Part shown: in pieces, positions 1 to 54,825 of the stretch
Numbering within the stretch: the stretch's first letter is position 1
Layout: every line of letters starts with the position of its first letter
Origin: Bacteroidota bacterium
GTDB lineage: Bacteria; Bacteroidota; Rhodothermia; Rhodothermales; Bin80
Assembly (NCBI GenBank): GCA_028873925.1
Contig: JAPPNA010000053.1
Span: forward strand, 1 to 54,825
Direction of reading: 5' to 3'
Length of the DNA stretch: 54,825 bases
The notes under the pieces: generated by a model
The model's input: only the letters and a program-made list of their open reading frames with translations
Told to the model about the DNA's origin: nothing
Databases searched by the model: none
Position numbers and translations under genes: made by a program

Positions 1-1280
1 CTATACCCGGAATGTGTCAAATAGCCATGCCACCCACAGTAATTGGGGAAGACCCTTGAAACAGTTACTGAGGCCCCCTGGACCGGTCTTCCGCTATAGA
101 GCACCAGCGGCCGGTTGATTCGTGTAATGATCTGATCTCCCGGTTCCAGCTGCTCGTCCAACGAGAATTCCGGTTTCAGGTTTTCCATTCGGGTGTCGTA
201 TTGCATACCGACCAGATCGGGCATTTCGTAGTTGTGATGCCGAAGGCTCGCCTTTACGTCCCGTACGCACCGGACCAGGTGCTTGTGTCCGCGGACTGCT
301 GATCCCATTGCATTCAGATTGCGCTCAATCCGACTGACCACATTACACACGGCCACAGGTAGTTCATGATCCGGCTCGGCCGAAGCGGCATCGGCCAATC
401 TCTGGATTTCGCCAAGGCTTTCCGCCATCGGATTGATCACGCCGAGCAGCTTGTCCAAAGCTTCAATGCTCCGCTCCTGGGTATGCGCCGTTATTTCGGC
501 GCGCAGTTGTTCCAACATCCCCATAATGGCTGGCTGGATCCGGGAAACACTGCCATCCAGGGCTGCGGCTTTCCTGCGACCCATCCACCACAAGAAGACC
601 ACCCCGATCAACAGGAGGCCAGCGGCCATCCCCGCTGCCTGTAAGTTGAACCGATCGCCAGACACTCGGAGCGAAGTCTCGTCCATCATCCGGCTGTTCA
701 AGGCGGCCATACCATCATTAGCGGCCGCTGAGATTGATGCAACAGTGGAGTCCGTCGCGCGGAGGTCGCCTGCAAGGACGCTCACCTCTGCATCCAGTTC
801 AAGCCGGGCTGAGCCCACCTCATTGCGTAAACGGTCCAGGTCTGCCTCCACCCCTGACCGCATTGCACTGACCGCGGATTCGGAGGTTGAATCCATCCAG
901 GCAGTCAGCTCAAGTCGAATTTCCTCCAGACTCTGGATGCGCTCGTGCTGCTCACGAGCAATTTCTGTGCGCAAATGTGCAAGCTCCTCATTGAATCCTC
1001 CTATGCGCACATGAGCCGAATCAACAACAACTTTCAGCACCCGCAGTCGATCCAGGAGAACATCCAGCGTATCATCTGATACGAAGCGCAGCTGCGGAGC
1101 CATTGCAGCTTGGTGGGCCCCAGGCATGAATTCGCCTAGGGCCCAGTTATCCGATGGATGTGCAAAGCCGGTATTGACACAGCAGGGGAAAAGTGTGACG
1201 AGCAGGGCGATCTGAGTAACACAGTTTCGGGTCCTGCCCCATTTTGCCGGAGATTGTGATGGATTTCCGGGGGGTGCCAT
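1..1280 (-). CDS. Membrane-anchored GrpE-like protein (partial, runs off the window)
   Basis: The frame is open from an ATG at 1280 to the window edge, giving 426 residues with no stop. The N-terminus looks like a signal peptide: an Arg/Lys-containing stretch, a hydrophobic core at about 21-33, and a possible cleavage site after GFA at about residue 40. Residues about 60-210 are charged and heptad-like, so probably coiled coil. A clear membrane segment lies at about 213-230 (LLLIGVVFLWWM), followed by GRRK, which suggests that the C-terminal half is cytoplasmic. That half reads like GrpE: a helix with ALDKLLGVINPM, then a wing-like end with YDTRM, LEPGD and a GR..QGASVTV pattern. GrpE is the nucleotide-exchange factor of DnaK; a DnaK-like partner may lie beyond the left edge (inference). 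Later ATGs at 1127 and 1103 would remove the signal peptide. The Ser/Thr kinase gene lies about 800 bp upstream on the same strand. Confidence 0.6.
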   Translation of the reverse strand, partial: MAPPGNPSQSPAKWGRTRNCVTQIALLVTLFPCCVNTGFAHPSDNWALGEFMPGAHQAAMAPQLRFVSDDTLDVLLDRLRVLKVVVDSAHVRIGGFNEELAHLRTEIAREQHERIQSLEEIRLELTAWMDSTSESAVSAMRSGVEADLDRLRNEVGSARLELDAEVSVLAGDLRATDSTVASISAAANDGMAALNSRMMDETSLRVSGDRFNLQAAGMAAGLLLIGVVFLWWMGRRKAAALDGSVSRIQPAIMGMLEQLRAEITAHTQERSIEALDKLLGVINPMAESLGEIQRLADAASAEPDHELPVAVCNVVSRIERNLNAMGSAVRGHKHLVRCVRDVKASLRHHNYEMPDLVGMQYDTRMENLKPEFSLDEQLEPGDQIITRINRPLVLYSGRPVQGASVTVSRVFPNYCGWHGYLTHSGY

Positions 1281-2079
1281 GAAGGACTTACATGGGGCAG
1301 GTTCAAGCAGCCGCCATTTGACATACCCCCACGGCTTCTGTTCCCAGCACCGGTTCGGCTGGGGTACGTACTGGGGTCATGTCGTTGGAAGTCAGTTCAA
1401 TGGCCCTGATGACTGCCGTATAGGTGCCATGCTGTAATCAGGTTGTGGCAGGATGTGAGAGCCTGCCACCCGCACGGAGGCGCAACATGTGCTGGCGGCA
1501 TGCTGATCCCTTCAGTCAGGAGCCGCCCCAATAGCGAGCGGATCATGGGACCACACTTGGAGTTTGGGCCGCGGAATCGATGGGGCATGATCCAGCGACA
1601 TACAGTCCTGCGGCCTATGATGCTGCCCGACTCAGCTGCGGGATTGCGATGCCGCGCAGCATCAGAAGCTGGAAGTACAGCAGCCCGCCATCGCTTGTCT
1701 CATTGCACTTCTTCAACCTGCGATTAATCGCCCCATTATTCGGAACGCCTCACTTTTCCACCAACCCGGGAAGCCGAAGCCCGGTCACACCTCCAATTCG
1801 CGCAACAAATGGTACGAAACCTCCGCCCTCAACTCCAATTGCCGCCAGCAGCAATCCGGCTGCCCTCGGTGTTCGCAACGATCTGCCAAGGACATATAGC
1901 CGGCGGTGGTGGCTTGCCAAAACGAACATTGGCCACCAATTAAGGCCCCAAAAGCCAGTGATGGGGCTGGCTCCTGGTGCGTAGTGAAGCGTTTCAACAT
2001 TGGTGGGGAGTCTTCCATTGCCTGGGGTCCACAGAGTGCCCTGGATTGATTGGCTGTCGTTGCCAACGCCATGAACCTG
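1281..2079. other. Non-coding gap of about 800 bp
   Basis: I see no convincing gene between the GrpE-like gene and the kinase. The open frames here are short, rich in Pro, Ser, Arg and His, lack domain motifs and overlap each other on both strands. No clear hairpin with a T-tract was seen. The gap may hold the promoter of the GrpE-like gene. Confidence 0.4.
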
Positions 2080-3969
2080 CTATCGGTACTTATTCTTGAA
2101 ATACTTTGTGCGCCACTCGTCTGCCTGCTGAGCACTCCGCTTCACACCTATACCATGTTCGTACATCTCACCTAACTTGAGCTGAGCATCGGCGTGGCCT
2201 TTTTGGGCAGCCACCAGGTACCACTGAAATGCCTCTCGGTCAGAGCCCTGAACGCCCTTGCCAACAGTGTATTTTAGGCCCGTCTTGTACGCGATGTTTG
2301 CTCTCTCCAATTTCGGGCGGATAACGGACAGTCGCCACCACTTGAAGCTTGATATCAACGTTGACGCAGAAGCTGCAGCGACGGTCCATCCGAATATGTT
2401 CGAAAACGTCGAATAAAAATCTAACGCCCCATTAAGTCCATAATTAATAACGTAAAATGTTATAAAGCCATTTGCCCATCTGTACAGTAGTACGGAGGAC
2501 ACGAGCAGCAGAACTGAAGCCCAAAAAACCACGCTCCATACCTTAGCCGCACCCGTCAATCTGGCCCGTTGCATTGGATATACTTCGCCTCCCGCCGCGG
2601 GCTTTGACGCATTACTTCCATCCCCATGCACTCCTTTCAATTTAGCAACGCGGAGAGCAAGCCAGCGCCAAACAAGGCCTGATCCAAAAACAATGCAAAT
2701 AATCACAGCAGCATATATGGCAGAGCTGTCGTATACAGGGTACAAATGCGGCACCCACCAGTCGTCTCGGTCGCGCCCCTGCAAAATCCACCTGCTCGTC
2801 CATATAAACAGGGACCCGGTAAACATAAGCAACGGCAGCGAAGCCCAAAACACTCCGCGCCAAATTATCTTCAATTGCGTCAGTCTAGCAAGCGCTATCG
2901 TATAGCCCTCATTAGTCTGTTCGGTAACCGGCGGAGTAGCTTTTGCCTTAGTTGGTGCCGGTTCCCGAAGTTTCCTGCTATCCTGCACCGATCCCCGATT
3001 ATTGACTCTTCTTGCGGTCGGTTCCACTCTCTCGTTATCTCCGCGCCCATCTATTGCGCCTAGCAGCTCCGAGCAGTTCTGCATGCGTGCTTTAGCCGAA
3101 ATCCTAACGCACGCGTCAATGGTTTCCAGCAGGCTGTTTTCAAACCGGCCGGTGCCGATCTTAGTGGCGGCGGGCATAGGATCGCTTTCGCCCTGCATCG
3201 CCTCGTAAGCCCTGCGTTGCACAGGCACCGGATTCGGCGGATCAAACGGAGGCGCTCCCCCAGCCACTATGCGCCACATCACCGCCCCGACACCGTAAAC
3301 ATCCGTCCAAGGACCGATGTCCCCCTCACCCACCTGCTCCATGGCCGCATATCCATCCGTGTAGGGTGCCATAGATTTCGTAAGTCCCGCAGTTTCCTGT
3401 TTCGCGGCACCAAAATCAATCAGCATAGGCTGGTTGTCGGCCTGTCTGATGAGAATGTTGGAAGGCTTGATGTCTCGATGGTACACGCCGGATTCGTGAA
3501 CTACCTGAAGTCCGGCCAGTAGTGGCTCAATCACATCAAGCAAGTCCTGCTGAGTGAAGGGCTCTCCACCGGCCTCTCTCCGTTCAAGCAATGCGGATAA
3601 AGGCAACCCATGGATATAGTCCATCACCATGTACGCCGTTCCGTTGGCCCGAAATAAATCGCGGCAGGTCACTACGCTGGGACAGTCACGAAAGGCCTCA
3701 AGACGCTTGGCTTCCTCCGAAAACCGGCGCAGACCATCCTCAAACGGACTTTCATGCTCGGACCGACTCGGTTGAACAGTCTGATCGACCCTCACCGCCA
3801 ATTCGGACGGAAAAAACTCCTTGATGGCAACATCTGCACCGAGCTCCCGATGGATGGCCCTATAAACCACGCCGAACCCCCCACGCCCGAGCACAGAGCT
3901 GACTTCGTACACCCTGAGCACAGTGCCGCGCGGCAGTGCATAGGTGGAAACTGATCCTCCTGAGTCCAT
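2080..3969 (-). CDS. Transmembrane serine/threonine protein kinase with C-terminal Sel1 repeat
   Basis: A 629-residue protein with an N-terminal Hanks-type kinase domain. Visible motifs: glycine loop GRGGFGVVY at 29-36, catalytic Lys50 in AIKEFFP, HRDIKPSN starting at 164, and the Mg-binding DFG at 185-187. The KEFFP variant is common in bacterial kinases of this type. After about residue 300 a low-complexity linker leads to paired hydrophobic segments at about 369-395, 414-437, 475-500 and 525-545. The end (about 590-625) is one Sel1/TPR-like repeat with A..WY..AA..GHADAQ..LG.MYE.G.GV. The kinase domain should lie in the cytoplasm, and the Sel1 repeat would be a protein-binding tail. It is divergent from the ATPase gene at 4099; about 130 bp between them hold both promoters. 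Its substrate cannot be read from the sequence; the GrpE-like membrane protein downstream is a possible partner (inference). Confidence 0.88.
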   Translation of the reverse strand: MDSGGSVSTYALPRGTVLRVYEVSSVLGRGGFGVVYRAIHRELGADVAIKEFFPSELAVRVDQTVQPSRSEHESPFEDGLRRFSEEAKRLEAFRDCPSVVTCRDLFRANGTAYMVMDYIHGLPLSALLERREAGGEPFTQQDLLDVIEPLLAGLQVVHESGVYHRDIKPSNILIRQADNQPMLIDFGAAKQETAGLTKSMAPYTDGYAAMEQVGEGDIGPWTDVYGVGAVMWRIVAGGAPPFDPPNPVPVQRRAYEAMQGESDPMPAATKIGTGRFENSLLETIDACVRISAKARMQNCSELLGAIDGRGDNERVEPTARRVNNRGSVQDSRKLREPAPTKAKATPPVTEQTNEGYTIALARLTQLKIIWRGVFWASLPLLMFTGSLFIWTSRWILQGRDRDDWWVPHLYPVYDSSAIYAAVIICIVFGSGLVWRWLALRVAKLKGVHGDGSNASKPAAGGEVYPMQRARLTGAAKVWSVVFWASVLLLVSSVLLYRWANGFITFYVINYGLNGALDFYSTFSNIFGWTVAAASASTLISSFKWWRLSVIRPKLERANIAYKTGLKYTVGKGVQGSDREAFQWYLVAAQKGHADAQLKLGEMYEHGIGVKRSAQQADEWRTKYFKNKYR

Positions 3970-4098
3970 TTAGCCCATCATTGGTTGCTGCCGCCCAAAA
4001 AATAGCAGTTCCTGCGAAAGGATTTGTGAACTGCGAGTTGCAACCTGCCTGTTTGCGGGAATCTACTCAAGGCTACGGCGTATCATCTAAAGGGGGTA

Positions 4099-5577
4099 TT
4101 GCAAGCCTGTATCAATGTGCCGATGGATCCCATAACGCCGCTCCCGGACCCGTTGCCAGAGGCCGCCGAGCTCGCGATTGCTGGCGAGTCGGAGACACTG
4201 GAGTTCAAGGAGCGCTGGCAGGATAGCATCTTGCTTAGGGAACTTGCGGCCTTTGCAAACACGGGGGGCGGCACCGTGCTGGTTGGAGTGAGCGACGAAG
4301 GAGCATTGGTGGGATGGCGTGGCGGGAAGCAGAAACTTGACGCGCTTGCGAACAAAGTAGTTGACAGCTTGCGGATTCATCCCACAGCATTCAGGGTTGA
4401 GCACATTCAGAACGTACCCGTACTCCGCATATCGGTGTCGCACTCCGCGTCGCCGGTACCCTACCAGGGTCGGTATTTCCGGCGGGTTGGATGCACCGTG
4501 CGGGAAATCACCTCGGAGGAACTCCATCGGTTTTTGCTGGATGCAATGGGCCAGACTTGGGATGCAGTCAGGATTGCCGAATCTACCGCGGCACTCAGTG
4601 AAGTAAAGCTGCGGGATTTTGCCAAGGATGCAGCCCAACGCCTACCGTACATGCGTGACGGACTTGAGAGGGACGCGTTGGAGATCACGATGCGCAGGCT
4701 GAACCTTTGCGGCAACGGAAGTCTAACGCGCGCTGCAATGCTCCTGTTTGGAAAGGATCCGCAGGGCGCATTCTTTGAGGCCCGTATTCACATGGGGCGG
4801 TTTAAGGACGCTGTAACTGTTATTGACGACAAGTGGTTTGGCGGTACGCTATTCGAGCAGATTCAGGCCGTTATGATGCAGTTTCGGCATTATCTCCACG
4901 TCAGATATGAGATTCCAGGCTCCAACATCCCCGGTGATGACGCTTCGGACACAACTGCTGACAAGCCCGGTGAGGCGGATGGTATCAAGAGCCTCCAGCG
5001 TCGTGAGATTTGGGAATACCCGTTAACTGCACTTCGGGAAGCCATTGTAAATGCCGTTATTCATCGCGACTACAGCCAGCTTGGGTGCGTTGAGATTCGG
5101 GTCTTTGATGATCGGGTCGTCGTTTCAAATCCGGGAGGGCTCCCGGAATCGTTAACGGTGGAAGAGCTGCAGAATGACGGGCATGACTCCATACGCCGCA
5201 ATCCGCTCTTGGCGCAGACATTCTATTATGCTGGCCTCGTAGAGCAATGGGGCACTGGAACGGTTAGGATGGCAGAGGCCTGCAGATCCCAGGGTCTACC
5301 AGTCCCTAAGTTTGAGACATGGCCGAATCGCTTCGCGGTAACCCTGTTCAATAGTGGATATTCACATTCCAGATTGAGGACGCTCGGCTTCAACGACCGA
5401 CAGATTCGCATCTATAAGCACGCCCGCGAGTTCGGCCCAATTGGTAATATGGAGATTCAGGAATTGGTGGGCATGTCCGCACGCACGGTGCTTCGCGACC
5501 TGAAGGCACTTGAAAAAGCCGGACTCATAAGACGAACAAGGCTGAATGGGCGACTCACACGGTACGAGGCTACCTGA
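4099..5577 (+). CDS. AlbA_2 / HATPase_c_4 ATP-binding protein with C-terminal winged helix
   Basis: A 492-residue protein of the family annotated as AlbA_2 (Schlafen-like) DNA-binding plus divergent GHKL-type ATPase. The N-terminal domain has ETLEFKE at about 30 and the loop FANTGGGTVLVGVSDEG. The HATPase_c_4 signature LREAIVNAVIHRDYS lies at about 309-323, followed by a GGLPE loop. The last 60 residues form a helix-turn-helix (IQELVGMSARTVLRDLKALEKAGLIRR). Such proteins are usually treated as transcriptional regulators or accessory defence-island proteins; no substrate can be inferred here. The start is uncertain: a TTG at 4099 sits directly behind a purine-rich AGGGGG at 4091-4095, whereas an ATG at 4123 would drop eight residues. 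A second member of the same family, broken, lies at 16.7-18.4 kb. Confidence 0.85.
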   Translation: MQACINVPMDPITPLPDPLPEAAELAIAGESETLEFKERWQDSILLRELAAFANTGGGTVLVGVSDEGALVGWRGGKQKLDALANKVVDSLRIHPTAFRVEHIQNVPVLRISVSHSASPVPYQGRYFRRVGCTVREITSEELHRFLLDAMGQTWDAVRIAESTAALSEVKLRDFAKDAAQRLPYMRDGLERDALEITMRRLNLCGNGSLTRAAMLLFGKDPQGAFFEARIHMGRFKDAVTVIDDKWFGGTLFEQIQAVMMQFRHYLHVRYEIPGSNIPGDDASDTTADKPGEADGIKSLQRREIWEYPLTALREAIVNAVIHRDYSQLGCVEIRVFDDRVVVSNPGGLPESLTVEELQNDGHDSIRRNPLLAQTFYYAGLVEQWGTGTVRMAEACRSQGLPVPKFETWPNRFAVTLFNSGYSHSRLRTLGFNDRQIRIYKHAREFGPIGNMEIQELVGMSARTVLRDLKALEKAGLIRRTRLNGRLTRYEAT

Positions 5578-5601
5578 GCCTTGCTCATGCATTGCATAAA
5601 C

Positions 5602-5644
5602 ACGCCATACACGCCACGAATACGCCACGAATACGCCATTCGTG
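5602..5644. repeat. Short tandem repeat (11 bp unit) ending in an inverted repeat
   Basis: Behind the stop of the ATPase gene the unit ACGCCACGAAT occurs twice in perfect tandem (5611-5621, 5622-5632), flanked by degenerate copies starting ACGCCAT at 5602 and 5633. The last copy forms an inverted repeat: CACGAAT (5626-5632) and ATTCGTG (5638-5644) with a 5-nt loop. It could be a terminator-like hairpin or an operator; there is no T-tract. Confidence 0.5.
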
Positions 5645-5888
5645 TCATAGAGCCGACAAACCTGCCCTTATCATCCCGTAGATAACGCCGATTTATTGAC
5701 CTTCCGAATTCCCGCAGGCACCTCATGCAACAAGGTGCCGTCCTTCACGGAAACCAGTCGGTTAATCGGTCCTCAATGTTCCTTTGGTACAGCGTTGCAG
5801 GGCGTGTCTCATGTTACTGATACTGTGAGGCGTTGCTGTCGCGTGATGATGTCGCGCAAGGCGAGGCGGCGTTGACCGCCAGCCAATC

Positions 5889-6563
5889 TCAATCACCGCC
5901 ATCATCCAGACTGCCGTTCGCCTCCGCCATCGCCAGCATCGCACACCACTTCTTCAGGTGGATGAATCGCCGACGGACCCACGCCTGGACCAACAGGTTG
6001 GCGGGCCAGAGTATCAAGCGGACCACCAGAGCCAATAACGTCGAAACCACGGCTATGCCCAACCCCACCAGATCAGAAGACTCATGCCGCTCGCTGCTGG
6101 TAAACAGCACAAATATACCGAGCAGTGTGCCCAGAAGCCCGAGACTCAGCACAACATATACCGCCGCGCTGACGTAACGATCCACTTCACGGTAACGCTC
6201 CTGGCCCAGATCTATGAACTGAAGGACGTAGGCCAGTGAATTCTGATGCCGCTGACCCTCAAAGAGCTTTTCGCAGGCCTGCCGGTACGGATTGATCGGC
6301 GGGGTCCGCTCAATGGCATCGGTCAGGGTCGCTCGGCTGACCGTACTCGGGTCGATCTGTGACAGAGTCCTGTGGCTCTTCCACTCGTTGAGCGCACGCA
6401 CATACGCCGAAAAGATCATAAACAAACCTATCACGAATACCACGCCGATGGGATACTCAAAGCCCCGGGCGTAACTCACCAGCTCCCAGAAAGTGGACGC
6501 GGTCATCGACGATCCGGCATCTGCTGCCGCGTCCTGGATCAACAAAATGATAGCTGAGGTCAT
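5889..6563 (-). CDS. MotA/TolQ/ExbB-like proton channel protein
   Basis: A 224-residue inner-membrane protein and the last gene of the eight-gene operon that starts at 15980. Three membrane segments are visible at about 38-56, 132-154 and 165-192. The second contains LGLLGTLLGIFVLF, which matches the GLLGT..G motif of the MotA/TolQ/ExbB family; the third (GLGIAVVSTLLALVVRL) matches their channel-lining helix. A cytoplasmic loop of about 75 residues separates segments 1 and 2, as in ExbB/TolQ. In the family these proteins form a pentamer around ExbD/TolR dimers and use proton flow to move a periplasmic partner. Two ExbD-like proteins and a TonB-like protein are encoded in the same operon. Only 5 nt separate this gene from the usher-like gene, so the channel is probably dedicated to that system (inference). 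Confidence 0.72.
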   Translation of the reverse strand: MTSAIILLIQDAAADAGSSMTASTFWELVSYARGFEYPIGVVFVIGLFMIFSAYVRALNEWKSHRTLSQIDPSTVSRATLTDAIERTPPINPYRQACEKLFEGQRHQNSLAYVLQFIDLGQERYREVDRYVSAAVYVVLSLGLLGTLLGIFVLFTSSERHESSDLVGLGIAVVSTLLALVVRLILWPANLLVQAWVRRRFIHLKKWCAMLAMAEANGSLDDGGD

Positions 6564-6568
6564 GAAGA

Positions 6569-9010
6569 TTATAAGTTACCATTTGTGGCGAGTGCCAGTC
6601 GCAGCACCTGGTCAGGCTGATTGTGCACTTCAACCTGGCGTGTCCAGCCACTCAATTCGGCCAGCCCCAACACATCCATCAGCTCTACGCGATAGCTGCC
6701 GGGCGCAAGCCTGCCGCTGAAACGCCCCTCCTGGGACACTTCATAGCGTGCGATTTCATGGTCGCCCTCAAAAAAGAGTACCATTATTCTTGCCGCAGAG
6801 AACGCCGGTGGATCTTCCAGCACACCATCCAGCAGGGTCTGCAACTCCACGGGAATATTAATGCGCTTGGACTGCCCGGGGTCTGCCAGAAAGCTGAACC
6901 GCTCACCGGTCGTCAGTACTCGCCGCGGGTGCCTGAGCGACCCCGGATCCACGGTTACCTGGTAGCGCTGGTGAGGCACCAGCAGATCCGCCCTTACCTT
7001 GGATGCATCCACCTGCCGCACCTGTGCAAGGCCTACCTGAATATCCACATCCTCAATCAATTCCTCATTGCGATCTCTGCGACCATCCCTGTCCGTATCC
7101 AAAAATGCCTGCAGCACGGCACTGCTGCGGGCCCGGGTCTGTCGCATGAGCTGCGGCGCGCGCCCCAATGCCATCGATCCGTAGATGCTCTGGCTGTGAG
7201 AGCCGGGGGCTCCCTGTTCCAGCATGGAGCGGTTGGTGATGGTGGTCCAAGGCGTATCAAGGCGCAGTGTAAAGGAGGCGGCAAATTCTTCAACGTAGCC
7301 CACGCGCAATCCCAGGGACACCCATCGCCAGGCACCATGCAGGGTGACTCCAAGAAAGTCCACATCACGGACTATACCTCCCTCGCCGTGCAGGCCGATT
7401 CTTGTACCCCTGCCCATCGCCTGCGTAATCGTTGAGCTCCAGCGCGTTCGCCACGGACTATCCTCCTGCAGCTCCCACCGCAGGCGTGACATACCGCCGG
7501 TAATCACGGCAAATGTGGATCGACTCAGACTGATCGTACCGGAACCCGTAAAGCTGGAATGGCGCGTGGTGTTGTGTGTGGTGGAATGCAGCGCCTGCAG
7601 GAAAAGGCTGCCGCGTACATAATGCCATCCCAAATGCCCACTGTAATACCGCCGATAAGGCGACCAGTCAGCCATCTCCGAAACCGCCGCCTCCCCCTGC
7701 AGACGCAGCCGCCGGTGCTGCGCCCACAGCCGTGCGCGGGCGGCCTCCAAGGGCAACGCTATCTCGCCATCAATCGCAATCCCACGCCAGTTTTGGGTCA
7801 GACCTACCAGCGGGGCACCTGGCTGCGCATAGGCCGCACGGATCGCTAAGTTCGGAAGAAGACCGTAACGCGCTTCGGCAAACACCATCAGCTCATCCTG
7901 GTGCAGTGATTCCCGTCCCGCCCGTGCATCGTAGTAGAGTTTTCCAGGAGGCGGAAGGTCCTGACTCACATACAGATCACGGACGCGGGTGCTCACCGGA
8001 CCGCCATCAATGGGAGCAATTTCGACCTGAGCCTGAGAAGATCCGTAGTAAACCGGGATGCGCAGCGTATAGCGACCATCCTGATCTGCGTAGACACGGT
8101 CCACCTGCACGCCGCCAACACTGGCCGATACCACCGCACCCGGCTCCGCAATACCCCGCAGAAGGGTTTCCCGTTGGATAAACCGATTGGCCACCGGCAG
8201 ATTGCTCAGCCGAATTCCATCGTAGTTGGACTGTCGCGGCCACCCGAAGTGATTCAGCCTGCCGGTTTCAAACTGCGTCAGGATCGCAGATTGCGGAAAA
8301 TCCACCAGATAGCTCAGCGAACGAATATCCACCTCAAACGTCGTGTCCGCCTGTACAAACAGCCCTTCTCCCAACAGGCGCCCCCCAAGGGCATTGGTGT
8401 GCGTGCGGGCAAATCCATGATACGTCGGCGCGTACTCAAGCCACCGGATCCGTGTTGCACGGTAATCCACATGCGTACTGCCCAGAACAGTACGGGATCG
8501 GCCGTAAAGTAACGGACTGGCCTGCGCCGGAGGTCTGCGCCGCAACGCTGTATGCGTGATGTGCAATCGGGCATGGTCAAACTGCATCTCCACCGGCTCA
8601 AAAACCCGCTGCAACCCCGCAAAGGAAACAAAAAAACGGCCCGCGCTCACGAAGTACTCCGTAGAGTCCAACCGGATCACATCAGGACCCCGCTCCACCC
8701 TCCCGGTCATATTCGCTACCGCGATGCGCGTCGCTTCGTGCATGGCCTCAATGCGCAGACTATCCGCCATCACACGGTAATCCAGCAGTTCAAGGTAGTC
8801 GGCCAGCATCAGATAGTACTGCTGATCACTCGGCTGCCAGTAGGCTGTGACCGGCAACACTTCGTCGGCAATGCCGAGTGCACTGACCGTCCAAGGTGTC
8901 TCCTGCACGAATCTGACCGGTCTTTCCTGGGCGGCCGCCGCGACCGCGAACCCGAACGAGAGCAGGAGCAGGGCCGTGCGCCAGCTATTTTTCCTGGTGC
9001 GAATGCTCAT
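6569..9010 (-). CDS. Outer-membrane usher-like protein
   Basis: An 813-residue protein with a Sec signal peptide (1-27, hydrophobic core then AAAA). The middle resembles fimbrial ushers of the FimD/CfaC type: a plug-like Ig segment at about 282-345 with LLRGIAEPGAVVSASVGG and DQDGRYTLRIPVYYGSS, followed by PPGKLYYDARAG and then alternating aromatic strands that would form the beta-barrel. After the barrel, around 637-650, comes a calcium-loop motif DTDRDGRRDRNEE (SdrD/thrombospondin-3-like), and the end (about 720-790) is a carboxypeptidase-regulatory-like sandwich. Ushers thread folded subunits through the outer membrane and polymerise them. Its ATG overlaps the stop of the upstream secreted protein by 4 nt, which suggests coupled expression. 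It could instead be another barrel with an Ig plug; the usher call rests on the plug region and the neighbouring chaperone-like and DUF4402-like parts. Confidence 0.6.
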   Translation of the reverse strand: MSIRTRKNSWRTALLLLSFGFAVAAAAQERPVRFVQETPWTVSALGIADEVLPVTAYWQPSDQQYYLMLADYLELLDYRVMADSLRIEAMHEATRIAVANMTGRVERGPDVIRLDSTEYFVSAGRFFVSFAGLQRVFEPVEMQFDHARLHITHTALRRRPPAQASPLLYGRSRTVLGSTHVDYRATRIRWLEYAPTYHGFARTHTNALGGRLLGEGLFVQADTTFEVDIRSLSYLVDFPQSAILTQFETGRLNHFGWPRQSNYDGIRLSNLPVANRFIQRETLLRGIAEPGAVVSASVGGVQVDRVYADQDGRYTLRIPVYYGSSQAQVEIAPIDGGPVSTRVRDLYVSQDLPPPGKLYYDARAGRESLHQDELMVFAEARYGLLPNLAIRAAYAQPGAPLVGLTQNWRGIAIDGEIALPLEAARARLWAQHRRLRLQGEAAVSEMADWSPYRRYYSGHLGWHYVRGSLFLQALHSTTHNTTRHSSFTGSGTISLSRSTFAVITGGMSRLRWELQEDSPWRTRWSSTITQAMGRGTRIGLHGEGGIVRDVDFLGVTLHGAWRWVSLGLRVGYVEEFAASFTLRLDTPWTTITNRSMLEQGAPGSHSQSIYGSMALGRAPQLMRQTRARSSAVLQAFLDTDRDGRRDRNEELIEDVDIQVGLAQVRQVDASKVRADLLVPHQRYQVTVDPGSLRHPRRVLTTGERFSFLADPGQSKRINIPVELQTLLDGVLEDPPAFSAARIMVLFFEGDHEIARYEVSQEGRFSGRLAPGSYRVELMDVLGLAELSGWTRQVEVHNQPDQVLRLALATNGNL

Positions 9011-12000
9011 TGCCAGCGCAGTGGTATCGGTCGAGGAGCGTTGCCGTGTGGAGTCACAAAATTCAACGTTACCTCACTGCCCGCTGGAGCATTCAGCGGC
9101 CACTGCAGGATCCTGCGCGTCAAAAGGAGCAGACTTCGCCGTCCCAATTCATTGCCGGCGTGATCGACCGCAACTATCTCACCGGCAAACGGACCATCGG
9201 CAGTTTCCAGCAGAAGGGTGCCCCGAGACAATTGGGTTGCCGTGACGGCACTTGCGTCCTGTCCGGGGAGATAGGCACTCTGGACGCGAAGAGATACCAG
9301 TGCGACGCGCGATGAATCATCCGGCAGCGGCAGCAGGTCCGTGCGAATGTAACGCCGGGGGCGGCTTTTAAACTCGATCTGGGTCGCATAGGCACTCGGC
9401 CCCATGGACCGGTCCTCCCGCAGCGCATAGTGCACCTGCTGCGACTGACCCGGAGGCAGCGTAAACACCTTCGGATAGAACAGCAGTGCAGCGCCCAGGT
9501 CCTGTACCGCGGCCGTTGGTGTCTCCACCATGGCCTCAACACCCGTCCCCTCCTGAGCCTCCAGATAGCCAAAGACGGGATCTACGAGAACCTCCTGCGT
9601 TATCAGCGACGGATTTGACACGGAAAACGTGCCGAACGCGTGTTCGGGTGTCAGCAGCACCTGTCGCGGATAGATACTCAGCGACTGAGCACGGGTTACC
9701 CGCTGCGCGTCGTCCGCGCTCACAAACGTTCCCCCGGGACCCGTCGTAACCGGGCGGGCGGTGTCTACCACAGTGGCAAATACAGGCACCCAATAGGGCT
9801 CCCGAACCTCCCCCGACTCAACAGTTACTTCCAGGGTGCCCGAATAGCGGCCGGGCGCAGCACCGCGTAAATCAAGATTGCCACCGATGTTCAGAACGGT
9901 GCACCGATCCGTGGCCGCCCGCAGCGATATTCTGGCACGATCACTGCGTAGAGCCTCTACGGAAGGGGCCAGGCAGGATTCGGACATCGTCCACTGAGGC
10001 CGTAGCCGAACCGAGCCGTCTCCATCCTGATTCCGCAGTGTACCCCCGGTAAGGCTGATATCCACATCCAAATCCTCGTCCGCGGCAAATATCATGCGTC
10101 CGAGATGGTAGGATCCGCCCGCCTTCGTTGCCATCGTGCCGGTCATGGGATCCAACATGACTTCGCTCCCCGCGGATTGCTCACCGAACTGCACGGCCAC
10201 CGTATTTACGGTTATGTCAAACTCGGCCGGAAACGGTGCCACATGCACCCGCACAACTGCGGCGGCCGGATCCGAATAGCGGGAACCTACGCGATAGACG
10301 TATTCATACACATAGGGGGCCGCCAGCGTGTCCGGCACATCAAACATCGGAGTGCGGACGAGCGCTGATGAGAGCCGCTCCAGATCCCGTGCGGCGTGTT
10401 GCGCAAGCCACCGGTAGTTGAACGGCTGCATCGGATCCGCTCTTCCGGATGGCTCATCACACTGCGGCTGCACCGGAAAATCCACGCTGCCGACATATAC
10501 GTAGTAATCCAGGCCTTTACAGGAAAGTTCAATCTGACCCCGCTCACGCACCCGTATCCTGATGTCCGCACTGCTGGAACCGATATGCGCATCGGTAACC
10601 GTCAGTGTATAGGCATACTCTTTGTCTTCTTCGACCCGGTTGGGCACATTAAAGGTCGGCGACAGCATGTCCGGGTGACTGAGCAGATCCAGGTTTGCAC
10701 CATACCAGACAAACTCGTACGCGGTACCGCCGGATACCGCACAGTTGATCAGCAGATCCGGCTCTCCCGCGTAGGTTTCAAGAAACTCGGGACAGCTGAC
10801 TGCAGGCGGCTTCCTGTTCAGCACTGTAACTGTCCAGGGCATACCGGCCGTACACACCCCCTCACCATCGGGGCAGAATTCAACTTGGTAGGTAAAGGTC
10901 GTGTCGGATTCCACCTCTGGAGCCGCGAGCGTCGTCTGCGTGAGCTTAGGCGCGGCCGGACCTGTTGGGCCGCGCCATCGGACATGATGCCCTGCGGGCA
11001 CGCGGCAATCCAGGGGTCGCTGTTCCAATTCCTCCAGCGTCATCGGCGGGCAGTAGGCTTCGCTATCGGCATCGGTGTGAGCGCGAACTTGCACGGTCAC
11101 CCGGTGGCGCGCCTCGTGCTGATCGGTGCGCATGCTCACGACATAGTGAAACATGGTGTCCTGTCGGACCCGAGGTGCCGTGAAGGTGGGCGATGCCCTA
11201 TGGGTCGCGCTTAGCGGACCGGTCGAAGTGCCCCACAGTCCGGTCCAGATGTAAGCGGCAGCGCCCTGAGCCGGGGTGTCACATCTCAGCATAGTCGAGG
11301 CGCCAGCGTCCACCGTCACATGCTCGGGGCACATTAACTGTGGTCCGCGCGCATTGACGACTACGGTGATGTGTCTCAGCGTGGTCTGCTGCGTTTGGCG
11401 CGAGATAACTGCCAGGGTCAGCGGCACGGTCAGTGACGACTGACCGTAAGGCAGCAGCGGTGCCATAATCGTGGGATTGGGCGCATTGACCGGGTACAGT
11501 GTGACGGGTCCGCCGCCGGTCCATGTGTATTGCAAGGTGTTATCGATTATGGGTCCCGCTAAGCGGCACTGTATGGATGCGTGCGCTCCCTCCTGCAGAT
11601 GTACTGAGGCTGGACATTGCAATTGAGGCGGAGCAATGGTTTCGCCATCCGGACACTGCAGGCAGCCGGGCCTGACTGTTACGCGGACCACCGCCTCACC
11701 CAAGAACTGACCATCCACCGTGTGTACGACCATCGTATACACGATGTCCAGAGGTTGCGCCAATTCTGTGGGCGCAGAAAAGACCGGCGTTTGCACCGCC
11801 GGACTGCTGAGCAGACCCAGGTGGCCCGCATCGGCACTCATCCAGCGATACACAAACCCACTCTCCCCTTCTGCGTCAATTGCGCACTGTATCGGCGCGT
11901 TTGCGCCCGCCCGCACCTGCAGATCGTCGCAGACTATTGAACGCACAATCTGTGCCTTGAGGGGTACCGCAAGCGCAGCACACACCAGGAGCAGCAACCG

Positions 12001-12015
12001 GACTTGTAGGCGCAT
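9007..12015 (-). CDS. Secreted protein: six Ig/PKD-like repeats, DUF4402-like and PapD-like parts
   Basis: A 1002-residue exported protein (signal peptide about 1-21 ending in LKA). Six repeats of roughly 95 residues follow up to about residue 600. Most start with a CP pair and carry a second Cys about 17 residues later, a Y.W or F.W core and a ..V.V.V end, which reads as Ig/PKD/REJ-like modules each with a disulfide. Residues about 600-735 resemble DUF4402, a pilin-like family: a VQFGEQSAG start, a GG.L..RGAAPGRYSGTLEVTV end and a Cys pair. From about 780 the sequence looks like a pilus-assembly chaperone N-domain: SIYPRQVLLTP, F.V.NPS and YPKVFTLPPGQSQQV. A second sandwich completes the C-terminus. 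The function is probably that of a surface structural subunit or adhesin carrying its own chaperone-like part (inference). It lies between the TPR lipoprotein (4-nt gap) and the usher-like gene (4-nt overlap). Confidence 0.6.
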   Translation of the reverse strand: MRLQVRLLLLVCAALAVPLKAQIVRSIVCDDLQVRAGANAPIQCAIDAEGESGFVYRWMSADAGHLGLLSSPAVQTPVFSAPTELAQPLDIVYTMVVHTVDGQFLGEAVVRVTVRPGCLQCPDGETIAPPQLQCPASVHLQEGAHASIQCRLAGPIIDNTLQYTWTGGGPVTLYPVNAPNPTIMAPLLPYGQSSLTVPLTLAVISRQTQQTTLRHITVVVNARGPQLMCPEHVTVDAGASTMLRCDTPAQGAAAYIWTGLWGTSTGPLSATHRASPTFTAPRVRQDTMFHYVVSMRTDQHEARHRVTVQVRAHTDADSEAYCPPMTLEELEQRPLDCRVPAGHHVRWRGPTGPAAPKLTQTTLAAPEVESDTTFTYQVEFCPDGEGVCTAGMPWTVTVLNRKPPAVSCPEFLETYAGEPDLLINCAVSGGTAYEFVWYGANLDLLSHPDMLSPTFNVPNRVEEDKEYAYTLTVTDAHIGSSSADIRIRVRERGQIELSCKGLDYYVYVGSVDFPVQPQCDEPSGRADPMQPFNYRWLAQHAARDLERLSSALVRTPMFDVPDTLAAPYVYEYVYRVGSRYSDPAAAVVRVHVAPFPAEFDITVNTVAVQFGEQSAGSEVMLDPMTGTMATKAGGSYHLGRMIFAADEDLDVDISLTGGTLRNQDGDGSVRLRPQWTMSESCLAPSVEALRSDRARISLRAATDRCTVLNIGGNLDLRGAAPGRYSGTLEVTVESGEVREPYWVPVFATVVDTARPVTTGPGGTFVSADDAQRVTRAQSLSIYPRQVLLTPEHAFGTFSVSNPSLITQEVLVDPVFGYLEAQEGTGVEAMVETPTAAVQDLGAALLFYPKVFTLPPGQSQQVHYALREDRSMGPSAYATQIEFKSRPRRYIRTDLLPLPDDSSRVALVSLRVQSAYLPGQDASAVTATQLSRGTLLLETADGPFAGEIVAVDHAGNELGRRSLLLLTRRILQWPLNAPAGSEVTLNFVTPHGNAPRPIPLRWQ

Positions 12016-12019
12016 ATCG

Positions 12020-13501
12020 TCACCGGGGCACGCTCCTGTAGCGGGTCAGGAAGACCTGAGCCTTATCTGTTTCGCCAATTCGGCGATACAAATTGCCCAT
12101 AAGCGACAGGTAGGTACGCTGCTGCTCCGGGGTAAGCACATCGAAGACTTCTTCAATCTGCGGCTCCAGTTGCCGGGCCTGCCGCGGGTTGCCGCGGGTG
12201 AGCTTGAGAGCTTCTATATAGGCCGCACCCGCGTAGCGGCTTTCCAACTTCGGCACCATCAGGAGGTACGCAAACGCTATCGCTGAAGATCCGTCCTGCT
12301 GATGCTGCATGCCTCGCTGGAACAGCATACTGCCATAGGTCTCCTGCAGGTGCGCCGGAAATTCCTCATACGGCATCCGTTCGGCCGCACGGGTCCGGGC
12401 CCACAGTATCTGCAGCGAGTCAAGCGACGAATCATACTCTTCAAGCTGCCAGGTGAGAATCGCTGCATTGTAATTCGCTTCCAGGCGCGCCGGGGATGTC
12501 TGAAGCTGCCTGATCAGGGCGTAAAGTCCATTTCGTGCGTCCAAGGGTTGAGCTGCCGCCAGGGTAAGCAGGCTGTCAAAAGCCAGACGATGCTCAAAAT
12601 GATCCCCATCCCACCGCGCCCAGTCCTGCTCACGAACGGCGTAGACGTACTGGGTTGAATCTGTTGCGTAGGTAATGGCTTGCGCCAATGACTGCCGCAC
12701 GCCTCCTCCATTGCGATCCTTTACAAAAACACTGTAGGCCCGTTGGTAATAGTTGAACAGCGTCAAACTGTCGGGCGGCGGTGCTTCGGCGGTAAAGGCC
12801 AGACGCGCATCGTCCAGCACGACCGTGGCGGCCTGCAACCACGCCAGACCACTGGCCTCATAATCCTGTAGGGTGTCCAGCACGACCGCCATGTCAGCCC
12901 ACAGCACATGCTGATCCGCATTGAGCTCAAGCAGTCCCCGCAGCGTCCGCAGTGTTGCCTCCCACTGGTGCTGAAGCTGATATCGCTGTGCCAGGAATCT
13001 GTAGACGCGAGAGAGCTGAAAACGCGCGTCTTCATGAAACGGATTGTGCTGCAGCGCCGCCTCATAAAGCCGCTGCGCCTCGTCCAGCAGCGCCAGCGCC
13101 TGCACGCTGTCCTGCCGCGCCTGAGCTTGCGCCGCAGCGGATACCGTTCGCATTGCGCGATCGAGCGTGGTGGTGTCGGCCTCGGACCCACCAGATCCCT
13201 CTAATGGGCCCCTGCCGTGCTGCAGAATAAGCAGGCTGTCCAGCCGGATCTGAACTTGGTGCCCAACCGAGTAATGCTCGGAGGCCTGCCGCTCAGCCGC
13301 GGCGGCCACGAAGGTGCTGTCGTAGGATTCTGCCACCTGCGCAACAACCAGCGAATCCACACCGGGCAATGGAGCCGTCACGATAGGAACTGCGCTGGGC
13401 GCTGCGACAGATTCTTCAACAGGCGGCACCTCCACTACCCGCGACGAGCTGCAGCCTGCACCGATGACGAGAATTCCGATTAATGCTAACGCGCGAATCA
13501 T
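12020..13501 (-). CDS. TPR-containing lipoprotein
   Basis: A 493-residue protein with a lipoprotein signal (VIGAGC; lipidated Cys17). A Pro/Val/Ala-rich tether follows. Residues about 110-260 contain helical pairs of the TPR type, for example ALLDEAQRLYEAALQHNPFHEDARFQLSRVY read in part, and further helical repeats run to the C-terminus (ERMPYEEFPAHLQE, PRQARQLEPQIEEVF). Such lipoproteins often scaffold envelope machines. It should be anchored in the periplasm, either at the inner or the outer membrane. It is the fifth gene of the operon, 12 nt after the second ExbD-like gene and 4 nt before the Ig-repeat protein. No enzymatic motif was seen. I infer an assembly or stabilising role for the usher-like complex, comparable to pilotin or scaffold lipoproteins of other secretion systems. 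Confidence 0.65.
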   Translation of the reverse strand: MIRALALIGILVIGAGCSSSRVVEVPPVEESVAAPSAVPIVTAPLPGVDSLVVAQVAESYDSTFVAAAAERQASEHYSVGHQVQIRLDSLLILQHGRGPLEGSGGSEADTTTLDRAMRTVSAAAQAQARQDSVQALALLDEAQRLYEAALQHNPFHEDARFQLSRVYRFLAQRYQLQHQWEATLRTLRGLLELNADQHVLWADMAVVLDTLQDYEASGLAWLQAATVVLDDARLAFTAEAPPPDSLTLFNYYQRAYSVFVKDRNGGGVRQSLAQAITYATDSTQYVYAVREQDWARWDGDHFEHRLAFDSLLTLAAAQPLDARNGLYALIRQLQTSPARLEANYNAAILTWQLEEYDSSLDSLQILWARTRAAERMPYEEFPAHLQETYGSMLFQRGMQHQQDGSSAIAFAYLLMVPKLESRYAGAAYIEALKLTRGNPRQARQLEPQIEEVFDVLTPEQQRTYLSLMGNLYRRIGETDKAQVFLTRYRSVPR

Positions 13502-13513
13502 TTCCAGCGTCCT

Positions 13514-13894
13514 TTATTCGGCCCGAACGATGAATACCGCCTGCCGACCGGCCTGCTGCACGATCAGATTGACATCCAACACGCGTTTGGCGGATACCGC
13601 ATGATCGGCGACGATTTCCACGGCTTGGCCTTCATCACTGGCCACAACCATGGCAAAGAGCTGCTGGGGGGTGATCACGGCTGATTCCTGTCCTGTAAGC
13701 CCCTCCCGGGACTGCGGTGACTTGACCAGCAGCACCCCATCGGCGGTGAGTGCAATTTGGAGCGGCAGCATCATATTGGCGCTCTCTTCAACTTCCACAC
13801 TGGTTGGCGGCTCCACATCAAATTCCGGCATGATGCTTACCGCTGCCAGCCCGGCCAGCAGAATCAGAATGATGTCCACCAATGATTCGTCCAT
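13514..13894 (-). CDS. ExbD/TolR-like protein (second copy)
   Basis: A 126-residue protein with one N-terminal membrane helix that begins LVDIILILLAGL. Asp7 sits exactly where ExbD and TolR carry the protonatable Asp of their LVDVMLVLL-type motif. The periplasmic part contains ALTADGVLLV, ITPQQLFAMV, VEIVADHAVSAKRVLDV and a final QQAGRQAVFIV, the usual order of the ExbD/TolR fold (beta-strand, helix, strand with D, helix, strand). The length is near the family norm of about 140. The gene starts 3 nt after the TonB-like gene and is followed 12 nt later by the TPR lipoprotein. Together with the ExbB-like protein at the operon end it should form a proton-driven motor. A second, more divergent ExbD-like gene lies two genes upstream; the pair may form a heterodimer inside the channel (inference). 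Confidence 0.72.
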   Translation of the reverse strand: MDESLVDIILILLAGLAAVSIMPEFDVEPPTSVEVEESANMMLPLQIALTADGVLLVKSPQSREGLTGQESAVITPQQLFAMVVASDEGQAVEIVADHAVSAKRVLDVNLIVQQAGRQAVFIVRAE

Positions 13895-13897
13895 GTA

Positions 13898-14875
13898 TCA
13901 CTTGCGCTGCGTACTCCACCAATCCAGGAATAGGCCGTAAAAGGCTTGAGCTTCGTCACTTTCGGGTGAAAAATCTTCGCTTTCCACCGCAATGACGACA
14001 TTGGCGGCATTGCGGCGGGCCGTTCCCATTTGGAAGTAGCTGGTCGCACGGCGCACACGTGGCCTTACAAAGAAATACAGATCCGTGCCTTCAATCAGTA
14101 CAATCCGCACTTCCCCGTTGGTTCGCGCCAGCAAGAACTGCAGTTCGTACGATGAGTCAGCGGTTCGGCCAATAGCCCGTGCCGTAGCCACATCCTTGTC
14201 GGTGCCCATTACGGATCGGATTACCGGGTCCAGATCCGCCGGATTGCTGCGAATCCACGCAGCCAGGGAGTCATCAAAGGAGACCTCCTGAAAATCCTCG
14301 GCCTTAACAGGCAGCGGACGCGTCCCTGCGCGCAACACCAGTTCATTTGCCCCATAGGCTCCGGTAGCGTTGTCCAGTGCGCGGGGGCTGCCGCCAGTCT
14401 CCGCTCCCGGTTGAATCAGGCTGGGCACGCGGCGTGAAGAGACATTGCTTTGCAGGTTTGCGTTCTGACGGCTCACGCGTTGATTCCGATCTTCTTCGCT
14501 CTCCAGGAATCCGAGGTCGAATTCTTCCACTTCCAGGTTCCTGGGCGACCGGGACGCGGCTTCCAGCTGCTCGTTTGGGGCGTGGGATTCTTCCTGCACC
14601 CCGAACGCTTCCGCCAGCAGGGCGGCGACCTGCTCGTTGGACAGGACTTCTTCCGCCGGTGCCGTCGGCTCAGTGATTTCGGCGGGTTGATCCGGCTCCG
14701 GAGTCGCGATGTCCAAGGGCTGCGTTACGATAGGCAGCAGGTACATCTGTTCCCGCATTACTTCCGACTGCCCTTCCTGCGGTAACGGAATCAGGGTCAG
14801 CACACCAAACAGCAGCACAAGGAGGACCCCGAAGGTAATCCATTCCCTGAACCGCATTCGCAATTGGTCGGCCAT
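13898..14875 (-). CDS. TonB-like single-pass membrane protein (architecture only)
   Basis: A 325-residue protein with a short cytoplasmic N-terminus, one membrane helix at about 12-31 (ITFGVLLVLLFGVLTLIPL) and a long periplasmic region. The first periplasmic part is rich in Pro, Glu and Ala (PEPDQPAEITEPTAP), like the extended TonB linker. A compact C-terminal domain of roughly 130 residues follows, with YELQFLLARTNGEVRIVLIEG and DLYFFVRPRVRR. I do not recognise the classical TonB C-terminal motif (YP..A....GV.G), so the name rests on topology and on the position between two ExbD-like genes (7 nt and 3 nt gaps). It may be the periplasm-spanning arm that links the ExbB/ExbD-like motor to the usher-like protein. 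GspC-, TolA- or LptC-like linkers would be alternatives. Confidence 0.45.
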   Translation of the reverse strand: MADQLRMRFREWITFGVLLVLLFGVLTLIPLPQEGQSEVMREQMYLLPIVTQPLDIATPEPDQPAEITEPTAPAEEVLSNEQVAALLAEAFGVQEESHAPNEQLEAASRSPRNLEVEEFDLGFLESEEDRNQRVSRQNANLQSNVSSRRVPSLIQPGAETGGSPRALDNATGAYGANELVLRAGTRPLPVKAEDFQEVSFDDSLAAWIRSNPADLDPVIRSVMGTDKDVATARAIGRTADSSYELQFLLARTNGEVRIVLIEGTDLYFFVRPRVRRATSYFQMGTARRNAANVVIAVESEDFSPESDEAQAFYGLFLDWWSTQRK

Positions 14876-14882
14876 TATCCCC

Positions 14883-15272
14883 CTACGACCCTCCGGCTAC
14901 ACTGCAGGACAAACCTTCGGCCAAACACAAATCCAGCAGCGAAACCATCTGCTGCAGAGTCGACCCGCCCTGGGGTGAGAGCACCAGCAGGCTGCCGGGC
15001 CTCTCCGTTTTTACGCGCCGCATACAGGCCCGCGCCTCCGACACGTTCGTAGAAGTGCAGAACACCTCTTGGTCCGACTGGCGCAGCAGCATGACCTGCA
15101 TCCGCTCGTCAAAATGCACCTCATAGATCACGGGCGCAGATTCCGACTGTTCCGTCTCCTGCGGCAGGGGCACCTGCAGCCTTGGCATCTGCTCTGTCAG
15201 CAGGAAGAACGCAGCCAGCAGGATAAATCCCAAGTCTATAAACAACTGCAAGTCAGCCTGACCTTCTCGCAT
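14883..15272 (-). CDS. ExbD/TolR-like protein (first copy)
   Basis: A 129-residue protein with one N-terminal membrane helix, LFIDLGFILLAAFFLLTE. Asp13 occupies the position of the conserved Asp in ExbD/TolR/MotB. The periplasmic part is shorter and more divergent than usual, but keeps VIYEVHFDE, an AR.C.RRVK helix and a terminal helix plus strand. It has four periplasmic Cys residues (in VFC, ARAC, DLC and LSC), unlike the second copy at 13514, so disulfides are possible. It is the second gene of the operon, 9 nt after the secreted protein at 15282 and 7 nt before the TonB-like gene. With its paralogue it would supply a heteromeric ExbD-like stator part (inference). Confidence 0.6.
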   Translation of the reverse strand: MREGQADLQLFIDLGFILLAAFFLLTEQMPRLQVPLPQETEQSESAPVIYEVHFDERMQVMLLRQSDQEVFCTSTNVSEARACMRRVKTERPGSLLVLSPQGGSTLQQMVSLLDLCLAEGLSCSVAGGS

Positions 15273-15281
15273 GCCGATTGC

Positions 15282-15980
15282 CTAGTTGCAGGATCGCGAG
15301 ACCACTTTTCCATCCGCCGTCCAGTTTTCAACGACGACGCACCCGTCATAATCAAGGTAGGAACGCACGGTAGGCTCCGAGAACATTTCAACGAGCATAG
15401 ACTCTGAAGGCGGCGCGATGCACCGGGTGGCATTCGGCACAAATGTAAGGCGCTCGCTATCGTACCCCCAGATGGTGATATTCACCTCTTCATTCTGCTG
15501 CCGCACATACATCTCCAGCGGTCCAGAGGAATAGTAGGCCCCCAGGGTGCGCAGCACCGAACCCGCCATGGCCTTACGCGCATTTTCCTCCATCTCTGCT
15601 TCCTCGGTAACTACCGCGCTTTGCCCACGCACCGTTTGCAGGCGATAGTCCTCTTCAAGATTGAGTGCAGACAATCGGCTGAGCAGGTCCTGAGGCAGGG
15701 TAGCACTGAGCAGGAACTGGTCTCGGTTCGGCTCCAGCACAAGCAGATCATTGATCCCGAAGCCATCTTGGGTAACATCCAGAAACACAGCTGATGTGTA
15801 CGAATCATTCTCCGGGAAAAGGATCTGATCTTCCAGAACTTGCCGGATAAACTCCAGATCGTACACCTCGGCTGCCGGCATCACCCTTTGACTCACATCC
15901 GCTTCCTGATCTTGCCCGTAAGCCGCTCCGGCAAACGGGAGCATGGAGGCGATAATCAGCGTTGCGCGGGATGATTGCAT
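15282..15980 (-). CDS. Secreted protein of unknown function, first gene of the usher/ExbBD operon
   Basis: A 232-residue protein with a Sec signal peptide (hydrophobic core LIIASMLPFAGAA, cleavage near AYG-Q at 22). The mature part has no motif that I recognise. It is acidic, has two Cys near the end (TRCIAPPS and YDGCVV) plus a final RSC, and carries YLDYDGCVVVENWTADGKVV, which could be a beta-rich domain. It opens the operon, so its promoter should lie just upstream, in an A/T-richer stretch near 15985-16020. The gene is separated from the ExbD-like gene by 9 nt. A periplasmic adaptor or a minor subunit of the surface structure is conceivable, but no evidence decides this. Confidence 0.6.
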   Translation of the reverse strand: MQSSRATLIIASMLPFAGAAYGQDQEADVSQRVMPAAEVYDLEFIRQVLEDQILFPENDSYTSAVFLDVTQDGFGINDLLVLEPNRDQFLLSATLPQDLLSRLSALNLEEDYRLQTVRGQSAVVTEEAEMEENARKAMAGSVLRTLGAYYSSGPLEMYVRQQNEEVNITIWGYDSERLTFVPNATRCIAPPSESMLVEMFSEPTVRSYLDYDGCVVVENWTADGKVVSRSCN

Positions 15981-16665
15981 TTGCCTTATACGGTGTTCGC
16001 CTCAATATACGTTATACCGCCTGTGCCTAGCCCTGCATAGGGACTGCGCAGTGCGCTGCGGGATTCGGATGCCGGGCATAGTTCCCGGGTGCCGGATCAC
16101 CAATTATGGATTTGCAGCAGTCTGCATTGACCGCCCGGTCGGACCTGGCGGTTTCAGACCCGGGTTGCACAGCTTCTCCCGCGCCCATCTCTGCTTCCCG
16201 TTGCAATTTCAGTGCCAGGTGGGATGACATGCGGGACGGACTGAGATTATCGGATTCGGGCGGTTCCGTCCCGTTTCGTAACGCTCCGATAGCACATCGC
16301 ATGAGGCCACTGCCAGGTTCTGGTGCCGCATGGTTGTATTCCGCACCTGCAATCACGGGCGGTACATGTCGGGTGCGTCATGTTCTACGCCAGCCCGCCG
16401 GGACGGTTCGACCGGCATTGTTGCCAACCGACATCAGGTGGGGATATCAATACGCGGTGTCCCGGCCCCGGTCCAAGCGCATCCGGATAGATTGCGCGCA
16501 CCCACCCGGTCAACTCAGCAGTTATACATCCCTCGCCACCGGCCAGTGCTCCGGTCCTCGGAGCCACCTCCGGGGTCGGCAGCTTTACCCCATTGAAATT
16601 TCAGAGAATTGCTCCGCACAGGGCGGCTTTATAAACTGCTGCTCCCCTGACGTTTGGGATGCCGG
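15981..16665. other. Gap of about 680 bp without a supported gene
   Basis: The longest open frame (plus strand, 16106-16690) is rich in Ser, Arg, Pro and Cys, lacks motifs and runs into the 3' end of the ATPase gene on the other strand, so I do not accept it. The promoter of the leftward operon must be near 15990-16050; I could not identify a convincing -35/-10 pair. Confidence 0.4.
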
Positions 16666-18416
16666 TCAAATATCGCGTGTAGGATCATAAGGCCGATACT
16701 CCACCAGGGCCGCGCGCCCCAATATGTCCTTGATGGTGGCCATCATTTCAACCCCACAGTTATCCGTGAGCCGTAGCGGTTTGCCCAGCCGAAACACGAC
16801 CTGTTGCGGCCGCCCCTCGTCAACGGATACATTATCAGCGTACAGATAAGTTCGATCAGCAGCATCACGTATGGGATTCAACCTGCCCTGCAGGCCAGGA
16901 ATCTTCCCGGTGCTGTTCGGAATAATGACCGCCCCTCCCAAGGTAAGGGGAGATAATTCCAGCAACAGACCGCCGTGGCTCGGCGTCCATTCTCTTTCCA
17001 AACCGGCGGTATACCCGGGTGTCGCTGCGTACACGGTCATCGGAAGATGCGTAGTGAACAGATCAAATTCCGCTTCACCGGCCTCGTTGGTACTTGTCTG
17101 CTGCCAGGTCTTGTTTGGGAAGATGGCCAGTACATCCACGCCGGCGAGCGGTTCACCCTCAGCGTGTACCGTGACCGCAGCATTTGAGGGTACGAGCTCA
17201 AGCCTGGCAGCCGGGATGGTCAGGACCAGATTTGAACCGTCTACCAGCCTGTACACCGGATCAATTCCAGCGGTCTCATGAGTCTCGCGCAGGATGATTG
17301 AGACACCATCGCCCCGCCGCTCCATTATGTAGCGGCGATGGTCTGATCCGGGAATTCTGCCGACGGGGATTCGCCCGAACACGGAAGCTATGATATCGTT
17401 GCGAGTAGCCTGAGTAGAACCCATCCCCTCAATCGTCATCCCGTTGGGAAGCTGACCGGGCGAGTCAATCTCAAAGCGGTTCCTAAACATCGACAGCCTG
17501 ATGCGCCGGGCCTGTACGGAATAGTCACGATGCACGACAGCGTTAACCACTGCCTCAAATACCGCCATCCTGCTGTACTGCGGCGCATCTTCCCGAGCGG
17601 GAGTCTTGCGGGCCGAGACCCGCATATTGCGGACAACGAATTTTACTGCCTCGTTAACCTGGTCAGGCAGCGGTCCAGTGATCTCCTGTGCATCCAGTTG
17701 GCCGGAAGCGCGATCTGTGCCGCGATACAGGGTCGCTGCGATACCGGCTTGCGGCAGCCACTCCTGCGGCGACTTCGTACAAAGAAGGATTCCGGCTATC
17801 GTTGCCCGTTCCACTGATGCCTCATCGTGTGCCAACAGCCCTTGGTTCCGTAGCGCCCGGCGCGGATTGGCCGCACCCGCCGCACTCAAGAGTGGCATCC
17901 ACAACTGCTCATCCAACGTATGGAACCCCGTCTCGCCAACAATCTGTCGGTCGAACCAGCGGTATCTACCTTGAGCGCGACGCTGCGCCAGTCGCATCCG
18001 TTCGTCGCTATCAGGCAGTCGCCTGCTCCCACCAACCCTGATGAATGCTTTACCGGCTCGCTCGTACACGGAATCACCGCGCGGAACCTTGACGACTACT
18101 AATGCCTGACCATCAATCTCCCGATGATAGGTTTCGATGCCGAGGACAGGATTGATAGTATCTGTGCTGATCTCAACCAACAGCTGGTCCAGAGCGGCAT
18201 CTGCTTCATGGACATTCCCTGCACCCGACCCTCATCTGAGACCCCGCAGAGGAGATAGCCTCCGTTTGAATTGGCAAACGCCGCCATCTCATCAGCGAGT
18301 TTGTCCCGGCGCGGGCGCTTCGGTCGATTGCCGCTGAATTCAACCTGTCTGAATTCGCACTCGCTGTCTTCGCCCATTCGCAGGCGCTGGCGGATCTCAG
18401 CTTCGGTCATGGACAA
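16666..18416 (-). pseudogene. AlbA_2 / HATPase_c_4 ATP-binding protein, interrupted by a frameshift
   Basis: Two frames together make one protein. The first (ATG at 18416) has the AlbA_2 part: SECEFRQVEF, then FANSNGGYLLCGVSDEGRVQGM. The homology then continues in another frame as DAALDQLLVEIS, into a frame open from 18180 to 16666. The shift lies near 18198-18206 and fits one missing base. The second part carries the HATPase_c_4 signature FEAVVNAVVHRDYS and the SPGQLPNG loop. Beyond the usual end there are about 170 extra residues: one Ig/carboxypeptidase-regulatory-like unit (AEGEPLAGVDVLAIF, NEAGEAEFDL) and a terminal part ending PYDPTRDI. There is no homopolymer at the shift. It may be a true lesion, a sequencing error, or two separately translated parts. 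A small Cys-rich frame overlaps its start. Confidence 0.75.
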
Positions 18417-18759
18417 AGGACTCCTTCAAGATATACCCTGTGCCAGCCGCTGAATGCGGGCGCAAAATCAGCCCCGCCCCGCTGATAGGCAGCCGCGTCC
18501 TTAACTCCAAAAGTTCCCATGCTTGTACTGGCCCAAGCGAATGACCATTATCCCCAACACACTGGATGCTGCGGTCCGGCTTGAAGACATCGGCAAACAA
18601 TTCGTTCGGCGGGACACTCTTGAGGGTATCGGGATGGTAAAGCGGGGGCACCTTCATTCCAACTCTGATCCTGGTGGAACATGCGTTACATTCGCCGGGC
18701 GACTTGCCGCACATCCTCCGCGCCATCCTGTGACATTCGTTCAGACGGAAAAACTTCAA
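18397..18759 (-). CDS. Possible small Cys-rich (zinc-finger-like) protein
   Basis: An open frame of 120 codons just upstream of, and overlapping by 20 nt, the broken ATPase gene. Its N-terminus has a Cys/His cluster, NECHRMARRMCGKSPGECNACS, which is shown here split as ECH, MCG and ECNAC; the spacing recalls NFX1-type zinc fingers. The middle has QCVGDNGHSLGP. Nothing else is recognisable. The position in front of the ATPase, on the same strand, supports an operon; the overlap and the lack of known homologues argue for caution. Confidence 0.28.
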   Translation of the reverse strand: MKFFRLNECHRMARRMCGKSPGECNACSTRIRVGMKVPPLYHPDTLKSVPPNELFADVFKPDRSIQCVGDNGHSLGPVQAWELLELRTRLPISGAGLILRPHSAAGTGYILKESFVHDRS

Positions 18760-18866
18760 AGCTCGGGCCGTTATTCCCTAGACCGATGAATTCAAACCGA
18801 TTCCGATGGGGTAAAATACGGTGCAGCCTGTCAACAGATCCGGGCGTTAGCCGCGGCCCAAAACGC

Positions 18867-18902
18867 AAAACGGCCCTCCGGCAATCACCAGAGGGCCGTT
18901 TT
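18867..18902 (-). terminator. Intrinsic terminator of the TonB-dependent receptor gene
   Basis: A perfect 12-bp inverted repeat (AAAACGGCCCTC at 18867-18878, GAGGGCCGTTTT at 18891-18902) with a 12-nt loop, 20 bp behind the receptor stop. Read leftwards the stem ends in TTTT, followed by a further T-run four bases later. The A/T ends on both sides make it potentially bidirectional. Confidence 0.85.
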
Positions 18903-18921
18903 ACTGTATTGAAGACGCACA

Positions 18922-21762
18922 CTAGAACAGGTCAGCAGTCAGTCGCAGCACGAAGGCGCGTCCGTTGTAGTCCCACGGCGTGGATTCCGGGCGGATGTTG
19001 CCCTGTGACAACGTCTCGTCCGCATGGGTGTCATAGAAGGTGTCCAGTAGATTGTCAACACCAAATGCCACACGGTAACTGCTGGCAAAGGTGTACCCGA
19101 CCTCCAGGTCCGCAATAACCTGTCCTTCAAACGTATCCAGCAGACTTGAGCCGCCGGACATGCAGGAGTTGCTGTTATTGCGGCAGACCTGCCAGCCATC
19201 GTAGTAGCTGAGACGCAACATGCCGTGCACCGCACCTCTGATGTGGCGACCACTGGCGACGAGTCGATGACGCGGATTCAGATTTTCAATCTCCACGATC
19301 CGACGCGGTGTCAGCACGCTGAGTGTGAACGGGCTCTGGAGGCTCTGACCAAGGAACTCACTGATCTCACTCGGCGCGGAATGACCCACCAGCTTCGTAC
19401 GCGTATAGTTCCAAGCCAGGCTGGCTTGGGTGGCATAGCCGTTGTCATGCTCCACATCATAAGCCAGCAGCAGGTCATACCCCTGCGTACGCGTGTCAAA
19501 ATCGTTGGAGAAGAACTTGACCTCCGCCAGATTCTCCACGCCGCCCAGCAGGTCGGCCTCATCCATGATGTCGGAAATCTCCTGCGAAATCGCAATGTTG
19601 CCCGTCAGTGAAATACGATCATCCAACCTTATGTCAAAGTAGTCCACCGTCAGCGTGAGATCTTCCGTGATGTCCATGACCGTACCCACCGTAAAGCTGC
19701 GCGCGGTCTCTTCCGTCAGCGGAAGACCACCCAGAGCCATTGAAATCGGATGCGTAGAAGGCAGCTGCCCGGTTTCCACAAGCTGATCTCCGGTGCCGCT
19801 GAGTGCGGTCTGCAGCGCCCAAAGGTTGGCCTGACCCGGTGTCGGCGCACGGAAGCCGGTTGAGACCGTACCCCGCAGACGAATCCGGTCCGTAGCACGG
19901 TACAGGGCGGCGATCTTGCCCGTCAGCGTGGAGCCGAAGTCATCATAATAGTTCTCATACCTGGCGGCCACTCCTGCCACCCAACGCTCGGTGAGGTCCG
20001 TCTCAAAGTCAATGTATGCCGCGAAATTCGGACGCGTCCAGGAGTTCGCAAACCTGGGGTTCAAACCCTGGTACCCGTTGGAGCCGACACTGAATCCCTG
20101 CGCCGAGAACGGGCCCGCCTCGTAGGAAGCAGGATCTCCGGCTACGGTCTCAAACATCTCCTGACGCCACTCAACGCCAATGGCCATGTTGAGCGGTTCA
20201 GCGAACGCATCCACATCAATCGGAAGTGAAACGGAACCGGCAACGGTAAACTCTGTCTGCCGGTATCCCCGAGGCTTGAACGATGTCGGCGTGTTGGGTC
20301 CCAGCGAGGCATTGACCGTATTGTAGATGAAATAATCCACCTGACTGTTGCCGTAAATCGCGCTGGCATCCCACCGAAGCCCGTCATCACTGCCTCCCCG
20401 AATACCCACGGTGCCGCTGAGGTCCGAAATATTGGCACCGAAACGGGGCGTGAATCCACCCGGATACAACTCGTTGAATACAAAGCAGCGCCCCTGATAC
20501 TGACTGACAAAGTTGGAGACCGCGGAAAAATCGGCATCCAGACCCGGCACGACATCGCTGCAGACTATGTCGTCACTCTCGTTCAGATCCGCTACGGCAC
20601 GCCGGGCCGATGCTCCGCTGCCGAACCGGAATACGGCGCTCCGCGCACTCCCGGTTCCGGGCGCACGGAAGTAAAAGCCTCCCTCCGATTCGCGCTGGCC
20701 GAAGCCGCCGAACGCATACAGATGGGCACCACCGACATCCATGCCGGCGTTTAGAAAGCCCACCATTGAGTTGGACACATCCGGTGATCCCCAGATCTGG
20801 GCCGGATTGGTAAGCGGGTAGCCACGCTCCAGCAGCACCGTCTCATCGGCGCGCAAACCGCTGCGAATCGTGGGGTCCGCATCCCGGTACTCAAAACTGA
20901 GGTTGGCAAAGCCGTTCTGCGTCAAAGGCAGACCCACATTCACACCGACCATGCCGTGGCGGCCATCCCCTTCGGAATACTGACCTCCCTGCATGCGTAC
21001 ATGGACACCGCTGCGGTTTTCCCGCAGCTGCATATTAAACACTCCGGCCACCGCATCCGCCCCGTACTGAGCGGAAGCCCCATCCCGGAGGATTTCAACA
21101 CGCCCGACGGCTATGCTCGGTATCATGTTCAGATCCGCGCCTTGTGAACCGACATTCAGCGAGGTGCCAAGCAGGGCCATCGATCCGGAACGATGCCGGC
21201 GCTTGCCGTTAATCAGCAGGATAACATTGTCTGCTGGCAGACCTCTAAGGGTGATCGGTCGCACCAAGGTGGCCTCATCATCAATGCCGTGTCGCTGCAC
21301 GTTGAAGGACGGCACCTGCGAACGGAGCACATCATCAAAATCCGTACTCGTCTGTGAGGCAAGGTCCCTGGGGCCAAACACGTCCACCGGAACCGCCGAA
21401 TCCTTCACCAGACGCGGCAAACGACGAGATCCGACCACCACAACCTGCTCAATCTCCAGCACACTCACCTGCAGCGCGACATCAAGGGTGGACATGCCCT
21501 CTTCCACCATGCGCACCTCGCTCCTGTAGCCGACAAAACTGAATGAAAGCGTAGAACCGGCACCGGCTACCTCCACGGAGTACATCCCGTCGCCATCGGT
21601 GGTAGTACCGGTAAGAGTGCCCTGCACGGCCACCGTTGCTCCCGGAATGGGATCGCCCGACTCGGCATCGGAGACCGTACCGGTAACGGTCATCTGCGCA
21701 CTGGCAAGCGGCACCAGTATGAGCCCTGCCAACAGTGTCAAAATTGTGAAAACTCTTGTCAT
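18922..21762 (-). CDS. TonB-dependent outer-membrane receptor
   Basis: A 946-residue receptor starting at the ATG at 21762, which begins a clean signal peptide (core FTILTLLAGLILVPLASA). The frame is open farther upstream to 22083, but a consensus promoter lies inside that extension. Residues about 25-105 form a carboxypeptidase-regulatory-like domain (VTGTVSDAESGDPIPGATV), typical of Bacteroidota receptors. The plug follows, with LPADNVILLINGKR and VEILRDGASAQYGADAVAGV. The rest is the 22-strand barrel, ending in FVLRLTADLF with the terminal Phe. It resembles receptors that end near the SusC/IroN type, yet no SusD-like partner is adjacent, so a siderophore, haem or small organic ligand is possible and the substrate is unknown. 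The gene is monocistronic: a perfect promoter in front and a strong terminator behind. Confidence 0.93.
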   Translation of the reverse strand: MTRVFTILTLLAGLILVPLASAQMTVTGTVSDAESGDPIPGATVAVQGTLTGTTTDGDGMYSVEVAGAGSTLSFSFVGYRSEVRMVEEGMSTLDVALQVSVLEIEQVVVVGSRRLPRLVKDSAVPVDVFGPRDLASQTSTDFDDVLRSQVPSFNVQRHGIDDEATLVRPITLRGLPADNVILLINGKRRHRSGSMALLGTSLNVGSQGADLNMIPSIAVGRVEILRDGASAQYGADAVAGVFNMQLRENRSGVHVRMQGGQYSEGDGRHGMVGVNVGLPLTQNGFANLSFEYRDADPTIRSGLRADETVLLERGYPLTNPAQIWGSPDVSNSMVGFLNAGMDVGGAHLYAFGGFGQRESEGGFYFRAPGTGSARSAVFRFGSGASARRAVADLNESDDIVCSDVVPGLDADFSAVSNFVSQYQGRCFVFNELYPGGFTPRFGANISDLSGTVGIRGGSDDGLRWDASAIYGNSQVDYFIYNTVNASLGPNTPTSFKPRGYRQTEFTVAGSVSLPIDVDAFAEPLNMAIGVEWRQEMFETVAGDPASYEAGPFSAQGFSVGSNGYQGLNPRFANSWTRPNFAAYIDFETDLTERWVAGVAARYENYYDDFGSTLTGKIAALYRATDRIRLRGTVSTGFRAPTPGQANLWALQTALSGTGDQLVETGQLPSTHPISMALGGLPLTEETARSFTVGTVMDITEDLTLTVDYFDIRLDDRISLTGNIAISQEISDIMDEADLLGGVENLAEVKFFSNDFDTRTQGYDLLLAYDVEHDNGYATQASLAWNYTRTKLVGHSAPSEISEFLGQSLQSPFTLSVLTPRRIVEIENLNPRHRLVASGRHIRGAVHGMLRLSYYDGWQVCRNNSNSCMSGGSSLLDTFEGQVIADLEVGYTFASSYRVAFGVDNLLDTFYDTHADETLSQGNIRPESTPWDYNGRAFVLRLTADLF

Positions 21763-21797
21763 AGGAATAGATGGTTTAAGCGAAAATAATGTCCAAT

Positions 21798-21888
21798 CAA
21801 CCCTCGGCGAGTTGATCCGGGCAGCCACACCACTCCAGCTGTCAGCGCGGTCCGGCCGGTCCAGCAAGTCACGCATGCAAGAGGGTTG
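21798..21888 (-). promoter_or_regulatory. Possible structured leader of the receptor mRNA
   Basis: Inside the roughly 170-nt leader, CAACCCTC (21798-21805 on the plus strand) can pair with GAGGGTTG (21881-21888), closing a region of about 75 nt that also holds a G/C-rich palindromic core, CCGGCCGG. I do not recognise a known riboswitch. It may be a cis-regulatory fold or chance. Confidence 0.3.
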
Positions 21889-21940
21889 CCTCATCCTGTT
21901 CATGTGGCCTGCGCCTGGCTCTGAAGGATGCTCATTCCCA

Positions 21941-21969
21941 ATTATAACATAAAACGCCGGAAATGTCAA
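21941..21969 (-). promoter_or_regulatory. Perfect consensus sigma70-type promoter of the TonB-dependent receptor gene
   Basis: Read leftwards, TTGACA (21969-21964) is followed after exactly 17 bp by TATAAT (21946-21941). All 12 positions match the Escherichia coli consensus. Transcription would start near 21934 and leave a leader of about 170 nt before the ATG at 21762. This is unlike the TTTG/TAnnTTTG promoters usual in Bacteroidota. Confidence 0.8.
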
Positions 21970-22007
21970 TATTGCTCCCCGAAAATCCTGGCTCCGTACC
22001 CAATCCG

Positions 22008-22079
22008 ATACTCCTGCCGAATCCGTAACAATTCTGCCGAAGCAATGGCCGTGATTCGCCCGTAAAGGCGGGCGGAATC
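22008..22079 (+). other. Candidate oriT / MobC operator upstream of the mobilisation genes
   Basis: Three signals lie within 85 bp of mobC. A TCCTGC string at 22012-22017 resembles the nic core of IncP-like origins. The near-direct repeat TCCTGCCGAA (22012-22021) and TTCTGCCGAA (22032-22041) is spaced 20 bp apart, about two helical turns. A hairpin follows: GATTCGCCCG with CGGGCGGAATC (22053-22079), one bulged G and a short loop. Such an arrangement would suit a relaxosome origin or an autoregulatory MobC site. Confidence 0.35.
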
Positions 22080-22091
22080 TCAACCGGGTTT

Positions 22092-22367
22092 ATGGCAAAA
22101 AGCAGCAGCATCTCCGTCACGATCGGCTCCGAACAGCTCGCGACCATTGACGAAAATGCGCGCCAGTCCGCCCTGAGCCGCAGTGAATACATGCGCCGCG
22201 CAGCACTCGGCCACCAATTGCGCACGCGCGTGGAGGAGGAAACGCACCGTGCCCTGATCCGGCTGGGTCTGCAACTGAAGGCCCTCCGGTCCCAATGCAA
22301 CTGTGCCGACCTGGACGCGGTGGTCTCTCAAATCCGGCAGGTGCTCGACGAACTTGCGCCTACATGA
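22092..22367 (+). CDS. mobC: MobC-like ribbon-helix-helix mobilisation protein
   Basis: A 91-residue basic protein. The N-terminus, SSISVTIGSEQLATIDENARQ, shown here as VTIGSEQL and IDENA, followed by SRSEYMRRAALG, has the beta-strand plus two helices of ribbon-helix-helix relaxosome proteins. The C-terminal half (ALIRLGLQLKAL to ADLDAVVSQIRQVLDEL) matches the MobC pattern of an R.G.NLNQ-like helix and a final long helix. MobC proteins bind oriT and help the relaxase to open the strands; many also repress their own operon. Its stop overlaps the relaxase start (ATGA), so the two are translationally coupled. It is divergent from the receptor gene, and the intergenic region holds the candidate oriT. 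Confidence 0.7.
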   Translation: MAKSSSISVTIGSEQLATIDENARQSALSRSEYMRRAALGHQLRTRVEEETHRALIRLGLQLKALRSQCNCADLDAVVSQIRQVLDELAPT

Positions 22368-23371
22368 TCGCCGCCTGCCGCAACGCCCGGTGCTTTCAGA
22401 ACGTAGCCCGCTACCTGGAGCAGCCCAAGGCCGGCCGGGAAGATGTGCCGCGTATCATGTGGACCGATGCGCGCAATCTGATCCATACCGACAATCTGGA
22501 TCAGGCCGCCCGGGAAATGGCGCTGATGGCCCGCAGCAATACCCGCGTGGAACAACCTGCGCTGCATATGTCCATTTCCTGGGCCCCGGAGGATAACCCC
22601 AGCCCCGAACAGATGCGTGAGGTCGCCTATCGGGTGCAGGATGCCATCGGGTTGGAAAACCATCAGTGTGTCCTGGTCGCGCACGGTGACGAAGCCTACG
22701 CCCATGTGCATACCATTACCAACCGTATCCATCCGGAATCATCCCAATCCCGGCCACGCACACTTTTCTACCGCACCATTGAGACTACGCTGCGTCACAC
22801 CGAACGGGAAATGGGCTTCCGGGAAACTCCGGGCCATCTGTTCCAGCTTCCCGGCCAGCAGCCGCCCGATCGGACCGAGTCCCTGTCCAAGACAGCCCAC
22901 AAGGCCACAACCCGCCGGCGGGAAATCCCGTTTCAGGTTATCGTACGGGACCGGGCCGAGCATCACTTTACACAGGCCCGCAGCTGGCAGGACCTCCACC
23001 ATCGGCTGGACCTTGAGGATTTGAGACTCAAGCCCAGAGGACGCGGACTCGTGGTCACTGACGGGCACGAGTTCGCCAAGTGCAGCAGCGTCGCCCCCGA
23101 TGTGTCCCTACGCAAACTGGAAGCGCGTTTTAAGACTCCGTTCACACCACCGGAGATTGAAAGCCGCGAAAAAGAGCTCGGCACGCTGAAGCACCAGCTG
23201 CAGCTCTTGCCGGACCCACCAACAACCCGCCAGAAAAGCAAACTCGCGCAGTCCTTCATCCGGCTGGATCAGGTTTGCCCCAACCTGCCCGCCCAACTCG
23301 GGACGCAGGCGTACCGGATGCTCAAGAGCTGGGCCGAACATGAGCGAGCATTGCACGATCTGGGCCTGTAA
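22364..23371 (+). CDS. mobA: MobA/VirD2-type relaxase (MOBP-like)
   Basis: A 335-residue relaxase. The start is the ATG at 22364, which overlaps the mobC stop; an earlier in-frame ATG at 22295 would add 23 residues unlike any relaxase. Motifs in order: RYLEQPKAG near the N-terminus with Tyr17 as the likely nucleophile, PALHMSISWAPEDN at 65-78, and the metal-binding HVHTITNRIHP at 114-124 preceded by His107. This is the pattern of relaxases that nick oriT and stay bound to the 5' end. The C-terminal half is charged and helical, without primase or helicase motifs, so this is a short mobilisation relaxase that relies on another element's transfer channel. No integrase, replication gene or type IV secretion gene is seen nearby. 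Confidence 0.85.
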   Translation: MIAACRNARCFQNVARYLEQPKAGREDVPRIMWTDARNLIHTDNLDQAAREMALMARSNTRVEQPALHMSISWAPEDNPSPEQMREVAYRVQDAIGLENHQCVLVAHGDEAYAHVHTITNRIHPESSQSRPRTLFYRTIETTLRHTEREMGFRETPGHLFQLPGQQPPDRTESLSKTAHKATTRRREIPFQVIVRDRAEHHFTQARSWQDLHHRLDLEDLRLKPRGRGLVVTDGHEFAKCSSVAPDVSLRKLEARFKTPFTPPEIESREKELGTLKHQLQLLPDPPTTRQKSKLAQSFIRLDQVCPNLPAQLGTQAYRMLKSWAEHERALHDLGL

Positions 23372-23372
23372 C

Positions 23373-23615
23373 ATGAGTGAGTCCGCCAGGCCTTCGCTGC
23401 GCGCCCGTTTTGATCAGAAGCAGCAGGCCGCCGCGGAGGCGAGGCTTGAAGACCTGCTGCAGCGGGTCTCCGCTGCCGCACATGCCCTCAATGTATGCGC
23501 CCTCAACCTGCAGTCCGCCGAGGCGGTATTCCGGCGCGGCCGTCTGTGGTTTGCCATAGGTGTCTGCGCCGGGCTCGCACTCGCCACGCTGATCGGCCCC
23601 TACTGGCCCTGGTAG
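23373..23615 (+). CDS. Small membrane protein of the mobilisation module
   Basis: An 80-residue protein that starts one base after the relaxase stop. Residues 1-55 are helical and charged (ARFDQKQQAAAEARLEDLLQRV, read as DQKQQAAAEARLE then LQRV), probably a coiled coil. The C-terminus is a single membrane span, LWFAIGVCAGLALATLIG, ending in PYWPW. An upstream in-frame ATG at 23340 lies inside the relaxase gene and is less likely. Small coiled-coil or membrane proteins (MbeB/MbeD-like) occur behind relaxase genes of mobilisable elements, but I cannot assign it to one of those families. The next gene, convergent, ends 4 bp later. Confidence 0.55.
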   Translation: MSESARPSLRARFDQKQQAAAEARLEDLLQRVSAAAHALNVCALNLQSAEAVFRRGRLWFAIGVCAGLALATLIGPYWPW

Positions 23616-23619
23616 CCGG

Positions 23620-24951
23620 TCAGACACGCCAGGGCTTGCGCATCGGCCGCGTCAGCAGCTTGTTAGCCTCATCGTCGTCTTTGAACCGCTCACGCTTCGG
23701 ATTCCAGGTCAGCGAGCGCCCCACACGCATGCATATCTCACTGGTCAGGCATGCCACCAAGGAGCTGTGTCCGATTTCCACATCGCACACCGGGCGGCTG
23801 CGGGTCTTGACACAATTCAGAAAATCTCTCCGGTGATCGTCACTGTGATAGAGGCGCACATCGCCGGGCTGCATCTGCTGCTCAAGCAGCCGCTCATCAG
23901 ATGCCCAGATATCACCGCGGCTTACTCCGACCCAGCCATCAGTCCCGATAAACTGGACCATACCTTCATGCGGACCTTTCTTCTTGATGACCGGAATATC
24001 GCCTTCATACATCAGGGTCAGTTCCTCCTCCGGTGCCTCGGAAGCATCAACCAGCTGCATGGGGCCCGACCGGTCGACCCCCAGCCCCCAGTGGGCGATA
24101 TCAAAATTATGAGCGCCCCAGTCGGCAATGTGACCGGCCGAGTACGGGCGCCAGGCCCGCCAAGCCCCTTCTTCGGTGTTGTACCCTCCGCTGACGCGCT
24201 CACTGTGATAGGGAGCCGATGGCGCGTTGCCGAGCCATAACTCGTACAGGAAGCCTTCCGGAACGGGCTCTTCCCCGTGCGGAAAGGGCTTGGAAATGCC
24301 GCCCACCTGTGCATAAACTTTTCGGATTTCTCCCACATACCCGTTACGGGCGAGCTCACACGCATGCCGGAAGCGGGCATCCGAACGCTGCTGACTGCCC
24401 GTCTGAAACACGCAGTCATGCCTGCGCACAGCATCCACCATTTTGCGCCCCTCCCGGATGGTGCGCGCCAGCGGTTTTTCACCATAGATGTCCTTGCCAG
24501 CGGCAGCGGCCGCCACGGTCATGTAGCCGTGCCAGTGGTCCGGCAGCGCCATGCACACCGCATCAATATCACTGCGCTCCAGCACCTGCCAGAAAAAGGC
24601 GTAGCCATCACAGCCCGAATAGGACCCGCCATTGGTCCGCTCCGCGTAGGTGGTTTCAACATACTGACGGGCGGGTTCGCGTCCTTTCGGGCCGCTGCCC
24701 GCGTAATTCTCGCCGGAAGTATTCACGTCACACACCGCCAGCACCTGCACATCCGGCATTCGGATAAACCCGCGCAGATTGTTGAGGCCCATGCTCCCCA
24801 TGCCGATAAAGCCCATCGTAATCCGATCACTGGGGGCGGGCAGGCCGCCGCGCCCCAGGGCGGAAGCGGGAATAATGGCGGGCACCGCTGCGGCAAGCCC
24901 CAGCTGCTTCAGGAACCGGCGGCGGGACGATAGTCGTCTGGTCATGGTCAA
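23620..24951 (-). CDS. Tat-exported Gfo/Idh/MocA family oxidoreductase
   Basis: A 443-residue NAD(P)-dependent sugar or polyol dehydrogenase-like protein. The N-terminus has a twin-arginine signal (SRRRFLKQLG, then a hydrophobic stretch AAAVPAIIPASAL), so the folded, cofactor-loaded enzyme is exported to the periplasm. The Rossmann fold starts with ITMGFIGMGSMG; the Gfo/Idh motif GEKPLA and the substrate-site ADWGAHNFDIAHWGL follow. Its C-terminus (LTWNPKRERF) is typical of the Tat-type subfamily that is abundant in Bacteroidota and Planctomycetota and often degrades sugars or glycosides. The exact substrate is open. It is divergent from the PEP-hydrolase operon, with a Bacteroidota-type promoter in the 69-bp gap. 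Confidence 0.9.
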   Translation of the reverse strand: MTMTRRLSSRRRFLKQLGLAAAVPAIIPASALGRGGLPAPSDRITMGFIGMGSMGLNNLRGFIRMPDVQVLAVCDVNTSGENYAGSGPKGREPARQYVETTYAERTNGGSYSGCDGYAFFWQVLERSDIDAVCMALPDHWHGYMTVAAAAAGKDIYGEKPLARTIREGRKMVDAVRRHDCVFQTGSQQRSDARFRHACELARNGYVGEIRKVYAQVGGISKPFPHGEEPVPEGFLYELWLGNAPSAPYHSERVSGGYNTEEGAWRAWRPYSAGHIADWGAHNFDIAHWGLGVDRSGPMQLVDASEAPEEELTLMYEGDIPVIKKKGPHEGMVQFIGTDGWVGVSRGDIWASDERLLEQQMQPGDVRLYHSDDHRRDFLNCVKTRSRPVCDVEIGHSSLVACLTSEICMRVGRSLTWNPKRERFKDDDEANKLLTRPMRKPWRV

Positions 24952-24969
24952 TCCAGTAGTTTTCTACCG

Positions 24970-25002
24970 CAAATGTAAATATTATTGAATTCTATTGCCC
25001 AA
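24970..25002 (-). promoter_or_regulatory. Bacteroidota-type promoter of the Gfo/Idh/MocA gene
   Basis: Read leftwards, TTGG (25002-24999) stands 21 bp before TACATTTG (24977-24970), which matches the Bacteroidota -7 element TAnnTTTG fully and its -33 element TTTG in part. The start codon is at 24951. The region is A/T-rich, unlike the surrounding genes. Confidence 0.5.
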
Positions 25003-25020
25003 CAAGTTTGATTTCCCGTT

Positions 25021-25902
25021 ATGCCCAATCCCTGGACCGGCGTAGGCAATCCGTACAGCCGTACGGAAGTCCTTGGCCGCCTGCACGCCGCCCTTGACCG
25101 CGGCGAACCGATCATTGTCGCGGGAGCCGGCACCGGCATCAGCGCTAAATTCATTGAACGCGGCGGGGCCGACATGCTCATCATTTACAACTCAGGCCGC
25201 TTTCGGATGTCCGGTCACGGCTCAACGGCCGGACTGATGGCCTACGGAGATGCCAACGCGGTCGCCATGGAAATCGGCGAGTTTGAAGTCCTGCCGGTAG
25301 TACAGGAAATCCCCGTCATCTGCGGCGTACACGCCTCAGATCCCCGACGGCGCATCTGGCACCACCTGCTTAAGGTTCGGGACATGGGCTTCAGCGGAAT
25401 CAACAACTTCCCCACGCACGCGATCGTAGATGGTCTGTTCCGGCAGGTACTGGAAGAAACCGGCATGAGTGTCCAGCATGAAATCGACATGGTCGCGCTC
25501 GCGCAGAAGCCGGGCATTGAGCTGTTTTCGATCGTTTATGTGGCCACACCGGAGGAATCCCGCGGGATGGCGGAGGCCGGAGCCGATGTCATTATTGCCC
25601 ATGTGGGCTGCACCATTGGCGGCTCCATTGGGGTCACCGGAGCTACCTGTACGCTAGAAGAGGCGGCCACGCGCACGCAGGCCATTATTGATGCCGCGCG
25701 CAGCGTACGCGATGATGTTATCTTTCTCTCGCATGGCGGCCCCATAGCTACGCCCTCCGATGCCGCCTATATCAATGAGCATACCGATGCGGTCGGCTTC
25801 GTGGGGGCCAGCAGTCTGGAACGGATGGGCGTGGAGCGCTCCCTGACGGGCCTGACGCGCGAATTCAAGCAGATTCCCTGTCCTGCAGCACGCAAACGCT
25901 AA
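25021..25902 (+). CDS. Phosphoenolpyruvate hydrolase family protein (TIM barrel)
   Basis: A 293-residue protein of the TIM-barrel family annotated as phosphoenolpyruvate hydrolase-like (PF09370). Characteristic strings: IIVAGAGTGISAKFIERGGAD near the N-terminus (read as AGAGTGISA and ERGGAD), NSGRFRMSGHGS, VCGVHASDP-like VICGVHASDP, GFSGINNFPT, and FVGASSLERM at the end. In fungi and plants this domain is the C-terminal part of Tm-1-like proteins. The true reaction in bacteria is not settled. It heads a three-gene operon: the cupin starts 2 nt after its stop and the large lipoprotein overlaps the cupin. A role in sugar-acid or aldonate breakdown together with the divergent oxidoreductase is possible (inference). 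Confidence 0.82.
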   Translation: MPNPWTGVGNPYSRTEVLGRLHAALDRGEPIIVAGAGTGISAKFIERGGADMLIIYNSGRFRMSGHGSTAGLMAYGDANAVAMEIGEFEVLPVVQEIPVICGVHASDPRRRIWHHLLKVRDMGFSGINNFPTHAIVDGLFRQVLEETGMSVQHEIDMVALAQKPGIELFSIVYVATPEESRGMAEAGADVIIAHVGCTIGGSIGVTGATCTLEEAATRTQAIIDAARSVRDDVIFLSHGGPIATPSDAAYINEHTDAVGFVGASSLERMGVERSLTGLTREFKQIPCPAARKR

Positions 25903-25903
25903 T

Positions 25904-26305
25904 ATGGCCTATTTCTATCCCCGTAGCACCTACCATCCGGAAACCGTTGAGCAGGGCGTTATTGAATGGTTCAATTACCCGGAGTCCGATCCCGAACTCC
26001 CCATGCTCTTCGGTGCGCGCGTCGTGCTCTCGCCCGGTCTGGGACACAACTTCCACCGACATCCGGGGCGTGAAGAACTGATCTTTGTGATTGAAGGCAC
26101 CATTGAGCAGTGGGTGGATCAGCAGCGCGGGATTCTTAAGCCCGGCGATTCGGTCCTTATCCCGGCCGGATGCGTGCATGCCTCATTCAATCTGACCTCC
26201 CGGGATGCGGTGCTGGTGGTTGTGCTCTCTCCGGTTTCAACCGGCGGGCCGCTCACAGTAGAGGTCGCCGAAGAAGCTCCCTGGTCAACTTTGCGCAATT
26301 CATGA
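25904..26305 (+). CDS. Cupin domain protein
   Basis: A 133-residue single-domain cupin. The first motif is HNFHRHPGREELIFVIEG, giving His, His and Glu metal ligands; the second is LKPGDSVLIPAGCVHASFN, giving the last His. The fold is therefore complete for binding a divalent metal. Cupins of this size act as isomerases, dioxygenases or sensor modules; none can be chosen from the sequence alone. The start follows the PEP-hydrolase-like gene after 1 nt, and the stop overlaps the start of the next gene (ATGA). The trio is therefore probably co-expressed and may act on one substrate. Confidence 0.85.
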   Translation: MAYFYPRSTYHPETVEQGVIEWFNYPESDPELPMLFGARVVLSPGLGHNFHRHPGREELIFVIEGTIEQWVDQQRGILKPGDSVLIPAGCVHASFNLTSRDAVLVVVLSPVSTGGPLTVEVAEEAPWSTLRNS

Positions 26306-29259
26306 ATAAGCCTACCCTCCCAATCGGCCTGGCGATCCTGCTCGCAGGCAGTATCGGCTGTGCGGGGCCTGCCCCCTTGGAATACGCCCCGGCCAGCAAC
26401 AGCGTCCAGATCCATCAGCTCCAGGCACCCCTGACACCGGACCAGACCCTGACGCGCCTGATCGTGCCGGAGGGCTTTACGGCGCATGTGTTTGCCAGTG
26501 AGCCGGACATTGTCAATCCCATCGCCCTAGCCTGGGACGAGCGCGGCCGCCTTTGGGTGGTGGAATCCACCAACTACCCGCATGATCATGTCGGGGAAGA
26601 AACCGGGCAGGACCGCATCACCATCTGCGAAGATACCGATGGCGATTACAAGGCCGACCGCTTTATCCGATTCGCGGAAAACCAGCCGCTGACCACCGGC
26701 ATTGCGCTCGTCCGGGAGGGTGCCGTTGTGGGGCAGGCACCGGATATGGTGCTGCTGCAGGATACCGATGGCGATGACATTGCCGACACCAGGCGCATTC
26801 TGATTGACGATGCATTCGGCACGTTTGATACCCATGCGGTCATGAGTAATCTCAAGGTGGGGCTGGACAACCATATCTGGGGGGCGGTGGGCTACAGCGC
26901 GATGTACCGGCCGGGCGAAGCGCCCGATCCGGCGGCGCGTATTCTCACCCGCGGGATTTTTCGGTTCCGACCGGACGGGTCCGAGCTCGAGCCGGTGGCT
27001 GAGTTCAATAACAACACCTGGGGGCTCGGCATCGGGGAAGACAACACTATCTACGGATCCACCGCCAATAATAACCACGCGGTGGTAGTCGGCATCCCCC
27101 TGCGCTACGGAACGGGTATGAATGTGGAATATGTGCAAAGCCATTATCTGGTGCGTCACAGCAGTCCCAGGCAGTTGCAGCAGGTTGATTATAGAGATGG
27201 ATATACCGCCGCTGCGGGCGCGTTTCCCTACAACGGGCGCAGATACCCGCCGCTGTACTGGGGTGCCCTGATGGTGGCTGAACCCACCGCCCATGTGGTA
27301 CATGCCAATATTATGGAGCCGTATGGCAGCATTTATCGCGAAAGAGAAGGCGAAATCCTCAATGTGCTGGCCAGTGAGGACGAATGGGTCGCCCCCGTGT
27401 TCGTCGAAATCGGCCCCGATGAAAATCTCTGGGTCGCCGATTGGTACAACCCGGTCATTCAGCACAACCCGGACACGCGCGGCATGGTCAATCAGATCTG
27501 GAATGCCGAGCGCGGACCGGGCAATGCCCATCTGAATCCCCTGCGTGACCGGCAGCACGGCCGGGTGTATTTCCTGGCCTATGGCGAGCCCGCGCCTGAT
27601 GCGATCACCTCGCTGTCGGCTGACGACCCGGACGGATTGATCGGGGCCCTGGAGAGCACCAACCAGTTCTGGCGACTGACGGCGCAGCGGCTGATTGTGG
27701 AGCATCAGCTCAGCGAACTTGAACCGCGCCTGACGGCGCGGATAGCCAGTCACCTCCAGGACGATACCGGCTTGGACGCGGGAGCCGTTCACGCGCTGTG
27801 GACCCTGCACGGCCTGGGCGCGGAAGACGCGCTGCAAAGTGTGGCCCGGTCGGGGTTAACCCATCCGTCCGCCGCGGTACGCAAGGCGGCTGTTGAAACC
27901 CTCCCGATATCTTCGGCATCCGCCGAACTGCTGGTCCACGAGGGCCTCTTTGCAGATCCGCAGCTCAATGTACGCCTGGCTGCCGTACTCAAAGCCATTG
28001 ATCTCGGACTGCAGGCGTACTCGGGGCTGCTGCCGGCCGTTCAGTCGGCGGTGACCGGTGCGGACAAATGGATCGCTACCGCAGTCTCCGCTTTCAGTCC
28101 GATCGGCATAGTTGAAAATCCTCCCTATGAAGCACCCCCGCCTCCGCCCGTTCCCGCAGCCCTGCCGCCGGCCCGGCTGGAGCTGACTGCGCCGGAAGGG
28201 GTCATGCGGTTCGCGGAACCCACCCTGCACGCCTTCGCGGGTCAGGAGATCCATGTGGACTTTGTCAATCTTCACCCGGACCTGCACAATGCGGTGTTCC
28301 TGCTACCGGATGCCAATATGGATGCCTTCGGGGCCGCGTTGGATCTGTATATGACGGACCCGGAGAGCTCGGACAACGAATATGTCCCTCCGGCCAGGCA
28401 GCATGAGATTGTCGGATCCACCGGGGTGCTGCCCCAGCATGAACGCACCGTAGCGGTGCTCGGCGTACTGGAAGCGGGCAGCTACCCGTTTGTCTGCAGC
28501 GTCCCGGGTCACTGGGCGGTCATGCAGGGCACGCTCACTGTTACCGAAGCCCCGGAGTTATCACGCAATGATGCCGGATGGACCTGGCCGGGAAGTGACC
28601 CGGCCCTGCCGTCCATCGTATATCTGGCGGGTAGCAGCGGTCGCCAGCGGCAGTCGCACCACCATGCGCGCGTATTCGGATTTGCGGATGGCCAGATTCT
28701 CTACGGCACCGGACATCGAACCTACACCTACACCGAAGCCTCCGATGCCGCGTTCCGCGCGTCACTGGGCAACGCGGCTCTCCTGGCTCTCGCCAATAAT
28801 AAGCCCATACCCGACCCGGCGAGCCGGGCCGCCATTTTCGCCCATGTGGAGGCGGGACGGCCGCTGCTCGTGACCCACCCCGCATCCTGGTACAACTGGT
28901 CGGACTGGCCCGAATACAACCGGCAGCTCATTGGGGGTGGCTCACGCAGTCACGAGCCCCTTCAGACGTTTACCGTGGAAGTGGTTCAGCCGCACCACCC
29001 GCTGATGCAGGGCGTACCGGCAAACTTTGATATTGTCGATGAGCTGTACCGGGCGGAACTGCTGCCGGATGCGCGGGCCATTGTGGTGGCCACCGGCCGA
29101 TCCCATGAAACCGGTGCGGTGTTTCCGGTGATATGGGTGCGGCATGTGGGTGAGGCCACGATCGTGGTCAACACGCTGGGGCATGATGATCGGGCCCACG
29201 ACCTGCCGGCGTACAAGCAGATCATCGCGAACGCGCGCGACTGGCTGCTTAACCCGTGA
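26302..29259 (+). CDS. Multidomain lipoprotein: sorbosone-dehydrogenase-like propeller, HEAT-like repeats, blue-copper and ThuA-like domains
   Basis: A 985-residue protein that starts at the ATG overlapping the cupin stop; an upstream frame to 26170 lies within the cupin gene. It has a lipobox (GSIGC, Cys20). Residues about 50-410 look like the PQQ-type sugar dehydrogenase-like propeller of PVC-group membrane-bound dehydrogenases (GFTAHVFASEP, DERGRLWVVES, ADWYNPV). Helical repeats follow at about 470-590. Residues about 633-751 resemble plastocyanin: a His in DLHNAVF, then PFVCSVPGHWAVMQG supplies Cys, His and Met for a type 1 copper site. The end (about 765-985) is ThuA-like (PSIVYLAGSSG, PLLVTHPASW, WVRHVGEATIVV). 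No CxxCH haem motif is present, so copper may carry the electrons. It probably oxidises a sugar or polyol at the cell envelope. Its last 11 bp overlap the convergent aminotransferase gene. Confidence 0.82.
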   Translation: MNKPTLPIGLAILLAGSIGCAGPAPLEYAPASNSVQIHQLQAPLTPDQTLTRLIVPEGFTAHVFASEPDIVNPIALAWDERGRLWVVESTNYPHDHVGEETGQDRITICEDTDGDYKADRFIRFAENQPLTTGIALVREGAVVGQAPDMVLLQDTDGDDIADTRRILIDDAFGTFDTHAVMSNLKVGLDNHIWGAVGYSAMYRPGEAPDPAARILTRGIFRFRPDGSELEPVAEFNNNTWGLGIGEDNTIYGSTANNNHAVVVGIPLRYGTGMNVEYVQSHYLVRHSSPRQLQQVDYRDGYTAAAGAFPYNGRRYPPLYWGALMVAEPTAHVVHANIMEPYGSIYREREGEILNVLASEDEWVAPVFVEIGPDENLWVADWYNPVIQHNPDTRGMVNQIWNAERGPGNAHLNPLRDRQHGRVYFLAYGEPAPDAITSLSADDPDGLIGALESTNQFWRLTAQRLIVEHQLSELEPRLTARIASHLQDDTGLDAGAVHALWTLHGLGAEDALQSVARSGLTHPSAAVRKAAVETLPISSASAELLVHEGLFADPQLNVRLAAVLKAIDLGLQAYSGLLPAVQSAVTGADKWIATAVSAFSPIGIVENPPYEAPPPPPVPAALPPARLELTAPEGVMRFAEPTLHAFAGQEIHVDFVNLHPDLHNAVFLLPDANMDAFGAALDLYMTDPESSDNEYVPPARQHEIVGSTGVLPQHERTVAVLGVLEAGSYPFVCSVPGHWAVMQGTLTVTEAPELSRNDAGWTWPGSDPALPSIVYLAGSSGRQRQSHHHARVFGFADGQILYGTGHRTYTYTEASDAAFRASLGNAALLALANNKPIPDPASRAAIFAHVEAGRPLLVTHPASWYNWSDWPEYNRQLIGGGSRSHEPLQTFTVEVVQPHHPLMQGVPANFDIVDELYRAELLPDARAIVVATGRSHETGAVFPVIWVRHVGEATIVVNTLGHDDRAHDLPAYKQIIANARDWLLNP

Positions 29260-30412
29260 TGGCGCTGAGTCCTCGGCAAAGCCGTCCGACCGCCTCCATG
29301 AGCGTTTCGGGCTGTAGGGCACCGTAGGCCACCCGCAGGTAGGTCGCCCCGGTCGCACCAAAGGTGCCCCCCGGGATCACCGCCACCTTATGCTCGCGGA
29401 TCAGCCGTGCGGTCAGGTCAGCCGAGCTCAGGTCGGTTGCCACTCGGATAAACACGTAGAACGCGCCCGTGGACGCGGACACCTGTACCCCGGATCCCAA
29501 CGCCTGCAGCCGCTTTATCACCCTGCGCCGCATATCCGCCATGGGCCCCAGGAACTGCCGGGCGTAGTCCGCCCCCTCTTCCAGCGCCGCCAGGGCCGCC
29601 GCCTGGCTGACGAGTGAAGGACAGATCGGATTGGTATCCTGAATCTTTCTCACCGGTGCCAACAGCTGTGGCGGCACGGCCATATATCCGAGCCGCCAGC
29701 CTGCCATACCGTACGCTTTGCTCATGGAGTAGAGCGATACCGTATGCGCATGGGCCCTGGGGCTGGAGCCTGGCGCGTAATGCGTTCCACCCTCAAAGTG
29801 GAAATACTCATAGGCCTCATCACTGACGTGATAGAGTCCCTGCGCCGCGCAAAGCGAATTTATCTGCTCAAGCAGGTCCTGCGGATAGACAACGCCGGTT
29901 GGATTGTTGGGAGAGACCGTTACTATAGCCCGCGTGCGGGCGGTGATGGCGCGCTCCAGATCCCCGACAGCTGGCAGATAACCATCGGCAGCTTCCACAA
30001 TGACCGGCCGGCAGCTGGCGATGCGGATGGCCATTTCGTGATTGAAGTAGTAGGGCGCAATAAGGATGATTTCATCGCCGGGATCGGTGATGGCAATGGT
30101 CGTTTCAAAGAATGCCATATTGCTGCCGGCCGTCACAATCACCTCAAAGCCGGGATCCAGACGATTTTCCCGGAGCATTTTCTCCGCCAGAGCTTCGCGC
30201 AGGTCACCACGACCGATGACATAGCCGTAGCGATGGGTTTGCGGCTGTCCGATTGCCTCGCGGGCTGCGGCCAAGGCATGTTCCGGGGGACCGTAGTGCA
30301 CCACCCCCTGTCCAAGAGATATAGTACCCGGATTATTGCGCATCAGGTCGGCCACAAACCCCATCACCGGCATTTGAACGGTGGCCATGCGCAGGGCCGG
30401 ACTTCTGATCAT
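29249..30412 (-). CDS. Class I/II PLP-dependent aminotransferase
   Basis: A 387-residue fold-type I aminotransferase. Key strings: TISLGQG near the start, SNMAFFETTIAITDPGDEI, VSPNNPTGVVY (contains the Asn and the substrate-binding Pro-Gly-type loop), DEAYEYF with the PLP-binding Asp/Tyr, and SMSKAYGMAGWRLGY with the Schiff-base Lys. The pattern fits the aspartate or aromatic aminotransferase subgroup; the amino donor is not decided. I chose the ATG at 30412, because the extra 22 residues of the longer frame are unlike the family and overlap the divergent HAD gene's upstream region. The gene's end overlaps the convergent lipoprotein gene by 11 bp. It is a stand-alone gene between two unrelated functions. 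Confidence 0.85.
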   Translation of the reverse strand: MIRSPALRMATVQMPVMGFVADLMRNNPGTISLGQGVVHYGPPEHALAAAREAIGQPQTHRYGYVIGRGDLREALAEKMLRENRLDPGFEVIVTAGSNMAFFETTIAITDPGDEIILIAPYYFNHEMAIRIASCRPVIVEAADGYLPAVGDLERAITARTRAIVTVSPNNPTGVVYPQDLLEQINSLCAAQGLYHVSDEAYEYFHFEGGTHYAPGSSPRAHAHTVSLYSMSKAYGMAGWRLGYMAVPPQLLAPVRKIQDTNPICPSLVSQAAALAALEEGADYARQFLGPMADMRRRVIKRLQALGSGVQVSASTGAFYVFIRVATDLSSADLTARLIREHKVAVIPGGTFGATGATYLRVAYGALQPETLMEAVGRLCRGLSAITG

Positions 30413-30503
30413 GGGGCGGAAAGCCAATCCACATGAAAAATACTTATCCCGTCCGAATCCGTCCTGCCCGGTCTCCATCCCGTGCGATTTGGTATTCTAC
30501 GGC

Positions 30504-31205
30504 ATGCCATACGCATTTTCTTTGACCTGCCGGGCCATCCTGTTTGATCTTGATGGCGTGCTGATTGACTCCAACGACCTGTATGAGGCTCACTGGCGTT
30601 CGTGGGCCGCAGCGCGGGATGTGTCGTTTGAGCACATCCGGCGCGTTCATCATGGCCGCCCCATCCCCGAGACCATTCAGCTGGTCGCTCCGCATCTGGA
30701 TCCGGTGCAGGAAGCGCAGGTGTATATTGACACCCTCTTGAAAGGAGGCCATTGGCATCGGGTCACCCCGTACGCCAAAGTGGCCGCGCTTCTCGATGCG
30801 CTGCCGAACAACTCCTGGGCTATCGTAACCAGTGCGCCGCGTGCTGTCGTCGTCCGACATTTGGTACGCCTCAGGCTGCCGTTGCCCGGCGTTCTGGTAG
30901 CTGGAGACGATGCCATCAGGGGAAAGCCCTCCCCGGATCCCTGGCGGCACGCGGCACGGGGCCTGGGTGTGCCGATAAGCCGCTGCGTCGCGATTGAAGA
31001 TGCGCCGGCGGGGGTCACCTCCGCACATCGGGCGGGTGCACGCGTGATTGCGCTTACCACGACCAACTCGGTCGATCGCCTGTCGGATGCCGACTATATC
31101 GCGGCTGAACTGGGTGCGCTGTCAGTTACGCAGGAGTCAGACTTCCTGCGGATTGACTATCCGGCTTCGTCCGCCAGGGCCGCGTCTACCGCATCCAGCG
31201 TGTGA
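30504..31205 (+). CDS. HAD-family hydrolase (beta-phosphoglucomutase-like)
   Basis: A 233-residue HAD phosphatase. Motif I FDLDGVLIDS holds the nucleophile Asp and the acid Asp; motif II is in AIVTSAPRAV (Thr/Ser); motif III GKPSPDPW supplies Lys; motif IV is AIEDAPAGV. The helical cap inserted after motif I (HWRSWAAARDVSFEHIRRVHHGR) places it in the subfamily of beta-phosphoglucomutase, phosphoglycolate and sugar phosphatases. The start ATG at 30504 begins the strand before motif I; a longer frame from 30381 would overlap the divergent aminotransferase. Its final 49 bp overlap the 3' end of hemL on the other strand, an unusually long convergent overlap. Confidence 0.88.
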   Translation: MPYAFSLTCRAILFDLDGVLIDSNDLYEAHWRSWAAARDVSFEHIRRVHHGRPIPETIQLVAPHLDPVQEAQVYIDTLLKGGHWHRVTPYAKVAALLDALPNNSWAIVTSAPRAVVVRHLVRLRLPLPGVLVAGDDAIRGKPSPDPWRHAARGLGVPISRCVAIEDAPAGVTSAHRAGARVIALTTTNSVDRLSDADYIAAELGALSVTQESDFLRIDYPASSARAASTASSV

Positions 31206-32449
31206 CTGACGACATCGTCGTCATGGGCCGATGATACAAAGCAGGCCTCGTATTGCGATGGGGCCAGATGCACGCCGCGCTCCAGCAATGCGTGGAAAAC
31301 GCCGGCGTACCGTGTGGTATCCGCCCTCTTCGCGGTGTTCCAGTCAATCACCGGCTGATCGGTATAGAAGCAGCCGAACATGGTGCCGGCGACCGCCACT
31401 TCCAGCGGTATCCGGTACGCCTCTGCCCGGGATTTCCACCCGCGGGCGAGCCTGGCGGTCTGCCGGGCAATTCGGCTCCATATCCCCGGCTCCTGGAGCT
31501 TCTCAAGCGTCACGATACCAGCCTCAACAGCCAGGGGATTGCCGGAGAGCGTGCCTGCCTGGTACATGGGTCCTGAGGGAGCCACCAGTGCCATGATGTC
31601 GCGGCGGCCCCCGTACGCGCCGATCGGAAGGCCTCCCCCGATCACTTTTCCGAGGGTCGTCAGGTCCGGCGTAACCTGGTAAAGTCCCTGCGCCCCGGAT
31701 GGATGTACCCGGAACCCGGTCATCACTTCATCAAAGATCAGCAGCGCGTCATGGGCCCGCGTGATGTCGCGAAGACCCTGTAGGTATCCCTTCTGCGGCA
31801 GCACCACTCCCATGTTACCGGCGACGGGCTCCACAATCATGGCGGCAATCCTCTTCCTGTGTGCGCCAAATGCCGCTTCTGCTGCCGCCAGGTCGTTATA
31901 AGGTACCACAAGGGTATTTTTCACCGTGGACTCAGGAACGCCGGGTGAGTCCGGCAGGCCCAGCGTAGCGACACCCGATCCGGCCTGCACCAGCAGACTG
32001 TCCGCATGTCCGTGATAGTTGCCGGTACACTTGATGATTCGGTCGCGTCCGGTCCACGCGCGTGCCAGGCGCAGGGCGCTCATGACAGCCTCTGTGCCGG
32101 AGTTTACCAGTCGCACCATGTCCATGCCCGGCAGCAGGGTGGTGATCAGCCGGACAAGGGTGATTTCCCGGCGGGTAGGGGTGCCGTACGCAGTCCCTCT
32201 GCGGATCGTCCCCGTGAGTGCGTTGACGATGGCCGGGTGTGCGTGTCCCAGAATCAGGGGGCCGTAGGAGAGCACATAATCCACATACCGGTTGCCATCC
32301 ACATCTTCAAGCCACGCCCCAGCCGCCCTGCAGATGAAGCGGGGGGTGCCGCCGACCGCCTTAAAGGCACGAACGGGTGAGCTTACGCCGCCGGGCATCA
32401 GCTGTCGGGCCGATTTGAACAGAGCCTCCGATTCCGTGATTGGCTTCAT
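31157..32449 (-). CDS. hemL: Glutamate-1-semialdehyde 2,1-aminomutase
   Basis: A 430-residue enzyme that converts glutamate-1-semialdehyde to 5-aminolevulinate, the second step of the C5 route. The start MKPITESEALFKSARQLMPGGVSSPVRAF (ATG at 32449, read as ESEALF then MPGGVSSPVRAF) is the family's usual N-terminus. The body has DVDGNRYVDYVLSYGPLILGHAHP, FDEVMTGFR and the PLP-lysine in GKVIGGGLPIGAYGG. The length agrees with HemL of other bacteria (about 430). It is the last gene of hemE-hemH-hemY-hemL; its start overlaps the hemY stop (ATGA). It acts in the cytosol, fed by HemA encoded in the other haem block about 9 kb away. Its 3' end overlaps the HAD gene by 49 bp. Confidence 0.97.
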   Translation of the reverse strand: MKPITESEALFKSARQLMPGGVSSPVRAFKAVGGTPRFICRAAGAWLEDVDGNRYVDYVLSYGPLILGHAHPAIVNALTGTIRRGTAYGTPTRREITLVRLITTLLPGMDMVRLVNSGTEAVMSALRLARAWTGRDRIIKCTGNYHGHADSLLVQAGSGVATLGLPDSPGVPESTVKNTLVVPYNDLAAAEAAFGAHRKRIAAMIVEPVAGNMGVVLPQKGYLQGLRDITRAHDALLIFDEVMTGFRVHPSGAQGLYQVTPDLTTLGKVIGGGLPIGAYGGRRDIMALVAPSGPMYQAGTLSGNPLAVEAGIVTLEKLQEPGIWSRIARQTARLARGWKSRAEAYRIPLEVAVAGTMFGCFYTDQPVIDWNTAKRADTTRYAGVFHALLERGVHLAPSQYEACFVSSAHDDDVVSHTLDAVDAALADEAG

Positions 32450-33807
32450 TCGGGCATGAGATTGTTGGGTTCGCTCATTGCGCGGTCCGCCGCGCGTCTG
32501 CCGCTGCGAATACAGTCTGCAATTCCAATACCCCTCTCCATCGGACCGGCAATATACAGACCCGTATGCTCGGCCATGTGTCTGCCGATACGCTTCCATC
32601 GGTCGCTATGCCCCAGCACATACTGAGGCATCGCTTTGGGGTACCGGCGGAGGCGTACCCAGGATGGATCCCCCAGAATACCCAGGCTCAGCTGCAGTTC
32701 GCCCTTCGCGGCCTCAACCACGGCCTCATCAGACCAGTGCACGACATCAACGCCTGCCAGGAACACGCGCAGCAGCACATGGCCGGTCGGTGCCCGATCA
32801 GCAAGCTTGCTGGAGGACCAGGTGCAGGCCGCCACCGGGGATAACTCCTGCCGGCTCACCAGATACCCGTACCCATCGAGCGCATGCTCAACCAGAGGCT
32901 TCGGAAAGGCCAGATTGGCCACAACGGTAGCACTATACGGAATCGCCGCCAGCTCCGTGGCAAGATTCGCATTGAGCGATTCAACCAGCGGCGCGGCACA
33001 CCAGGCAGGCACGGCCATAATTACCGCCTCCGCCCGAATGGGCTCCTGACCGGCCCTGTGTACGTACCACATCTGCCGCTTGCGCGTGATTCGGTTTACC
33101 TCGGATCCGCATTGCACGAGCGCACCCAGGCGCGCCTCAAGGACCTCAATCAGGGTGGAAAGCCCCCCGGGGATGCTTTGCAGCGGTGTTCCGGTGTCCG
33201 CCGGCGGGTTTGAGCAGGAGAGGCCCAGCAGCAGACTACCGTAGCGCTGCTCTGCGGCACGCAGCTGCGGAAACAGCGCCTCCATGCTCAAATGCTCCGC
33301 GTCTCCGCCGGTGATTCCACCAAGTACCGGTTCAATCAGACCCGCAAAGGCCTCTTTGCCCAGACGACGGGTAAAGAATGCTGCGACCGACTCGTCGCGG
33401 GTGTCCTGCCGCCGGGGTACAACCAGATCCAGCAGCGCGCGAAGTCGGCCCCGGAGGGAAAGCAGATTTGAGGAAAGCAGCGGCCAGAGCTGCGTGGGAA
33501 CGAGTCCGCTCAGCCCTTCGGGCAGCCGGTACAATCGGCCCGCGCGCCGAATGTAGGCCCCCCGGTTTTGGCGGCGGGTGTGCTGAACCGGTACGCCCAG
33601 CTCCCGGCAGAGCGCCAATACTTCCGGCTTGCGCGCCGGAAATACATCCGGGCCGTGCTCAATGATAAATCCTTCATGGCGTTCAGTATCGATGCACCCG
33701 CCCAGTCGGCCGGATTTTTCCAGCAGCACCCCCTCAATCCCGGACTGTCGCAGGTGCCAAGCCGCCGCCAGGCCTGTTATTCCGCCGCCAATGACCGCGA
33801 CCGGCAT
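32446..33807 (-). CDS. hemY: HemY-type oxidase, probably coproporphyrinogen III oxidase (CgoX)
   Basis: A 453-residue FAD protein. The dinucleotide loop VIGGGITGLAAAWHL starts four residues in; RLGGCIDTE and IEHGPDVF follow, and the C-terminal part has GLYIAGPMERGIGIADCIRSG (read as GLYIAGP and GIADCIRSG), as in HemY-type protoporphyrinogen or coproporphyrinogen oxidases. Because a HemQ-family gene occurs in the same cluster, oxidation of coproporphyrinogen III to coproporphyrin III is the more likely reaction (CgoX). Start: the ATG at 33807 overlaps the hemH stop (TGATG); a TTG three codons earlier is an alternative. Dependence on oxygen would be expected for this family. The protein is probably soluble or membrane-associated. 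Confidence 0.92.
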   Translation of the reverse strand: MPVAVIGGGITGLAAAWHLRQSGIEGVLLEKSGRLGGCIDTERHEGFIIEHGPDVFPARKPEVLALCRELGVPVQHTRRQNRGAYIRRAGRLYRLPEGLSGLVPTQLWPLLSSNLLSLRGRLRALLDLVVPRRQDTRDESVAAFFTRRLGKEAFAGLIEPVLGGITGGDAEHLSMEALFPQLRAAEQRYGSLLLGLSCSNPPADTGTPLQSIPGGLSTLIEVLEARLGALVQCGSEVNRITRKRQMWYVHRAGQEPIRAEAVIMAVPAWCAAPLVESLNANLATELAAIPYSATVVANLAFPKPLVEHALDGYGYLVSRQELSPVAACTWSSSKLADRAPTGHVLLRVFLAGVDVVHWSDEAVVEAAKGELQLSLGILGDPSWVRLRRYPKAMPQYVLGHSDRWKRIGRHMAEHTGLYIAGPMERGIGIADCIRSGRRAADRAMSEPNNLMPE

Positions 33808-34748
33808 CAGACCCAACCCGCCGCACGCGCAGTGCCCTCAATGAGTTCCGCAAGCGTGCGCAAAAACAGCGGATCGCTGTTCAGGGATGGAGGGCGCTCC
33901 AAACGCATATTGTTCGCTTGTGCGACCGCCTGGGCTTCAATGTCAATGTCGTAGAGCACTTCCACATGGTCGGACACAAATCCCACCGGCAGGCTGACCA
34001 CATTCCTGATGCCCGCTTTGGCCAGATCAACCAGGTAGTCTTCCAGTTGGGGACCCAGCCAGGGCTCCGGGCTTCGGCCCTCGGACTGATAGCACCAGGA
34101 CCATCGATCGGCTGGCAGGTTGGCCTTGCGGGCCACCAGCGCAGCGGTCTGCCTGCACTGCCGGTCGTAGGGATCGCCGTTTTTCAGAATGCGGACCGGA
34201 AGGCTGTGTGCACTGAATACGACATGCACGGAATCCCTCTGGGATGCCGGAAACCGCTCAATCCCCATGCGCACCCGATTGGCCAGGGCTTCAATCAGCC
34301 CCGGCGCATCAAAGTAGTGCTCCACATGCGCAAACTTAATGTGCCCGTGATGGAATGCAAGACCGGCCGCAATCTTCTTCTGGTACTTGGCAACACTCAT
34401 ACCGCTGTAGTGGGGCGCAAACACGAGGCTGACTGCCCGTTCAATGCCATCTGTCAGCATATGTCCGACGGTTTCCTCAATCCACGGTGCCCAGTGGCGC
34501 ATGCCCAGATACGCCTTGTACCGGCCGGGAGATGTGTTCAGCTGCCCCATTACACCGCGCACGGCATCGCGCGTCAGCTCCAACAGGGGTGAGGATCCCC
34601 CGATGAGTCGGTAGTTGCGGGTGATTTCCCTGATCAGTGCGGCCGAGGTCGTGCGACCTGCACGGATGTCCGCCAGGTATCCCGGAATGTCATCCAGCGA
34701 ATCCGGCCCCCCATAGGCCATAAACAGTACCCCAACCTGTTCTTGCAT
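33807..34748 (-). CDS. hemH: Ferrochelatase, probably coproporphyrin ferrochelatase (CpfC)
   Basis: A 313-residue chelatase. Landmarks: VLFMAYGGPDSLDDI at the N-terminus, the iron-site His in FSAHSLP, the signature VGFVSDHVEVLYDID, and WCYQSEGRSPEPW (the family's YQS..G...W). The length is like that of the monomeric, soluble Gram-positive enzyme and shorter than the human type. In the coproporphyrin route it inserts Fe2+ into coproporphyrin III to give coprohaem, which HemQ then decarboxylates. It lies 3 nt behind hemE and its stop overlaps the hemY start. No iron-sulfur-cluster Cys are evident at the C-terminus, as expected for this subgroup. Confidence 0.93.
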   Translation of the reverse strand: MQEQVGVLFMAYGGPDSLDDIPGYLADIRAGRTTSAALIREITRNYRLIGGSSPLLELTRDAVRGVMGQLNTSPGRYKAYLGMRHWAPWIEETVGHMLTDGIERAVSLVFAPHYSGMSVAKYQKKIAAGLAFHHGHIKFAHVEHYFDAPGLIEALANRVRMGIERFPASQRDSVHVVFSAHSLPVRILKNGDPYDRQCRQTAALVARKANLPADRWSWCYQSEGRSPEPWLGPQLEDYLVDLAKAGIRNVVSLPVGFVSDHVEVLYDIDIEAQAVAQANNMRLERPPSLNSDPLFLRTLAELIEGTARAAGWV

Positions 34749-34751
34749 GGG

Positions 34752-35780
34752 CTACCCTGTTGACTCTTGCACATAATCCACCAGACGGCGAACATTGTCA
34801 ACCGGTGTGTTGGGCAGTATTCCGTGGCCCAGGTTGAAAATGTATCCGGTCCGACCGCGCATGCTTCGCAGCACCTCATCCGCCTGCCAGCGAAGTTCTC
34901 TCCACGGCCCCAAGAGCGCACACGGATCCAGATTACCCATTACCGGCCGCTGTACCATCTGATGTGCTTCATCCAGCGGCAAACGCCAGTCCACGCCGAT
35001 AACATGGCCGCCTGCGGCGGCTATTTCGCTTAGCCAGCTGCCCGTTCCGGTGCTGAAATGGATTACCGGCACTTCGTCGCCGAGACGCGCGATAATCATT
35101 TTCGTGTACGGCTGGGCAAACCGCACATAGTCCTGTCGGCTAAGCGCACCTGCCCAGGAGTCAAACAGCTGCAGACATTGCGCGCCGGCTCTTGCCTGGG
35201 CCTGCAGCAGATCCGTCACGATACTCACCATCCTGATCATAAGTCGGTCCCAGGCTGCGGGCTGAGCATACATAAGCGACTTAGTGTGGGTAAACGATCG
35301 GGTTGATCCACCCTCCACCGCATAGCTGGCGAGGGTGAAGGGGGCTCCGGCAAACCCGATCAGCGGCAGGTTACGCCCGTCCAGTTCCGACCGGACCCGG
35401 CGTATCGCCTCAAGCGTAGGTGCCATGGACTCCTCGGCGGGCGGCACGCGCAGCCGGTCAATCTGCCTGGTTGTGCGCAGCGGGTTAGCTATAACGGGAC
35501 CCCGACCGGGCTTGTAGCTCAGCGACAGCCCCATTCCGATCAGCGGAGGCAGCAGGTCCGCAAAGATAATAGCAGCATCCACATTCAGCAGATCAACAGG
35601 CATCAGGGTGATCCTTGCCGCCAGTTCGGGGTTATTGAGGGCCTCCATCATCGTGTACCTGGCCCGAATGGCCCGGTACTCAGGAAGATACCGGCCAGCC
35701 TGTCGCATTATCCAAACCGGTGTCCGCTCCACCGCTTCACCGCGACAGGTCTTTAGCAGCAACAGGTCTTGTGAGCTCAT
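34752..35780 (-). CDS. hemE: Uroporphyrinogen decarboxylase
   Basis: A 342-residue enzyme that removes four acetate carboxyls from uroporphyrinogen III to form coproporphyrinogen III. Clear signatures are RTPVWIMRQAGRYLPEYR near the start (with the catalytic Arg pair), IIFADLLPPLIGMGLS with the substrate Asp, GFAGAPFTLASYAVEGG, and LGHGILPNTP.DNV at the end. The ATG at 35780 gives the standard N-terminus (MSSQDLLLLKT); longer frames up to 35906 look unlike the family. It starts the second haem block hemE-hemH-hemY-hemL. Just in front of the ATG there is TACATTTC, one base away from TAnnTTTG, which would give a nearly leaderless transcript if it is used; I treat this as unproven. Confidence 0.96.
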   Translation of the reverse strand: MSSQDLLLLKTCRGEAVERTPVWIMRQAGRYLPEYRAIRARYTMMEALNNPELAARITLMPVDLLNVDAAIIFADLLPPLIGMGLSLSYKPGRGPVIANPLRTTRQIDRLRVPPAEESMAPTLEAIRRVRSELDGRNLPLIGFAGAPFTLASYAVEGGSTRSFTHTKSLMYAQPAAWDRLMIRMVSIVTDLLQAQARAGAQCLQLFDSWAGALSRQDYVRFAQPYTKMIIARLGDEVPVIHFSTGTGSWLSEIAAAGGHVIGVDWRLPLDEAHQMVQRPVMGNLDPCALLGPWRELRWQADEVLRSMRGRTGYIFNLGHGILPNTPVDNVRRLVDYVQESTG

Positions 35781-36505
35781 GCGCGAAATGTACGGCATAC
35801 GCCGGGACTGGCCACTATGGCGCAGGAGTATCGGTATGCGTCCACCGAATGCTGGCCATCCCCTGCAGGCCAGCACTGTTCCTGGGCGTGCCGCCACCTC
35901 CCGCACGAATGCCTTGGACGACAGCCGCAGCGCAACGGGATCGCCGTGCGAGCCGGAGGGTATTCGGCCACCGCGCTCTACCCGCCCACATCCGGGCGTA
36001 CCTGGCGATCAGCAACACGCACGATTCTTCCTTTTCCGCGACAGGAAGTGCCGGGATGCCTGTTGCCCCAGCACCGAATCCTACGATACGCAAAACGGAA
36101 AGCATAATGGATATCCGGCCATCGGGGCTCATGGGCTGGGGTATGACCTGATACTCGTAGAATGGTACGAAGGGCAATTGTGCTACGGAATAATTGGAAT
36201 GCCGATCACCGGGAGAATGACCGGGGCTGAGTCGTCCTGCGATCAGGGCACAACCTCGATCTCGCAGCATGAACAGGCCGGTTTGATGTAGTCCATGAGC
36301 CGGATCGATCCCTACCGGATACCGTCGCTTTAATAGCGGGGTAAGGGTGGCATCAGGCGCACGAGATCGGGTTGGCGCGGATTTTGCATGTCAGGTATCT
36401 GAGCTGATTTTCAGCCGGATTTTGGCGAGCGCCCCAATGCAGACCGATGCTAAGGCGCTTATTTTTCCCGGCTTAATTGTATTCTTGAAACAGACGAATT
36501 GAAAC
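35781..36505. other. Gap of about 720 bp between hemE and a lipoprotein gene
   Basis: Both strands carry open frames of 90-230 codons, but all are rich in Arg, Ser and His or start inside hemE and show no domain motif. I support no gene. Promoters of hemE (leftwards) and of the lipoprotein gene at 36506 (rightwards) should lie here. No terminator-like hairpin was evident. Confidence 0.4.
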
Positions 36506-37186
36506 ATGACAAGCATTTTTCGGTGCGCATTGCTGGTGTCGGCCATCTTATTTACGCAGTCTGCGTGCGACAGCTCCAGTGTGGACAATACCCCCTTGAC
36601 TGCTATGGAATCCGAGCAGATGGTTACGGGCCTTCTGGCCGTCAAGGTGGATACCACTGCGGCGATCAAGACGGTTCACTTAGAATCGGATTCCCAGATT
36701 GATGTTACGGTTGTATGTCCGCAGGGGGGTGAAGCCCGGATAGTCACATCTGTTCTGGAATTCAGTGACGAAGGCCCTGAGCCTACCTTTGGATTGGAAA
36801 CCCGTGTCGGATTCATGCCCTCCGGCTGCGAGATCGGCAACTACATGTTGGATGATGGGACGGGGATGAATGTTCGCGTTCGAATTGTATTCCAAGGGTT
36901 TTTGGATCTGGTTTCAGTGGAAGGGGACCTGACAGGCACGACCGATTGGAATCTGATGGATCGCTCCGGGAGCTGCGAGGTGGATATGGATGTGGAAGTG
37001 GTATTGGGCGGAGACAACCCAGAAGGTGGCGCGTTTCTGGCCGGTACGGCCTGCGGGCACATGTTGCGCCTGGACGTAACCGACATAATTGGCGTTGATA
37101 ACCCAGCCACCGACGGAGACTCCCTGCAATCCAAAATGATCCGCCTCAGCCCGCGTTTCTCTGCGCCTGCGGTTCCTGAATCGTAA
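36506..37186 (+). CDS. Lipoprotein of unknown function
   Basis: A 226-residue protein with a lipoprotein signal (LLVSAILFTQSAC, lipidated Cys near residue 20), directly followed by DSSSVDN, a flexible tether. The mature part is acidic and beta-rich (VDVTVVCPQGGEARIV-like, VRVRIVFQGFLDLVSVEGDLTG), with Cys in VVCPQ, GCEIG, SCEVD and ACGHM, so two disulfides are possible. No family is recognised. It is the only rightward gene between the two leftward haem blocks and is flanked by more than 600 bp without genes on both sides, so it looks like a later insertion into a once continuous hem cluster (inference). Confidence 0.65.
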   Translation: MTSIFRCALLVSAILFTQSACDSSSVDNTPLTAMESEQMVTGLLAVKVDTTAAIKTVHLESDSQIDVTVVCPQGGEARIVTSVLEFSDEGPEPTFGLETRVGFMPSGCEIGNYMLDDGTGMNVRVRIVFQGFLDLVSVEGDLTGTTDWNLMDRSGSCEVDMDVEVVLGGDNPEGGAFLAGTACGHMLRLDVTDIIGVDNPATDGDSLQSKMIRLSPRFSAPAVPES

Positions 37187-37831
37187 GTCAGGATGGTCCG
37201 GTGAGTCGGCATGCAATACGTGAATTGTTGACGTACGTGAAAAATGCTTCCAGCGTCGGCATCGTCATTGCGAATCGGGTCAAGCTGGCGAGGGCAGTCA
37301 GGCGGCATGCAGAAGCTGGCCAGGGACTGGGGTGCACCTGTCGGCTGGCCAAGGAAAACCGCAGCATCCTTATCCAGCAAGTATTTGCATGCCCCGTTGT
37401 CCGTGCTTGGATCCTTGAGTAAGGTGATGCCGGTCGCCGGCTGCGCGCTCAATACTGGTGATGGCTGGATGCACATACGCCGAGGATGTACATCGCTGAT
37501 TCTCCGTCGGTTTCGTCGGGAGATCTGCTCAACATGGGTTGCCTGTAGGTGGAGGTTGGGAGGTGCGGTGGAATGCATTTTGACGCGATGTAGAGAGCTC
37601 GATGGAGCCTGCTGGTCGCTCAGCTCAGGCGCAGATTCTGTGCGCGCCGCGGGCCGAAGCAGGTCAGGACAACACCGGCGATAATCCTGCCGCCTCCGGT
37701 GCGCATTTGAGCGGCTCCAAGGCAGCGTACGTCGTCCTGAGGGGTCTGACTCCTGGCGTATTCCGATTCACACAGCACCGATCGGCAACCCTCAGGCGTG
37801 TGCGCCATCGCATCCCTCACTCAACTCCACC
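37187..37831. other. Gap of about 640 bp behind the lipoprotein gene
   Basis: Open frames are present (the longest, 37244-37684, plus strand) but are Arg/Ser/Cys-rich without any motif. I see no gene, RNA or clear terminator. Confidence 0.4.
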
Positions 37832-38566
37832 TCACCCCATGTCGGACTGCCAGCAGGCACGACCGACAAAGAAGGGCCCGATATGGCTCAGATAACTGGT
37901 TGTCTGGCGGGTCTTGCGCATGCGCTCCACAATGGCGGAAAGCGGATGGAGCGCCCTGCTCAATAGCCCTACCAAGAAATCATTGTCATTCTGGTCCAGC
38001 CCGTGGCAGGCCAGCCGGATATCATGTGCATGATCGGCGCGCCCGTACGCCATGCCGATACCACCATGTTCCATGAGGATCGTACGGCGTTCTTCCGCAC
38101 TCAGCTCCTGAAAAGCTCCCGACCGGCGCAGCGGATACCACATCGCCCACGGCCACGCCGGATTGCTTACGTAACGGCGCGGCCGCCGGATCAGCACTTC
38201 CTCCAGGTCCTGCTCATAGCCGATTGCGTACGTTCGTCCCACCATCGTCCACTCCGGCAGACAGGTAAGGGAGCCAAAAGCCCCCTGATGCAGCAGGTTG
38301 CGCAATTCACCCACAAAAAAATCTGGAGTCTCGTTCATCACCAGCAATCCGACCCCTTCCGGGTCATGAAGCATCAGATACATCGCACCCTGAACCTTTG
38401 CAGCCATCAGCTGCGCCATCAGCGGGGCAGGGTTGCGGCATCCGGTAAAGACCAGCAGCTGCATGAACAGTCTGCGATCCGAATGCACCAGCTGTCCGTC
38501 ACCATCCCGGCCTTTTTCGCGGAGATCCACCCCGGCAGGCCTGTTTTCTCTGATATCAAGGGCCAT
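37832..38566 (-). CDS. hemQ: Chlorite-dismutase-family coprohaem decarboxylase (HemQ/ChdC)
   Basis: A 244-residue protein starting 5 nt after hemB; a longer frame overlaps hemB and is rejected. The C-terminal half has the family's signatures: MEHGGIGMAYG with the His that ligates haem, CHGLDQNDNDFLV, MRKTRQTTSYL and HIGPFFVGR. The motif WYPLRR corresponds to the Tyr-Pro motif of HemQ with the catalytic Tyr. HemQ converts coprohaem to haem b by two oxidative decarboxylations. It is not a true chlorite dismutase in this context: it sits behind hemB in the hemA-C-D-B operon. Its presence sets the pathway of this organism to the coproporphyrin branch. The N-terminal half is poorly conserved, as usual. 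Confidence 0.9.
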   Translation of the reverse strand: MALDIRENRPAGVDLREKGRDGDGQLVHSDRRLFMQLLVFTGCRNPAPLMAQLMAAKVQGAMYLMLHDPEGVGLLVMNETPDFFVGELRNLLHQGAFGSLTCLPEWTMVGRTYAIGYEQDLEEVLIRRPRRYVSNPAWPWAMWYPLRRSGAFQELSAEERRTILMEHGGIGMAYGRADHAHDIRLACHGLDQNDNDFLVGLLSRALHPLSAIVERMRKTRQTTSYLSHIGPFFVGRACWQSDMG

Positions 38567-38571
38567 ATTGC

Positions 38572-39567
38572 TTATGCCTGGTGGTGCAGCCATCGGGCGG
38601 CATCAAGGGCATGATAGGTAATTACCAGGTCCGCACCGGCCCTGCGAATACTGTGCAGGATTTCCATTACGACCGCTTGTTCATTGATCAGGCCTGCTTC
38701 GGCGGCAGCCTTTACCATCGCATACTCACCACTTACATTGTAGGCGGCGAGCGGGATTCCCTCCATCCTCTCACGAATGCGCCGAACTACATCCAGATAG
38801 GCCAGGGCGGGCTTGACCATCAGAAAATCCGCCCCTTCGTCTATGTCCTGTTGGGCCTCCCGCAAGGCTTCGCGTGCATTACAGCAATCCATCTGATGGG
38901 TGCGGCGATCCCCAAACCGGGGTGATCCGTCCGCGGCATCGCGAAACGGACCGTAGAAGGCAGAGGCATACTTAACGCTGTACGACATGATGGAGACCTC
39001 TGAGTGGTCCTGGCTGTCCAGGCCCTGCCTCAACGCGCGGACCTGATGATCCATCATCGCGCTGGGGGCTACAATATCCGCGCCACTGTCGGCATGAACC
39101 TGGGCCATACGGGCCAACCAGGGCAGCGTCCGATCGTTGTCCACCCCGCGGCCATCTTCGGCCAGCATTCCGCAGTGGCCGGTGTCGGTGTACGAACAGA
39201 GGCAGACATCAGTGATCACGGCGATGTTCGAACCCGCCTTTTTGATAGCCCGCACAGCAGCTGGCACCACCGCATCGGCTTTACACGCCATCTGCCCACC
39301 CGGTGCCTTGGACCGCGGAATCCCAAACAGCAGCACACCCGCCAAACCCAATTCCGCCGCTCGCGAGGCCACTTCGACCGCGCCGTGGATGTCTACTCTG
39401 CTTACGCCGGGCATGCTGTTGATCGGCCCGGTCCCGCAGCGGGTTACAAATATCGGATAGATAAGGTTGGCTGGCGACAGCGTGGTTTCGCGGGTCATCC
39501 GCCGTATCGCCCTGCTGCTCCTGCGCCGCCTCAGTCGTACGATCCTGTGTCTATCGGGCTCTGCCAT
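38572..39567 (-). CDS. hemB: Porphobilinogen synthase (delta-aminolevulinic acid dehydratase)
   Basis: A 331-residue enzyme that condenses two 5-aminolevulinate molecules to porphobilinogen. It begins with an RLRRRRSSRAIRRMTRET arm (read as RLRRRR, then MTRET) and LIYPIFV. DVCLCSYTDTGHCG carries the three Cys of a zinc site, so this is a zinc-type enzyme. The two Schiff-base lysines are in SVKYASAFYGPFR and MVKPALAYLD. Its start overlaps the hemD stop by 17 bp, and HemQ follows after 5 nt. The length agrees with octameric bacterial enzymes (about 330). Confidence 0.97.
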   Translation of the reverse strand: MAEPDRHRIVRLRRRRSSRAIRRMTRETTLSPANLIYPIFVTRCGTGPINSMPGVSRVDIHGAVEVASRAAELGLAGVLLFGIPRSKAPGGQMACKADAVVPAAVRAIKKAGSNIAVITDVCLCSYTDTGHCGMLAEDGRGVDNDRTLPWLARMAQVHADSGADIVAPSAMMDHQVRALRQGLDSQDHSEVSIMSYSVKYASAFYGPFRDAADGSPRFGDRRTHQMDCCNAREALREAQQDIDEGADFLMVKPALAYLDVVRRIRERMEGIPLAAYNVSGEYAMVKAAAEAGLINEQAVVMEILHSIRRAGADLVITYHALDAARWLHHQA

Positions 39568-40294
39568 AATGATCTGCCAGACTTCTGATCAATCCGCCAA
39601 TCGTGTATTCGCGTGCAATCACATCAACGCTGAAGCCGCATTCGCGGGCCGCTTCGGCGGTAACCGGTCCGATGCATGCCGTTACCACAAGGGCCGCCGG
39701 CCGCCGGCCGATGGCGGCGAATCCTTTAACGGTAGAGGCACTGGTAAAGGTCAGCGCATCAAACCCCTTCACAAGCGCGGCCAATGCCGCTTCGTCAGGC
39801 GTGTTCAACAGCGTGCGGTAGACAGCCACTTCTGTAACATGGGCCTGCCGGGCGCGCAGTATCTCGGCCAGGATCGGTCGGGCCTTCTGGGCACGCAGCA
39901 GCAGGATTTTCTGACCGGCCACCTGGTCCAGACCCCGTCCAATCTGTTCCGCGGTGAATTCACCCGGAACGAATTCCGGTGCCGCATTGCGACTTCGCAA
40001 GGCGCTTGCCGTGGCAGGTCCTATCGCAACGGTCCGCACCGGTTGCGGCCACGGAGAATGCAGCTGGGCCCATGCATACCTAACACCGTTAACGCTGGTA
40101 AACACCACGCGGTCATATTCGCGCAGACGAATCAGCTCTCTCTGCAGCACGGTGTTATCCGGCATGGGCTCCAGCCGAATAGTCGGAAATCTGATGGGCC
40201 TGGCCCCCGCTGCCGCCAGCTGCGCACAAAAGGCGTTGGCCTGATCCGCCGGCCGCGTCACTACAATGCGCTTGTCGGCCAGTGGATTATTCAT
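39551..40294 (-). CDS. hemD: Uroporphyrinogen-III synthase
   Basis: A 247-residue enzyme that closes and inverts ring D of hydroxymethylbilane to give uroporphyrinogen III. HemD is poorly conserved, but the usual markers are visible: IVVTRPADQANAFCAQLAAAGA (read as VTRPADQA and LAAAGA), VFTSVNGV, AIGPATASAL, a central ILLLRA strand, and the second-domain FTSASTVKGF and CIGPVTAEAARECGF. The bilobed order, lobe 1, lobe 2 and back, agrees with the fold. It overlaps hemC by 8 bp upstream and hemB by 17 bp downstream, so the block is one transcription unit. Confidence 0.9.
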   Translation of the reverse strand: MNNPLADKRIVVTRPADQANAFCAQLAAAGARPIRFPTIRLEPMPDNTVLQRELIRLREYDRVVFTSVNGVRYAWAQLHSPWPQPVRTVAIGPATASALRSRNAAPEFVPGEFTAEQIGRGLDQVAGQKILLLRAQKARPILAEILRARQAHVTEVAVYRTLLNTPDEAALAALVKGFDALTFTSASTVKGFAAIGRRPAALVVTACIGPVTAEAARECGFSVDVIAREYTIGGLIRSLADHYGRAR

Positions 40295-41192
40295 CAGTCA
40301 GTAATTCCAAGGCTCCCTGATGACAGGCCTGCTCTGCCAGGCTTTTGCCGAGTTCCCGGGCGCGGTGTCCGCGGCCCTGCACGCGTATTGACCGCGAACC
40401 GTTACGCGCAGACACCACAGCGGTCATGGACAGTTCCCCGTTCTTCCACTGGGCCCAGGCTCCCACCGGCAGTGAGCAGCCCCCACCCAAGGCATGGAGA
40501 AACGTGCGCTCGGCGGAGGTAGCGTCGCGCGCCTGTGCGCAATCCAGCCGTTCAAGAAGTCTGCGTGTTTCTTCGTTACTCCGTCGGCATTCAACCGCGA
40601 GCGCGCCCTGACCGGGCGCGGGCACCATGATTTCTGGAGGGATCCTGGTATGCGAAACGCCATTTATGGCCAGTCGGAGCAGTCCGGCCTCCGCCAATAC
40701 GAGTGCATCCACTTCCCGGCGTTCCAGAAGGCGCACACGGGTATCCACATTGCCCCGTACCGGAACTATCTCAACATCCGAACGCCAGGCCAACAACTGG
40801 GCCCGACGGCGCTGGCTGGAGGTTCCCACCCGGCTTTCGGGAGCCAAATCCTCCAGCGCGATACCGTCACGGGTTACCAGCGCGTCACTCGCCGATACGC
40901 GGCTAAGCACGGCGGCCAGAACAAGTTCATCTGGGGTTTCTACGGGCAGGTCCTTAAGCGAATGGACTGCAAAGTCAATTCTGCCCTCCAGCAGCGCCGA
41001 TTCAATCGATCCGGTAAACGCGCCGCGTCCTGCCTGCCACAGCGGACCTTCGGTGCGATCTCCCTCGGTTACGATGGGCCGCAGCTTTACAATCAATCCG
41101 GGGTGATGCTGCTGCAGCTGCGCCGCTATCTGCCGGGTTTGCGCCAGGGCCAGCTTTGATCGGCGTGTGCCGGCGACCAGAACGTCCCCCAT
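40287..41192 (-). CDS. hemC: Hydroxymethylbilane synthase (porphobilinogen deaminase)
   Basis: A 301-residue enzyme that links four porphobilinogens into hydroxymethylbilane. Clear motifs: AGTRRSKLALAQT at the start, FAVHSLKDLPVE with catalytic Asp, VGTSSQRRRAQLL, VRGNVDTR, PAPGQGALAVECR, and LGGGCSLPVGA with the Cys that carries the dipyrromethane cofactor. The ATG at 41192 lies directly behind the hemA stop (no gap), which suggests translational coupling. Length and order of motifs are those of the family. Confidence 0.97.
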   Translation of the reverse strand: MGDVLVAGTRRSKLALAQTRQIAAQLQQHHPGLIVKLRPIVTEGDRTEGPLWQAGRGAFTGSIESALLEGRIDFAVHSLKDLPVETPDELVLAAVLSRVSASDALVTRDGIALEDLAPESRVGTSSQRRRAQLLAWRSDVEIVPVRGNVDTRVRLLERREVDALVLAEAGLLRLAINGVSHTRIPPEIMVPAPGQGALAVECRRSNEETRRLLERLDCAQARDATSAERTFLHALGGGCSLPVGAWAQWKNGELSMTAVVSARNGSRSIRVQGRGHRARELGKSLAEQACHQGALELLTDE

Positions 41193-42446
41193 TCATTCGG
41201 CAACAGCGAACAGGTCCCGTATCAGGCCCGCCGCATGCTCCGCATCGCCGTTCTGTGCCACATGATGCCGCAGCTGTCGCGTCGGCTCATGCAACAGCTT
41301 GTTGATCAGCGAATGGGAGAAGTAGTCCAGTTTACGTGCCAGCTCCGGGCTGAGCGGCCCCAACTCCTGCATCAGGCGCTGCAATTCCGCCTGTCTGATA
41401 GCCTCCGCCTTCCGACGAACATCGCCGATTACCGGCTCAACGGCCATGGACTTCAGACGAGCCCCCAGCAGAGTCATTTCCTCTTCAACAATGGCCTCTA
41501 CATACGGCACCTGGGTGCGTCGTTCGGACAGAGACACATCAACACCCTGACGCAGCGCATCGACATTAATCAGTGTCACATCGGCCAGGGTCGCGACTTC
41601 AGGATCCACATCACGCGGAACAGCAAGATCTATCAGCAGCAGAGGGTGCCTGTCACGCGGCCCGATGTGGGCGGGTTCAATGACCGTATGGGGCGCGTTG
41701 GTCGCACAGACCAGTACATCGGCTACCCGAATCGTCTGACGCAGTTCTTCCAGCGGCACGGCCTGCGCGCAGGCCTGGAGGGCCAGTTCCTGCGCCCGTC
41801 TCGGATCCCGGTTTATGAAGGTAAGCTGCCCGATGGAGTCGCCATTGAGGATTTTGGCTACGAGCTGACCTGTTTCGCCGAGCCCCAGTATGGCCACATG
41901 ACACCCGTGAAGCGGACCGGCCACGCGCCGAATATGATCTACGGCTACCGAGGCCACGCTGACGGGGCGGCGACCCAGCGCTGTCTCCTGGCGGGCCCGT
42001 TTACCGGTGGTCAGCACGGACTGAAACACCGTACCGAGTACTTGGCCAGCCAGATTGCACATTTCCGAACGCTGAAGTGCCTCTCCGACCTGCCCCAGGA
42101 TCTGCGGTTCTCCGAGCACCATTGAGTCAAGTCCGGCGGCCACACGCGCCAGGTGATGTGCCGCATCCATCCCCTCGGCTTCGTACAGGTAGGACTCAAA
42201 CACCGTTAGCGGTACGATCCCCGACAGAGCAGCCCGGAGGGATGCCACAGCAGGTTCGTCAGTCTGCGATTCTCCGTAGAACTCCACACGGTTGCATGTT
42301 TTCACCACAGCCAGCCCAATCAGGAGGCCCCTGACATCAGCCTCAAGCCGGGATAAGGCATCGGCATCCAGACTCAGCTGTTCACGGACTGAGACCGGTG
42401 CCTCCCGGTAGCTCAATCCGATAAGTCCGAATGATGGCTGCTTCAT
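41193..42446 (-). CDS. hemA: Glutamyl-tRNA reductase
   Basis: A 417-residue enzyme that reduces glutamyl-tRNA(Glu) to glutamate-1-semialdehyde with NADPH; first and usually rate-limiting step of the C5 route. The start at 42446 (MKQPSFGLIGLSYREAPVSVREQL, read as GLSYREAPVSVRE) matches the family; the longer frame to 42581 does not. VVKTCNRVEFYGES holds the catalytic Cys; GLDSMVLGEPQILGQV, VAILGLGETGQL (NADPH loop) and NRDPRRAQELA follow, and a dimerisation helix forms the end. It is the first gene of hemA-C-D-B-Q. The tRNA substrate class is represented in this window by tRNA-Glu at 54 kb, although not linked in an operon. Confidence 0.97.
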   Translation of the reverse strand: MKQPSFGLIGLSYREAPVSVREQLSLDADALSRLEADVRGLLIGLAVVKTCNRVEFYGESQTDEPAVASLRAALSGIVPLTVFESYLYEAEGMDAAHHLARVAAGLDSMVLGEPQILGQVGEALQRSEMCNLAGQVLGTVFQSVLTTGKRARQETALGRRPVSVASVAVDHIRRVAGPLHGCHVAILGLGETGQLVAKILNGDSIGQLTFINRDPRRAQELALQACAQAVPLEELRQTIRVADVLVCATNAPHTVIEPAHIGPRDRHPLLLIDLAVPRDVDPEVATLADVTLINVDALRQGVDVSLSERRTQVPYVEAIVEEEMTLLGARLKSMAVEPVIGDVRRKAEAIRQAELQRLMQELGPLSPELARKLDYFSHSLINKLLHEPTRQLRHHVAQNGDAEHAAGLIRDLFAVAE

Positions 42447-42574
42447 TGCCGCACCGTGATCAAAGGCATCCAACCTGTTCAAGAGGTAGCCAGTGAAATT
42501 ACGAAGATTCCGGGGAAAGGAGGCAATCCCGGTTATGGGTCGGCACCGGGTTGCAACGGGCAGTCTGGCAGAAT

Positions 42575-44347
42575 TCACCAAATCTTTTTCTGCTGCTCCT
42601 CCCCAGCCGGCACTTCACTATTACCCGTTAGCTCCTGGGCTTTGCTAAGCTCGGCATTGTAGCGCAGTGTTTCCAACAGACCTCTGACAAAACTGAGGAT
42701 GTCCACCGTACTTCCCTGCCGGATTACTTTACAGGTGGCCATGCCGACGGCCTTGTAATCCATGTGGTGTTTCCGCACGAATGCGATAGCCTGATCTATA
42801 TCAAGCCTGCTCGCCGATTCAAGGCCATCAGCTGCGGCGATAGAAATCCCTTCATCGAATTGGTGCGCGTTAAGCTGCGGACCCGGGTCGCTTTTCACCG
42901 CGTCTGAACCTTCCGCGCCTTTTGGCGAGTGCGACGAATCCACGGGCAAATCAATCCGCTGCAATTCGGTGCGCCTCTTTATCAGCACCGTCTGGCCGAA
43001 TTCAAGCCGGAACCACTGCCACTGAAATGACGAATCGCTGACCTGGATGGGATCTTGAAGGGGCTCTGCGCGTCCGAGACCGGCAATCCAATACCCGCCA
43101 TCAGGGGTCTGTTGAAGGGCATCGCTTTGTGTGGCCGGTGCCTGCCAGTGGTGCTTGTTGGGATAGGAATGCCCAACAGGCTGTTCGCCTGCTGCCATGG
43201 CTGCGAGCCGCCGCGCCTCAGTCCGAAGCATCTCTTCATCCTGCACGCTCACCGGCGGTTCCTTTGCGGCAACGGCTCCCATGATCGCACCGCCCATAGT
43301 CGCAATGGTATCGGTGTCCGTATGGAGTGCGTTGGCTGCGATGGTTAGCGCGGACTCAATATCCGGTTCACACCAGGCGAGGGCCACCGCAGCGATGGCG
43401 CAGAGCGTTCCGCTTCCACGCTGCTTGGGATTCTTCAGGTCAAGCCGATCAATGATATCCAGATAGGCCGCCTCGCCATTCTTTTGACTTGTACACGCCG
43501 CCGCGATATCAATGGCTGCACGGCAGTGGGAGATGGTCCGTTCCCATTCATCGCCAAAGGATTCCGTTCCCTTGTTCCATTCCGGCCACCATGTCCAGCA
43601 CAGCTGCGTGTCGCTCTGCGCCAACTCAGGCACCTCGCCAGCATAGTCTACCAGTTCCAACAATTTGCCAGGTCCTGGAATACGCCCCGTATTGAGCGTG
43701 CTGGCCAGTGTGAGCGCGTGAAGAGCAGCGCCGAGCAGACCTACCGGGTGCGAGTGTGTGCAGACCGAATTGCGGATCACATCGGGCAAATAGTTTTTCG
43801 GATCTTCCAGATCCGGCGCTGCCCATACATGGGGTTGCACCCTCATCGCGGCCCCGTTGCCCCCCGAGTTTCTCCAACCCTTAAAGAAATTGGCGTACCA
43901 GGCCGTGTCACGCCTGGCCAGATTCCCGGATGCCCTAGATGTGGCCCTTCCCGCCCCAAATTTGTAGCTAAGCCACACGGGTAACTCAATCTTGGAGAAC
44001 AGCTCCACATCAAACCATCCGCGTGACAGGGCACGGCTGGTGGCCAACCGCAGTTGGGTATCGTCGGAATAGCACCCGACGGGCAGGTTAACCTTAACTC
44101 CGTATCGGCCTCCGATCTTCCGCTGCCACGCTATCGGGTGCCGTAAAGAGGCACCTCTCGTGCGCTTGGTGAGGCCCTGTTCATCGGTCAGTTCGCTAAT
44201 CCAGCCAAGTGCGTCACCGTAGGCGGCCCACAATGAAGAGTGTACGACTTTCAATTCGCGCTGCGCTCGCGGGTCCTGCATTGAGCTCCCAATCGTTTCC
44301 GGGGTGTTTTCGGCGGACTGATCAGCTGCAATTGTATCCTGAGTCAT
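42575..44347 (-). CDS. ADP-ribosylglycohydrolase family protein with C-terminal extension
   Basis: A 590-residue protein. The N-terminal part is an ADP-ribosylglycohydrolase (DraG/ARH fold): AAYGDALGW, CYSDDTQLRLATSRAL with the metal-binding Asp pair, NGAAMRV, and ALHTDTDTIATMGGAIMGA with the second metal site. Such enzymes remove ADP-ribose from proteins, nucleic acids or small molecules, or act on related metabolites. Roughly from residue 400 there is an additional region that includes a helical end (LDIDQAIAFVRKHH, VDILSFVRGLLETLRYN), which I do not recognise. Its ATG overlaps the stop of an upstream frame (ATGA) that seems to be the end of a collapsed helicase-like gene. The pair resembles the gene couples seen in defence or DNA-repair islands (inference). 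Confidence 0.85.
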   Translation of the reverse strand: MTQDTIAADQSAENTPETIGSSMQDPRAQRELKVVHSSLWAAYGDALGWISELTDEQGLTKRTRGASLRHPIAWQRKIGGRYGVKVNLPVGCYSDDTQLRLATSRALSRGWFDVELFSKIELPVWLSYKFGAGRATSRASGNLARRDTAWYANFFKGWRNSGGNGAAMRVQPHVWAAPDLEDPKNYLPDVIRNSVCTHSHPVGLLGAALHALTLASTLNTGRIPGPGKLLELVDYAGEVPELAQSDTQLCWTWWPEWNKGTESFGDEWERTISHCRAAIDIAAACTSQKNGEAAYLDIIDRLDLKNPKQRGSGTLCAIAAVALAWCEPDIESALTIAANALHTDTDTIATMGGAIMGAVAAKEPPVSVQDEEMLRTEARRLAAMAAGEQPVGHSYPNKHHWQAPATQSDALQQTPDGGYWIAGLGRAEPLQDPIQVSDSSFQWQWFRLEFGQTVLIKRRTELQRIDLPVDSSHSPKGAEGSDAVKSDPGPQLNAHQFDEGISIAAADGLESASRLDIDQAIAFVRKHHMDYKAVGMATCKVIRQGSTVDILSFVRGLLETLRYNAELSKAQELTGNSEVPAGEEQQKKIW

Positions 44348-45082
44348 TTGAACATTCCGGGTTCACATCTGACCTCGGTATCTGCTTTCAACGCGCTGCC
44401 CAACCCCTCAAGTATTCCGGCGATCGTATCCAGAACATTTTCAGATTCTACCGTGATTTGCCGTAAGTGGGAGCAGATTTTGCGATAAAGGACCTCTGTC
44501 TGATGGTCGGCGGGCCAGGCAGCTTTGTGATCAGCCATTCGGTGAACTTCCTGCCTGTACCGCCGGTGGGCGCGAACAGCTGTTTGAATCTGTCAATTCC
44601 CTCGCCCCGGACTGCGCCGGCATTATTCGTCGGGATGAAGAATACGCCGCGATGGACCAATACTGCGGGATCAAGTGCAAGGAAACACCCCGCACAACCT
44701 GACCTCCTCTTGCGCCGTGAAGTGGCAGGGAGTTCATCGTTAATGCGCTCTGATTGACGTAGCCGGTCCAATCCTCATCCCACTGTACGGGCGCGTTCGG
44801 TGCGTACCCATATCGGACGCGCTTACATTCCGATTGACAAACCACCTGTTCGCGTATGCTCAACGTCCTTTTGAACGTCAGCACGAGAGCCGTTATCGGT
44901 CTCTTACTACCAGTCCGCTGGCGCAGGTTCAGTCTGGAGGCGGCCAGTTGCCGCAATCTCATTACGGCTGCCGTGGTCTTGCCGCTGCCAGCTGCTCCCT
45001 TGTTCAGACGATACCCGGGCTTATCATCGGTCAGTATTTTCAGCTGCGCGGGGGTTGGATCCACCTCGGTCAGAATCTTCAT
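44344..45082 (-). pseudogene. Remnant of a UvrD-like helicase gene upstream of the ADP-ribosylglycohydrolase
   Basis: From the ATG at 45082 the frame starts like a UvrD/DEAD-type NTPase: TPAQLKILTDDKPGY, then the P-loop GAAGSGKTTAAV and ITALVLTFKRTL. The homology then stops; the frame continues as unlike sequence and closes at 44531. A second frame, ending at 44344, reads EVLYRKICSHLRQITVESENVLDTI and ends EPGMFK. It has the look of a real C-terminus, and its TGA overlaps the start of the glycohydrolase (ATGA), as in an intact operon. An intact helicase would need more than 500 residues, so most of the middle seems lost by deletion and frameshift. The intervening part (44448-44771) holds another frame that I cannot place. 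Confidence 0.6.
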
Positions 45083-45354
45083 GGTGGGGTTTCTGTTGCG
45101 CTGCCGCGCACGCCTTAATCTGAATAGAGACCAAGAACCTTCCGGGCAGGCACCGGCTTGTACGGCTCCGCCCTGGCATAAGCGCGGCAATGATGCCGAT
45201 GCTCCGCGCACTTCCGCCTGCTCCAGCCCGTGTACTCTACCCAAGATGTTCAGACCCGATATTGACGAATCCATGATGGCTCAAGCCTATTCTTGAGTGC
45301 CGTCTGGAAATTCCCGGCGTGTGGGTGACTCATGGGAGCGGACTGGCTGCGGTA

Positions 45355-46392
45355 TCAGGATCCCGGCTGGAACAGCATTTTGATCCCGCTGCGCCCCTTG
45401 AACGTCTCAAAAGCGGCCTGCCAACTATTAAGCACAAAGCGATGGGTAATCAAAGGCTTCATACTTACGGCTCCTGATGCCATCAGATCAATCGCCCGGA
45501 TCCAGGATTCGGGCGTAGAGGCATTACTGCCGGTCACAGTCAATTCCTTATAGCAGACCTGGTCAAGGTCCCAGGCTATCGGCCTGCCGAAAAGACCCAC
45601 CTGCACATAGCGTCCCCTGCGGCGGACCAGATTGAGCAGATCCTGTGCGGCCGCACCGGCTCCAGAACACTCATACACTACGTCAGCTCCCAATCCTTCC
45701 GTTGACAGATCCTGAATGCAGGCGGCCACATCTTCCGACTCCGCCAGCAACACCTGATCCGCTCCCAGCGCTTTGGCCACTTCAAGGCGGTTCTTGTCCG
45801 CTTCTGTGCCGATGACCACCACGCGGGCCCCACTGGACCTGATCACCTGCAGGGTCAGAAGGCCGATCGTACCCGGCCCTGCAATCACGGCCAGATCCCC
45901 GGCACGCACCGTTGGGCCCATCAGCTGTACGCCCTGCACCACACACGCCAGCGGTTCGGTAAGTGCGCCTTCGTCAAACGGTACCTCCCGAGGCAGGATA
46001 TGCAGATTGCGGTCCGGGACAATCAGGTACTCGGTAAAGGCACCATTGACTGCCGAACCGATGGATCGGCGGCTCAGACAAAGGTTGGCGTGTCCGCTTC
46101 GGCAATAGCGACACGATTCACAGGTCGAATAATAAGTCTCTGATGTGACGCGTGCCCCAGTCTGCACCGATGTGACCCCAAGGCCGAGCTCGACCACCTC
46201 GCCGCTGACCTCATGTCCCAGCACGACCGGCGGCCAGGACTTGAACTCATCCAGATAAATGTGCAGGTCTGTGCCGCAGACACCGGCTGCACGGACCTTG
46301 AGCTTTACCTGTCCCGGCCCCGGTACCGGTTCTGGAACTTCGCGTAACTCAATGCGCCCCACACCGGGCGCGACCTTCATGACGGCCTGCAT
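45355..46392 (-). CDS. Zinc-dependent alcohol dehydrogenase (sorbitol/threonine dehydrogenase type)
   Basis: A 345-residue MDR enzyme. Catalytic zinc ligands lie in [10 protein letters not shown] (Cys) and GHEVSGEV (His-Glu). The four structural-zinc Cys are in [15 protein letters not shown]. The NAD-binding loop is [14 protein letters not shown], and [10 protein letters not shown] contains the usual third ligand region. The pattern suits sorbitol, L-threonine 3- or galactitol-1-phosphate dehydrogenases; the substrate is not decided. The start is the ATG at 46392 (MQAVMKV), which fits the family; the longer frame has no match. It stands alone; about 360 bp separate it from the upstream gene. 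Confidence 0.88.
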
Positions 46393-46750
46393 GTTCAGCG
46401 ATTCTGTTCCAAGGCTTGTACGCCGGAATCCAGGTGCCCGGAAAACTGTTGGGCAACTGAAAAATAGGCGATGGCCAGACAAGGGGGTACATCAAGGGTC
46501 ATTCTGCCGGGGGCGTTCCAGTTGCGTTGAACCGGGGGTCTGGAGGCGATTCGGGTGATGGCTCCCGTAAGCCCGGGGGCTGTATAGGTGAAATCGCCTC
46601 CAGAAGGTCCCGGCCTTCCTGAGAAACGCAATGTTGGGCAGCCAAACCACCCTCGGGGCGTACCTGCATCGTAGCAATTGGAACGTTTGCTGGCATTTGC
46701 GACCCATTGGATGTCCCATAGGCCGCCCAGAACGGCCCTCTCGGGTGACT
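46393..46750. other. Gap of about 360 bp
   Basis: No gene, RNA or clear hairpin was recognised. It must hold the promoter of the alcohol dehydrogenase gene (leftwards) and the 3' end of the D-threonine-aldolase-like transcript. Confidence 0.4.
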
Positions 46751-47893
46751 TTAGGTTACACGGCCGCGGGCATCCACCGTCCAGACATCTGCAATCCGAT
46801 CATTGTCAACCACAAATGCCTCATTCTGCGTGTTAATGACCACGCACGCGTGATTGGGAACCACCTGCACGCGGTCACCTACCGCGAATGTGGTGCCTCC
46901 GCGCACCTGACCCCAGCCGTGCTCCTCTGAAAGATTCGTGACGCGGGCATGCGGATGGCCTACACGCGCTCTAGCGTTGTACAGCAGACATCCGTATCCC
47001 GGCCGACCGGGCGCGAGGTCGCCCGTGAGCACCTTCCGACCTGCATCCAGAAAGAACTTTTCGGTGCCCGCACCCGTGCGGTGCTTGCTCGTTACCGTGG
47101 TCAGCACGGTTAGGGCGCACTGCTGCAGGCCGCAGACACCAATGGCGACCTGCGTCATATCGTGAAAGACGTAGTTGCCCGGACGCACCTCCGTGATACG
47201 GAAACCATGCGCCGTCCGGTTTTCAAAAACATGTGCGGATGGCGTGGAGCCAATACTGATTTCAAACGCATCCGGGGTGCACAAACCGGCTTTGTGCAGT
47301 TTGTGCGCCACAGTGAGCATGCGGTCCCGAGTCTCTTCCATCACGCGCCGAATGTTATCAAGCCCGAGTGTATACGCGTTACCTTCGTGCGTCAGAATCC
47401 CGCACAGATTAAGCCCGGGTAAAGCCGCTATCGCTTGAGCCAGCCCGATCAGGTCAGGGCTGTCCCAAGGAATACCGCACCGACCATATCCGGCATCGAT
47501 TTCCAGCAGCAAATCCAAGGTCACCCCCTGAGCGGCGAGCCTTTCGGAGGCGGCACGGGCTCCCTCCGCTGTATCTGCGCAGAAAGACACGCGCGACTGA
47601 CGAGCCAACTGAACCAATTGATCCAGCTTCTGCCGCCCGACCACCGTGTAGGCAATCCGCACATCCCGGAAACCCGCCTCCACAAACACGGCAGCCTCGC
47701 TGGCCTTAGCTACCGTAATCCCCTGCGCTCCCATCTCCTCCTGCCGCCGGGCTAAGGCTATCATCTTGTGCGTCTTGGTGTGAGGACGCAGCCTCACGCC
47801 GGTCGCCCCGGCCTGCATGGCGCTAAGATTAGCCTCCAACCGCGCCTGATCTATGATCAGACAGGGGGTAGGCAGCTGGTCAATAAGCGTCAT
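46751..47893 (-). CDS. D-threonine aldolase / D-serine dehydratase-like PLP enzyme
   Basis: A 380-residue protein of the alanine-racemase-fold D-threonine aldolase (DSD1) family. PTPCLIID starts the domain; RPHTKTHK holds the PLP lysine; ITVAKASEA, EIDAGYGRCG and GSTPSAH are barrel strings, and the C-terminal domain ends with SEEHG followed by VPNHAC, the His and Cys that bind the divalent metal. The family splits D-threonine or D-3-hydroxy amino acids, or dehydrates D-serine. The gene is divergent from the regulated membrane-protein operon at 48008, sharing a 114-bp intergenic region with an operator-like palindrome. Confidence 0.87.
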   Translation of the reverse strand: MTLIDQLPTPCLIIDQARLEANLSAMQAGATGVRLRPHTKTHKMIALARRQEEMGAQGITVAKASEAAVFVEAGFRDVRIAYTVVGRQKLDQLVQLARQSRVSFCADTAEGARAASERLAAQGVTLDLLLEIDAGYGRCGIPWDSPDLIGLAQAIAALPGLNLCGILTHEGNAYTLGLDNIRRVMEETRDRMLTVAHKLHKAGLCTPDAFEISIGSTPSAHVFENRTAHGFRITEVRPGNYVFHDMTQVAIGVCGLQQCALTVLTTVTSKHRTGAGTEKFFLDAGRKVLTGDLAPGRPGYGCLLYNARARVGHPHARVTNLSEEHGWGQVRGGTTFAVGDRVQVVPNHACVVINTQNEAFVVDNDRIADVWTVDARGRVT

Positions 47894-47968
47894 GGCATCC
47901 TCAGGATGGGGCCAAATACAACGAACAGGCGGGAAGGATGGATTCCTGGGAACCTTTCGCTACGGTCC

Positions 47969-47991
47969 ACTTTGAAACGCAAAGTACTTTG
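47969..47991. promoter_or_regulatory. Likely operator: three alternating half-sites
   Basis: ACTTTG (47969-47974), CAAAGT (47980-47985) and ACTTTG (47986-47991) form an inverted repeat with a 5-bp spacer followed by the perfect 12-bp palindrome CAAAGTACTTTG. It lies 17 bp before the ATG of the membrane-protein gene whose operon encodes a winged-helix regulator, so autoregulation is plausible. It might also affect the divergent gene. Confidence 0.5.
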
Positions 47992-48007
47992 ATTCGTATA
48001 GCTATTC

Positions 48008-48616
48008 ATGCCATCTGAACATTCGACCCTACCGGGCCGGGCCGCGTCCGCCCGGTCTGAAGCTACCGAAAACCTGCGGATTATTCGCGAGGTCATGGAG
48101 CGGTCCGGCTCCTTTACCGCCGTACCCGGATGGGGGATGGTAACGGTGGGGCTTCTGGCAGTACCGGCATCCATCGCTGCGGCCCTGCAGTCTGATGCTG
48201 ACCTGACGCTGACCATCTGGCTGGGGCTGGCCGCTGTGGCGATGGTGATCGGTGTCTATACGCTGCGCCGCAAAATGCACCGGTTGGGTGTCACCCTGCG
48301 CTCTGGACCCGGCCGGAAGTATGTTCTGAGTCTGCTGCCATCCATCGTGGCGGGCTTTGTGCTGACAGCGGCCCTGTGGCTGGAGGGTGCCACGGATGTA
48401 CTGCCCACCCTGTGGCTGCTGCTGTACGGTGCCGGCACGATTACCGGCGGTGCCAGCAGTGTTCCGGCCATACCGATGCTCGGGATGTGCTTCATGGCCT
48501 TGGGCGTGCTCACGCTGCTGGCACCAGCTGCCTGGGCACCCTATGCACTGGCCGCCGGATTCGGCGGACTTCACATCGGATTTGGCCTCTATATTGCGCG
48601 CAGGCATGACGGATAA
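48008..48616 (+). CDS. Integral membrane protein of unknown function
   Basis: A 202-residue protein with a hydrophilic N-terminus (SARSEATENLRIIREVMERSGSF, read as NLRIIREVMERSG) and six predicted membrane helices, for example MVTVGLLAVPASIAAAL, IWLGLAAVAMVIGVY, YVLSLLPSIVAGFVLTAAL, WLLLYGAGTITGG, MLGMCFMALGVLTLLAP and ALAAGFGGLHIGFGLYIA. The GFGGLHIGFG string at the end recalls a conserved group of small membrane proteins paired with a winged-helix regulator in Bacteroidota and Acidobacteriota. The regulator gene follows with an 11-bp overlap. An operator-like palindrome lies just upstream. Confidence 0.8.
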   Translation: MPSEHSTLPGRAASARSEATENLRIIREVMERSGSFTAVPGWGMVTVGLLAVPASIAAALQSDADLTLTIWLGLAAVAMVIGVYTLRRKMHRLGVTLRSGPGRKYVLSLLPSIVAGFVLTAALWLEGATDVLPTLWLLLYGAGTITGGASSVPAIPMLGMCFMALGVLTLLAPAAWAPYALAAGFGGLHIGFGLYIARRHDG

Positions 48617-48944
48617 GGTTCCGCCACATGTTTCAAAACCGCTCCAGGTGCGGCCTGATCCTGTCATTCACGCCGCCATACGGCTCAGCATTCTAAGTGC
48701 GCTGGTGGTCGGCGAAACGCTCAGCTTTGGCGATCTCAAACGCATCATCAATGTGACCGATGGCAACCTCAGTACGCACGCGCGGAAGCTTGAAGATGCC
48801 GGATACATTGTGTGCACGAAGTCCTTCCACAACCGTACCCCCCGGACGGAATTCCGACTGACCACGCCCGGACGGGAGGCCCTGCTGGACTATCTGAAGC
48901 AAATGGAACAGATGCTGCAGATTACCCGGGAACAGATATCCTAA
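48606..48944 (+). CDS. Winged-helix transcriptional regulator
   Basis: A 112-residue protein that starts at an ATG inside the end of the membrane-protein gene. LRLSILSAL-like (IRLSILSALVV), FGDLKRIINVTDGNLSTHARKLEDAGYI and the wing region FHNRTPRTEFRLTTPGREAL are the pattern of the HTH_34/MarR-like regulators, where the ligand is usually unknown. The final helix (LKQMEQMLQITREQIS) may dimerise. In similar gene pairs the regulator controls its membrane partner; the palindrome at 47969-47991 is the obvious target. A longer frame to 48387 belongs to the membrane protein's region and is rejected. Confidence 0.85.
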   Translation: MTDKVPPHVSKPLQVRPDPVIHAAIRLSILSALVVGETLSFGDLKRIINVTDGNLSTHARKLEDAGYIVCTKSFHNRTPRTEFRLTTPGREALLDYLKQMEQMLQITREQIS

Positions 48945-48948
48945 CACC

Positions 48949-49272
48949 ATGCCGTACGCTACCCTGAGGGTTTCGGTCCTGTTGCCCACCGCACTGATAA
49001 GCCTGGCGGCACTGCTCTCTTACGGTTTTCGGGTCGCTCGGGAGATCTTAAATTCGGTCCGTTTTTGTGCTGCACCGTATGTGGTCGGGATGGACATCCG
49101 GCCCAGATTTAGGGGCCGCCCTAGCATTGCCCTGCCGGCCGGAGCCTTCGGCCTGGCCATCACCGGAACTCTCGGTGCCGCCTATGGACTGATCCAGACA
49201 GCCAGTCCGGGATTCCGCGCCATCTGCTCGCTGCGGGCAGTTCAGGGAGGCTGTACCATCAATTATCTTTGA
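48949..49272 (+). CDS. Possible small membrane protein
   Basis: A 107-codon frame that starts 4 nt behind the regulator and ends 13 nt before the prenyltransferase gene. There is one hydrophobic stretch at the N-terminus (VSVLLPTALISLAALLSY) and a second at about 60-85 (LPAGAFGLAITGTLGAAYGLI). No family is recognised. The spacing supports a real gene in an operon, but the second part is odd (RFRGRP, then a hydrophobic run, then FRAICSLRAVQGG). Confidence 0.35.
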   Translation: MPYATLRVSVLLPTALISLAALLSYGFRVAREILNSVRFCAAPYVVGMDIRPRFRGRPSIALPAGAFGLAITGTLGAAYGLIQTASPGFRAICSLRAVQGGCTINYL

Positions 49273-49285
49273 ACCTCACATTCTT

Positions 49286-49981
49286 ATGCCTGACTCCCTG
49301 CATGTTGCCATCATTATGGATGGCAACGGCCGCTGGGCACATCAGCGGAATCTGCCGCGCAAAGCCGGACACAGCGCCGGTGCCCAGGCCCTCCTGAACA
49401 CTATTGAGGCTGCGGGAGCGCGTGACATACATATGCTCACCGTTTACGCGTTTTCGTCGGACAACTGGAATCGTCCATCAAAGGAAACCCACGCCCTCAT
49501 GACCCTGATCAGGACCCGAATCCGCCGGGAAATGCACCGTTGCCAGAAGGAGAATATTCGCCTGAGTGTTATCGGACGCCGGGACCGCCTGCCGAACAGG
49601 TTGGTGGAAACTATCTGCGAGGCGGAGGAGCTGACCCGCGATGGCGCACTGCTGCATCTGCGTCTTGCAGTTGACTATTCGGGCCGACACGCGCTGGAAC
49701 ACGCCGCACGGTACATGTCCGGTAATGGCCACGGGAGTTTTTCCCATGCGCTGGGCAAGGCCTATCACACCAGGGAATCCGCCTCGGATGTGGATCTGCT
49801 CATCCGAACGGGCGGCGAAAAACGGCTGAGTGATTTTCTGTTGTGGGAGTGCGCGTACGCCGAGCTGTACTTTACCGACTGCTGGTGGCCGGATTTTGGG
49901 GCACAGGAACTGGATCTGGCCCTAGGGGAGTTCCGGCGGCGGCAGCGGCGATTCGGATGTCTGCCTTCTCAGTGCACGTAA
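49286..49981 (+). CDS. uppS: Isoprenyl transferase (undecaprenyl pyrophosphate synthase type)
   Basis: A 231-residue cis-prenyltransferase. Signatures: HVAIIMDGNGRWA (catalytic Asp), RKAGHSAGAQAL, TVYAFSSDNWNRP, DYSGRHALEHA (family: YGGR.EI) and the final LLIRTGGEKRLSDFLLWECAYAELYF. The product is probably undecaprenyl diphosphate for cell-wall and glycan synthesis, although chain length cannot be read. Some residues near the end differ from the usual RISNFLLWQ..Y (here RLSDFLLWECAY), but catalytic Arg, Glu and Trp positions are kept. Its 3' end overlaps the convergent SDR gene by 13 bp. Confidence 0.93.
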   Translation: MPDSLHVAIIMDGNGRWAHQRNLPRKAGHSAGAQALLNTIEAAGARDIHMLTVYAFSSDNWNRPSKETHALMTLIRTRIRREMHRCQKENIRLSVIGRRDRLPNRLVETICEAEELTRDGALLHLRLAVDYSGRHALEHAARYMSGNGHGSFSHALGKAYHTRESASDVDLLIRTGGEKRLSDFLLWECAYAELYFTDCWWPDFGAQELDLALGEFRRRQRRFGCLPSQCT

Positions 49982-50727
49982 CTGCCCGCATTGATGTCAA
50001 TCGTGGCCCCGGTGGCGTGATCCGCGAGTCCGCTCGCGAGCAGTGTAACTATGGGGGCCACATCCTGAGGCTCAGTCAGCTGATTCAGGGCCAGATTATC
50101 CAGGACAAACTGCTCCCCGTAGGCATCAATGGAATCCTGCGCCATGTCCGTGCGCACGAATCCGGGGGCGATCACAAAGGCCGCCACGCCCTGTTTTCCG
50201 TAGGCGCGCGCAATGCTGCGTGTCAGTGCCACCACCGCCCCCTTGGATGCCGCGTAGGCCGCATATTCCGCCGTATCGCCCCGGAACGCGGCCCGCGAGG
50301 CCACATTGATAATGCGTCCGCCGCTGCGTTCAGAAAAGTGCCGCACCGCCAGCCGACACAGCAGGGCTGTGGCGCGTGCGTTGACATTCATCGTGTGCGC
50401 CCACAGTTCGGACCATTCCTTCACAGGCGCATCCTCCGCAATAAGGTGAGCCACGCCGGCATTGTTGATCAACACATCCAGATGCCCAAACTCCTGCAGC
50501 ACTGCACCAAATAAGCCTGCGCAGGACTCGCTGCCTGCCAGGTCTGCCGCAAAGGCCGCGGCGTTTGGGCCCAGCTCCGATACCAGCGAGTCAGCAGCCT
50601 CGCTGCTTCGGTGATAATGAACCGCTACGGTGGCTCCTGCTGCATGAAGATGGCTGGCAATGGTTCGACCGATCCCCCGACTCGCCCCGGTTACCAGGAT
50701 TACGCGCCCGGTCAGATCAATCTGCAT
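49969..50727 (-). CDS. Short-chain dehydrogenase/reductase (FabG-like)
   Basis: A 252-residue classical SDR. NAD(P) loop VTGASRGIGRTIASHL, NNAGVAH, the catalytic Ser in INVASRAAF and the YAAYAASKG motif with Tyr and Lys are all present; VIAPGFVRTDM follows. The end, ATGATIDINAGSYVH, is like FabG (usually INGG). It may be a 3-oxoacyl-ACP reductase or another carbonyl reductase. The ATG at 50727 starts MQIDLTGRV; the longer frame to 50766 falls in the DUF2480 gene. It overlaps that gene by 11 bp, so it is the third gene of cysteine desulfurase-DUF2480-SDR. Confidence 0.9.
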   Translation of the reverse strand: MQIDLTGRVILVTGASRGIGRTIASHLHAAGATVAVHYHRSSEAADSLVSELGPNAAAFAADLAGSESCAGLFGAVLQEFGHLDVLINNAGVAHLIAEDAPVKEWSELWAHTMNVNARATALLCRLAVRHFSERSGGRIINVASRAAFRGDTAEYAAYAASKGAVVALTRSIARAYGKQGVAAFVIAPGFVRTDMAQDSIDAYGEQFVLDNLALNQLTEPQDVAPIVTLLASGLADHATGATIDINAGSYVH

Positions 50728-51220
50728 GCTGACGCCAGATGGGTATGTTGGAGCACGGCTCCCCATACATAACCTTGCGGGCGACCGGCATAAGTCTGGT
50801 CATGGCTCCAGCGTAAGCACTGTCCGGCACAATGGCTGCGCCGCAGCCCTTGACAACTACGATACGGCCGCGGAATCGGAACCACTCCTCTTTCGCCAGG
50901 GCCTGCGCAAACCAGCTGCGCACCACATCTTCCGCAGATCCGAGCTCCACGGACTTTGCTGCCGTCAGGCGCGAAATCACCAGCATCCAGGCCCAGGATG
51001 GAATCAGCGCGTCCGTTGAGCAGTGAACCGCCACATGCGCACCCTCAAACTGCGCCCAGTCAAACTCGCCGGCTCGTTTGCGGAAAAGTTTTTCCCGAAC
51101 CAGCAGTCCCTGATCCAGAAACGGCGCAATGTCCAGCACGCGTACAGGGGACCCATCCCACAGTTTCTCCAGATCGTACACTACAATGCCGCTCCGAGCC
51201 ACGCGGTTGACAATATCCAT
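50717..51220 (-). CDS. DUF2480 family protein
   Basis: A 167-residue protein of a conserved Bacteroidota family of unknown function. It matches the pattern I recall for DUF2480: IVNRVARSGIVVYDLE at the start (read as NRVARSGIVVYDLE), LDIAPFLDQGL, FDWAQFEGAHVAVHCSTDALIPSWA, RIVVVKGCG, and MYGEPCSNIPIW at the end. Cys residues in VHCS, GCG and EPCS may bind a metal. It lies 6 nt behind the cysteine desulfurase gene and overlaps the SDR. The neighbourhood with a cysteine desulfurase, often seen in this family together with Fe-S maturation genes, suggests a role there, which is inference. Confidence 0.88.
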   Translation of the reverse strand: MDIVNRVARSGIVVYDLEKLWDGSPVRVLDIAPFLDQGLLVREKLFRKRAGEFDWAQFEGAHVAVHCSTDALIPSWAWMLVISRLTAAKSVELGSAEDVVRSWFAQALAKEEWFRFRGRIVVVKGCGAAIVPDSAYAGAMTRLMPVARKVMYGEPCSNIPIWRQHAD

Positions 51221-51226
51221 GGAATC

Positions 51227-52369
51227 TCAGGCAAGAACACCCACTGAATCCACCGCATCCACAATGGCGGCGGCGGCGTAGTCCACCTCATCCCGAGTCG
51301 TTTGCCGTCCCAGACTGATGCGGAATGTGCGGGCAGCCTCCTCGCGGCTGATACCCATCGCTTCCAATACCGGGCTGGGCGCATGCGTATGAGACGAGCA
51401 CGCGCTGCCGGAACTGATGGCCACGGTCCGCAGCCCTATTCTCAGTCGGTCCGCGTCCAGCGGGGGAAATGTGATGTTGGATGTCTGCGGCAGGCGTGGC
51501 GCATCGCGCCCGTTGATCCGCAATCCGGGAATTCTCTTCAACAGCTCCTGCTCAAATTCATCCCGCAGCACCTTGAGCCGGGTATGGTCCTCTTCGCACT
51601 CCTGTTGGGCAATCTGTAGCGCCTCGCCCAATCCGACAATACCCGGCACATTCAGCGTGCCGCCCCGATGCCCGCGCTCCTGGCCGCCACCGTCAATTAA
51701 TGGACATCGGTTAACGCGCTCGCGCATGTACAGTGCACCCACGCCCTTGGGACCATAAACCTTGTGCCCGGACAGCACCAGGATGTCTGCTTCCGCTGCA
51801 TCAACGGATATCTTGCCTATGGCTTGGGTAGCATCAGTCATGAGGGGGATCTTACGCATTCTGACCCGCCGGGAGATCTCTCTGATCGGCTGGATGACCC
51901 CTGTTTCGTTGTTCGCCCACATAGTACTGACCAGAATGGTCCTGCCGGTCAGGCAGCACTCGAGTTCATCCACATCGAGCAGCCCTGAAGTGTCCACGGA
52001 CAGGTAGGTGACGCGAAAACCGTTCTGCTCAAGATGTTTGCAGCATTTGCGGACCGCGCTGTGTTCGGTCTGCACCGTAACAATGTGGTCACCGTGGTCA
52101 CGGCAGGCCTCGGCCACGCCCTTGAGGGCGGCGTTGATGCCTTCGGTGGATCCGCTCGTAAATGTGATCGCGCTGGGTCGGTCAATCTGTAGCGCCGCAG
52201 CCACCTGCCGTCTGGCCCGTTCCACGGCAGCGCTGGCGGTCCATCCATAGGTGTGCCCTTCGCTGGCCGGATTGCCGTAGTGCTGCGTGAAGTACGGGAG
52301 CATCCTGTCCAAAACGCGCGCATCAACCGGCGTGGTGGCATTGTAGTCCAGATAAACCGTTGGACGCAT
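51227..52369 (-). CDS. Cysteine desulfurase (IscS/NifS family)
   Basis: A 380-residue PLP enzyme that removes sulfur from cysteine for Fe-S clusters or thio-tRNA. VYLDYNATTPVD opens the protein (ATG at 52369); FTSGSTEGIN, HSAVRKCC (PLP-stacking His), NNETGVIQPI, DATQAIGKI and LSGHKVYGPKG (PLP lysine) follow in the family order. The catalytic Cys lies in SSGSACSSHTHAPS, within the long mobile loop of the IscS/NifS class. A longer frame up to 52462 is not supported. It heads the operon cysteine desulfurase-DUF2480-SDR. Confidence 0.95.
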   Translation of the reverse strand: MRPTVYLDYNATTPVDARVLDRMLPYFTQHYGNPASEGHTYGWTASAAVERARRQVAAALQIDRPSAITFTSGSTEGINAALKGVAEACRDHGDHIVTVQTEHSAVRKCCKHLEQNGFRVTYLSVDTSGLLDVDELECCLTGRTILVSTMWANNETGVIQPIREISRRVRMRKIPLMTDATQAIGKISVDAAEADILVLSGHKVYGPKGVGALYMRERVNRCPLIDGGGQERGHRGGTLNVPGIVGLGEALQIAQQECEEDHTRLKVLRDEFEQELLKRIPGLRINGRDAPRLPQTSNITFPPLDADRLRIGLRTVAISSGSACSSHTHAPSPVLEAMGISREEAARTFRISLGRQTTRDEVDYAAAAIVDAVDSVGVLA

Positions 52370-53078
52370 GGCACAGGATTTGGAAATAATACTCGCCAGC
52401 CGCCGGAGCGTTGCAGCCGCAACAACCCCGTGCTGACCCGCTAAGCATCCAACCCCGGGCATCTTGGGCGGATCCGGGTCAGCCTCGTATCGGGTTTCTC
52501 GTCAGGCGTTGTGCGCCCTTGTTCTCGCGTTGGTTGCGGCTGTTGCCTGGCCGGTATTAGCCCTGGTAATTCTGTTCGCCGGAGGTTCCCCCAAGAGCCC
52601 TTTAAAATTAACATTCCTCTCTTCAATGGGAAGCAAAGTGCCTGTACCCTGCTGCTGACGGGCCGGCGGGCATTTGACGCGAGGGATCATCCGGTTGAAG
52701 TTTCGGTCTCCTATCCGCCGGAGGGCCACAGGCGGCTGCCGCGGGTTGCTGGCCCCACCTCATGACTTGTGCTACCGGGTTGCGGTTGTACTGTTGCCGA
52801 TCCTGTGGATCTGCATCCCTGTTGCAGGTCGCATGGCCAAGAATTGGGGTAGATCCTTATTTGTAATGCCCGTTGGCCCAGTAGCTGCGGGTAGGTACCT
52901 ATTCACGGACGGATGAATACCCGCCAACAAGCGGAGGTCGCAGACCCCGGGGCGCACGACCTGCCGGGTGCGGAATCACCAACCCGGCTGGCAGGGGATT
53001 CAATCGTCGCCACCGACTGCGCTATCGGCCGACAACGAGACGGTGCACACGGGGCCTTGAGTCAAACCGGCAACTGCT
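52370..53078. other. Gap of about 700 bp
   Basis: Open frames are 60-85 codons long, without motifs, on both strands and overlapping. I see no gene or RNA. It lies between two leftward genes and should hold the promoter of the cysteine desulfurase operon. Confidence 0.4.
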
Positions 53079-53924
53079 TTACGCGCCGATATTCTGCGCG
53101 TTGGCTACAAGGTTGAACGCAAACCAGCCATCCCCGGTCTTAAAGATCTCCGGACGAGCATTGGCCCGGGCGCGGGTCAGCGAAAAGCCATCCTGATACG
53201 GCGTGTAGCAGACCACACGGTCATGGCGAACACGAAACCGGTGCGACTGCCCGGCGAAATAAATGTGTTTCGTGGTCACACACAAATAGCCGGTGTCCGC
53301 ATGTGTCGTCTCCTCCGTCGTGTGGCGCTGCCCGCTAATGCTTCCCGTACGAACGTACACCCCCTTTGCCACGCGCATTCCAATGCCGGATGAACCGCCT
53401 GTATAGGTTACCCTTTTCTGGACCATATAGTACCTCACATTCGAAAAATACCAGACTGGCTGCTCAGACTTCATGAAATTAAAGGCAATGTCGCCCCGCA
53501 CGTTCAGGTGGAGGGCCGGATTGACACCCTCCAGGACCATGCGCAGTACCGCCGCCCGAGACAGCCGCTCTTTGAGCTGTGCCTGCCAGTCAGAGGGCAG
53601 ACTCACCGGGGCACTCTGGAGTGAATCCAGGAATCCGTTGATCCGCGACTCCTCGTCTTCGTCCAGAATATTGTCATCCAAAAAATGCGTCACCGCCTCC
53701 TGTACCCCCTCCATGACCAGCTCCGTGGCCCTAAGGCCACTGAGAAAGCCCTCACGACCCGCAGCCTTCACCTCTTCGTCTATGTCGTACCAACGCTGTC
53801 CGCCCAGAATCGACTCGTTCACCAAGCTTATCACGCGCTCACCAGCCCGCTCGTGGCGATGGCGGCATTCGGGGTGCGCGTTTCGAACAATTCCCGACCA
53901 TTTGCCGCAAAATTTGCAATTCAT
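53079..53924 (-). CDS. Unrecognised protein with N-terminal zinc-ribbon-like and C-terminal PH-like part
   Basis: A 281-residue protein. The N-terminus, MNCKFCGKWSG then HPECRHRH, has two CxxC/CxH pairs fit for one zinc ion. A helical, acidic middle part follows (FLDDNILDEDEESRINGFL). The C-terminal half (about 165-270) has WYFSNVRYYMVQKRVTY, GYLCVTTKHIYFAG and RFRVRHDRVVCYTPYQDG, which looks like a bacterial PH-like (YokE/bPH) domain with its typical TTKHIYF strand. No catalytic motif is evident. The function is unknown; a membrane-lipid or protein-interaction role is possible. It stands alone in front of tRNA-Glu and clpP. Confidence 0.7.
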   Translation of the reverse strand: MNCKFCGKWSGIVRNAHPECRHRHERAGERVISLVNESILGGQRWYDIDEEVKAAGREGFLSGLRATELVMEGVQEAVTHFLDDNILDEDEESRINGFLDSLQSAPVSLPSDWQAQLKERLSRAAVLRMVLEGVNPALHLNVRGDIAFNFMKSEQPVWYFSNVRYYMVQKRVTYTGGSSGIGMRVAKGVYVRTGSISGQRHTTEETTHADTGYLCVTTKHIYFAGQSHRFRVRHDRVVCYTPYQDGFSLTRARANARPEIFKTGDGWFAFNLVANAQNIGA

Positions 53925-53984
53925 AGTTCAATTATCTTGTGCCGTTGACTCCAACCAACAGGAACGGAGCCTGTTTCATTCGGT

Positions 53985-54028
53985 GCCCCGGGAACCCCAT
54001 TCTGATCCGGGGCGTTTTATTGTGTTTT
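53985..54028 (+). terminator. Terminator-like hairpin before tRNA-Glu
   Basis: GCCCCGG (53985-53991) and CCGGGGC (54007-54013) form a 7-bp G/C stem with a 15-nt loop, followed by GTTTTATTGTGTTTT. It looks like a rightward intrinsic terminator, but no rightward gene precedes it in the window. It could insulate the tRNA from upstream transcription. Confidence 0.35.
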
Positions 54029-54101
54029 GCCGCGTTCGTCTAGGGGTCAAGGACGCCGGCCTCTCACGCCGGTAACACGGGTTCGAATCCCGTACGCGGT
54101 A
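54029..54101 (+). tRNA. tRNA-Glu (anticodon CTC)
   Basis: A 73-nt cloverleaf: acceptor GCCGCGT pairing with ACGCGGT (a G-U closing pair), D-arm with GTCTAGGGGTC, anticodon stem CCGGC/GCCGG around the loop CTCTCAC (anticodon CTC), and TpsiC-arm CGGGTTCGAATCCCG. The 3' CCA is not encoded (discriminator A, then CTG). The anticodon-arm layout is the same as in Escherichia coli tRNA-Glu. It ends 4 bp before the convergent clpP gene. Confidence 0.95.
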
Positions 54102-54105
54102 CTGC

Positions 54106-54774
54106 TTAGGACTTGGGGGCCGATGCCAGTACATTGTCGATCAGGCCGTAGCTCTTGGCCTCATCCGCGCTCAGCCAGTAATCCCGGTCGGCATCGCCGG
54201 CAATCGTGTCCACATCCTTGCCTGTGTGATGGGACAGGATTTCATAGAGGCGCTTTTTGAGCCAGAGGATTTCGCGCGCTTGGATTTCAATGTCTGAGGC
54301 CTGACCTTGGGCACCACCAAGCGGCTGGTGGAGCATGATCCTTGAATTGGGCAGGGCAGCCCGGCGCCCGGTTGTGCCTGCCGCCAGCAGCACCGAGCCC
54401 AGCGAGGCCGCCAGACCGACGCAAGTCGTTGCAATCGGGCTTGAAACGTACTGCATCGTGTCGTAGATGCCAAGTCCGCTGTATACCATGCCTCCCGGTG
54501 AATTGACGTAGATATTTATCTCGCGCTCGCCATCTTCGTTGGTCAGATACAGCAGTTGAGCCACAGCGAGATTCGCCACCACATCATTGATGGGCGTACC
54601 CAGCATGATGATGCGCTCCTTCAGCAGTCGGCTGAAAATGTCATAGGCGCGCTCTCCCCTGGAGGTCTGCTCCACGACAATAGGCACCAGGTTGCCTATC
54701 GGCTCAAGCCCACTGGTGTAGATGCTTGAGGGGAGCCTGAGGCTGCCAGCAAACTTGGCAAAATCTTCAACCAT
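54106..54774 (-). CDS. clpP: ATP-dependent Clp protease proteolytic subunit
   Basis: A 222-residue ClpP. From the ATG at 54774: Ser124 in [12 protein letters not shown], His149 in [10 protein letters not shown] and Asp198 in DADRDYWLS form the catalytic triad. [17 protein letters not shown] and [12 protein letters not shown] are typical. The N-terminal 20-25 residues may be a propeptide. A GTG start at 54801 would add nine residues. ClpP builds a 14-mer that degrades unfolded or tagged proteins with ClpX or ClpA. No clpX is seen within the window, because the gene starts at its right edge. Confidence 0.97.
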
Positions 54775-54825
54775 GAAGCTCTTGCAAAACGCGTGAATCA
54801 CGGGGTTTTGCCTATTTCACGTTTC

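Follow-up and report, generated by a model that had tools for sequence, protein, structure and literature searches.

A proton-motor cassette conserved with the usher in a Rhodothermales operon suggests active driving of an usher-held surface structure

Usher genes in a Rhodothermales operon are tied to the genes of a complete inner-membrane motor driven by protons, and our comparison suggests that the cells actively drive the surface structure held by the usher. The operon lies in the window analysed here, a stretch of 54,825 nt on contig JAPPNA010000053.1 of a Bacteroidota bacterium (GCA_028873925.1). Chaperone-usher export is the textbook example of a secretion pathway that draws on no external energy source, and no prior description of an usher paired with ExbB, MotA, FliG or another motor was found in the open-access literature. 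We lean towards the view that the products of all eight genes assemble into a single machine spanning the envelope, in which a 5:2-type proton motor would mechanically drive a surface protein anchored by the usher.

All eight open reading frames were found at positions 5889-15980, running leftward on the minus strand and as tightly packed (gaps of 3-12 nt) as the sequence-only reading of this DNA had described. The distances along the operon are 9, 7, 3, 12, and 4 nt, then a 4-nt overlap between the Ig fusion and the usher, and finally 5 nt; the several 4-nt overlaps reported earlier thus reduce to a single one. In transcriptional order, the genes are:

15282..15980, minus strand: S232, a secreted protein with a signal peptide, operon gene 1 (open reading frame; homologues in the type A, B, and D loci introduced below)
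14883..15272, minus strand: ExbD-A, 129 aa, ExbD/TolR-like with the membrane Asp (Pfam ExbD PF02472, 6.6e-6)
13898..14875, minus strand: TonB-shaped transducer, 325 aa (alignment and predicted structure)
13514..13894, minus strand: ExbD-B, 126 aa, a second, divergent ExbD/TolR-like protein with the membrane Asp (alignment; Pfam ExbD 3.7e-5, slightly under the cut-off)
12020..13501, minus strand: TPR lipoprotein, 493 aa, lipobox GAGC (Pfam TPR matches; conserved across loci)
9007..12015, minus strand: Ig/DUF4402/chaperone fusion, 1002 aa, with a signal peptide (Pfam, domain positions from our own HMMs, hhalign)
6569..9010, minus strand: usher, 813 aa (AlphaFold2 model, Foldseek, VIA-align, profile-profile comparison)
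5889..6563, minus strand: ExbB/MotA-family channel protein, 224 aa (Pfam MotA_ExbB, 2e-5; alignments)

A scan for promoters and terminators returned sites no more numerous than in shuffled sequence. The same strand carries a TonB-dependent receptor-like open reading frame (18922-22083) at a distance of 3 kb upstream of the operon.

Structure prediction gives the 813-aa protein the fold of an usher. Its AlphaFold2 model (pLDDT 78, pTM 0.54) comprises an N-terminal domain (~33-155), six barrel strands, a plug (~280-348) between strands 6 and 7, 18 further strands (24 in total), and C-terminal sandwich domains (~629-808); a structural alignment with FimD extends to 808. Every one of the PDB entries ranked 1-19 by Foldseek is FimD or PapC (best E 2.5e-26), and VIA-align against the PapC pore 2vqi_B gave a Z of 25.3 and an rmsd of 3.6 across 398 residues. 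An ordinary porin without a plug is rejected in view of Z values of 17-25 for the FimD/PapC pores vs. ~15 for the best porins, which have no plug, and the usher-like barrel with plug proposed in the sequence-only reading is borne out by the predicted fold. A Pfam and NCBIfam scan of the single sequence gave no family match, including none to the Pfam usher family. The profile of the protein matches that of six E. coli K-12 ushers with a probability of 95.5 (E 1.6e-8, 537 columns in register). Its N-terminal motif forms a predicted strand inside the N-terminal domain rather than a free TonB-box-like tail.

The motor proteins are likewise recognizable, with departures from the canonical forms. 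The ExbB-like protein scores above the Pfam MotA_ExbB cut-off and retains the equivalents of E. coli ExbB T148 and T181 in the alignment, and a PDB profile search with it found no match. The position of E. coli ExbB E176 in TM3 is occupied by Ile in the window's protein and by Ile, Val, or Phe across types A, B, and D. Because this Glu equivalent is replaced, the protein, judged from its sequence, is classed solely as a MotA/ExbB superfamily channel and not as ExbB/TolQ proper. Both ExbD-like proteins expected from the letters alone were recovered, ExbD-A passing the Pfam cut-off that ExbD-B just misses. They have the ExbD/TolR plan of one TM helix carrying a protonatable Asp, followed by a periplasmic domain. 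Their membrane Asp is invariant in all 20 ExbD homologues aligned and aligns with the Asp of E. coli ExbD and MotB, and with a joint profile of the ExbDs, structures of TolR/ExbD were matched at E 3e-8.

Between motor and usher lie less familiar components. The transducer is predicted to consist of a transmembrane helix (2-28), a disordered linker (36-176), and a folded domain (198-324) that ends in a conserved WW motif. It matches no Pfam family (TonB included), no NCBIfam family, and no PDB profile, and a fold search with the transducer reached a best Z of ~5, with no convincing family and with TonB not among the matches listed. Its earlier description as TonB-like thus holds only for the layout of membrane helix, long periplasmic linker, and folded end; no TonB C-terminal domain was recognized, and the end matches no known fold clearly. 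S232 is an invariant core member of the cassette and has no match in Pfam, NCBIfam, or PDB profile searches. In the 1002-aa fusion, the signal peptide is followed by Ig/PKD repeats, a pilus-subunit-like DUF4402 domain (~585-733), and a PapD-like chaperone domain (~774-985), with positions mapped by our own HMMs in 12 homologues. This agrees with the Ig-repeat protein with a DUF4402-like part seen previously (the DUF4402 Pfam match, 4.4e-5, is slightly under the cut-off). For the PapD-like part the support is moderate: in hhalign, the comparison with seven K-12 chaperones gave E 2.4e-5 (probability 75) vs. E 0.2-0.4 for two unrelated controls, and a PDB profile search with the domain found no match.

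The pairing of usher and motor is conserved in relatives. Ushers could be detected on contigs with a 9-row usher alignment, and an ExbB gene lies 1.5-3.7 kb from the usher at 32 of the 33 testable usher loci. The association persists across two rearranged operon types that both carry the full cassette, type A, to which the window belongs (S232-ExbD-TonB-ExbD-TPR-usher-ExbB), and type B (S232-subunits-chaperone-usher-ExbB-ExbD-ExbD-TonB-TPR). Conversely, 31 of 32 matches to the ExbB subfamily at E<1e-60 adjoin an usher, the remaining one being interrupted by a contig end, and the window's genome has only four MotA_ExbB genes, two of which adjoin its two ushers. Divergence is correlated between gene pairs of the cassette (r 0.86-0.97; the observed value was reached in 0/999 permutations), and the motors of type A and type B each co-vary with the ushers of their own type. 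Co-occurrence and co-divergence together rule out a chance neighbourhood. With the usher-plug fold predicted and the motor genes conserved at nearly all testable loci, the proton channel dedicated to the usher operon is well supported, at the level of sequence, as a real inherited unit; of the two outcomes named beforehand as speaking against it, a plug-less porin fold and motor genes not conserved with the usher, neither appeared. Among the loci surveyed, the usher locus G009:C41 has no motor within 9.9 kb downstream, and the cassette G015:C9 is without an usher.

Related arrangements are found beyond these two types. In related families, type D loci lack an usher, and the same cassette there has a T9SS surface protein and a PorP/SprF-like barrel as neighbours. 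Usher loci of other Bacteroidota instead contain a different motor, made up of a FliF-FliG fusion, MotA, and MotB, together with a TPR lipoprotein, and all 16 FliF-FliG fusion genes (matches at E<1e-200) adjoin an usher. FlhA is missing from 7 of the 10 genomes with such a locus, indicating that these genes do not belong to a flagellum. For many further ushers in Bacteroidota, no motor lies in the vicinity, and a motor is thus not required for usher function in general.

In the mechanism we propose, five ExbB copies would ring one ExbD-A/ExbD-B pair, giving a 5:2 motor whose axle, a heterodimer, would be turned or tugged by proton flow. The TonB-shaped protein would span the periplasm and transmit the force to the outer membrane; there, S232 and the TPR lipoprotein may couple it to the usher and to the Ig/DUF4402/chaperone fusion that the usher holds. 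The output would be mechanical work on a surface-displayed protein, such as force-bearing adhesion or a movement resembling gliding, comparable to the Agl-Glt system in Myxococcus and GldLM-SprB in Flavobacterium. As subunit-like and chaperone domains are fused in type A and no free subunit is encoded in the operon, the type A system is more likely to hold a fixed adhesin than to build a long pilus. Loci of type B, with separate subunits and chaperone, probably build a pilus. More tentatively, these loci may encode chaperone-usher appendages of a new, motor-driven class, in which ion-driven 5:2 motors were recruited to ushers at least twice and pull or rotate fibres or adhesins. The two recruitments meant are the ExbB/ExbD/TonB-like cassette in Rhodothermales and the FliF-FliG/MotA/MotB rotor-stator in other Bacteroidota, whose layouts are unrelated. 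If true, certain surface structures carried by ushers perform mechanical work, against the textbook view of energy-free export, and the 5:2 motor family gains an outer-membrane output in addition to Ton, Tol, Agl-Glt, GldLM, and flagella.

The dedicated proton channel of the sequence-only reading is upheld by its conservation, whereas the energised surface assembly or export suggested there stands as a hypothesis that mechanical driving would match at least as well on the comparative evidence, since the cassette also occurs usher-less next to a T9SS surface protein and a PorP/SprF-like barrel, and FliF/FliG-MotA/MotB accompanies ushers elsewhere. Under energised export, the motor would act through the TonB-shaped protein to open the usher plug or pull the fusion through the usher, making secretion proton-driven. 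The plug is retained in the model, the type A cargo, which is large, multidomain, and fused to its chaperone, could not rely on the usual release from a chaperone, the T9SS cargo and PorP/SprF-like protein beside the cassette elsewhere are both export-related, and TonB opening its receptors and GldLM powering T9SS secretion offer parallels. We nevertheless consider proton-driven export rather unlikely, as known ushers need no energy source and most Bacteroidota ushers were found without a motor, FliG/MotAB at other usher loci indicates torque rather than gating, and the N-terminal motif of the usher sits in a predicted strand.

A further possibility, that these lineages have in the cassette their missing T9SS/gliding motor, with the usher as one of several clustered clients rather than a dedicated partner, appears improbable. 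SprA was found in all 11 genomes tested and the Pfam domain GldM_1st in none, and the cassette stands beside T9SS cargo in other families. However, the Pfam model may simply miss a strongly diverged GldM, nearly all strong ExbB matches in the window's lineage adjoin an usher, and the motors of types A and B follow their own ushers. The conserved pairing also provides candidate motors for lineages with the SprA translocon but without detectable GldM. Finally, the receptor-like reading frame upstream would fit an ordinary Ton energiser of nutrient uptake that lies next to the usher by accident. This explanation is rejected as very improbable: it is largely refuted by the retention of the cassette with the usher in relatives, the transducer has no recognizable TonB domain, and elsewhere in the genome there is a separate ExbB-family gene (C73) that scores much better against the family and precedes an ExbD-like open reading frame.

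Compared to chaperone-usher systems (FimD/PapC), the operon shares, in the predicted usher fold, the 24-strand barrel, the plug between strands 6 and 7, and the C-terminal domains, and also chaperone-like and subunit-like partners, but its usher has no Pfam usher match, type A fuses subunit and chaperone domains to Ig repeats, and a complete proton motor is present in the operon, for which we found no described counterpart in the open-access literature. With Ton and Tol-Pal (ExbBD-TonB, TolQR-TolA) it has in common a channel of the ExbB/ExbD type that carries the Asp and Thr residues and a bitopic transducer with a long linker; here, however, there are two different ExbDs, the ExbB Glu176 is absent, the system is dedicated to one usher locus, and the end domain of the transducer is unrelated as far as fold and profile searches go. 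GldLM-SprB/SprF, of T9SS gliding in Bacteroidota, belongs to the same phylum, and its proton motor works on a surface adhesin anchored in the outer membrane, as we propose for the operon; the type D cousins adjoin a PorP/SprF-like protein and T9SS cargo. In contrast, our operon has an ExbB/ExbD-type motor and an usher in place of T9SS parts, and GldM was not found in the genomes tested. Agl-Glt/Nfs of Myxococcus also combines ExbB-like and two ExbD-like proteins with a single-pass TonB-like transducer, TPR proteins, and an outer-membrane beta-barrel partner, whereas here that partner is an usher and the transducer lacks a recognizable TonB domain. In this make-up of one ExbB-like, two ExbD-like, TonB-like, and TPR proteins, the operon matches Agl-Glt, which moves outer-membrane adhesion complexes (PMC3169522, PMC9389320).

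The 813-aa protein of the operon, which the sequence-only reading had called a usher-like barrel with plug, is unrecognised by any Pfam or NCBIfam usher model and nevertheless has the usher fold. Its AlphaFold2 model, with 18 relatives as input (mean pLDDT 78, pTM 0.54), contains a 24-stranded barrel of six strands, a plug (residues ~280-348), and 18 more strands, as well as an N-terminal domain and C-terminal beta-sandwiches. FimD and PapC structures account for the top 19 PDB hits in Foldseek (best E 2.5e-26), and VIA-align superposes the model on the PapC pore with a Z of 25.3 (rmsd 3.6, 398 residues; porins ~15). A profile alignment to six ushers of E. coli K-12 (E 1.6e-8) places the plug in register. 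The usher gene has the following surroundings:

15980 to 5889, minus strand: operon of S232 (secreted protein), ExbD-A, transducer (TonB-shaped protein), ExbD-B, TPR lipoprotein, Ig/DUF4402/chaperone fusion, usher, and ExbB, in this order
4099 to 5577, plus strand: putative regulator of the Schlafen/AlbA_2 plus HATPase_c_4 type, flanking the operon
16666 to 18416, minus strand: ORFs resembling this putative regulator, on the opposite flank

The eight genes are likely co-transcribed, as their intergenic distances are short (9, 7, 3, 12, and 4 nt, a 4-nt overlap, and 5 nt, in gene order); a promoter and terminator scan was uninformative, giving no more sites than shuffled sequence.

Usher homologues from 59 relatives, those named being Rhodothermales and Bacteroidetes MAGs, were taken with their surroundings and annotated by HMMs built in this analysis. 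Among the 34 usher loci compared, including that of the window, the usher and an ExbB gene are 1.5-3.7 kb apart in 32, one (G010:C156) stops at the contig end while its ExbB opens another contig stretch (C170), and the motor is truly absent at one (G009:C41). The linkage also holds from the side of the motor, with 31 of the 32 ExbB profile matches below 1e-60 adjoining an usher and one located at a contig break. Usher and motor proteins also co-diverge (pairwise distances, r 0.86-0.97; observed value reached in 0 of 999 permutations), a correlation to which shared genome ancestry contributes. The motor-less locus (L124) retains S232 and a chaperone, and two motor cassettes (L160, G009:C65, and L161, G015:C9) have no adjacent usher; all three are possibly split or degenerate loci.

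Type A loci keep the gene order of the window, the fusion gene either preceding the usher or coming first. Type B loci, including a second copy in the window's genome (G000:C112), have S232 at the front, separate subunits, a chaperone, and the usher, followed by ExbB-ExbD-ExbD-transducer-TPR; ORFs resembling the putative regulator are also found near such loci (L114). The fusion protein was covered in 12 type A homologues (973-2246 aa), each of which has Ig repeats in variable number, then a DUF4402 domain, and a C-terminal domain that is probably chaperone-like, since hhalign pairs it with the K-12 chaperones at E 2.4e-5, against 0.2-0.4 for two unrelated controls. Pfam DUF4402 identified no separate subunit in genomes with only type A loci, a model that misses their fused copies too. 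One Rhodothermales MAG carries four copies of the entire type A locus (L031-L034, ~97% nt identity), each preceded by a >1600-aa protein with a T9SS type A tail and terminating just past exbB.

The ExbB-like protein and one ExbD-like protein score above their Pfam cut-offs (MotA_ExbB for the former), the other ExbD falling just under. The channel residues equivalent to E. coli ExbB Thr148 and Thr181 and the ExbD Asp are kept, and in types A, B, and D (the last lacking an usher) a hydrophobic residue takes the place of Glu176. The two ExbDs are only 13% identical to each other, but both are conserved at their respective positions from locus to locus, which suggests a heterodimeric axle. The transducer is laid out like TonB, with a TM helix, ~140 disordered residues, and a folded end domain of six strands and a C-terminal helix, for which profile and fold searches gave neither a family nor a clear fold match. 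The window's genome (3.93 Mb) encodes four MotA_ExbB genes, two of them usher-linked.

A second, independent motor pairing is found among the distant ushers of the phylum. Their clusters are of the ordinary kind, made up of DUF4402 proteins, a chaperone, and the usher. Some members of families f17 and f18 have, after an usher of usually 993-1014 aa, a FliF-FliG fusion, a TPR lipoprotein, MotA, and MotB, a flagellar-type rotor and stator:

Type C loci: L098:8454-16180, L106, L127, L141, L143-L149, L178-L180, L191, L192

The fusion matches FliG_C (1.5e-11), FliG_M (1.7e-10), and, as a profile, FliG structure 1lkv (E 9e-28), with a weak FliF match; MotA matches MotA_ExbB (7e-17), and MotB matches OmpA (1.7e-15) and has a plug motif. 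Across 394 genomes, all 16 fusion matches below 1e-200 lie beside an usher. FlhA is missing in 7 of 10 genomes with type C loci and in all four type A/B genomes tested; therefore, these motor genes do not belong to a flagellum. Among f18 ushers above ~1130 aa, most lack a nearby motor. One type C usher (L098:8454-11441) has a weak TPR_2 match near its C-terminus (Pfam, residues 944-976), possibly a motor contact. Two further groups (L181-L186 vs L187, L188, and L190) combine the fusion, MotA/MotB, and TPR lipoprotein without an usher; in one, a 361-392-aa protein adjoins the fusion, and in the other, which is from family f41, a 370-383-aa protein is located upstream.

Over the 394 genomes of the phylum, transducer profile matches occur only in the window's order and two f18 members. 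Outside families f1 and f15, the cassette lacks an usher:

Type D loci (ExbB/ExbD/ExbD/transducer/TPR/S232): L154, L155, L156, L157, L158, L174, L175, L176

Their neighbours are a PorP/SprF-like barrel and an FG-GAP-repeat surface protein whose T9SS type B tail matches Pfam CHU_C and falls just short of the TIGR04131 cut-off. Thus, the motor is a transferable module, partnered by outer-membrane proteins that display or secrete surface proteins. The T9SS translocon protein SprA is encoded in 11 of 11 genomes (G000, G004, G005, G009, G039, G026, G035, G139, G081, G161, and G233), none of which has a GldM_1st match; GldM_4th was found in G283 only, among 17 genomes tested. The T9SS motor of the SprA genomes may be something else, or their GldM may have diverged beyond the reach of the models.

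We propose that the motor would form a 5:2 assembly with the ExbD heterodimer as its axle, that the transducer would transmit force, and that the motor may act on the usher or its cargo. Powering of secretion through the usher is a serious rival explanation, since GldLM powers secretion as well as gliding. We nonetheless prefer mechanical driving, because motor-less ushers are common, a FliG rotor is suited to torque, and the cassette also serves a T9SS surface protein whose partner is SprF-like, which is the moving-adhesin arrangement of Flavobacterium (PMC9127263).

In the open-access papers searched, no usher is described as having an ion-driven motor of its own, and the combination appears to be new, each half being of a known kind. 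If motion were shown, mechanical driving of an usher would define a new class of system. Agl-Glt shares its parts list with the operon's motor (PMC3169522), and a pulling model has been laid out for it (PMC9389320).
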